Source of the DNA: Prevotella sp.
Lineage (GTDB): Bacteria; Bacteroidota; Bacteroidia; Bacteroidales; Bacteroidaceae
Direction: 5' to 3'
NCBI GenBank assembly: GCA_017449495.1
Contig: JAFTFO010000013.1
Span: 1-35,912, forward strand
DNA: 35,912 bases
The notes beneath the pieces were generated by a model. It was given only the letters and a program-made list of their open reading frames with translations. It searched no databases and was not told the origin of the DNA. Of this stretch, positions 1 through 35,912 are shown in pieces. Position numbers and translations under genes: made by a program. Position 1 is the stretch's first letter. The number at the start of each line of letters is the position of its first letter.

Positions 1-143
1 AGAAGGAGATAGAGGAAGATAAAAGAAGATAGAAGAAGATAAAGGACAATAGTTTTGCTGCAGAATCATCATGGACAGGGTATTGTCTTCTATCTTCAGC
101 CGCTGAAAAGCGGCTATCTTCCTCTATCTTCCTCTATCTTCTT
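1..143. repeat. Decamer repeat arrays in inverted orientation around a hairpin
   Basis: Positions 1-50 are five consecutive 10-base units of the type agaggaagat (degenerate). Positions 114-143 hold three 10-base units of the reverse-complement type (ctatcttcct). Between them, 98-104 and 109-115 form a perfect 7-bp stem (AGCCGCT/AGCGGCT) closed by a GAAA loop. The two arrays could pair with each other. No coding potential is seen. The function is unknown; simple repeats of this kind are scattered between genes in Bacteroidales. Confidence 0.75.
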
Positions 144-157
144 ATATAGTTATAGAT

Positions 158-245
158 GCCTTGTATCGTTGTTGCTGATGCCTGTTAACAGGGAAACTCA
201 TGCCTGTTTATAGGGGTTATCAGGCATCTGCACAGGGGTTTTAGA
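158..245. repeat. Degenerate 22-bp tandem repeat, family 1
   Basis: Four consecutive 22-base units start at 158, 180, 202 and 224. The middle two are most alike: each begins GCCTGTT and has a G-rich centre (ACAGGG or ATAGGGG). The first and fourth are diverged. The exact 22-base spacing is visible directly. No open reading frame is supported here. Confidence 0.55.
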
Positions 246-256
246 CTACCCTTACT

Positions 257-322
257 ACCGTTTGCCTTGGCTCAAATGACCGTTTGCGTATACTCAAACG
301 ACCGTTCGCCTATAGGCAAACG
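257..322. repeat. 22-bp tandem repeat, family 2 (three units)
   Basis: Three exact-length units lie at 257-278, 279-300 and 301-322. Each begins ACCGTT(T/C)GC and ends (C/G)CAAA(T/C)G, so each unit is itself partly palindromic. The period is the same as in the neighbouring family at 158-245 although the sequence differs. The role is unknown. Confidence 0.75.
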
Positions 323-383
323 CTAAAGCCGTAAATCTTCATGACCAACATATGAGAAAGCTGGTGCACCATCTGGAGCAGGT

Positions 384-484
384 TTGGTGCAGGATGGTAG
401 CGCGATTTTTGGCAATCCTGCACCAAGCATCCGCGCTGATAGTCAGCAAGATACAAGTGCAGGTAGCACTGGTAGCGCGATTTT
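384..484. repeat. 12-bp inverted repeat and 14-bp direct repeat
   Basis: TTGGTGCAGGAT (384-395) and ATCCTGCACCAA (415-426) are perfect 12-bp inverted arms around a 19-base loop. GGTAGCGCGATTTT occurs at 396-409, inside that loop, and again at 471-484, just past the stop of the HU remnant. No T-run follows the stem on either strand, so an intrinsic terminator is not supported. Confidence 0.6.
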
Positions 485-490
485 GTTTTT

Positions 491-668
491 CTAAATTTCC
501 GTACAGATGTATTCCTGGCCGCGTTTTGTCTTCAGCAACTTGGGATTCTCACCCTCGCACCACTCGTTCAGCAGTTTGCGGGCGCGCATAGACTATGTTC
601 TTCCCGTCCTTCCCCTTGATGGGCGTCGGGTGAACTTCGAACAGCATTCCGTCTTTCTTTCTTGGCAT
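491..668 (-). pseudogene. HU-like DNA-binding protein remnant with internal deletion and frameshift
   Basis: Reading the minus strand from ATG at 668 gives a 39-residue peptide starting MPRKKDGMLFEVHPTP and ending at TGA (549-551). Its first 30 residues (to ...NIVYARP) resemble the start of Bacteroidetes HU-family DNA-binding proteins. In another frame, from about 577 down to a TAG at 491-493, the peptide RKLLNEWCEGENPKLLK... resembles the C-terminus of the same kind of protein. The middle of the gene (several hundred bases in a full-length member) is absent and the two ends are joined out of frame. Family assignment is from memory of these proteins. The broken structure is seen directly. A -7 promoter element survives at 699-706. 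The 3' end of the neighbouring GH106 reading frame runs through part of this remnant in a third frame. Confidence 0.55.
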
Positions 669-2131
669 AATCTCACCTTATTAATAAAATACACACTGCA
701 AAGGTAGCACTTTTTCCTGGAAAACCGATCAAAATGCGAGGGAATTATTGCAGGATCCCACGTCTCGCGGCGGCCATCTGGGAAGGTGACCGCGAACTTC
801 GAGTCGTCGGTGAAACGGATGATGGTGCCGTCGTCCATGATGCGGCTGTCGGGCGCATTGTCAAGAGGACGGCCAAGTTGCAGCATGAAGTTGCAACGGC
901 GGAGATACTGCACGAGCGGCTTCAGGTCGGCAGCATGCTGGCTTCGGCGGTCGAAGTAGGTGCCGAACCAGGGGCGTACGGCAGGCTCGCTGTCATCGCC
1001 GGGCTGGGAAATCATCACGTGGAGGATGGTGGCATTGATGCCAGCATGGAAGTAGCGGTCGGCGATGGGCTTCAGTTTCTCGAAACTCCAGTCGTCCTGA
1101 GCCAGTTCCGGCCATCCGTCGGTAAAACTTTCGGCCCATACACGGTTCTTGCCACTCTTTCGGGCAGCACCGAGAGCAGCATCCACCTCTTTCTGGCGGA
1201 ACTTCTTGTCGTCTACCCAGAACTCAGCAGCCACCTCGTCAGCTGCGCTGCCGTAGGTGATGCCGTTACCCGGAAAGGGACTGTGGGCGTAAGGTTCGCA
1301 CCAAGTTCGAAGTCCGTATTCGTGGGCTTTCTCCGTCAGACCTCCCATATACTCGCTGGCCACAAGCTCAGATATCAGCAGGTCGAGATCCTTATAGCAG
1401 GCTGAGTCTTCGTAGTTGAGCGGATAGCCAAAGCGCTGCTGGAACTTCTCGTAGATAGAGTCAGTATAGTTCTGCTTACCCCGCTCCCAACTATCTACGA
1501 CGACAGTGGTCAGCGTGGGTCTGTCCTTTGTTGGGATACGACGCAGGATTTCGCCAAAGAAAGCCTCAAAGTGTTTCTTCACGTGGGCCTTCGACAGTTT
1601 GTCCACTTCCAGGCCCTCGGCTTCTGGAGAGCAGGGACTGCAAACCACGTTGGTACCTTGCTTGGTCTTGCAAATTTCAATACCGTTGGGCGTCCAGTTG
1701 CGCATAGCCTCCTCGGGCTTGACCCACGGACCACCAGACTGGCTCCAGCCGGGACAGTTGAAGATGCCCATCTCAATGCCGAGTTCACCAGCAGTCTTCA
1801 GGGCCGTGCGCAGGTTCTCCCACCACAGCGGGCTCTGGAACTTGTTCTTGCCGAAGGTCTGTCCCTCCCAGGGATTGTCGCCACCCAGTCGATTGCGGAT
1901 ATCGGTTGCCAGAAAAGCCAGCGTGATGCCGTTGTCCTTCATATATTGCAGGTCGGCCTTCACGCCCTCAGGGTCTACACGCTCGTTCACCCAGTAATAG
2001 TAACAGCCCACCTTGATGCTGTCAGGTGGATTGAGGAACGATTGCCAGAGGCGATTACGTACTTCATCTGCCTGCGCTTTGGCGGCAAGTGACAAGGTGA
2101 GCGGAAGTATTAGTAACAAGATTCTCTTCAT
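593..2131 (-). CDS. GH106-type alpha-L-rhamnosidase, 3'-truncated
   Basis: Predicted secreted exo-enzyme removing L-rhamnose from RG-I or its oligosaccharides. It has a signal peptide (residues 1-20, cleavage after AKA/AQA) and then a GH106-like barrel that starts with the family pattern LNPPDS...YYYWVN...GVKADLQYMKDNGI (about 33-70). Candidate catalytic acids are E216 in VVDSWE and E334 in VWAES, which line up with NDSYE and TSSE in the GH106 enzyme at 31301-33781. It has only 512 residues against 826 for that paralogue, and the part after about residue 420 (LQLGRP) does not follow it. The last ~45 residues are read through the promoter and coding sequence of an HU remnant in the wrong frame, so they are not native. 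The gene may encode a barrel without the C-terminal beta domains, or may be a pseudogene. It lies 69 bases downstream of the AraC gene on the same strand. Confidence 0.7.
   Translation of the reverse strand: MKRILLLILPLTLSLAAKAQADEVRNRLWQSFLNPPDSIKVGCYYYWVNERVDPEGVKADLQYMKDNGITLAFLATDIRNRLGGDNPWEGQTFGKNKFQSPLWWENLRTALKTAGELGIEMGIFNCPGWSQSGGPWVKPEEAMRNWTPNGIEICKTKQGTNVVCSPCSPEAEGLEVDKLSKAHVKKHFEAFFGEILRRIPTKDRPTLTTVVVDSWERGKQNYTDSIYEKFQQRFGYPLNYEDSACYKDLDLLISELVASEYMGGLTEKAHEYGLRTWCEPYAHSPFPGNGITYGSAADEVAAEFWVDDKKFRQKEVDAALGAARKSGKNRVWAESFTDGWPELAQDDWSFEKLKPIADRYFHAGINATILHVMISQPGDDSEPAVRPWFGTYFDRRSQHAADLKPLVQYLRRCNFMLQLGRPLDNAPDSRIMDDGTIIRFTDDSKFAVTFPDGRRETWDPAIIPSHFDRFSRKKCYLCSVYFINKVRLCQERKTECCSKFTRRPSRGRTGRT
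699..706 (-). promoter_or_regulatory. Bacteroidetes -7 promoter element of the HU remnant
   Basis: The minus strand reads TACCTTTG, matching TAnnTTTG, about 30 bases before the remnant's ATG at 668. It lies inside the extended reading frame of the truncated GH106 gene, which supports the idea that foreign sequence begins near 735-765. Confidence 0.5.
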
Positions 2132-2200
2132 AAGATTACTATTAATTATTTTGCTATTTCTTCATCTTTGACTATCAAGTGAAGGCTAAATAAACCAATG

Positions 2201-3097
2201 TCACCGCCTGCGGTATGTCTGGGGTGAACAACCCATGACACGGGTGAAGAGGCGGGAGAAATAGTAGGGGTCATCGATACCCACCTTGAAACAAAGTTGG
2301 TTGATGCGAATGTCTGTAGAAATGAGCATCACAGCAGCCCGTTCTATCTTCAAACGATTGAAATAGTTGATGGGACTCAGCCCTGTCTTATGTCGGAAGA
2401 TGGATGAGAAGTGCGACACTGAGTAGCCTGCGAAGGCGGCCATCTCACGGAGTGTCAGGTGCTGCTCAATATTCTCCTCAAGGAAGTGGATCGCTCCTGT
2501 CACGATGGTGTCTTCATCAGTTTGGCACTGTAGTTCGTGCTGGTCGTTAGCGTCGCGATATTGTTGCAGATAGCGCATGGAGGCCAGATAATAATGGAGC
2601 ATGGAGGATACATAGCGGAGGGATTCCAGACTGTAGTTGCGACTGAGGGTGGTGAATATTTCCTCGAAGATATTGTTGCGCTGACTGATGCGTGAGTGGA
2701 TGCTGGGATTGACGGGCTGAGGTCTCTGCGCCCCTTGGGCATAGATGTGGGCATGCTCGCCGTTGAAATGCAGCCAGTAGACCGTCCATGGGTCATTCTC
2801 ATCGGCACCATAGGCATGGGGCTTGCCTGCAGGCAGGATGAAATAGGAGTTTGCCTCCACCCGCTGCCGTTCTGCCGTGCCCGCCTGATACCATCCACTG
2901 CCACTGACGCAGTAGATAAGCACATACTGCGGGATCGGTGCTGTGCGCTCCCGGTAGTGGTACAGGGCCGAGGGATAATAGCCGATGTCAGTCACATAGA
3001 GACTTGATGCCAATGGATCCTGCGATTCCATCTCCACCACCTTTGGCGGCAGCACTATCGACCGCTCGCCCTGAAATCCGTCCTTACGTTTCTTCAT
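2201..3097 (-). CDS. AraC-family transcriptional regulator
   Basis: Cytoplasmic one-component regulator of 298 residues, the usual length. Residues about 50-160 form a cupin-like sensor (pattern GSGWYQAG...YFILPAGKPHAYGAD...VYWLHFNGEHA). Residues about 195-298 are the double helix-turn-helix DNA-binding domain, with the typical second-helix signature VGIDDPYYFSRLFTRVMGCSPQTYRRR at the end. The start MKKRKDG at 3097 fits the divergent arrangement: the transporter promoter lies 126-133 bases upstream on the other strand. It probably controls the transporter operon and perhaps the GH106 gene downstream of it, in addition to the HTCS. The ligand is unknown; a monosaccharide such as rhamnose, arabinose or galactose is a reasonable guess. 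Confidence 0.88.
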   Translation of the reverse strand: MKKRKDGFQGERSIVLPPKVVEMESQDPLASSLYVTDIGYYPSALYHYRERTAPIPQYVLIYCVSGSGWYQAGTAERQRVEANSYFILPAGKPHAYGADENDPWTVYWLHFNGEHAHIYAQGAQRPQPVNPSIHSRISQRNNIFEEIFTTLSRNYSLESLRYVSSMLHYYLASMRYLQQYRDANDQHELQCQTDEDTIVTGAIHFLEENIEQHLTLREMAAFAGYSVSHFSSIFRHKTGLSPINYFNRLKIERAAVMLISTDIRINQLCFKVGIDDPYYFSRLFTRVMGCSPQTYRRR

Positions 3098-3169
3098 ACT
3101 ATGATAATAACGTAAGCCCCCGCCTGTTTATTGTCGCTAATCATAAATTGATGTGGCAAGTCACAAACA

Positions 3170-3188
3170 AATCGTCCATGATTGTACG
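3170..3188. promoter_or_regulatory. Possible weak copy of the PUL operator
   Basis: ATCGTCCA (3170-3177) followed by ATTGTACG (3181-3188) resembles the two orientations of the ATCGTWCAA motif found at three other promoters of the locus. It lies 34 bases upstream of the transporter -7 element. The match is partial, so this is a suggestion only. Confidence 0.25.
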
Positions 3189-3222
3189 TAAGATTGTGCA
3201 TCTAATGTGGGGGAAAATGATG

Positions 3223-3230
3223 TAACTTTG
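3223..3230 (+). promoter_or_regulatory. -7 promoter element of the transporter operon
   Basis: TAACTTTG matches the Bacteroidetes TAnnTTTG element and is followed by GCACC, 26 bases before the ATG of the MFS gene. A clear -33 TTTG is not seen; TTGTG at 3194-3198 is a poor candidate at this spacing. Confidence 0.6.
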
Positions 3231-3256
3231 CACCTGGATTCAAAAACAAGCAAAAA

Positions 3257-4579
3257 ATGAATAACTACAGCAAAGGATTCTTGTATTTCATCTGCGCCGT
3301 GTCGGCGATGGGCGGCCTGCTCTTCGGCTACGACTGGGTAGTGATAGGCGGCGCGAAGCCGTTCTATGAACTCTACTTCGGCATCGCCGACTCGCCGCTG
3401 ATGCAGGGTGTGGCCATGACGACGGCTCTCGTGGGCTGCCTGGTAGGTGCGATGGTGGCTGGTGCCGCTGCCGACCGCTATGGGCGCAAGCCGCTGCTGA
3501 TGCTGTCGGCGGTGCTGTTCACGCTGTCGGCCGTGGCCACGGGTCTGTTCAACGACTTCACCTTATTTAATATAGCGCGCTTCATCGGCGGCATCGGTAT
3601 CGGTGTGGCTTCGGCGCTGGCCCCGATGTATATTGCTGAGGTGAGTCCGGCGGAGATACGTGGACGAATGGTGAGCCTGAACCAGATGACCATCGTGCTG
3701 GGCATCCTCTCGGCGCAGATTGTGAACATGCTGCTGGCACGCGACACAAGCGTGGCCGAGAGTCAGGCATGGAATGTGGAATGGGGTTGGCGCTGGATGT
3801 TCTGGGCAGAGACGTTACCGGCTGCGCTGTTTCTGGTGATGAGTTTCTTTATTCCTGAATCGCCGGTTTACCTCAAGTTAAGGGCTGCGATGGGAGATTC
3901 TGGGGATGGTTCTTTCGTTGCAACGAAAGAACCATCTCCCTCCGCCGGTCTGAAGGAACTGTTGCAGTCGAAGTATGCACGAGTACTGCTTTTAGGCTTG
4001 GTGATTGCTGTGTTCCAGCAGTGGTGCGGCACTAACGTGATCTTCAACTATGCGCAGGAAATATTCGTGGGGGCTGGATTCGACGTCGACGGGATGTTTA
4101 TCAACATCGTGATCACGGGCATCGCCAATGTTGTCTTTACGTTTGTCGCCCTCTATACAATAGAGAAGTGGGGGCGCAGGACGCTGATACTCATAGGGGC
4201 AGGCGGCTTAGGTCTCATCTACCTGACGTTGGGCACGTGCTACTTCCTGCACATGACTGGTTTTGCGATGGTGGCTCTCGTGGTGGCTGCTATCTCGGTC
4301 TATGCGATGACACTCGGGCCTGTCACCTGGACGCTGCTGGCAGAGATATTCCCCCACCGCATCCGCGGCATCGCAATGGCCACGTGTACCTTCGCCCTCT
4401 GGGTGGGCTGCTGCACGCTGACGTTCTCGTTTCCATCGATGAATGCTGCCCTCGGCAGCAGCGGCACGTTCTGGATCTATAGCGGCATCTGCATCTGTGC
4501 CTTCATCTTCCTCTGGAACCGCTGTCCTGAAACGAAGGGAAAGACACTGGAAGACTTGGAAAAAGAATTAGTAAAATAA
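3257..4579 (+). CDS. Sugar-porter family MFS transporter
   Basis: Inner-membrane sugar:proton symporter-type protein with about 12 membrane helices and 440 residues. Family hallmarks visible: GYDWVVIGGA in TM1 (24-33), DRYGRKP in the TM2-3 loop (73-79), RFIGGIGIGVASALAPMYIAE (from 108), the PESPVYL motif after TM6 (200-206), EKWGRR in the TM8-9 loop and PETKGKTLE at the C-terminus. It probably imports a monosaccharide released in the periplasm; the substrate cannot be read from sequence. It is the first gene of a four-gene operon, 7 bases ahead of the DUF5107 gene. The TM6-7 cytoplasmic loop (about 211-230) contains a perfect palindromic DNA insertion in frame (3905-3936). Confidence 0.9.
   Translation: MNNYSKGFLYFICAVSAMGGLLFGYDWVVIGGAKPFYELYFGIADSPLMQGVAMTTALVGCLVGAMVAGAAADRYGRKPLLMLSAVLFTLSAVATGLFNDFTLFNIARFIGGIGIGVASALAPMYIAEVSPAEIRGRMVSLNQMTIVLGILSAQIVNMLLARDTSVAESQAWNVEWGWRWMFWAETLPAALFLVMSFFIPESPVYLKLRAAMGDSGDGSFVATKEPSPSAGLKELLQSKYARVLLLGLVIAVFQQWCGTNVIFNYAQEIFVGAGFDVDGMFINIVITGIANVVFTFVALYTIEKWGRRTLILIGAGGLGLIYLTLGTCYFLHMTGFAMVALVVAAISVYAMTLGPVTWTLLAEIFPHRIRGIAMATCTFALWVGCCTLTFSFPSMNAALGSSGTFWIYSGICICAFIFLWNRCPETKGKTLEDLEKELVK
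3892..3940. repeat. In-frame palindromic insertion within the MFS gene
   Basis: Bases 3905-3936 are a perfect 32-bp palindrome with no loop, centred on TTCGTTG/CAACGAA. The arms continue as GGGAGA (3892-3897) and TCTCCC (3935-3940), with a 9-base interruption on the left arm, so the reading frame is kept. It encodes residues D217-P228 in the flexible TM6-TM7 loop. The shape suggests a small interspersed palindromic element that landed in, and was tolerated by, the coding sequence. Confidence 0.8.
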
Positions 4580-4586
4580 AATATAT

Positions 4587-7500
4587 ATGGTAAAAGCTTG
4601 GAGAGAAGTTGTGACGATACCGACGTATGAAGTCGGTAAGCCGGAAAAGAACCCGATATTCCTGGAGAAGAGAGTGTATCAGGGGTCGAGCGGCGCGGTC
4701 TATCCCTATCCCGTAATTGAGTCGATCTCAGATGATAAGGTGGATAAGGAATACAAGGCCGTCTGGCTGGAGAATGAGTATATCAAGGTGATGATACTGC
4801 CAGAACTGGGCGGGCGCATCCAGATGGCGTACGACAAGATCAAACAGCGCCACTTCGTGTATTACAACCACGTGATTAAGCCTGCCCTCGTGGGACTGAC
4901 GGGGCCTTGGATCAGCGGCGGCATTGAGTTCAACTGGCCGCAGCACCACCGTCCGAGCACCTATCTTCCCGTAGACTGCACCATCGTGGAGGGCGAGGAC
5001 GGGAGCGTGACGGTATGGGTGAACGAGATGGAGCGCATGTTCCACCAGAAGGGTATGGCGGGCTTCACGCTCCGTCCCGGCTGTGCCTATCTGGAGATTC
5101 AGGGTCGGGTGTCGAACCGTACGTCGCTGCCGCAGACCTTCCTCTGGTGGGCGAACCCCGCCGTGGAGGTGAACGATGCCTATCAGAGCGTGTTCCCACC
5201 CGATGTGAATGCGGTCTTCGACCACGGCAAGCGAGCAGTGTCGAGCTTCCCCATCGCCACGGGCACCTATTATAAGATGGACTACTCCGCCGGCGTGGAC
5301 ATTTCCAACTACAAGAATATCTATGTGCCCACGAGCTACATGGCCGTGAACTCGGAATACGACTTCGAGGGCGGCTACGAGAACGACACCAAGGGCGGCA
5401 TGCTCCACGTGGCCAGTCACCACTTCTCGCCAGGCAAGAAGCAATGGACGTGGGGCAACGGCGACTTCGGACGGGCGTGGGACCGTAACCTGACCGACCA
5501 AGACGACAAGGGCGTATTCCGGCCCTATATCGAGCTGATGGCAGGCGTCTACACCGAAAACCAGCCCGACTTCACGTGGCTGATGCCTTACGAGGAAAAG
5601 CAGTTCGTGCAGTACTTCATGCCCTATCGCGAGATTGGCATCGTGAAACAGGCGTCAAAAGACTTGGTGATGAATATCGAAGAGATTGCCGACTGCAAGG
5701 TAGAGTTCAAGATCCTGGCCACCTCAAAGAAGACGGTAAGAATCATACTTGAGGACTTAGATGGCATAGAATATTATAAAAAGGTGGTATCGCTGAGTCC
5801 AGAGGAGGTACTCATTGAGACAGCAGAGACGGGCAATCAACATCTTAGCGACCTCCATCTCTTCATCGAGGATGTAAATAATCCAAGGATGCCCTTACTG
5901 TTAGAGTGGCTTGCCGAACCCGACGAGATCCGTCCCATCCCCGATGCTGCAGAGGCTCCCCTCTCGCCTAAAGACACCAAGACCGTCGACCAGCTCTACC
6001 TGACGGGACTGCATCTGGAGCAGTACCGCCATGCCACGTGGAGTGCCCTCGACTACTATGAGGAAGCCTTGCGTCGTGACCCCGACGATGTGCGCTGCAA
6101 CACGCAAATGGGACTCTGGTACCTGCGCCGTGCCCGTTTCGAGAAGGCCGCGCTCTATCTGGAGAAGGCTGTCAAGATATGGAAGCGTCGCAATCCCAAC
6201 CCCTACGATGGCGAGCCCCTGTTCTATCTGGGCATCGTCAATAAGTATCTCGGGAGCCAGAAAACTGCCTACGACTGCTTCTGGAAGTCTACGTGGAACA
6301 AAGCATGGGCGGATGCCGGCTATTTCGAGGCCGCTTGTATCAGCATCAGCGACGAGCGTTGGGAAGATGCCCTCGACGAACTGGAGCGCTCACTTATCAG
6401 TAACAGCCATAACCACAAGGCTCGCGGCATGAAGGCGCTGGTATTAAGAAAGTTAGGCCGGAAGGAAGAGGCGCTGGCCTGGATTCAGGAGAGCTACAAG
6501 ATAGACCCCTTCAACTATGTCTGCATGGTGGAGGAGTATTTACTCACTGGAAATAAGGCATCATTAGAGCACATGGTGGAACTGATGCACGGCAACATTT
6601 ACAACTACCACGAGACCGCCCTCGACTATGCTCAGGCAGATCAGGGTGACGAGGTAATACTGGTATTGCAGACGGCCATCGACCATGGCGTGGAGGAGTC
6701 ACCCCTTACCTATTATTATCTGGCCATTTATGGTGGCACTATAGGTGACTCGTTTCGGTATCTTGAAAAGGCTAAGGAGGCTGATCCTGCCTACTGCTTC
6801 CCCAACCGTCTGGAGGATGCCTATGCGCTCCAGGCTGTAGGCATGATGCCCAGTTTGGATGCCCGTGCCCCCTATTATCTCGGATGCCTGTATTATGACA
6901 AGCGTCAATACGACTTGGCCGTAGTTTGCTGGGAGCGTTCGGCAAAAATCGATCCTGACTTCCCTACCGTATGGCGCAACCTGGCACTGGCGAAGTTTAA
7001 TAAGAGTGCAGAGGAGCGTGAGCCAGAGACGGGCCGGATCAACATGATAGCAGACATTATGGCCGATGCCATGCAGGCAGCCGTTCAGCACTTGGGCAAA
7101 GACAGGATTATGCAGAAGAAAAAGACGGCTCAGGAAGAGGCCGTAGAGATGATGGAACGAGCCTTCCACCTCGACGAGAGCGACAGCCGCATCCTGATGG
7201 AGCTGGACCAGCTCTACAAGCGTCTGCAGAAGCCGCATGCCGAGCGTCTGGCATTCCTGCAGCAGTATCCAGGGCTTATAGCCCAGCGCGACGACCTCAT
7301 GCTCGAAGAGATCACGCTACTCAACCAGTTGGGTCGCTATGGGGAGGCGATGGCGAAACTCGACGCCCACCAGTTCCACCCCTGGGAGGGTGGCGAAGGC
7401 AAGGTGCCCGCTCAGTACCAGACGGCCAGAGTGGAACTGGCGAAGCAGGCGATGGCGGCGAAAGACTATGAGAAGGCTGCGACCCTGCTGAAGGCATGCC

Positions 7501-8027
7501 TGACGTATCCGCCCCACCTGGGCGAGGGCAAGCTCTACGGCGCACAGGAGAACGACTTCCACTATTTCCTGGGCTGTGCCTACGAGGCCCTCGGAAAGCA
7601 GGACGAAGCCCGCGAATGCTGGGAGGAAGCCACGAAGGGGCCGCAGGAGCCTGCCGCCGCGATGTACTACAACGACGCCAAACCCGACAAGATATTCTAC
7701 CAGGGACTGGCCCTGCTGAAACTGGGACGCGAGGGCGAGGCCTACGGCCGCTTCTACAAGTTGGCGAACTACGGCAAGCAACATGTCTTCGACCATGTGG
7801 TGATGGACTACTTCGCCGTGTCGCTGCCCGACCTACTCATCTGGGAGGATTCCCTCGACCGCAAGAACGAGATACACTGCAAGTACATGCTGGCCCTCGG
7901 CTATCTCGGACTGGGTGAGCAGGAGAAAGCTGAGCGCTATCTGGCTGAGGTGCGCAAACTCGACATCAACCATCAGGGCATCCAGGCACTCCAATCCTTA
8001 ATTGACTTGAATTTATTTGGAATATGA
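4587..8027 (+). CDS. DUF5107 domain protein with TPR repeats
   Basis: Large protein of 1146 residues without a signal peptide or membrane segment, so probably cytoplasmic. Residues about 40-345 match DUF5107, a beta-rich domain resembling galactose mutarotase-like sandwiches, with conserved-looking stretches LPELGGRIQMAYDK, TGPWISGGIEFNWPQHHRP and FLWWANPAVEVND. From about residue 475 to the end are many tetratricopeptide repeats (for example ALDYYEEALRRDPDD, YFLGCAYEALGKQDEARECWEEA). DUF5107/TPR proteins are found beside sugar transporters in Bacteroidetes PULs, but I know of no established activity. It is 7 bases after the sugar porter, and its stop overlaps the GH35 start (ATGA). A cytosolic sugar- or glycoside-handling role is inferred from its neighbours only. 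Confidence 0.85.
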   Translation: MVKAWREVVTIPTYEVGKPEKNPIFLEKRVYQGSSGAVYPYPVIESISDDKVDKEYKAVWLENEYIKVMILPELGGRIQMAYDKIKQRHFVYYNHVIKPALVGLTGPWISGGIEFNWPQHHRPSTYLPVDCTIVEGEDGSVTVWVNEMERMFHQKGMAGFTLRPGCAYLEIQGRVSNRTSLPQTFLWWANPAVEVNDAYQSVFPPDVNAVFDHGKRAVSSFPIATGTYYKMDYSAGVDISNYKNIYVPTSYMAVNSEYDFEGGYENDTKGGMLHVASHHFSPGKKQWTWGNGDFGRAWDRNLTDQDDKGVFRPYIELMAGVYTENQPDFTWLMPYEEKQFVQYFMPYREIGIVKQASKDLVMNIEEIADCKVEFKILATSKKTVRIILEDLDGIEYYKKVVSLSPEEVLIETAETGNQHLSDLHLFIEDVNNPRMPLLLEWLAEPDEIRPIPDAAEAPLSPKDTKTVDQLYLTGLHLEQYRHATWSALDYYEEALRRDPDDVRCNTQMGLWYLRRARFEKAALYLEKAVKIWKRRNPNPYDGEPLFYLGIVNKYLGSQKTAYDCFWKSTWNKAWADAGYFEAACISISDERWEDALDELERSLISNSHNHKARGMKALVLRKLGRKEEALAWIQESYKIDPFNYVCMVEEYLLTGNKASLEHMVELMHGNIYNYHETALDYAQADQGDEVILVLQTAIDHGVEESPLTYYYLAIYGGTIGDSFRYLEKAKEADPAYCFPNRLEDAYALQAVGMMPSLDARAPYYLGCLYYDKRQYDLAVVCWERSAKIDPDFPTVWRNLALAKFNKSAEEREPETGRINMIADIMADAMQAAVQHLGKDRIMQKKKTAQEEAVEMMERAFHLDESDSRILMELDQLYKRLQKPHAERLAFLQQYPGLIAQRDDLMLEEITLLNQLGRYGEAMAKLDAHQFHPWEGGEGKVPAQYQTARVELAKQAMAAKDYEKAATLLKACLTYPPHLGEGKLYGAQENDFHYFLGCAYEALGKQDEARECWEEATKGPQEPAAAMYYNDAKPDKIFYQGLALLKLGREGEAYGRFYKLANYGKQHVFDHVVMDYFAVSLPDLLIWEDSLDRKNEIHCKYMLALGYLGLGEQEKAERYLAEVRKLDINHQGIQALQSLIDLNLFGI

Positions 8028-10021
8028 GAAGACTACTGTTTACAATCACCTGCCTGACGGGGCTATGCCTGGCATCAGCAGCACAGGTGCCATCCGTCAC
8101 ATGGGACAGGCACAGCCTGATCATCGACGGACGACGCGTCTGTCCAGTCATGGGCGAGGTGCACTATTCGCGCATACCGGCTGATGAGTGGAGCGGCGAA
8201 GTGAGAAAGATGAAAGAGGGCGGCGTCACCGTGATTGCCTGCTATGTGTTCTGGAACCACATCGAGGAGACGGAGGACGTGTTCGACTGGAGCGGTCAGC
8301 GCAACCTGCGCCAGTTCCTGGAGGTCTGCAAGACCGAGGGGCTGCCGGTGGTGCTGCGCGTAGGTCCCTTCTGCCACGGCGAGGTGCGCTGCGGCGGTAT
8401 ACCCGACTGGCTATTCACGAAAGGTTGTAAGATGCGTTCTGAAGACCCCGTCTTCCTGAAACACACCGAAAGGCTTTATCGCCAGATATTCACGCAGGTA
8501 CAGGGCTTGCAGTGGAAGGACGGCGGCCCAGTGATGGCGATGCAGTTCGACAACGAATACCGCGGCCACGGCTCCTACCTGATGGCGCTGAAGAAGATGG
8601 CCAACGAGATAGGCTTCGACCTGCCCTTCTACACCCGCACCGGCTGGCCAGAACTGGCATCGCCCGTACCCTTCGGGGAGATGATTCCCCTTTATGGCGA
8701 CTATGCCGACGGTTTCTGGGAGCGCTCCATCGAAGAGACGGCAGGCAACTACTATAAGGCATTCAACTTCAAGGCCTTCCGCTCATCCACGGCCATCGCC
8801 ACGGAGCAGATAGACTACTCTAAGGAAACGGGAGACAGGAAACAGGAGAATCAGTATCCCTACTTCACCTGTGAGTTGGGAGGCGGCATGATGACAGCCT
8901 ATCACCGCAGGCCCTACCTCTATCCCGAGGATGCCTATTCAATGGCCATCGTAAAGCTGGGTAGCGGCTCCAACCTGCTGGGCTACTATATGTATCACGG
9001 CGGTACGAACCCTGACGGCAAGACATGGCTCAACGAGATGCAGCGCACGCTGGCCACCAACTACAACGACCTGCCCGTGAAGACCTACGACTTCCAGGCA
9101 CCGCTGGGCGAGTTCGGGCAGATCAACCCGCATTACTACATGCTCCGCAAGCTCCACCTGTTTATGCAGGACTGGGGCGACGTGCTGGCACCGATGGAGG
9201 CCACCTTCCCCTGCCAGCAGGACATTCCCAAGGGCGACGACTCTTTCCTACGCTGGAGCATCCGGCAAAAGGACGGCAATGGCTTTATCTTCGTCAATAA
9301 CTACGAGCGCCTGCAGAACCTGACCGCTAAGAAGAACGTACAGTTGGAGGCCTGCGGCGTGAAGTTGCCTACGCTGACCATCCCTGCCGGGGCGATGTGT
9401 GTCTTCCCGGTCAACATCGACGGCATCCGCTATGCCACGGCCCAACTCATTGCCAAGCGCGACGGCAAAATCTATATGGAGCAGGTCAAGGACATCCCCA
9501 CGACCCTCTGCGTGGACGGCAAGACACTCAGGAACCTGAAGCCGAAAGGAACAGGAAAGCCCGTCTATAAAAACATCTACCTGCTGACCAGTGAGGAAGC
9601 AGGACACCTGTTTATCGAGGACGAAAACTCTCAATTTCTCAATACTCTCAATTTCTCCAAGGAGAAAGAAGCAGGTACTCTGCGCACCATCACCATCGGT
9701 GTGAACAAAGTAGCAGAAGAGCCCTCCGACGAGGACTTTGAGCAGGCTGCCATCTATCGGATTCAGATACCACAGCCGTCCCACCATCTGCTCCGCATCG
9801 ACTATCGGGGCGACGTGGCCCGACTCTATGCCAACGGAAAGCTGATAGCTGACAATTTCTATAATGGGCGCCCGTTCCTCTACGGTCTGTGGCGACTGCC
9901 CAAAGATTGCACCGAACTGGAACTCCGCATCCTGCCGCTTCAGAAAGACATGCCAGTCTACTTCCCACGGGAGGCTGACACTACACCTGGCGAACATGTT
10001 AAAAATATAGAAGCATTATGA
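8024..10021 (+). CDS. GH35 beta-galactosidase
   Basis: Predicted exported glycoside hydrolase of 665 residues, probably periplasmic. It has a signal peptide MRRLLFTITCLTGLCLASA-AQ; the Cys is not in a proper lipobox. The catalytic barrel spans about residues 25-370: WDRHSLIIDGRRVCPVMGEVHYSRIP is the usual GH35 opening, E178 in QFDNEYRG is the likely acid/base (most members have QxENEYG) and E284 in TCELGGG the likely nucleophile, followed by YYMYHGGTNPDGK. Beta-rich C-terminal domains follow. The likely job is to remove terminal galactose from RG-I side chains. The start overlaps the preceding stop by ATGA, and its own stop overlaps the next start the same way, so translation is probably coupled. 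A 17-bp tandem duplication lies inside the gene at 9627-9660. Confidence 0.88.
   Translation: MRRLLFTITCLTGLCLASAAQVPSVTWDRHSLIIDGRRVCPVMGEVHYSRIPADEWSGEVRKMKEGGVTVIACYVFWNHIEETEDVFDWSGQRNLRQFLEVCKTEGLPVVLRVGPFCHGEVRCGGIPDWLFTKGCKMRSEDPVFLKHTERLYRQIFTQVQGLQWKDGGPVMAMQFDNEYRGHGSYLMALKKMANEIGFDLPFYTRTGWPELASPVPFGEMIPLYGDYADGFWERSIEETAGNYYKAFNFKAFRSSTAIATEQIDYSKETGDRKQENQYPYFTCELGGGMMTAYHRRPYLYPEDAYSMAIVKLGSGSNLLGYYMYHGGTNPDGKTWLNEMQRTLATNYNDLPVKTYDFQAPLGEFGQINPHYYMLRKLHLFMQDWGDVLAPMEATFPCQQDIPKGDDSFLRWSIRQKDGNGFIFVNNYERLQNLTAKKNVQLEACGVKLPTLTIPAGAMCVFPVNIDGIRYATAQLIAKRDGKIYMEQVKDIPTTLCVDGKTLRNLKPKGTGKPVYKNIYLLTSEEAGHLFIEDENSQFLNTLNFSKEKEAGTLRTITIGVNKVAEEPSDEDFEQAAIYRIQIPQPSHHLLRIDYRGDVARLYANGKLIADNFYNGRPFLYGLWRLPKDCTELELRILPLQKDMPVYFPREADTTPGEHVKNIEAL
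9627..9660 (+). repeat. 17-bp tandem duplication within the GH35 gene
   Basis: ACTCTCAATTTCTCAAT (9627-9643) is followed at once by ACTCTCAATTTCTCCAA (9644-9660): two 17-base units differing near the end. It encodes about residues 535-546 (SQFLNTLNFS) between beta domains. The AT-rich composition differs from the surrounding GC-rich gene, as with the other embedded repeats. Confidence 0.75.
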
Positions 10022-12063
10022 AGAAGTCATTATTAGTTTTAATACTGATTACTTTCCAGTTTTCAGCCTTCACCGCCTTCGCCCAGACGAAGCTGGTGTC
10101 CGTGCTGGGCGACTCGTATTCCACATACGAGGGCTTTGTGACTCCCATCACCAATGAGCTATGGTACTACGCCCAGAACGGGGTGAAGAAAACCGACGTG
10201 AAGAACGTACGCCAGACCTGGTGGCACCAAGTCATAAGCGAACAAGGCTGGCGACTCTGCGTGAACAACTCCTACAGTGGAGCCACCATCAGTTATACGG
10301 GCTACGACGGCAACGACTACTCCGCCCGCTCATTCAACACCCGTATGAACGACCTCGGACAGCCCGACATCATCTTCGTGTTCGGCGCCACCAACGACAG
10401 CTGGGCCGGAACGCCTATCGGTGAGTACAAGTACGAGCAGATCGGCTATGGCGACCTCTACCAGTTCCGTCCGGCAATGGCCTACCTGTTGCAGCGCATG
10501 AAAGAGCGCTATGTGAATACGGAGATCTACTTCCTGCTCAACGACGATCTGCGCGACGAGATTGACGAATCGGTGAAGACTATCTGTGCCCACTATGGCA
10601 TCCCCGTCATCGAGTTGAAAGGCATCGACAAACTCTCCGGCCATCCCTCGGTGAAAGGTATGCGCCAGATAGCCGACCAGGTGGAGGCATTCATAGGTGG
10701 TGGAGCTGCGGGGGAGATAAACGACAACAACACCCCACTCCACCTGATGAAGCCCGACTACCGCTACAACTACGGGGTGGCAAAGGCAGAAAGCGTGAAG
10801 CAGACGATGGACCGCATCCTAAGATATCTTGATGCAGAGACGCCTGCACAACTGGTAGATACGAAGACAGGCGCACCGGTGACCGACTATAAGAAGATCG
10901 ATGCCGACACCCAACTGAAGCAGGGTGGTTTCCGACTGACGAGTTACGAGTGGGGCGTGACCTACTCAGGCGTGCTGGCTGCCTACGAGGCCACGGGCGA
11001 CGAGGCCTACCGCGACTATGTCTACACCCGCCACCGACTGCTGGCAGAGATGGCGCCCTATTTTAATAAGGTGTACGCGAAGAACAGGCAGATCGACGGC
11101 AACGTGCGCCGTGTGATCGACCCGCACGCGCTGGACGATGCAGGGGCCGTCTGCTGCTCGATGATCAAGGCGATGGGCAGCATCTTCCAGGGTGCCGACA
11201 AGGAACTGCGGCGGTTAGTGGACGAGCGCATCCAGAACTACGCCGACTATATTATAAATAAGGAGTACCGCCTCGCCGACGGCACCTTTGCCCGCATCCG
11301 TCCGCAGGACAATACCCTCTGGCTCGACGATATGTTCATGGGGATACCAACGGTAGCCTATATGGGTAAGTATACCGGCGAGGCGAAGTACTACAACGAG
11401 GCAGTCCGTCAGGTGTTGCAGTTTGCCCAGCGGATGTGGGTGCCCGAGAAAGGGCTGTTCCGTCATGGCTGGGTGGAGTCGATGGAGCCCCATCCTGCCT
11501 TCCACTGGGGCAGGGCCAACGGCTGGGCCATCCTCACCATGTGTGAGGTGCTCGACGTGCTGCCGCAGGATCATCCGAAGCGCGGGGAGATTCTGCAACT
11601 GCTGAAGGCCCATGCTGCCGGACTGGCGAGACTACAGCACCACGACGGCTTCTGGCATCAGTTGCTCGATCGTGACGATACTTATTTAGAGGCCTCAGCC
11701 ACAGCTATCTATACCTACTGTCTGGCCCACGCCGTCAACCAGGGCTGGCTCGACGCCAAGGCCTATGGGCCCGTAGCACAGTTGGGCTGGCATGCGGTTG
11801 CGTCGAGTGTCAATGAGAAAGGTCAGGTAGAGCAAGTGTGTGTAGGAACGGGCATGGGCTTCGATCCCGCTTTCTACGCCTACCGCCCCTGTCATGTGAT
11901 GGCAGCTCACGGTTACGGCCCAGTGCTCTGGGCTGGAGCAGAGATGCTGAACCTGTTGAAGCAACAGCATCCTAAGTCGAATGACTCTGCCGTGATGTTC
12001 TACGACCACGAGGTGAATACCGATGCACCGATCTTTAATTATGACGGTAGCATAAAATTCTGA
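10018..12063 (+). CDS. SGNH esterase - GH105 unsaturated rhamnogalacturonyl hydrolase fusion
   Basis: Bifunctional exported enzyme, 681 residues, signal peptide 1-22 (cleaved before QTKLV). The N-terminal SGNH/GDSL domain (about 25-230) has block I GDSYS with Ser33, block II Gly88, block III GATND with Asn126 and His209 in SGHPS; the usual Asp three residues before that His is Leu206. The C-terminal alpha6/alpha6 barrel (about 260-665) is GH105: candidate catalytic acids are D373/D374 in DPHALDDAG and D437/D438 in LWLDDMFMG, with HWGRANGW later. Expected roles are removal of acetyl esters and hydrolysis of the 4,5-unsaturated uronate that PL11 leaves at the non-reducing end. Joining them would couple deacetylation to unsaturated-end removal. 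Last gene of the operon; its stop lies 4 bp from the stop of the convergent PL11 fusion. Confidence 0.87.
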   Translation: MKKSLLVLILITFQFSAFTAFAQTKLVSVLGDSYSTYEGFVTPITNELWYYAQNGVKKTDVKNVRQTWWHQVISEQGWRLCVNNSYSGATISYTGYDGNDYSARSFNTRMNDLGQPDIIFVFGATNDSWAGTPIGEYKYEQIGYGDLYQFRPAMAYLLQRMKERYVNTEIYFLLNDDLRDEIDESVKTICAHYGIPVIELKGIDKLSGHPSVKGMRQIADQVEAFIGGGAAGEINDNNTPLHLMKPDYRYNYGVAKAESVKQTMDRILRYLDAETPAQLVDTKTGAPVTDYKKIDADTQLKQGGFRLTSYEWGVTYSGVLAAYEATGDEAYRDYVYTRHRLLAEMAPYFNKVYAKNRQIDGNVRRVIDPHALDDAGAVCCSMIKAMGSIFQGADKELRRLVDERIQNYADYIINKEYRLADGTFARIRPQDNTLWLDDMFMGIPTVAYMGKYTGEAKYYNEAVRQVLQFAQRMWVPEKGLFRHGWVESMEPHPAFHWGRANGWAILTMCEVLDVLPQDHPKRGEILQLLKAHAAGLARLQHHDGFWHQLLDRDDTYLEASATAIYTYCLAHAVNQGWLDAKAYGPVAQLGWHAVASSVNEKGQVEQVCVGTGMGFDPAFYAYRPCHVMAAHGYGPVLWAGAEMLNLLKQQHPKSNDSAVMFYDHEVNTDAPIFNYDGSIKF

Positions 12064-12067
12064 TGGT

Positions 12068-15000
12068 CTAACGGATGTGCCACTCTTCTTGCCAGTGGAT
12101 CTTGGGGATGCCGTTCTCGAAGGTGATGGGCAGGAACACGTAACCGGCATGGTATACGGCATGGGCGGCATCCACGAGTTTGTATTGGCGATCCACCACC
12201 TGGGGCTCTGTACCGACGGGCTTCTGCGGCTGGGGGGTGTAGTTGGCATAGGAGTCCTTCTTGGCCTCGAAGGTGCGGCGGGCGAAATCGGTGCCGGTGG
12301 TGTGGGGCTCCCAACGGTCGGCAAGGGCTACCCACAGGTCGCTGTCGGGGATGCGGATTACCCCCGTTATCTGTGAGTTGAACGACGAGGCGCAGGAGTC
12401 GCCTACATGGGGATCGCCCAGGATGCGGTATTCGCCATGATAGTCGTCGAACACGGCAACCTCCGTAGGGTTGGAGGTGTAGCCCGTAGTGCCGGATGTA
12501 AAGAGGTAATGCCTGCCGTTGGCAAAGAAGTGGGCGGGTGCCTCACGGGTATGGGGTGGCTTCTGGGCCACGAAGTGGTTGGAGTAGACATCGGTGACGC
12601 CGAGGAAGTCGTCGGTAAGCTCCGCACAGATCAGCTCCCAGTGGGGACGCTCGAACCACACATAGCCCTTGCCCGTCTGCTCGTCTACGTACATATCGAA
12701 ATCGCCCACACCATAACCCTCGGGCTGCAGATTGCGCACAAACGTATAGGGTCCCATGAAGCTGTCAGACTGGAAGATGGCGAAATAGCCGTCTTCTGCC
12801 TGACTCTTAGCCCACAGCACATACTTGCCGTTGCGGGGATGGTGGATGATATGGGGCCGCTCTAACTTCTGACTGTAATGGATGGGCGAAAGCGGATTGA
12901 CGGTGTCTGGCGGCAGTATCAGTCCCTCGTCCTTCCAGTTGTAGAAGTCTCGCGACGAGTAACAGCGCACACCGCCGAACATGCGGTTTGTCCCCAACAG
13001 GGCATCGGCTTTGTTCTCGCCATACCAGTAATAGGTCCCGTCGATGCAAGTAATCTGGAAGCCATGCGCCTGAATAGGCTTGCCATCGGTATCGAGCCAG
13101 ACAGCACCTGGGCGGACTGAGTTGTAAGTGACTGGTTGCATGGGCACCTCCTGCACACTGACGTATTGAGAGGGTTCACCACGCTGCGCCACCTTCACGG
13201 GCTGCTGCCGGTCTGTATTGTTTAGTCCGAAGATGTTCACCACGCTACAGCCATCGAGCGTCAGGATGCTGTCTTCTGAATGGATCTGAACATCTTTCAA
13301 GGCAAAGCCCGTGACATCCTGCACCTTTCCGATGCGCTCGCACCTGACCGTAGCATTGCCGAAGAACACATTCTTGACGGGCAGCTCCGGCTGACCTGTA
13401 AAGCTGATGAAGTCGCGGCAGTTCTCAACGATCACGTCGTGAACTGAAATATCGTGGAAATAAGGTGTAAACCTTGTGCGCTCGGGCTTGGGGAATCGCT
13501 GTGCCAGCGCGCCCATCCACTTAGTTTCGCCAAGCAAGTCGCAGTAGAAAGCCTGATACTTCACGTCGGCCCGCACGCGCTCTACAAAGTAGTTCGCTAT
13601 GCCACCGCCACGTGTGCGACGACTCTTTACGCGGAAAGCCTGATCGGTGCCTTGGAACACGCAGTCGTGGCAATACACATTCTTGACGAACCCTGCCACC
13701 TCGGTACCACAGACGATTCCGCCAGCACCACGAAGTGCCAGGGAGTGGCGCACGACGACATTCTCCGTAGGACGGTTAACACGCAGACCATCCCAGCCAC
13801 GACCGGACTTCATCGTGTAGCAGTCGTCCTGACAGTCGAGCGAACAGTATTCTATCAGCACATTCTTCGATGACTCCACATCGATGCCGTCGGTACGACC
13901 ATGCCCGAAACTGTTCACCGTCACGCCACGGATGATGACATTCTCGCAATACTGCGGCACCACATTCCAGTAGAGTCCTTGGGTCAGTGTGACACCCTCT
14001 ATCAGCACGTTCGTGCAGTTGATGGGCGCAACGGTCTTGGGCAGGAACACCTCTTTGGTCTTGATGCCGTCGTAGTGGCGCGACTCCAAGGGCAGCTCAC
14101 CAACGATCATCTCGATATTCAGGCAGTATTCCTTGTTCTGCTGGTATATCTCGCAGTCCGTCGAGGGCCCGACGATCTCGCCCTTGCCCGTCAGCGCGAT
14201 GTTCTGCTCCCCGTTCGCATAGATAAATGCCCCTAAGCTGTATATCTCGATTCCCTCATCGCGAGTGAACACGATGGGCTGGTAGTCGGCAATCTCTCCG
14301 CTGAAGAGCAGTCGGCACCCCTCCGCCAGGTGTAGGTTGATGTTCGAACGCAGGGTGATGCGCCCCGTCAGCCAGTCGCCTGCCGGGATGATCACCGTGC
14401 CGCCGCCCTGCTTGGCCAGTTGGTCGATAGCCTGCTGAATAGCCTTGGTGGCGATACCCTTGTTAGGCATTTTTACTGTCACCGTGCGTTCCGGGAACAC
14501 AGGACGCTGCAATTGCGGCATCTCGAACGGCGCCTTGATAGGGGCAATCTCTTGCGGCATAACCTTCGGCCCAACCTGCTCAAGGGTAGGAGTCAGTAGA
14601 CTGGGGGCGAGCTTATCTTTCAGCTCGGCGCCGAGGTAGAAGCCGGGCTCGGAGGGTTGGTTGTAGCCGACGTTCTGGGCGGCGGTGGAGAGACGGTAGG
14701 GGATATCCTCCATCAGGCAGTTGAGGCGGTAGTCGGTGGGGATGGGCGAAACGAAGATGCGTAGCTCGTCGCTATCGGGCGTGCGGGCTATCACCTCTTC
14801 GCGCCAGTCGCCCAGGATGTCGGCAGCGAGGCAGGGGTTAGACTTCGTGCCGTTGTTGAACACGATGCCATCAAACTTCACGACGTCAACGATCGTGTGG
14901 TTCACCCAGTCGTATTTGGCGACCGTCTCGTGGTCGAGGAGTTCGCGCAGCAGGTCGCCGTCCCACCAGATGCCGAAGTTGACGGAGAGGTAGCGGTCGC

Positions 15001-16537
15001 CGAGCTTCAGGTGCTGCTGGTGCTGTGGGTCGTCGGGATCGGTAGCGGTATAGAGTACCTCGCCCTTGATGTTTCGGATGCCGTGACTGTCGGTGCTCCA
15101 CATCTCCAATCCAGGGTTAGTGGGGTCTATATCAGCAGCCATAGCACGACCGACATCACTCGTTGAGGGTATCTGGAAGATCACCTCGCCGGTGCGGGCA
15201 TTGCGGAAATCGCTGCCATCGCGTTTGTTCTCGTGGCAATCCCAAACCTGGAGTTCTTCAGATGCGGGATCGAAAGCCATCAGATGGATGGCATCACCGT
15301 GACCCATGCCCGTGTTATAGAGTCCGCGGCCATCGTGATCGACGGCCATCGAGCCATAGGTGATCTCGTCGCAGCCATCCCCATCGACATCGGCCACGCG
15401 CAGGTTATGGTTGCCCTGACCGGCATAGCTTGCCCACACGGGATCGTTGGTGTCGAACACCCAGTGCTGTTTCAGTTCCCGACCGTCCCAGTCCCATGCA
15501 GCCAGAACGGTACGGGTGTAATAGCCTCGACAGAAGATGGCCGATGCACGTACGCCGTCGAGATAGCCCACGGCAGCCAGCATACGGTCGGAGCGGTTGG
15601 CATAGTTATCGCCCCATTCGCTCAGGTTGCCACGCTCGGGGATATAGGGCTGGGTGTCCATAGCGCGGCCCGTCAGACCGTCGAACACGGTGATGTACTC
15701 ATTGCCGGTGAGGATGCGGCCCGTCATCGGGCGGCCTGGTCTATTATATTTTCCCCACTCTTTCTGCGGCGTCGGTTCCTGGGTGTCAGGTGTCGGACGA
15801 TGGCGGTAGTCGGCAAGGGGGTCGCCTATCACCTGCCCTACTCCATCGCGAGTGCCGTCGGAAGTACGGACGATGAACTCAGCCCGTCCGTCGCCATCGA
15901 GGTCATAGAATATAAAAGGTACGTAGTGGGCACCGCTGCGGATATTGATGCCCATATCGATACGCCAGAGCATGGTACCGTCGAGACGATAGCAATCGAA
16001 GAGGGTGTTGCCGGTATAGCCGTCGTGGGCATTGTCGTGGGCGTTCGAGGGGTCCCACTTCAAGACGATCTCATACTGTCCATCGCCATCCACATCGGCC
16101 ACCGAAGCATCGTTGGCAGAATAAGTATAGGTCTGTCCGTCGGGAGTCGTGCCGCCTTCGGGCTTCTGTAACTTTACCGCCAGGTAGCCCTCCGGGGCGT
16201 TGGCCTTCAAGACGAAAGAACCATTCTTGCCGCCACCGCGCACTTCGTAAACGGCATCAACAGCCAGTGGATGCTCGTCTACAAAGAATGTTCCGCCACT
16301 CATGAGCTTCGTTTGGTTCAGTTTCTTTCCATTGCGATACACATCGAACGCCTCGCCCTTGGCATCGGCAGACAACGAACGCCAGCTGACGACCACCTTG
16401 TTCTCACTGCGAAAAGCCACCACGCCGCGATCCAGCCGCTCGTGCTGAAGTTTCGACATGTCATAACGAGGCTGTGCCGTCGCAAAAGCAGTAAAAAGCA
16501 AAGCCATTATAAACAATGTACACTTTCTCATCTTCAT
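12068..16537 (-). CDS. Trimodular PL11 - GH28 - GH43 RG-I degrading enzyme
   Basis: One uninterrupted 1489-residue frame with a single signal peptide (1-21, MKMRKCTLFIMALLFTAFATA). Residues about 25-640 are a full PL11 rhamnogalacturonan lyase: repeated DVDGDG calcium-type motifs, RSDRMLAAVGYLDG, GQGNHNLRVADVDGDG, ending SEPGFYLGAEL. A Pro-rich linker (about 641-690) leads to a GH28 beta-helix (about 690-1115) with D883 in GRTDGID, D904/D905 in CQDDCYTMKSG, CGTEVAG and RVKSRRTRGG. From about 1137 to the end is a GH43 five-bladed propeller (LDTDGKPIQAHG, TYYWYGENKA, ERPHIIHHP, EAPAHFFANG, SQITGVI), closest in look to the exo-beta-1,3-galactanase-like subfamilies. The last two modules have no signal peptide of their own, which argues against internal starts. 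The protein would cut the backbone by elimination and hydrolysis and trim a branch, probably in the periplasm. A promoter and a candidate HTCS site lie upstream. Confidence 0.9.
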   Translation of the reverse strand: MKMRKCTLFIMALLFTAFATAQPRYDMSKLQHERLDRGVVAFRSENKVVVSWRSLSADAKGEAFDVYRNGKKLNQTKLMSGGTFFVDEHPLAVDAVYEVRGGGKNGSFVLKANAPEGYLAVKLQKPEGGTTPDGQTYTYSANDASVADVDGDGQYEIVLKWDPSNAHDNAHDGYTGNTLFDCYRLDGTMLWRIDMGINIRSGAHYVPFIFYDLDGDGRAEFIVRTSDGTRDGVGQVIGDPLADYRHRPTPDTQEPTPQKEWGKYNRPGRPMTGRILTGNEYITVFDGLTGRAMDTQPYIPERGNLSEWGDNYANRSDRMLAAVGYLDGVRASAIFCRGYYTRTVLAAWDWDGRELKQHWVFDTNDPVWASYAGQGNHNLRVADVDGDGCDEITYGSMAVDHDGRGLYNTGMGHGDAIHLMAFDPASEELQVWDCHENKRDGSDFRNARTGEVIFQIPSTSDVGRAMAADIDPTNPGLEMWSTDSHGIRNIKGEVLYTATDPDDPQHQQHLKLGDRYLSVNFGIWWDGDLLRELLDHETVAKYDWVNHTIVDVVKFDGIVFNNGTKSNPCLAADILGDWREEVIARTPDSDELRIFVSPIPTDYRLNCLMEDIPYRLSTAAQNVGYNQPSEPGFYLGAELKDKLAPSLLTPTLEQVGPKVMPQEIAPIKAPFEMPQLQRPVFPERTVTVKMPNKGIATKAIQQAIDQLAKQGGGTVIIPAGDWLTGRITLRSNINLHLAEGCRLLFSGEIADYQPIVFTRDEGIEIYSLGAFIYANGEQNIALTGKGEIVGPSTDCEIYQQNKEYCLNIEMIVGELPLESRHYDGIKTKEVFLPKTVAPINCTNVLIEGVTLTQGLYWNVVPQYCENVIIRGVTVNSFGHGRTDGIDVESSKNVLIEYCSLDCQDDCYTMKSGRGWDGLRVNRPTENVVVRHSLALRGAGGIVCGTEVAGFVKNVYCHDCVFQGTDQAFRVKSRRTRGGGIANYFVERVRADVKYQAFYCDLLGETKWMGALAQRFPKPERTRFTPYFHDISVHDVIVENCRDFISFTGQPELPVKNVFFGNATVRCERIGKVQDVTGFALKDVQIHSEDSILTLDGCSVVNIFGLNNTDRQQPVKVAQRGEPSQYVSVQEVPMQPVTYNSVRPGAVWLDTDGKPIQAHGFQITCIDGTYYWYGENKADALLGTNRMFGGVRCYSSRDFYNWKDEGLILPPDTVNPLSPIHYSQKLERPHIIHHPRNGKYVLWAKSQAEDGYFAIFQSDSFMGPYTFVRNLQPEGYGVGDFDMYVDEQTGKGYVWFERPHWELICAELTDDFLGVTDVYSNHFVAQKPPHTREAPAHFFANGRHYLFTSGTTGYTSNPTEVAVFDDYHGEYRILGDPHVGDSCASSFNSQITGVIRIPDSDLWVALADRWEPHTTGTDFARRTFEAKKDSYANYTPQPQKPVGTEPQVVDRQYKLVDAAHAVYHAGYVFLPITFENGIPKIHWQEEWHIR

Positions 16538-16554
16538 TTAGTGTTAGTCGGCTA

Positions 16555-16562
16555 CAAAAATA
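16555..16562 (-). promoter_or_regulatory. -7 promoter element of the PL11-GH28-GH43 gene
   Basis: The minus strand reads TATTTTTG, a match to TAnnTTTG, 17 bases upstream of the ATG at 16537. The candidate HTCS operator at 16592-16601 is 29 bases further upstream. Confidence 0.65.
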
Positions 16563-16591
16563 CACCATGCAGAACGACATTTCATAGCAAT

Positions 16592-16601
16592 ATCGTTCAA
16601 A
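16592..16601. promoter_or_regulatory. Candidate HTCS operator, PL11-fusion/HTCS intergenic
   Basis: ATCGTTCAAA on the plus strand. The same ten bases occur at 26359-26368 upstream of susC, in the same orientation and at the same 29-base gap from the -7 element. It lies between the divergent promoters of the PL11 fusion and the HTCS gene, so it could also serve autoregulation. Confidence 0.5.
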
Positions 16602-16639
16602 AATCAATACTTTTTTTCGTCATTTCCAAAATAATGTTG

Positions 16640-16647
16640 TATTTTTG
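16640..16647 (+). promoter_or_regulatory. -7 promoter element of the HTCS gene
   Basis: TATTTTTG followed by CACC, 21 bases before ATG 16669. This placement excludes the in-frame TTG at 16645 as the translation start, because that codon is part of the promoter. Confidence 0.65.
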
Positions 16648-16668
16648 CACCCTGTAACAACTAACAAC

Positions 16669-19600
16669 ATGAACTTACGACTACTACACCTGTCTATTCT
16701 GCTGGTCCTGAGTGGCCTGGCGGGCGCACAAGAACAGCTACTCACCAACAGCCGGCATATCAGCACTGCCGACGGGTTACCCTGCAACCAAGTGTTCGAC
16801 ATGCAGCAAGATGCCGACGGATACATCTGGCTGGCGACGGCTAACGGACTGAGTCGCTACGACGGCTACAAGTTCCTGAACTTCTACGACCTCGGCACCA
16901 GCGGCATGCACGCCGTGCTCGGCTATGTGATGCCCGACGCCAACGGCCGTCACCTCTGGATGCAGACCTCCACCTATCTCTTTGCCTGCTACGACATGGC
17001 CGACGGGCGCTTCGTGGACTTCACGGGACGGGGCGACGACCAGCACGCCTACCGTAAGTATGCCACCGACGACCTCGGAGTGATGTGGATGTTCGACGAT
17101 GAGTCGGGCGTCCGCCGTGTCAAAGCCTCTGCCGACGGCACATTCAGTTGTATAGACTACACGAAGGAGCAGGGCACCCTGCCCACCAACCACGTGAACG
17201 ATGCCCAGAGAGACGGTGACGGACGGCTCTGGGTGATGACCACCGGTGGACTGACCATCATCGACCGTGAGGGCAAGGCCCGCACCATAACCACAAAGGC
17301 CGGTTTCCGCAAAGCCATCGTGAACGACAATCAGGTACTGACGATGACCACTAACCAGGAGATCATCATCTATGACAAGACAGGACGCGAACTGAAGCGC
17401 AAGCCATTTACCGACCATGTACCGGTGATCACCGGCAGCTTCATCTGGCACGGTATCTGGACGATCCTGACACAGGGCGGCACCTTCCGCGTTGACCCTG
17501 CCGACGGTTCACTCAGACCCACGAGACACTTCCAGATCAACCGAGGCTATGTGATGCGTATGTCCGACGATGTCGTGTTCGTGAGCAACCCCACCGGCAC
17601 ACTCTGGGTGTTCCCCGCCCAGGGCGACGAACGGCAATACAACCTGATGGACGGCGTGGAGTCGACAGTAGACCGTATGCGCCGGTATAATGTCGCCCAA
17701 GGCAGCGACGGGCTCTACTACATCGCCAGCCACGGCAACGGACTCTTCGTCTACGACCTGGAGCACGACCACATGACCCACTACTCCGCCACCAGCAAGG
17801 CGCCCCTTCTGGGCAGCAACTTCCTGAACAACATCCTCATAGACCGTAGCGGTTGCATCTGGCTCGGCGAGGAGCTGACAGGACTGAGCTGCATCCTGCC
17901 CCCGACGGGACTGAAGACTGACTACCTCTACCCCATGCCCGGACAGCAGGGCAACTGGAACAACTATGTGCGCATGATCCATCAGAACGATGACGGTAGC
18001 GCCACCCTGAGCACCCGCGACAACAACCTGTACCGCTTCTCGCCTCTTCACTCCACACTTCTCACTCCACTTTCCTCTCACCACTCCGCGACCGTCTACG
18101 CCGAGCTGAAAGACCGGAAGGGACACGTCTGGCGAGGCACCCGAGGCGGCGGATTGTTCATTGACGGTCAGCATAAGGACTTTCCCTCACAGCATATCTA
18201 TACCATCACCGAGGACAAGCAGGGCCGCATTTGGATAGGCACCTGGGGCGAAGGGCTCTTCATGACCCGTCTGAACAGCGATGGTACACTTGACTACCGA
18301 CAGCTGATGAAGCAATCCTACAACGAGAGTCTGATACGCCGTGTGGAGACCGATTGCGACGGCACCATCTGGATAGCCTCGAACAATGGCGTCTACAGTA
18401 TCGCCCCAGGGAAAGAAGAGGTCACCGACGACGACCTGACCAGCTCGAACATGAAGAACGAGCGTCTGCCCTTCGACGAGATCATCAGCCTCGTCTGCAC
18501 CAACGACGGCCATATCTGGTTAGGCAGCCGAGGCGGAGGACTGCTCCGCTGCAAGCCCAACCAAGGACAACTCGACGTGGAGAAAACCTTCACCACCCAC
18601 GACGGTATGGCGAGCAACAACATCTATTCAATGGTGGAAGACCTTCACGGCAACCTCTGGGTAGGCACTGACAACGGCATCTGCCGCATCAGTCCCAGCA
18701 TGAAGGTGAACAGCTACCTCTTCGGACAGACCACACAGAGCAATATCTACACCGAGAACTGCGCCACGATGCTCAGCGACGGGCGGATGCTCTTTGGCAC
18801 CATCGACGGCCTGATGGTACTCACCCCTACCGCTACCGACACTATCGCCACCGACAAGGAGCCCACACCCATTATCACCTCCGTCAGCATCAACGGCATC
18901 AGCCAATACCTGTCACCAAGGAACCACAGCCTGACAGTCGCCCACGACCAGAACTCGCTGATACTCCATTTCTCATGTCTCGACTACGACGACCTCAACT
19001 CCACCCAATACCAATACCGTATGGAGGGCATCGACCGCGACTGGCTACCCCTGACGAGTGAGCACCAGGCCCACTACAACGGTCTGCGCCCAGGCACCTA
19101 CCGCTTCCGTCTACGCGCTCTGGGAAAGTATAACCAATGGAGTCAGGAGAGCCTGTTTACCGTCGTCATCCGTGAGCCTTGGTATAACACGTGGTGGGCC
19201 TGGCTCATCTACCTGACCGCCATCGGCCTGTTAGCGTGGTACTTCTATAGAGCCTGGCGCCGAAACTTCGAACTCCACCAACAGATACGCGTAGAAAAGG
19301 AGCTGACCACCTTCCGTCTGAACTTCTTCACCCATATCGCCCATGAGTTCCGTACACCGTTGGCCATCATCTCCGGCGCTGCCGACAAGCTGACACAGAA
19401 GACGGGCGACCAGCAGGTGTCACGATCAGCCGTACAGACGGTGCGCCGGGGCACGATGCGACTCTCCAAGCTTGTGAACCAGCTCATGGAGTTCCGTCGC
19501 ATCAACACAGGCAACCAGCGGCTGGGCGTCGTCGAAGCCGACATCGTCAAGCTGTGTCGCGCCACCTGCGATGAGTTCCGCGACCTGTCGGAACACCGCC

Positions 19601-20865
19601 AGCAGCAGCTCACCTTCACCCCCTTTGCCCATCAGCATACGATGACGTTCGACCCACACCTCATAGAGACCATCCTCTATAACCTGTTGAGCAACGCCGT
19701 GAAGTACACCCCCAAGGGAGGCAGCATCAGCCTGAGACTACGGCAGGACGAGGCGAGCCAACAGATACAACTGATCGTAGAAGACACAGGCCCCGGCATC
19801 AGCCCCCAGCAGATACCACAATTGTTCCAACCCTTCATGCACGGTTATGTGTCGCAGGGCGGCATGGGCATCGGCCTTTACACCGCCTATCAGTCAGCCC
19901 TGCTACACAAGGGAAGCCTGAGCTACCAGCGCATCTCCGACGAGGGAGGATCACGATTCACAGTGACAATCCCTGCCACCGATACCGTCTACAGTTCTGA
20001 AGACCACGCCGGCACCACTGCCGTCAACACCGCCTCTCTCCATGATCAATTGTCAATTGTCAATTCTCCATTATCAATTGTCAAAGACCTCGTGCCAGAA
20101 GCTTACAACGACCTGACCGTCGCCATCATCGAAGACGATCCCGACATGCTCGACCAGATACGCGACTCCATAGGCCGTTACTTCCACACCGACAGCTATA
20201 CCGACGGGCAGTCAGCCCTCACAGGCATCAGAGCGAGCCACCCCGACATCATCCTCTGCGACGTCATGCTACCCGACATCAACGGATTTCAGATTGTCCG
20301 TCAGTTCCGCTCCGACCAGGAACTGCCCCCGATACCCATCATCATGCTGACAGCCCTCGACGGCGATGACCAGCTACTGCGCGGCTATAAGGCCGGAGCC
20401 GACGACTATATGGTAAAGCCCTGCAACTACGAGTTGCTCATCCTGCGCATCACCCAACTCATCAAGTGGTACGGCCATCATCACCGGGATTCTCAATTGT
20501 CAATTGTCAATTCTCAATTGTCAATTGTCACCGACGAAGCCGACCAGCGGTTCAAGTATAAGATGGAGACCTTCGTTGCTCAGCACTTAGGCGACCCCAC
20601 ATTTAATGTCGACACGCTGGCTGCCATGCTTAAGATGGGACGCACCAAGTTCTACGGTAAGATGAAGGAGTTTACAGGCATGTCGCCCAACACCTACCTA
20701 CAGACCGAGCGTCTGAAGAAAGCCGCTGACTTGCTGATTGAGGGCGACCTGAACGTGACCGAGATCAGCTATAAGGTAGGATTCCAGTCGCCGACCTACT
20801 TCTATAAGTGCTTCAAAGAGAAGTACGGCGTTCCGCCCAGCAAATACGGCAAACAAAAGTCATAA
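16669..20865 (+). CDS. Hybrid two-component system regulator (HTCS)
   Basis: Single-protein sensor and transcription factor of 1398 residues. Signal peptide 1-20 (LSGLAGAQ). A periplasmic double beta-propeller (about 25-740) has many Reg_prop repeats of the type DGYIWLATANGLSRYDG and GHIWLGSRGGGLLR. A Y_Y_Y domain spans about 760-835, with one membrane helix after it (WAWLIYLTAIGLLAWYFY, about 842-862). The histidine kinase has phospho-acceptor H892 in HIAHEFRTPL, an N box NLLSNAVKYTP and a G box EDTGPGIS. A receiver domain has phospho-acceptor D1198 in LCDVMLPDING, and a C-terminal AraC helix-turn-helix covers about 1300-1395. It should bind an RG-I oligosaccharide in the periplasm and activate the SusCD, PL11 and CE12/GH2 units. 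ATG 16669 is chosen because an upstream in-frame TTG lies inside the -7 element. Simple DNA repeats encode parts of the propeller and both cytoplasmic linkers. Confidence 0.93.
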   Translation: MNLRLLHLSILLVLSGLAGAQEQLLTNSRHISTADGLPCNQVFDMQQDADGYIWLATANGLSRYDGYKFLNFYDLGTSGMHAVLGYVMPDANGRHLWMQTSTYLFACYDMADGRFVDFTGRGDDQHAYRKYATDDLGVMWMFDDESGVRRVKASADGTFSCIDYTKEQGTLPTNHVNDAQRDGDGRLWVMTTGGLTIIDREGKARTITTKAGFRKAIVNDNQVLTMTTNQEIIIYDKTGRELKRKPFTDHVPVITGSFIWHGIWTILTQGGTFRVDPADGSLRPTRHFQINRGYVMRMSDDVVFVSNPTGTLWVFPAQGDERQYNLMDGVESTVDRMRRYNVAQGSDGLYYIASHGNGLFVYDLEHDHMTHYSATSKAPLLGSNFLNNILIDRSGCIWLGEELTGLSCILPPTGLKTDYLYPMPGQQGNWNNYVRMIHQNDDGSATLSTRDNNLYRFSPLHSTLLTPLSSHHSATVYAELKDRKGHVWRGTRGGGLFIDGQHKDFPSQHIYTITEDKQGRIWIGTWGEGLFMTRLNSDGTLDYRQLMKQSYNESLIRRVETDCDGTIWIASNNGVYSIAPGKEEVTDDDLTSSNMKNERLPFDEIISLVCTNDGHIWLGSRGGGLLRCKPNQGQLDVEKTFTTHDGMASNNIYSMVEDLHGNLWVGTDNGICRISPSMKVNSYLFGQTTQSNIYTENCATMLSDGRMLFGTIDGLMVLTPTATDTIATDKEPTPIITSVSINGISQYLSPRNHSLTVAHDQNSLILHFSCLDYDDLNSTQYQYRMEGIDRDWLPLTSEHQAHYNGLRPGTYRFRLRALGKYNQWSQESLFTVVIREPWYNTWWAWLIYLTAIGLLAWYFYRAWRRNFELHQQIRVEKELTTFRLNFFTHIAHEFRTPLAIISGAADKLTQKTGDQQVSRSAVQTVRRGTMRLSKLVNQLMEFRRINTGNQRLGVVEADIVKLCRATCDEFRDLSEHRQQQLTFTPFAHQHTMTFDPHLIETILYNLLSNAVKYTPKGGSISLRLRQDEASQQIQLIVEDTGPGISPQQIPQLFQPFMHGYVSQGGMGIGLYTAYQSALLHKGSLSYQRISDEGGSRFTVTIPATDTVYSSEDHAGTTAVNTASLHDQLSIVNSPLSIVKDLVPEAYNDLTVAIIEDDPDMLDQIRDSIGRYFHTDSYTDGQSALTGIRASHPDIILCDVMLPDINGFQIVRQFRSDQELPPIPIIMLTALDGDDQLLRGYKAGADDYMVKPCNYELLILRITQLIKWYGHHHRDSQLSIVNSQLSIVTDEADQRFKYKMETFVAQHLGDPTFNVDTLAAMLKMGRTKFYGKMKEFTGMSPNTYLQTERLKKAADLLIEGDLNVTEISYKVGFQSPTYFYKCFKEKYGVPPSKYGKQKS
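18046..18087 (+). repeat. CACTCC-type repeat within the HTCS propeller
   Basis: A pyrimidine-rich stretch with three imperfect units around TCACTCCAC (18048-18056, 18062-18070, 18077-18087), about 14-16 bases apart. It encodes about residues 460-473 (LHSTLLTPLSSHHS), which breaks the regular propeller pattern and looks like a loop extension. Confidence 0.6.
20046..20084 (+). repeat. TCAATTG repeat in the HTCS kinase-receiver linker
   Basis: Three copies of TCAATTGTCAA-type sequence (starts near 20046, 20053, 20074) with TCAATTCTCC between them. It encodes QLSIVNSPLSIVK, residues about 1127-1139, between the histidine kinase and receiver domains. The same motif recurs at 20491-20530 in the next linker. 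Confidence 0.8.
20491..20530 (+). repeat. TCAATTG repeat in the HTCS receiver-HTH linker
   Basis: Four copies of TCAATTG are visible (from 20493, 20500, 20514 and 20521) with one TCAATTC between the pairs. It encodes SQLSIVNSQLSIV, residues about 1275-1287, between the receiver and the AraC-type DNA-binding domain, nearly the same peptide as in the previous linker. Confidence 0.85.
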
Positions 20866-20870
20866 AAACA

Positions 20871-20903
20871 ACCGCCCCGAGGAGTCGCTACTCTCGGGGC
20901 GGT
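20871..20903 (-). terminator. Hairpin terminator between HTCS and SusD genes
   Basis: ACCGCCCCGAG (20871-20881) and CTCGGGGCGGT (20893-20903) form a perfect 11-bp GC-rich stem with an 11-base loop. On the minus strand the stem is followed by TGTTTTTA, so it best fits termination of the SusC/SusD transcript. On the plus strand the T-run is lacking (TCTTCATG), so bidirectional use is less certain. Confidence 0.75.
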
Positions 20904-20960
20904 CTTCATGAACAACTAACTGTAACTAACTAATATGTATGAACCAAATCAAAGAGACAA

Positions 20961-23063
20961 TTAATAGCCAGGATTCTGCCATGCCTTCTTCTGAGCATCA
21001 GAGAGGTCTGAGCCATCCTCATTCTTCAAGCCATCGATGAAAGTCTGTGGAATAGGACGATAGATGTGACGATCCTGAACATTAGGAGCAGCCTCTGGAT
21101 TAAAGGCCTTTGCACGAGCTACAAGAGTCTTTGTACGAGAAAGAGTCTCCCAGCGCTGCCACTCACCAATCAACTCACGAGTACGCTCGTTGAGGATAAA
21201 ATTAATAGCACGCTCCTGCTGACCACTGACTCCGAGTTTGGATAGAATTGCCTCATCCTCTGCAGGAAGATTATTCCAATCCCAATTAGTCAAGTCTGAA
21301 GCATCTGTAGTAACAGGCTGATCAGGATTTGACAGATAATAGGTGTTGATCCAAGGATTAGAGTTTTCATACATAGCCTGGTTGGCTGCATAAAGACCAT
21401 TACTGATCTCAAATGCTTTTGAACCATCCACATAGTAGGAGCGGTTCTCTCCGTTCTTCCATTGAGCACGAGCACGGATGATATTGATGTCTGCCTTAGC
21501 AGCATCATAATTACCCAAACGAACATTGCACTCTGCGCGGATAAGATAAGTCTCTGCCAGACGAGCCATCGTCACATCACGATAGGCATCACCCTTCTCT
21601 GCCTGACGGGTGCCGTCAGTACACTTATTGATACCAGCGAAGAAGTTACAAACAGCAGTACTTTTGAAATTTGGAGCTACATACTCTCCATTCTGATAGA
21701 GGACCGATGAACTGGGGACCCAAGTACCAGCCTTGCTGACAAGTTCACCAGATGTTTCAGTCTGACGATTATCGCCCTTCCACTCAGGTAGACGACCTGC
21801 ATCATCTGAGAAATTCGAATTCTGTGCATAAGCACCAAATGTGTAACCATCATAGGTATGGTCGTCCTTTGTGTTGAGAATCATAATGGCACCAGGAGCA
21901 CCAAGTTCCACGCCTAAAGTGTCCTTAACAATAGTATTGATACCATAGACAGTCTTGAAAGTCTTCCACAGACGAGCATCGTTTACATGGTCATAAGCAG
22001 CATAGGTGTACTCCGTTGGACGGCAACGCTGGAAGTCCATCTCACCTGTCCAAACACCACGCTTTGTCCAGCCACCACCAAAACCAGCACCAAACTGCGG
22101 GCCAAAGTAGTTATAAGTACGGTTACCGAAACGACCTTGAGTAGCACTATTGTTATTGAAGCCAGCAGCCATCAATATCTCGCTCAACTGTTCTGTCTCA
22201 CAGTCCACACCAGTCCACTTAGCATAGAGATCAGCATAATCAGGAGCTAGGGTACGGGCATTAATTGCATAGTTACATGCTTCGACAGCCTCCTTCAAAT
22301 CAGCCTCTTTGGTGGCACTATTGAAAGCCTCACAACGTTCAGAAGCACGGAACAGAAGTGCCTTTGCCAAGAAGTGTGCAGCTGTAGCCTTCGTCCAAGT
22401 AATACCCTTCCCGTATGTAAACTCCTCACCCTTGAACAGATTGTAAGCCTGACGGAGGTCACTAATCACCTGCTCCCAAGCTTCCTCTTCTGTGGCCTGT
22501 GTGAAGTTGCGAACAACATCAGTAACGGGAGTGGTCTGTATCACAGGACGTCCATACTGGGCTGTCAGACGATAGTAGTTATAACCACGAAGGAAGTATG
22601 CATGAGCCAGACAGCGATTACGAACTTCAGAATCAGAGATGACACTCTCAGCCTTATCAATAATCGTATTACAGGATGCTATACCATAATAGAGTTCATT
22701 CCACAAAGCATCAATGGCTGGGCAGTTGTTGTTAGCTGCGCCTAATGCTGTCGTACAGTTCATTGGTTGGAAACGTGTGTCATACGTATTCCAGGGCTCA
22801 CTGGTCAAGTCGTTAGCATTGGTGAACTCATCAGTACCATAAAGTGTAATACCATAAGCCCACTCATAACCGAAATGCCAACGGAGATTACCATAAAGGG
22901 ATACTGTGAGTGCTTCAAGACCCTCTGGGGTATCGAAATACTGGGTCGAATATTTAGTAGTCAGATCCTCATCAAGGAAATCACTTGAACAAGAGGACAT
23001 CCCTACAGTCATTGAAACTGCCAGCAGACCACCTATAATATATTTACTAATTTTCATATTCAT
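20961..23063 (-). CDS. SusD/RagB-family surface glycan-binding lipoprotein
   Basis: Outer-membrane lipoprotein of 700 residues that works as the lid and glycan receptor of the SusC pore. The signal peptide ends in a lipobox GMSSC, with Cys25 as the lipidated residue. The following SSDFLDED is acidic, as in Bacteroidetes lipoprotein export signals, so surface exposure is likely. SusD features include TPR-like helices near the N-terminus (CLAHAYFLRGYNYYRLTAQYGRPV) and the C-terminal pattern AINFILNERTRELIGEWQRWETLSRTKTL...YRPIPQTFIDG. Start chosen at 23063 (MNMKISKYI); MKISKYI at 23057 is equally possible, and the longer upstream frame has no signal peptide. It starts 28 bases after the susC stop. 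AT-richer than the enzyme genes. Confidence 0.93.
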   Translation of the reverse strand: MNMKISKYIIGGLLAVSMTVGMSSCSSDFLDEDLTTKYSTQYFDTPEGLEALTVSLYGNLRWHFGYEWAYGITLYGTDEFTNANDLTSEPWNTYDTRFQPMNCTTALGAANNNCPAIDALWNELYYGIASCNTIIDKAESVISDSEVRNRCLAHAYFLRGYNYYRLTAQYGRPVIQTTPVTDVVRNFTQATEEEAWEQVISDLRQAYNLFKGEEFTYGKGITWTKATAAHFLAKALLFRASERCEAFNSATKEADLKEAVEACNYAINARTLAPDYADLYAKWTGVDCETEQLSEILMAAGFNNNSATQGRFGNRTYNYFGPQFGAGFGGGWTKRGVWTGEMDFQRCRPTEYTYAAYDHVNDARLWKTFKTVYGINTIVKDTLGVELGAPGAIMILNTKDDHTYDGYTFGAYAQNSNFSDDAGRLPEWKGDNRQTETSGELVSKAGTWVPSSSVLYQNGEYVAPNFKSTAVCNFFAGINKCTDGTRQAEKGDAYRDVTMARLAETYLIRAECNVRLGNYDAAKADINIIRARAQWKNGENRSYYVDGSKAFEISNGLYAANQAMYENSNPWINTYYLSNPDQPVTTDASDLTNWDWNNLPAEDEAILSKLGVSGQQERAINFILNERTRELIGEWQRWETLSRTKTLVARAKAFNPEAAPNVQDRHIYRPIPQTFIDGLKNEDGSDLSDAQKKAWQNPGY

Positions 23064-23091
23064 TGCAGTTTTTATAATGATAAATAATTCT

Positions 23092-26000
23092 TTAGAATCC
23101 AACTTCAAGACCGAATACGAAGCTACGGTTGAAATAAGTGCGTCCAGTGTCAAGATCGAAACCGTTGATTGACTGATGAATGCTAAATGGATTGATGATC
23201 TGAGCATAGATCTTAGCATGTGAGAGTGTGGCAGGTCTAATCAGTTTTGCTGGGAAATTATAGCCTAACGAGATATTGCGTACTTTCAAGAATGAAGCAT
23301 CCTTGAAACCGAGCAAGCTAGAGAAGTTGTCACCAGAACCAGAAGTTGCCTGAGCCAAGATCGGCTTCTGCCACTCAGCACCAGTATTCTGAGGTGTCCA
23401 ATAGTCAATCTCACGCTGGTTAGCATGTGCAGTCAGAGCCTCGCCACCTGTCGAGAAGGTGTAGCCCATACGACCAATAATAGATACACCAAGTTCAATA
23501 CCCTTATAAGAGAAGTTGTTGGTCCATCCCAAAGTCGTAGTCGGATTTCTATTACCAAGTACTATACGGTCATCCACTGTCATTTGATAGTCACCATTCA
23601 CGTCATGTGGGCGTACATTACCAGCAGTGAAATTATAACCATTAGCATTCCACTTTGCCATTTCAGCTGCGTCACTCTCCTGCCAAATACCATCATTACC
23701 ATAACCATAATATACACTCAGCGATTCACCGATGAACAGAGAGTTGTCTGGCATATCGTTCTTACCATATGCAAGCTCAACGATTTCATCCTTCTGATAG
23801 GCAATATTGAAACTCGTTTCCCATTCGAATCCAGCAGTCTGCACGGGAATTGCGTTCAAAGTCAACTCTATACCATGGTTCTTAGTTTTACCTACATTAG
23901 AGTATGTACCGGGGAAGCCTGTCAGAGTTGGAATGTTGGTGAACATAATCACATCATCAGTATGCGACCAGTAGTAATCCAAACTACCATTGATGCGGCC
24001 ATTCAGGAAGCCATAGTCAATACCAATATTCCACTGAGTAGTCTTTTCCCATCCAAGATTCGGGTTTGCCATCGTAAGTTGAGTTCCTGAATAGTAAGGC
24101 TCATTAGTAGTGTAGCCAAGAACATCTGTCATACCGTTGAAAGGCAGATAGACACCTGTGATATCACCCTTCGTATCGTAAGGAGACACTGCAGCATTAC
24201 CTGTCACACCTACACCAAGGCGAATCTTCAGATTACTGATCCAACCAATGTTCTTGATGAAGTCTTCCTCACCGATACGCCAAGCAATGGCTGCTGAGGG
24301 GAAGAAATCCCACTTGTTACCTTCAGACAACTGGGAAGCACCATCCCAACGTCCACTGATTGTCAACATGTAACGCTCGTTGAAACCATAGTTCAGACGA
24401 ATCATGTAAGATTCCAACTGACGTTCTGTCAAACCAGAACCAAGTCCTACAGCCTGATCGGCATTGCTTGGGTTAACAGTGTTAAAGGCATTCCACAGAT
24501 AAGAGTCTTTCTCAATCTGACTTGCCTGCATATTAGAAGTCTCAGTGTTCCACATTGACGAAGTCTGCAACAAAGTAACGCCAACCTTATGCTTTTCGGC
24601 AAATGTACGGTCATAGAGAATCATATTGTCCAAAGTCCAAGAGAAGTCACGACGATTCTGCAGACGCGAGAAGTTCTTACCTTCTGTTCCGTTAGAATTA
24701 ATTCTGTGAGAAGAGAAACCGTCAATGTAGGCACCCTCACGCCAGTTACGGAAGTCAGGACCGAAGGCCATCTTATAACGCAGACCATTCAGCGGTTTGA
24801 AGATTTCCCCGAGATCAATTGTTGCAGAGAAGTTTCCAAGAGCACGGAATATCTGACGCTTCTGTTGAGAGTGATCCCATTCATCCATAATTGTATAGAC
24901 AGCGCTTTCACCACCAGGGTTAATCACAGTATTTCCGTTTTCATCGTAAGGCACAGCATAGCTAAATATCTGCTTTGCAGTTCCATAGATAGCATCGGGT
25001 ACTGAACCTGAACGACCTCCAAGTGTATTCATACCATAATCCTGCTCAGACCAAGTACCATTGATAGAAGCCTGGAAAGAGAACCACTTTGTGGGCTTGA
25101 TATTGACACTTACCTTACCCGTGTATCGGTCGTACCACTGACCCTTTTGAGTACCCTTATTACTCAGATAGCCAAAAGAGCCATAGGCGTTCATAGTCTC
25201 TGTACCACCACTGATAGCTAATGTATGCTCGTGGGAAAGTGAAGTCTGAGTAACAAAATCAGTCCAGTCCTTGCTCTGAACTCTGCCTGCATCCCAACTT
25301 CCGCCAGACCATCCATTCATAATATTTTTATAAGTAGCGGGGTCAAGAGAAGCAATATTGTTGAACAGAGCCTCATCCTCTGCCTGTGTGGGATGCAAAG
25401 GATCTGCATAAGAAGAAGCATCAAGATTGTGTGCTGCCCATCGAGCAAAGGTAATGAAGTCTGATGCACTCATAGAGGGTGAACGATCAATGATGTTGGA
25501 AACTGTCAACGTACCAGTATAGTCAATTGTTGTACGACCAGCCTTTCCTTGTTTTGTTGTAACAAGTACGACACCGTTAGCACCACGAGAACCATAGATG
25601 GCCGTTGCTGAAGCATCCTTCAAGATGTCAATAGACTCTATATCACGTGGATTCAGAGTCTCAATACCTGAGGCAGACATCAAGGGCACACCATCAACCA
25701 CATAAAGCGGTTCATTACCCTTATTCAATGAACGCTCACCGCGGATGCGGATACTACCCAACTGACCTGGACGCTCATTGGTTGTGATGTCAACACCTGC
25801 AGCCTTTCCCTGCAGGGCCTCCAAAGCATTGGAAACAGGACGTGCATTGAGTTCTTCTTCACCCACACGAGTCAGAGCACCCGTCACGTCACTTTTCTTC
25901 TGAACACCGTAACCAACTACGACGACTTCGTCGAGCATCTGGCGGTCTTCCTCCAACGTCACGTTAATTTGACTCTTTCCACCGACAGCCACTGTCTGGG

Positions 26001-26274
26001 TCTTAAAGCCAATGTAAGAAATCTCAAGATTTCCTTTAGCAGGAGCATTGGCAATAGTATAGTTACCATCCAAATCAGTAACTGTCCCATTGCTGGAGCC
26101 CTTTACTACGACACTTGCGCCGATGATGGGTTCTCCCTGTGCATCGACGACCGTTCCGGTAATCTTGTTCTGAGCGAATGCGCCAACGGCAAACACTGCG
26201 AACAGAACCGTAAACATCAACCTCTGGAGCATGCCCCAGCTGTTGTTCAGACTTGATTTACCAATGTCAATCAT
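23092..26274 (-). CDS. SusC/RagA-family TonB-dependent outer-membrane transporter
   Basis: Outer-membrane pore of 1060 residues importing RG-I oligosaccharides with the SusD partner. Signal peptide about 1-35 (LMFTVLFAVFAVGAFAQ), a carboxypeptidase-regulatory-like domain at about 36-108 (ITGTVVDAQGEPIIGASV...), the SusC-type TonB box DEVVVVGYG at 115-123, a plug domain at about 125-235 (RIRGERSLNKGNEPLYVVDGVPL, IESIDILKDASATAIYGSRGANGV), then the beta-barrel to a C-terminal phenylalanine (FGLEVGF). No sigma-factor interaction (STN) domain is present, so regulation is expected through the HTCS rather than an ECF/anti-sigma pair. First gene of the minus-strand susCD unit, with its own promoter and candidate operator. 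Confidence 0.96.
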   Translation of the reverse strand: MIDIGKSSLNNSWGMLQRLMFTVLFAVFAVGAFAQNKITGTVVDAQGEPIIGASVVVKGSSNGTVTDLDGNYTIANAPAKGNLEISYIGFKTQTVAVGGKSQINVTLEEDRQMLDEVVVVGYGVQKKSDVTGALTRVGEEELNARPVSNALEALQGKAAGVDITTNERPGQLGSIRIRGERSLNKGNEPLYVVDGVPLMSASGIETLNPRDIESIDILKDASATAIYGSRGANGVVLVTTKQGKAGRTTIDYTGTLTVSNIIDRSPSMSASDFITFARWAAHNLDASSYADPLHPTQAEDEALFNNIASLDPATYKNIMNGWSGGSWDAGRVQSKDWTDFVTQTSLSHEHTLAISGGTETMNAYGSFGYLSNKGTQKGQWYDRYTGKVSVNIKPTKWFSFQASINGTWSEQDYGMNTLGGRSGSVPDAIYGTAKQIFSYAVPYDENGNTVINPGGESAVYTIMDEWDHSQQKRQIFRALGNFSATIDLGEIFKPLNGLRYKMAFGPDFRNWREGAYIDGFSSHRINSNGTEGKNFSRLQNRRDFSWTLDNMILYDRTFAEKHKVGVTLLQTSSMWNTETSNMQASQIEKDSYLWNAFNTVNPSNADQAVGLGSGLTERQLESYMIRLNYGFNERYMLTISGRWDGASQLSEGNKWDFFPSAAIAWRIGEEDFIKNIGWISNLKIRLGVGVTGNAAVSPYDTKGDITGVYLPFNGMTDVLGYTTNEPYYSGTQLTMANPNLGWEKTTQWNIGIDYGFLNGRINGSLDYYWSHTDDVIMFTNIPTLTGFPGTYSNVGKTKNHGIELTLNAIPVQTAGFEWETSFNIAYQKDEIVELAYGKNDMPDNSLFIGESLSVYYGYGNDGIWQESDAAEMAKWNANGYNFTAGNVRPHDVNGDYQMTVDDRIVLGNRNPTTTLGWTNNFSYKGIELGVSIIGRMGYTFSTGGEALTAHANQREIDYWTPQNTGAEWQKPILAQATSGSGDNFSSLLGFKDASFLKVRNISLGYNFPAKLIRPATLSHAKIYAQIINPFSIHQSINGFDLDTGRTYFNRSFVFGLEVGF

Positions 26275-26321
26275 ACTGTAGTTAAATTTGTTTTGTAGTT
26301 TATAAAAAAATGGTTATGCTG

Positions 26322-26329
26322 CAAAATTA
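26322..26329 (-). promoter_or_regulatory. -7 promoter element of susCD
   Basis: The minus strand reads TAATTTTG followed by CAGC, 47 bases before the ATG at 26274. The candidate operator at 26359-26368 is 29 bases upstream. Confidence 0.7.
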
Positions 26330-26358
26330 GATGTTTTACCAATTATACATATACTAAA

Positions 26359-26368
26359 ATCGTTCAAA
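26359..26368. promoter_or_regulatory. Candidate HTCS operator upstream of susCD
   Basis: ATCGTTCAAA, identical to 16592-16601 and in the same relation to the -7 element. Read on the minus strand the wider match is GTAT, 4-5 bases, TTTGAACGAT, then (T/A)TT. It sits only 29 bases from the stop codon of the upstream CE12 gene. Confidence 0.5.
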
Positions 26369-26397
26369 TAATATACGAATTGTACAATCCTTGTATT

Positions 26398-27576
26398 TTA
26401 GTTACCATCCGGCTTGGTGAGAAGGGCGCGGCCCGAGGGATGCCACACGAATTCGGCGGGGTTGTCGGGATGGGCTGGATCGAAGTCATGCCAGTCGGCA
26501 CGCAGATGGTCGGCCAATGGGCATCCTGTCTGTTTGAGTCCCATCACGATCATCTTTGCGACCTCCCAGGCTCCATAGGGATTGAAATGGGTGTTATCTG
26601 CCAGAGGCTGGGGCTGGTCGGGGAAGGTGTTGGCGGGATAGTGGACCAGCGCTTGCTTGGACCCTTCGAAGCCTAATGCCTCATAGAACGTATGTGTCAT
26701 GCCATTCAGTTCGATGTAGGGTACATGTTCCCGACGGGCAACGGTGCGCATGGCCTCGGGATAGTCGCCATGAGTGTGGCGCAGTGTCTGTTGGTCGTCG
26801 TTGAAGAACCGTCGGGCTGTGGGAGTGGCGAAGATGATGTGACCTCCTTTTTCACGGACTCTATCGACGAATATCTTCAGATTGCGCGAATAGCTATACC
26901 AGGCACCGTCGCCGGGACGGTGCTCTTTCTCATCGTTGTGACCGAACTCGCAGATGACGTAGTCGCCTGGGCGTAGCTGGGAGAGGATCTTGTCGAGGCG
27001 TAGCTGGGCGAGGAAGGTGGTGGCAGAGAGTCCGCTCTCGGCATAGTTGGCGACTGCCACACGGTCGTCGAACCAGCGGGTGATCATCTGTCCCCACGAC
27101 GACCAGGGCTCCTGCTCCTGATCTACCACAGTGCTGTTGCCACACAGGAATAGGGTGGTGACCGTGGTGTCGGGTTCGATGGTGATGCGCTGCACGGCGG
27201 GAGCGGGACCGCAGAATTGCAGGTTCAGGGCACTGTCCCAGTTCTTATAGTCCTGTTCACGGGGTTTCAGTTTGACGAGCCGGTCTCCGTCAATCGTAGG
27301 CTCATGCTTGTTCACCACGAAGGTGACCGTCTGGAACTGGCCTTTCTTGGTGGCGACCTCATCGACATAGTGTCGGCGCGACTCGGCGCGAACGACGGTC
27401 TGGGCGGCACGCTTCTTGGAACCTAAGGTGACACTGACACGGTAGTTGCCGTCGGGGACAGGCACCGAGAAGTCGATGGGACCGGCACTGTATATATTTA
27501 ATAAGGTGTCGACCCGCTGTGCCCAAATGTTCATGCTGACCATCATCGTCAGCGCTAAAAGGTGGTATCTGTGCAT
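26398..27576 (-). CDS. CE12 rhamnogalacturonan acetylesterase
   Basis: Predicted exported SGNH esterase of 392 residues that removes acetyl groups from galacturonate in the RG-I backbone so that lyases and glycosidases can act. Signal peptide 1-19 (MHRYHLLALTMMVSMNIWA). An N-terminal beta domain (about 20-135) precedes the catalytic domain (about 140-350): block I GNSTV with Ser148, block II YAESGLS (Gly182), block III GHND with Asn214 and block V DNTH with Asp327 and His330, all in order. Block I reads GNS where many members have GDS. The start at 27576 is preferred over an upstream in-frame start at 27729, because the -7 promoter element is at 27597-27604 and the signal peptide begins here. 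Divergent from the GH2 operon. Confidence 0.88.
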   Translation of the reverse strand: MHRYHLLALTMMVSMNIWAQRVDTLLNIYSAGPIDFSVPVPDGNYRVSVTLGSKKRAAQTVVRAESRRHYVDEVATKKGQFQTVTFVVNKHEPTIDGDRLVKLKPREQDYKNWDSALNLQFCGPAPAVQRITIEPDTTVTTLFLCGNSTVVDQEQEPWSSWGQMITRWFDDRVAVANYAESGLSATTFLAQLRLDKILSQLRPGDYVICEFGHNDEKEHRPGDGAWYSYSRNLKIFVDRVREKGGHIIFATPTARRFFNDDQQTLRHTHGDYPEAMRTVARREHVPYIELNGMTHTFYEALGFEGSKQALVHYPANTFPDQPQPLADNTHFNPYGAWEVAKMIVMGLKQTGCPLADHLRADWHDFDPAHPDNPAEFVWHPSGRALLTKPDGN

Positions 27577-27596
27577 AGTGGTTTGTTTTGATGCTG

Positions 27597-27604
27597 CAAA
27601 AATA
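27597..27604 (-). promoter_or_regulatory. -7 promoter element of the CE12 gene
   Basis: The minus strand reads TATTTTTG followed by CAGC, 20 bases before the ATG at 27576. Confidence 0.65.
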
Positions 27605-27653
27605 GGATAATAGGTTGGAATACGGTCACATGGATTGTCCATAAAATATGAAA

Positions 27654-27663
27654 ATCGTACAAT
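27654..27663. promoter_or_regulatory. Candidate HTCS operator between CE12 and the GH2 operon
   Basis: ATCGTACAAT, a one-base variant over the first nine bases of the motif at 16592 and 26359. On the minus strand it reads TTGTACGATTTT, matching TTGAACGATTTT upstream of susC. It lies 49 bases from the CE12 -7 element and 49 bases from the GH2 -7 element, midway between the divergent promoters. Confidence 0.4.
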
Positions 27664-27712
27664 TTTGCTAATAACAGAACGAATGGATAGGCTCTGGCTG
27701 GGAGAAGATACG

Positions 27713-27720
27713 TATATTTG
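27713..27720 (+). promoter_or_regulatory. -7 promoter element of the GH2-GH105-GH106 operon
   Basis: TATATTTG followed by CAGCG, 19 bases before ATG 27740. It lies inside the upstream extension of the GH2 reading frame and so decides the start. Confidence 0.65.
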
Positions 27721-27739
27721 CAGCGACAAAGTAAAAAAG

Positions 27740-30160
27740 ATGAATCATAATATTTGGAATAAGGTGATGGTAATGGGAAAGAGGGTTTTACCTATTTGCC
27801 TTTTTACCTTTTTACCTTCAGCATCAGGGGCGCAGACCCCGGACCTGCAGCCCCGGGACACCGTCAGTCTGAACCTCGGGTGGACGTTCTCACGCGACTC
27901 CCTCTTCAGAGACGGGCAGACCGTGGACGTGCCTCACGACTTCCAGATCGGACAGCCCTGGATCGCGCCCTCGGCCGACGAACGCGCCGACAATAGCGAC
28001 GTGGCAGCAAATATCAAGAGCCGACTGTCGGCACGAGGCTTCAAGGAGATGGGGACGGGATGGTATCGCAAGACCATCACGCCCGACAACGGCATGAGAG
28101 GCCGGAGGGTGCTGCTCGACTTCGAGGGCATCATGCTGGTGGGCGACGTGTGGCTCAACGGACAGTACATCGGCGGTACGGACTATGGCTACGTGGGTTT
28201 CGAGATAGACGTGACAGACATATTGCGCTATGGTGAGGAGAACGTGATCACCGTCAGGGCCAGTACGATGAGGGAGAAGAACTCACGTTGGTACACTGGC
28301 GGCGGACTCTTCCGACGCGTGTCGCTGGTGAGTACACCCGCCGACCTGTATTTCGAGCGTCATCCGCTATACATCACCACCCGCAACAACCGCTACGTCA
28401 GTCTGTCGGCCGATTTCGTGAACCGCACGAAGCAGAGGCAGACCACCATGAGGGTGAGCATCTACGACCCTGACGGCGTGCCGGTAGCCCAGCAGACGGT
28501 GCAGCGGGGTGGCAATCCGCAGACGCGCAGGCTGAACATACGGACGGGTGAGATAGAGATTGAGCATCCCGAGCTGTGGGACACGGAGTCGCCCCGGCTG
28601 TATACAGCTGTTGCCCAGCTGATACGTGATGACGGTAGCGTGGCCGACGAGGCTCGTGAGCAGTTCGGCATCCGTACCATCGAGACCGGTCCTGAGTTCG
28701 GCCTGAAGCTCAACGGGAAGAAAGTGCTGTTGAAAGGCTATGCGAACCATCACACGTTAGGGGCCTTAGGGGCGGCAGCCTATCCGAGAGCCATAGAGAA
28801 GCGCCTGCAGCTGATGAAGCAGCTGGGCGTGAACCACATACGCACTTCGCATAATCCCTACAGCCGTGACTTCATCAAGCTATGCGACCGGTATGGCATC
28901 CTGGTGGTAGACGAGCTCTACGACAAATGGACCAAGCAACATACGGGCGGGCGCGTACCTTTCTTTAATCACTGGGCACAGGACGTGAAGGAGTGGATCA
29001 CCCGTGACCGCAACTCGCCCAGCGTCGTCTTATGGAGTCTGGGCAACGAGTTGCAGCAAGACCCCAACCAGCCGTTTGACGACTGGGGCGTGACGTGCTA
29101 CAAGATGATGAAGCCAGTGGTGGAACGGTATGACTCGACGCGACGGGTGACAGTGGCCATGCATCCTCGCTATCGTAACTGGGAGACCGACTCGCTACCT
29201 TGCGACCTGGCGATGATCACAGACATACAAGCCTATAACTACAGGTATATGTATTTCCCCGGCGACGGACGACGATTCCCGTGGATGACCTTCTACCAGA
29301 GTGAGGCCAGTGTCAGCAGCATGGGGCCCAACTGGTTTGAGATGGACCTCGACAAGGTGATAGGACTGGCCTACTGGGGAGCCATCGACTACTTAGGCGA
29401 GAGCCAGGGCTGGCCAGCCAAGGGCTGGGCACAGGGAGTTGTGGACATCGCGCTGGAGCCGAAGCCGAAGGCATACCTGATGAAGAGTCTCTGGAGCGAC
29501 GAGCCTACAGTGCACGTGGCCGTCGTGGAGAGTGAACAGGCCGGTGCCCTGTGGAACGGTGTAGAGACGGGCAATGCCAGACTGTCGGAGAACTGGAACC
29601 GCACGGAGGGGGACACGGTCACGGTGATCACCTTCACCAATGCCGACGAGGTGGAGCTACGGCTCAACGGCAAGAGTCTGGGCAGGCGACAGAACCCACA
29701 GGATGCCAAGCTGAGGGATCAGATCGTGTGGGAGAAGGTGCCCTACCGAGCTGGCAGGCTGGAGGCCGTGGGCTACAAAGATGGGCAGGTGACGGCCCGT
29801 CACACCCTGGAGACGACGGGCAAGGCTGTGAGGCTGACCGTCACACCCGACAACAGTCAGTGGAAGGCCGACGGCGAGGACCTGCAACATCTGCGCATTG
29901 TGGCAGTAGACAGCAAAGGGCGGCGCGTGGCACAGGCGGAGGACGAGTTGAAGTTCGAGGTAACGGGCGACGCGAGGATCGTGGCTGTCACGAATGGCGA
30001 CATCAACAGCGACGAGCTGAACACGACCGACCACCGACGCCTGTGGAACGGGACGGCCATGGTGATACTGCGGGCTGGCACAACACCCTCAGACGTCACG
30101 CTCAAGACCACATCAGATGGTTTCAAGACCGTCACCACGAAATTAAAGGTAAAAAAGTAA
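27740..30160 (+). CDS. GH2 glycoside hydrolase (beta-galactosidase/glucuronidase type)
   Basis: Predicted exported exo-glycosidase of 806 residues. The signal peptide (VMVMGKRVLPICLFTFLPSASG-AQ) is partly encoded by a TTTTTACC repeat. An N-terminal sugar-binding beta domain (WTFSRDS...VDVPHDF, GTGWYRKTI, DVWLNGQYIGG) is followed by an immunoglobulin-like domain and the GH2 barrel: acid/base E437 in SLGNELQQD and likely nucleophile E522 in FYQSEAS. C-terminal domains of the DUF4982 type (EPKPKAYLMKSLWSDEPTVHVAV) and an invasin-like domain follow. It probably removes beta-linked galactose or a uronic acid from RG-I side chains; sequence alone does not separate these. ATG 27740 is chosen over a longer frame because the -7 element is at 27713-27720. 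The C-terminus is KLKVKK, from the same 21-bp repeat as the next gene's end. First gene of a three-gene operon, 5 bases before GH105. Confidence 0.87.
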   Translation: MNHNIWNKVMVMGKRVLPICLFTFLPSASGAQTPDLQPRDTVSLNLGWTFSRDSLFRDGQTVDVPHDFQIGQPWIAPSADERADNSDVAANIKSRLSARGFKEMGTGWYRKTITPDNGMRGRRVLLDFEGIMLVGDVWLNGQYIGGTDYGYVGFEIDVTDILRYGEENVITVRASTMREKNSRWYTGGGLFRRVSLVSTPADLYFERHPLYITTRNNRYVSLSADFVNRTKQRQTTMRVSIYDPDGVPVAQQTVQRGGNPQTRRLNIRTGEIEIEHPELWDTESPRLYTAVAQLIRDDGSVADEAREQFGIRTIETGPEFGLKLNGKKVLLKGYANHHTLGALGAAAYPRAIEKRLQLMKQLGVNHIRTSHNPYSRDFIKLCDRYGILVVDELYDKWTKQHTGGRVPFFNHWAQDVKEWITRDRNSPSVVLWSLGNELQQDPNQPFDDWGVTCYKMMKPVVERYDSTRRVTVAMHPRYRNWETDSLPCDLAMITDIQAYNYRYMYFPGDGRRFPWMTFYQSEASVSSMGPNWFEMDLDKVIGLAYWGAIDYLGESQGWPAKGWAQGVVDIALEPKPKAYLMKSLWSDEPTVHVAVVESEQAGALWNGVETGNARLSENWNRTEGDTVTVITFTNADEVELRLNGKSLGRRQNPQDAKLRDQIVWEKVPYRAGRLEAVGYKDGQVTARHTLETTGKAVRLTVTPDNSQWKADGEDLQHLRIVAVDSKGRRVAQAEDELKFEVTGDARIVAVTNGDINSDELNTTDHRRLWNGTAMVILRAGTTPSDVTLKTTSDGFKTVTTKLKVKK
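27786..27818 (+). repeat. TTTTTACC repeat encoding part of the GH2 signal peptide
   Basis: TTTTACC-type units at 27786-27792, 27801-27808 and 27810-27817. It encodes the hydrophobic core LPICLFTFLP. A 15-base core (TTTTACCTTTTTACC) recurs in the GH106 signal peptide at 31347-31380, but there it is read in another frame. Confidence 0.75.
30140..30160 (+). repeat. Copy 1 of 21-bp repeat encoding C-terminal KLKVKK and stop
   Basis: Identical over 21 bases to 31255-31275 (core TTAAAGGTAAAAAAGTAA). It forms the last six codons and the TAA of the GH2 gene. The core is roughly the reverse complement of the TTTTTACC repeat that encodes the signal peptides. Confidence 0.85.
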
Positions 30161-30165
30161 GAGAT

Positions 30166-31275
30166 ATGAAGAGAATCATCACCACACTCGTAGCCCTCAT
30201 CAGCATGACGACTACGATCAGCGCTCAGGAACAGGTGCTGAAAACGGCGCAAAAAGCCAACGACTACTTTATGGCGAAGTATGCCGACCCTACCCTACCT
30301 ACCAACGTGAACCGCATCAGGCCCTCGTCGTTGTGGACTCGGGCGGTATATTACGAGGGGCTGATGGCACTCTACAACATCGACCCACAGCAGCACTACC
30401 TCGACTATGCTCAGACGTGGGCGGACTTCCATCAATGGACGCCGCGCAACGGCGTAAGCACGACCGATGCCGACGACCAGTGCTGCGCCCAGACCTATAT
30501 CGAACTGAACCAGCTGACTGGCAAGGGAACACTCGACAACATCAAGGAGAACCTGGCCAAGCAGATGGCTACGGAGCGCACGGACTATTGGACGTGGATT
30601 GACGCCATCCAGATGGCCATGCCCGTATATGCCAAGATGTATGCCATCACTGGCGACAAACAGTATCTGGACTATGCCATGAAGAGCTATGAGTGGAGTC
30701 GGAACACCTGTGGCGGTGGACTGCTGAATACCGAGGAAGGACTGTGGTGGAGAGACAAGGACTTTGTGCCACCCTACAAGGAGAAAGACGGTCAGAACTG
30801 CTACTGGAGTCGTGGTAATGGCTGGGTGTATGTCGCCCTGATCCGCTCGATGCAGGTACTCTCGCCCAAGGAGAAAGCCTATAAGAAACTGAAGAAAGAC
30901 TTCCTGATGATGAGCGCTGCCCTGCTGAACTGCCAGCATGAAGACGGATTCTGGCACGCCAGTCTGGTGTCGGATGTAGATTACCCTGGTCCTGAGATGA
31001 CTGGTACGGCTCTCTTCCTCTGTGGCATGGCATGGGGTATACAGCAAGGGCTGTTGAAGGAGAAGCTCTATCGTCCGGCATGCGACAAGGCATGGGAAGC
31101 CCTCCAGACATGTATCCACAGCGACGGATTCCTCGGCTGGAACCAAGGTACGGGAAAAGACCCATCCGCTGGTCAGCCAGTAACCTTTACCAAAGTACCT
31201 GACTTTGAGGACTACGGAACAGGGTGCTACTTGCTCGGATTGACAGAATACTATAAATTAAAGGTAAAAAAGTAA
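30166..31275 (+). CDS. GH105 unsaturated rhamnogalacturonyl hydrolase
   Basis: Predicted periplasmic enzyme of 369 residues, the usual single-domain GH105 length, with signal peptide 1-20 (MKRIITTLVALISMTTTISA). It hydrates the double bond of 4,5-unsaturated galacturonate at the non-reducing end of lyase products, which frees the uronate and exposes rhamnose. The alpha6/alpha6 barrel shows RPSSLWTRAVYYEGL, candidate catalytic acids D104 in TDADDQCCAQ and D146 in WTWIDAIQMAMP, CYWSRGNGWVYVAL and HEDGFWHASL. The start at 30166 is 5 bases after the GH2 stop; a longer overlapping frame upstream is antisense-like noise in the GH2 gene. It ends in the repeat-encoded KLKVKK. This is the second GH105 module in the locus; the other is fused to an SGNH esterase. 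Confidence 0.92.
   Translation: MKRIITTLVALISMTTTISAQEQVLKTAQKANDYFMAKYADPTLPTNVNRIRPSSLWTRAVYYEGLMALYNIDPQQHYLDYAQTWADFHQWTPRNGVSTTDADDQCCAQTYIELNQLTGKGTLDNIKENLAKQMATERTDYWTWIDAIQMAMPVYAKMYAITGDKQYLDYAMKSYEWSRNTCGGGLLNTEEGLWWRDKDFVPPYKEKDGQNCYWSRGNGWVYVALIRSMQVLSPKEKAYKKLKKDFLMMSAALLNCQHEDGFWHASLVSDVDYPGPEMTGTALFLCGMAWGIQQGLLKEKLYRPACDKAWEALQTCIHSDGFLGWNQGTGKDPSAGQPVTFTKVPDFEDYGTGCYLLGLTEYYKLKVKK
31255..31275 (+). repeat. Copy 2 of 21-bp repeat encoding C-terminal KLKVKK and stop
   Basis: Identical to 30140-30160, in the same frame, ending in the TAA of the GH105 gene. It runs on into an A-rich stretch (AAAAGATTAAAAAATAATAA) before the GH106 start. Confidence 0.85.
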
Positions 31276-31300
31276 AAAGATTAAAAAATAATAAGGCGTT

Positions 31301-33781
31301 ATGAATGGTACATTGAGAAAAGGTGGGTTTAGACGATTTATCATCTTCTTACCCTTTTACCTTTTTACCCTCTTACCTTTATCAGCCCAGCAATGGCCTG
31401 AGCCCCGGCCAGAGGCAAAGGCCGGTACCCGCTGGTGGTGGTTAGGATCGGCGGTAGACAAGGAGAACCTGCAGTGGAACCTCTCTGAGTATGCCCGTGT
31501 AGGTATCGGTGCGGTGGAGATCACCCCACTCTACGGCGTCCAGGGCAACGATGAGAACAACATCTCCTTCCTGTCACCCCGATGGATGCAGGCACTGAAG
31601 ACCGTTCAGGACATCGCCCAGCCACTGGGCATCGAGGTTGACATGAACTGTGGTACCGGCTGGCCCTTCGGTGGTCCGCATATCTCACTGGACCAAGCCG
31701 CCTGCAAAGCGATATTCAAGGACACGGTCATCAATGGCGTACGTACCCATGACGTGGAGATCGGCCGTACAAAACAGAAAGTGAAGCGTGCCGCCCCAGG
31801 AGGCGAAGGCTGGGTGGTGGACCACTTCGACCGTGAAGCCGTTCACCATTACCTCGACCGTTTCGAGCAGGCGTTTGCCACGTCGGGAGTGCCATACCCA
31901 CATACCTTCTTCAACGATTCCTATGAAGTATATAAGGCCAACTGGACACCGTCGCTGTTTGAGGAGTTCCAGAAACGCCGTGGCTACGACCTACGCTCGA
32001 AACTGCCAGAACTGTTAGGTGAGGTCGAGGATAGCAACCAAGTGCTCTGTGACTACCGTGAGACACTCTCAGACCTGCTCTTGGAGAATTTCACCCAGCA
32101 GTGGGTGTCGTGGGCACATCAGCATGGCGTGAAAGTCAGGAACCAGGCACACGGATCACCAGCTAACCTGCTCGACCTCTATGCTGCCGTCGACATTCCT
32201 GAGATTGAAGGCTTCGGACTATCAGAGTTTGGCATTAAAGGACTGCGCACTGACCCCGGCATGACGAGGAAGAACTTCAGTGACGTATCGATGTTGAAGT
32301 ATGCCTCGTCGGCAGCCCATGTCACCGGCAAGCCCTTCACATCGAGCGAGACATTCACATGGCTGACGGAGCATTTCCGTACCAGTCTGTCACAGATGAA
32401 GCCCGACCTCGACCTGATGTTCACCTGTGGTGTTAACCATGTCTACTTCCACGGGGCATGCTACACACCGAAGGATGACCCCTGGCCGGGATGGAAATTC
32501 TATGCCTCCATCGACATGAGTCCCACCAACTCCATCTGGCGCGACGCACCGTACCTGATGAAATATATCGAGCGCTGCCAGAGTTTCCTGCAGTTAGGAC
32601 AGCCCGACAATGACTTCTTGGTGTACCTGCCTGTCAGGGACATGTGGCGCATCCGGGGACCGCGTAATGACGATGCTAAAGAGGAGAGCAAGGACCGCAG
32701 AGGAGGCGAAGACCTACTGATGCAGTTCGATATCCACACGATGGACGAGAAGGCACCTCAGTTTATCAAGAGTATCCTGACCATCGACAGCCTTGGCTAT
32801 GACTGCGACTACATCAGCGACCGTCAACTGGCCAAGGTGCGCATCGAAGACGGCCTGCTCGTTACAGAGGGCGGTACTCGCTATCGTGCCCTCATCATTC
32901 CCAGCAACACGACCATCGACAGTCGCCTACAGACATTGCTGACGCCTATCAGCGACTATATCATCCAAGGGGAATCGGCAGAGGACATGGCAAGATTCGC
33001 GAAGTCGGAACCGATGAAGACGGCGTTCGGTCTGCGGGCCATCCGCAGGAAGACCACTGACGGCTGGCATTATTTCATTGCCAATCTGACGCCAAACGAC
33101 ATAAAAGGGGAAACCACTTTGGCCGTTCCCTTCACAGGGGCTACGTGGTTCAATCCGATGAACGGTGACATCACCCCTGCCTGTGTTCGTGACGGGAAAC
33201 TGTGTATCAACTTGAAATCCGGTGAGAGCCGTATCCTGCAGACATCGTCACAACAGACGGCGTCTGCCTGTGAAGAGCAACAGCCTTCAGAACCGATAGA
33301 GATCAAAGGGCCCTGGACGCTGACCTTCACGGAAGAGAGTCCCCGTGTGGAAGACACCTTCCACCTTGATACACTTCAAACCTGGGAGACACTCAGCGAC
33401 TCGGCTGCCATCACGATGGGGACAGGTATCTACACCACGACGTTCCAACTGACAGGCAAACAGGCCAAGCGTCACTGGCACATCAACCTCGGTGATGTAC
33501 GAGAGTCGGCCCGTGTCTATCTCAACGGACAGTTCTTAGGCTGTGCCTGGGCAGTGCCCTATATCCTCGATTGCCACGATGCAACACGAAAGGGACGGAA
33601 CGAACTGCGCATTGAAGTGACCAACCTCCCTGCCAATCGTATTGCCGACTTAGACCGCAGGGGTGTCGTATGGCGCAAGTTCAATGAAATCAATGTGGTA
33701 GACATCAATTACCACAAGACCACCTACGCTCAGTGGGCTCCCGTGCCCAGCGGACTCCGTTCAAAGATAACGCTACAATAG
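31301..33781 (+). CDS. GH106 alpha-L-rhamnosidase
   Basis: Predicted exported exo-enzyme of 826 residues removing alpha-L-rhamnose, in RG-I after GH105 has exposed it. The signal peptide (about 1-29, FIIFLPFYLFTLLPLSA-QQ) has its core encoded by a TTTTTACC repeat. The catalytic barrel begins GTRWWWLGSAVDKENLQWNLSEYARVGIGAVEI. Candidate catalytic glutamates are E209 in FFNDSYE and E350 in PFTSSETF, with GVNHVYFHGACYTP and CQSFLQLGQPDNDFLVYLPVRDMW further on. C-terminal beta domains include IEIKGPWTLTF and VYLNGQFLGCAWAVPY (galactose-binding-like). It appears complete, unlike the GH106-type gene at the left end. Last gene of the operon, 25 bases after GH105; no terminator was seen after it. Confidence 0.9.
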   Translation: MNGTLRKGGFRRFIIFLPFYLFTLLPLSAQQWPEPRPEAKAGTRWWWLGSAVDKENLQWNLSEYARVGIGAVEITPLYGVQGNDENNISFLSPRWMQALKTVQDIAQPLGIEVDMNCGTGWPFGGPHISLDQAACKAIFKDTVINGVRTHDVEIGRTKQKVKRAAPGGEGWVVDHFDREAVHHYLDRFEQAFATSGVPYPHTFFNDSYEVYKANWTPSLFEEFQKRRGYDLRSKLPELLGEVEDSNQVLCDYRETLSDLLLENFTQQWVSWAHQHGVKVRNQAHGSPANLLDLYAAVDIPEIEGFGLSEFGIKGLRTDPGMTRKNFSDVSMLKYASSAAHVTGKPFTSSETFTWLTEHFRTSLSQMKPDLDLMFTCGVNHVYFHGACYTPKDDPWPGWKFYASIDMSPTNSIWRDAPYLMKYIERCQSFLQLGQPDNDFLVYLPVRDMWRIRGPRNDDAKEESKDRRGGEDLLMQFDIHTMDEKAPQFIKSILTIDSLGYDCDYISDRQLAKVRIEDGLLVTEGGTRYRALIIPSNTTIDSRLQTLLTPISDYIIQGESAEDMARFAKSEPMKTAFGLRAIRRKTTDGWHYFIANLTPNDIKGETTLAVPFTGATWFNPMNGDITPACVRDGKLCINLKSGESRILQTSSQQTASACEEQQPSEPIEIKGPWTLTFTEESPRVEDTFHLDTLQTWETLSDSAAITMGTGIYTTTFQLTGKQAKRHWHINLGDVRESARVYLNGQFLGCAWAVPYILDCHDATRKGRNELRIEVTNLPANRIADLDRRGVVWRKFNEINVVDINYHKTTYAQWAPVPSGLRSKITLQ
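31347..31380 (+). repeat. TTTTTACC repeat encoding the GH106 signal peptide core
   Basis: Four TTACC-type units in a row (TTACCC, TTTTACC, TTTTTACCC, TTACC). It encodes FLPFYLFTLLPL. It shares TTTTACCTTTTTACC with the GH2 signal peptide repeat, shifted by one reading frame. Confidence 0.8.
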
Positions 33782-33785
33782 CGTT

Positions 33786-33824
33786 TCTGCCCAAGTCGTC
33801 ATGAAATGGGCCAATAACTTATGA
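33786..33824 (+). pseudogene. Tyrosine recombinase C-terminal remnant
   Basis: Bases 33787-33809 match 22 of 23 bases of 35386-35408, part of the intact integrase gene. In the matching frame the peptide is SAQVVMKW, against PAQVVMKW just before the catalytic His in the integrase; it then diverges (ANNL, stop at 33822-33824). The fragment begins 5 bases after the GH106 stop. It may be a scar of an older integrase gene or one copy of a recombined repeat. Confidence 0.5.
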
Positions 33825-34175
33825 GAATTTTGTGGTGCCGTGAATGGTTAAGATGCGGCCTTTGGTAAAATGAGCATACCCTGGAGGGTGCTGATGACAA
33901 GCATGAACATTACCCCCCAAAATCACCATTTTGGGGGTAATTTTGGGGGTAACTTTGTAACTTGCTGACATTCAGCAGTGTTGCGGAGAGAGAGGGATTT
34001 TTTTGAACCTTTCATAACCGCTCTTTGAGTTTCACAAACTGTCAGTCCCACATTGACAAACCCCGTAAATAGGGGCTTTTTCGGCGTTTTCAGTAAATCA
34101 AAATTTCTTGGAGTAAATTTGGCTATCTGCAAAAGTGGGTGTAATTTTGGGTGTAACTTTTAAACAGAAATAGCT
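33825..34175. other. Non-coding region upstream of the integrase, with hairpins and direct repeats
   Basis: No gene is seen. CCCCCAAAAT (33914-33923) and ATTTTGGGGG (33928-33937) form a 10-bp stem with a 4-base loop. TAATTTTGGG followed by TAACTTT occurs at about 33938-33956 and again at 34142-34160, a near-repeat about 200 bases apart, the second copy ending 16 bases before the integrase start. TAACTTTG at 33950-33957 could be a -7 element. Such repeats next to an integrase may be recombinase arm sites or attachment-site parts (inference). Confidence 0.45.
34061..34085 (+). terminator. Possible weak hairpin terminator
   Basis: CCCC (34061-34064), a short A/T-rich loop and GGGG (34072-34075) followed by CTTTTT. 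The stem is only 4-5 bp, so efficient termination is uncertain. It could shield the integrase from transcription out of the GH106 operon. Confidence 0.4.
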
Positions 34176-35501
34176 ATGCTCATCAAGAAAAAAATTAATT
34201 TCGCGCTAGAATTCAGGCGCAAAGGTACGAAAAAAAATGGAAACAACGAAGTAAATCAGGAAAATCTTCCACTTCGCATGCGTGTTTCTTATAATAACAT
34301 GCGAATTGAGTTCGTAACAGGCTACAGAATCGATGCAAACAAGTGGGACGCTGAAAATCAGAGAGCTACAGGAATGACCAAATTGATGCAAACTGCAAGT
34401 GAGGTAAACGACTATTTGGCGTTCCTAAAGGCTGAGATCATCAAAGTGTTCCACAAGTATGAATTGATGGAAGTGATGCCCACCCGTGAACAGATTAAGG
34501 AGGACTTCAACAAGAGAATTGAGCAGAATTATGACGAAAACTGGAATGATTCTGACCCTGACAACGAGGTGACAACTGAGAAAAAAAGCAATTTTTGGCC
34601 ATCTTTCAAAGAATTTATTCGGGTCAATGGAAGGCAGAATGATTGGACTGATGCGACCTATGAAAAGTTCAATGCGATGGAGAACCATTTGAAGAAGTTC
34701 AGGGACGATTTGACCTTTGATTACTTCGACGAAAACGGGCTGCTGGCCTACGTTGAGTTCCTGCGTCTGAAAGAGGACATGAAGAACAGTACGATTGGAA
34801 AGCAGGTATCGTTCCTGAAGTGGTTTCTCAGATGGTGCTACCACAGAGGCTATCATGAGAATAGGGCCTTCGAGACCTTCAAGCCAAAGCTGAAGAGCAC
34901 TCAGAAGAAAGTGATATTCCTGACTCGCAAGGAACTGACCATGTTAGTGAAATGCAAGATTCCAGAGGACAAGAAGTATCTGGATCGAGTCCGTGACGTG
35001 TTCCTGTTCTGCTGCTACACTGGCCTTAGATATTCCGATGTGTCGAACCTTCGCAAGAGCGATGTCAAGGGAGATCACATAGAAATCACGACTATCAAGA
35101 CTACAGATAGTCTTGTTATTGAGCTGAACAAGTACAGCAAGGCCATCCTTGAAAAGTACAAGGATGCGGACTTTGAGGACTTCAAGGTACTGCCAGTGGT
35201 CAGCAATCAGAAAATGAATGATTACCTCCACGAACTATGCAAGATGGCGAAAATCAATGAGCCGATACGCCAGACCTACTATAAGGGAAATGAACGTATA
35301 GACAAGGTTCAGCCCAAATACGAGTTGGTTGGCACTCATACTGGCAGGAGGACTTTCATCTGTAATGCACTGTCACTTGGCATCCCTGCCCAGGTCGTCA
35401 TGAAATGGACTGGTCACAGCGACTACAAAGCCATGAAGCCATATATCGATATTGCTGATGACATCAAGGCTAAGGCAATGAAGAAATTCAATAAGTTCTG
35501 A
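34176..35501 (+). CDS. Tyrosine recombinase/integrase (Bacteroidetes type)
   Basis: Site-specific recombinase of 441 residues, typical for integrases of Bacteroidetes mobile elements. The N-terminal arm-binding region (about 1-120) is followed by a SAM-like core-binding domain (about 145-235, FWPSFKEFIRVNGRQNDWTDATYEKFNAMENHL). The catalytic domain starts at about 245. Active-site residues are all present: R285 in TGLRYSDV, H388 and R391 in GTHTGRRTF, H414 in WTGHSDY and nucleophile Y423 in MKPYIDIAD. AT-richer than the PUL enzymes. It ends about 70 bases before the promoter of a candidate structured RNA. No partner mobilisation genes are in the window, so whether it moves an element, inverts DNA or is a relic is unknown. 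Confidence 0.93.
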   Translation: MLIKKKINFALEFRRKGTKKNGNNEVNQENLPLRMRVSYNNMRIEFVTGYRIDANKWDAENQRATGMTKLMQTASEVNDYLAFLKAEIIKVFHKYELMEVMPTREQIKEDFNKRIEQNYDENWNDSDPDNEVTTEKKSNFWPSFKEFIRVNGRQNDWTDATYEKFNAMENHLKKFRDDLTFDYFDENGLLAYVEFLRLKEDMKNSTIGKQVSFLKWFLRWCYHRGYHENRAFETFKPKLKSTQKKVIFLTRKELTMLVKCKIPEDKKYLDRVRDVFLFCCYTGLRYSDVSNLRKSDVKGDHIEITTIKTTDSLVIELNKYSKAILEKYKDADFEDFKVLPVVSNQKMNDYLHELCKMAKINEPIRQTYYKGNERIDKVQPKYELVGTHTGRRTFICNALSLGIPAQVVMKWTGHSDYKAMKPYIDIADDIKAKAMKKFNKF

Positions 35502-35572
35502 GGCATTTTATCACTGATACGGATATGATGCTCTGTAAAATTATTCAGTGAGTGTATTTGAGATAATTGTAT

Positions 35573-35580
35573 TAACTTTG
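35573..35580 (+). promoter_or_regulatory. -7 promoter element ahead of a candidate RNA
   Basis: TAACTTTG followed by CAGTGTC. No reading frame follows on the plus strand; the predicted transcription start, about 7 bases downstream, coincides with the first helix of the structured region at 35587. Confidence 0.6.
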
Positions 35581-35586
35581 CAGTGT

Positions 35587-35745
35587 CGTTACGAGTCACT
35601 TTAATTTTTCCCCTTTAATATTTCGTAACGTGCCAAACTTGTGGGAGTGGTCTCCAAAGAGACATCCCGGGACTCTGAAAGAGACCACCCCACTTCGGTA
35701 CATCAGTTTGGGGAAAGATTAGGATAACAGGCTTTATCATGTACC
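35587..35745 (+). ncRNA. Candidate structured, pseudoknotted RNA of unknown family
   Basis: Complementary segments read by eye: CGTTACGA 35587-35594 with TCGTAACG 35623-35630; GTGGG 35641-35645 plus GTGGTCTC 35647-35654 with GAGACCAC plus CCCAC 35681-35693 (13 bp with one bulged A); CCAAACT 35633-35639 with AGTTTGG 35705-35711; GGTACAT 35697-35703 with ATGTACC 35739-35745; and, from the loop of the first hairpin, 35601-35611 with 35712-35722 (11 consecutive pairs, two of them G-U). The last two helices make pseudoknots. A -7 element precedes it. There is no recognised tRNA, tmRNA, SRP, RNase P or riboswitch signature. The pairings are seen directly; that it is transcribed and functional is inference. 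Confidence 0.5.
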
Positions 35746-35796
35746 ATAGGCCCATAATACATTATATATAATATCACTAGTGTCTCTTAATATATG

Positions 35797-35912
35797 TTAA
35801 TCAAATTTGAAGTCGATATAGAGTTGTCCGTCATCCGGTTTTTCTGTCTCTCTGAGGGGCTGGAGAAGGTCGCTGATGTTGTCCGTGGTGAGTGCAGACT
35901 TTCCCAGGATGC
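35797..35912 (-). CDS. 3' end of an unidentified gene (runs off the window)
   Basis: Minus-strand frame open from the window edge to TAA at 35797-35799, giving 37 residues that end ...RETEKPDDGQLYIDFKFD. The family is not recognised; the segment is acidic and has no obvious motif. It is convergent with the integrase and the candidate RNA. About 50 AT-rich bases separate its stop from the RNA region, with no clear terminator. Confidence 0.5.
   Translation of the reverse strand, partial: ILGKSALTTDNISDLLQPLRETEKPDDGQLYIDFKFD

Follow-up and report, generated by a model that had tools for sequence, protein, structure and literature searches.

A PL11-GH28-GH43 fusion gene in an RG-I locus of Prevotella

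Rhamnogalacturonan lyases of family PL11 and glycoside hydrolases of families GH28 and GH43 appear to be encoded by a single gene in this Prevotella locus, which raises the questions of whether the fusion is genuine, how it arose, and what the joining of three enzymes would contribute to RG-I breakdown. In an earlier note on this DNA, the gene product was described as one secreted polypeptide made up of enzymes that are normally encoded by separate PUL genes, and was proposed to be a processive or channelling machine. We followed up these claims computationally, using "the window" for the whole stretch of 35,912 nucleotides that was analysed.

One frame with three catalytic modules

The gene extends over positions 12068-16537 on the minus strand, begins with ATG, and contains 1489 codons with no internal stops; plus frame 1 over the same interval has many stops. 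The claimed chain of three enzymes behind a single signal peptide is therefore present in the assembly as one open frame of 1489 codons. Pfam matches, all above their cut-offs, were obtained for RGI_lyase (residues 31-100), RGL11_C (118-643), GH28 (832-982), and GH43 (1162-1370), and homology extends the last two modules to approximately residues 656-1090 and 1131-1489. Alignments show that the main catalytic residues are kept in PL11, GH28, and GH43 alike, with one change in the GH43 active site, from Trp to Tyr. No second, internal signal peptide was seen by eye in the fusion protein. The observation of a PL11-GH28-GH43 gene is confirmed in the sequence, and the join is known from one draft assembly (2.24 Mb, 47 contigs, 68% complete). 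The parts of the gene are as follows.

16475-16537, minus strand: signal peptide (residues ~1-21) of the Sec type without a lipobox, read by eye
14624-16447, minus strand: PL11 rhamnogalacturonan lyase module (residues 31-638), from Pfam RGL11_C (694 bits) and RGI_lyase and from PDB 4cag, YesX, and YesW
14573-14623, minus strand: junction (residues 639-655), from comparison with unfused PL11 frames and GH28-GH43 relatives
13268-14572, minus strand: GH28 module (residues 656-1090) with D883, D904, and D905, exo-galacturonidase-like, from Pfam, NCBIfam, and alignments
13148-13267, minus strand: GH28-GH43 connector (residues 1091-1130), from connector lengths across relatives
12071-13147, minus strand: GH43 module (residues 1131-1489), from Pfam and alignment to subfamily-24 structures

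The first module is a predicted RG-I lyase and a full-length PL11, since its match covers positions 1-488 of the 490 in the RGL11_C profile, at 694 bits against a cut-off of 27. Its solved relatives are 4cag, YesX, and YesW. The available text of PMC8787155 lists the Ca-binding and substrate residues of the B. ovatus PL11 lyase Bo3128, and their counterparts in the window protein (H377, H413, D415, E436, R464, K565, and Y625) are all present, as placed through the YesW alignment and the spacing of the Bo3128 residue numbers, Bo3128 itself being outside the alignment. The module carries an insertion at the same position as one in YesX, while YesW and 4cag are without it. In 69 of the 79 PL11 rows measured, from a set of 83, this insertion has the same length as in the window.

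The GH28 module matched its Pfam model with 53.1 bits against a cut-off of 22.9. D883, D904, and D905, previously named as its catalytic set, stand at these positions, coincide in the alignment with acidic motifs in 5olp and 3jur, and are invariant in 13 of 13 aligned sequences, window included. The best NCBIfam model was that of the BT4155 alpha-galacturonidase (NF049892), at 234 bits against a curated cut-off of 800, which makes the module a relative and not a member of that family, with a predicted activity only. Because both this model and 3jur, an exo-polygalacturonosidase, point to exo-acting galacturonidases, the earlier description of the module as a backbone hydrolase is unsupported in the endo sense.

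The GH43 module, with 45.9 bits against a cut-off of 32.2, has 6eug, 6euf, 5flw, and 7bys as solved relatives and is nearest to the subfamily-24 exo-beta-1,3-galactanases. The catalytic acid, unusual Gln base, Glu-Arg pair, and Asp described for subfamily 24 in the available text of PMC7939473 are all found on alignment to 7bys and 6eug: E1332 as the acid, Q1389 as the base, E1226 and R1227 at the C-4 hydroxyl, and D1279 as the modulator. Trp229 of subsite -1, however, is replaced by Tyr1353, and Tyr occurs at this position in 13 of 13 aligned sequences, window included. The position of Tyr126, also of subsite -1, falls in a gap of the 7bys alignment, and some relatives have His in place of Y1251 close by. 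Owing to the change at Trp229, we do not assign the module to subfamily 24, and its substrate may differ from beta-1,3-galactan. With the BT4155 score far under its cut-off as well, both hydrolase modules may act on substrates other than those of their models.

The RG-I locus and the junction

The gene is surrounded by the following features.

593-2131, minus strand: short GH106-like rhamnosidase
8024-10021, plus strand: GH35 (beta-galactosidase family)
10018-12063, plus strand: GDSL esterase-GH88/105 fusion, tail-to-tail with the fusion gene
16645-20865, plus strand: HTCS hybrid two-component regulator, part of a conserved SusC-SusD-HTCS-PL11 block
20961-23219, minus strand: SusD, glycan importer
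23092-26274, minus strand: SusC, glycan importer
27635-30160, plus strand: GH2, start from a mechanical ORF
29551-31275, plus strand: GH88/105, start from a mechanical ORF
31301-33781, plus strand: GH106, start from a mechanical ORF

SusC, SusD, HTCS, PL11, GH28, two GH88/105, two GH106, GH2, GH35, and two GDSL proteins occur together here, as expected of an RG-I locus, and the fusion protein qualifies as a multicatalytic PUL enzyme, with at least two catalytic modules on one chain in a PUL and an N-terminus that indicates export. SusC and SusD (20961-26274) have a GC content of 0.45 and a GC3 of 0.41-0.43; the corresponding ranges for the remaining PUL genes (integrase excluded) are 0.53-0.58 and 0.60-0.76, a difference that perhaps reflects a separate origin or a different constraint. 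A tyrosine recombinase/integrase with an Arm-binding domain (34176-35501, plus strand, GC 0.435) borders the PUL on the right, so the PUL may be part of a mobile element or adjoin one.

The order SusC-SusD-inverted HTCS-PL11 is common to the window and to loci L045, L049, and L180, and SusC-HTCS-PL11 is found in L042. Beyond PL11 these loci diverge: GH88/105 is fused to it in L045, GH35 in L049, and nothing in L180 and L042. As the block is conserved up to PL11 and the downstream partner varies, PL11 seems to be at home at this site and GH28-GH43 to be the newcomer. The GH88/105 half of the neighbouring gene at 10018-12063 shares 74% identity with the fusion partner of PL11 in L045, suggesting that one enzyme family has switched from one partner to another.

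In a redundant set of unfused, short-tailed PL11 frames, 69 of 74 run on GFYLG-PD and then stop, with FLK or YLK directly before the stop in at least 66. The GH28-GH43 relatives open, as read by eye, with a signal-like stretch followed by V-GP. The window junction reads GFYLG-AELKDKLAPSLLTPTLEQV-GP; that is, the PL11 tail and stop have been replaced and the second signal is absent, with both domains intact. In trees, the GH28 module groups with those of L062 and L035 and the GH43 module with that of L035, both inside the GH28-GH43 clade. An internal start yielding a separate GH28-GH43 protein was considered and rejected, since no signal peptide is seen by eye after the join and such a product would remain cytoplasmic.

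We consider it probable (roughly 0.6) that the gene is a genuine and fairly recent fusion, in which an older GH28-GH43 protein was placed behind PL11 at the home of the latter to give a Sec-exported, likely periplasmic, tethered trio for RG-I. The two-enzyme protein would have arrived directly downstream of PL11 in the RG-I locus; once the stop of PL11 and the signal peptide of the pair had disappeared, the whole trio would be led by the signal peptide of PL11. The proposal that GH28 and GH43 would depend on that peptide for export agrees with what is seen in relatives, in which the free-standing pair has its own signal-like start, lacking in the window copy.

Fusions of PL11, GH28, and GH43 in relatives

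The domain order was sought, as had been proposed, and no other protein with that order was found in the genomes sampled. A GTDB scan, which requires an exact peptide seed, confirmed 110 stretches, of which 79 loci were kept; none held a second PL11-GH28-GH43. Nor, at the E-value limits used, did the genus samples (398 genomes searched for the pair and 398 for PL11), the order sample (393), or the family sample (349). L066 and L103, in which the contig ends right after PL11, were left out of the fusion judgement. Most named relatives from the scan belong to Prevotella or other Prevotellaceae, and many are ruminant-derived by record title. Neither PL11 joined to GH28 or GH43 nor the terms GH28-GH43 or GH43-GH28 were found in the literature searched. 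The exact order, not found elsewhere in these searches, thus appears new; its parts are ordinary, and multicatalytic PUL enzymes are already known, such as CE6-CE1 and CE1-CE1 in the available text of PMC8040265.

The view that these enzymes are normally separate holds for PL11 as against the other two, and fails for GH28 as against GH43, which form a standing two-module protein in relatives. Eight named loci encode GH28-GH43 as a single protein (L036-L039, L041, L061, L064, and L079; frames of 850-906 aa), Bacteroides oleiciplenus among them, and by eye these proteins have their own signal-like start. The pair also lies inside a GH106 fusion in L035, and in L062 it ends at the contig end. In the genus sample of 398 genomes it was found in the window genome, G173, and G176, in the last behind GH106, and in the family sample of 349 in three others (G1010, G944, and G1024), G1024 being assembled as a single contig of 5.6 Mb. 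The proteins of G173 and G1010 are identical to those of L036 and L038 and so add no evidence. The order sample (393) held no further fused GH28/GH43 pair at the limit used.

The reversed order, GH43-GH28 in one frame, was found in 15 of the 398 genus genomes and in two more of the family sample (349), 17 in all; in G166 of the genus sample the modules lie in separate frames and stops are present. In the GH28 tree with outgroups, the reversed proteins are nested within the GH28-GH43 clade (99/97, and 98/94 for its Prevotella part), with L036 and L037 as neighbours (94/85). In the GH43 tree, weakly rooted because its outgroup L228 is very distant, the GH43 modules of the reversed proteins form a separate group (98/97) together with the free GH43 of L036. 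In L036, the GH28-GH43 gene and this free paralogue directly behind it together occupy 10019-13751. The simplest reading is that the pair was apparently fused twice, in opposite orders. The connector measures 40 aa in all but one of the 13 distinct GH28-GH43 proteins, the exception being L173 with 18; in the reversed proteins it is 10 aa long in 14 of 18 (the rest being 9, -2, -6, and the out-of-frame G166), with connector ends extrapolated from alignments. Such constancy suggests a rigid GH28/GH43 pair. Single-frame proteins containing GH106 were also seen, namely GH28-GH43-GH106 in L035 (9911-15604, 1898 aa), GH106-GH28-GH43 in L173 (461-5371, 1637 aa), and GH106-GH43 in L174 (3343-7638, 1432 aa). 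In L018, L136, L137, and L177, GH28 is fused to a short GH106-like domain; the window carries a free short GH106 at 593-2131.

The PL11 search of 398 genus genomes, with E up to 1e-200, gave a close match in 72, with a frame of at least 1000 aa in seven (window included) and a shorter one in 65. The partners in the seven are GH28-GH43 (window), Mala_s_1-like plus DUF362 (G244 = L040), GH88/105 (G362 = L045, and G025), GH35 (G242 = L049), GH5 (G351), and GH43 with an F5/8C domain (G033), to which the GTDB scan adds GH115-PL11 (L111). A quick tree was made of 83 PL11 rows with at least 58% identity to the window, from which short, duplicate, and partial rows had been dropped. All eight fused rows lie in one clade of 39 (SH-aLRT 100), in which 30 of the 38 judgeable rows are unfused, L066 being cut at a contig end; the other 44 rows, among them L103, likewise cut, show no fusion. 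The combination of PL11 with a Mala_s_1-like domain and DUF362, an odd pectin-lyase partner, was observed at 1392-5375 of L040 and at 19748-22534 of L035, where it is cut by the locus edge. L067 (2287-6969) encodes a distant PL11 (33% identity) with about 950 extra residues that have no Pfam match at E 0.001.

That every PL11 fusion differs, with changing partners at either end, and that most rows of the clade and 65 of the 72 genomes have PL11 on its own, would fit a short-lived or nearly neutral event, in which the joined trio performs no better than separate enzymes and such fusions come and go in the clade. Against this, the GH28/GH43 pair was apparently fused twice in opposite orders and retained in many genomes, its connector lengths are constant, and most partners suit RG-I or pectin breakdown, although the fit is not obvious for GH5, GH115, and DUF362. 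On balance a neutral fusion is unlikely. A further-reaching idea, which we find rather unlikely, is that the RG-I loci of one rumen Prevotella clade serve as a fusion workshop, in which enzymes of consecutive steps are joined repeatedly in changing orders and combinations. If so, the GH28/GH43 pair would have been built twice, once in each order and each time with a fixed connector, and the window protein would be a rigid composite of lyase, galacturonidase, and galactosidase working on one RG-I branch point.

Export, tethering, and relation to known systems

Under the preferred reading of a tethered trio, the place of action has to be considered. The term secreted, as used in the earlier note, is appropriate for Sec export, to which the N-terminus points, and not for an extracellular location: no lipobox is seen, and no profile match to a T9SS tail was obtained on the fusion protein. 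The product is thus most likely periplasmic. A simple pattern likewise found no lipobox in 82 of 85 PL11 frames, a set in which some genomes occur twice. The exported protein would act on RG-I fragments brought in by SusC/SusD. Its PL11 module would cleave the Rha-GalA backbone by beta-elimination into short unsaturated pieces, from which the GH28 module would take off terminal galacturonic acid and the GH43 module beta-galactose side groups. Tethering could then provide equal amounts, joint export, and closeness of the three enzymes with no obligatory channel.

In a processive or channelling machine, the active sites would be arranged to hand one chain or product on from one to the next. The constant connectors suggest a fixed geometry and leave some room for this view. 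The flipped GH28/GH43 order in 17 genomes and the changing, unrelated partners of PL11 among close relatives, however, argue against a fixed three-step channel, and GH28 and GH43 both resemble exo enzymes that work at chain ends or side chains. The channelling proposal is therefore unsupported, and we regard it as quite improbable.

A draft genome may also contain neighbouring genes fused by a wrong deletion or a chimera, and the join is indeed seen in one assembly only, in 47 contigs and 68% complete. However, it is in frame, its domains are whole, and exactly one stop and one signal peptide are missing relative to relatives. There are no repeats of at least 20 bases in 12000-17000 (seed 14), and the junction occurs as a single copy in the source genome. 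Moreover, analogous PL11 fusions are found in the strain-titled records of Prevotella sp. MA2016 (L045) and P6B1 (L049), so that an artefact is highly unlikely. As for base composition, GC3 is 0.70, 0.72, and 0.75 in the PL11, GH28, and GH43 modules and 0.53 in the 17-codon linker. Taken over 60 codons at a time, it varies along the gene between 0.57 and 0.90, and at the join it declines from about 0.85 to 0.63; as comparable drops occur inside the modules, these values do not decide for or against a foreign seam, and the idea of a foreign segment at the join was set aside. Cleavage after export at the linker of residues 639-655, with the fusion securing joint export only, is least probable of all: this segment is short, has basic residues, and is seen in the window protein alone, but no processing signal is apparent by eye and the GH28-GH43 connector is conserved in length, unlike a cleavage linker.

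The single three-enzyme order is of less use than the series of alternative fusions around it. The same enzymes are fused, unfused, and fused in reverse in close relatives, and this natural series makes it possible to test on matched proteins whether closeness, geometry, or joint export is the benefit of tethering. The fusion protein itself is a candidate single-protein tool for RG-I pectin.

In the RG-I pathway of B. thetaiotaomicron, as given in the available text of PMC8002723, RG-I is cut at the outer membrane by a lyase, and the imported pieces are finished in the periplasm by lyases, an esterase, GH28 enzymes, a GH106 rhamnosidase, galactosidases, and galacturonidases; the window locus shares enzyme kinds with it (GH106, GH88/105, GH2, GH35, and esterases). 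The stand-alone PL11 lyases (4cag, YesX, YesW, and Bo3128 of B. ovatus) resemble the window protein over the whole length of PL11 and in their Ca and substrate residues, but in the window the C-terminal tail and stop are replaced by two further enzymes. Multi-domain PL11 proteins are described in the available texts on Teredinibacter (PL11-CBM35-CBM2, PMC12055684) and Acetivibrio (Doc-CBM35-PL11, PMC12037645), in which the partners are non-catalytic. The Bacteroidetes esterases BoCE6-CE1 and DmCE1B, as presented in the available text of PMC8040265, likewise combine more than one catalytic domain in a single exported PUL protein, but they act on xylan and have two or three esterase domains. Closer to the window are the GH28-GH43 proteins of Bacteroides and Prevotella (the eight named loci and G1024), with the same order, a 40-aa connector, and 60-72% identity, which differ in having their own signal-like start and no PL11. 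The three-enzyme proteins of L035 and L173 are built on the same pair, with a rhamnosidase as the third enzyme, at either end. Finally, PL11 fusions close to the window protein (75-84% identity, in frame) carry other partners, in PL11-GH88/105 (L045 = L148; L008 = L162), PL11-GH35 (L049), PL11-Mala_s_1-like-DUF362 (L040 = L181), GH5-PL11 (L176), GH115-PL11 (L111), and GH43-F5/8C-PL11 (L009).
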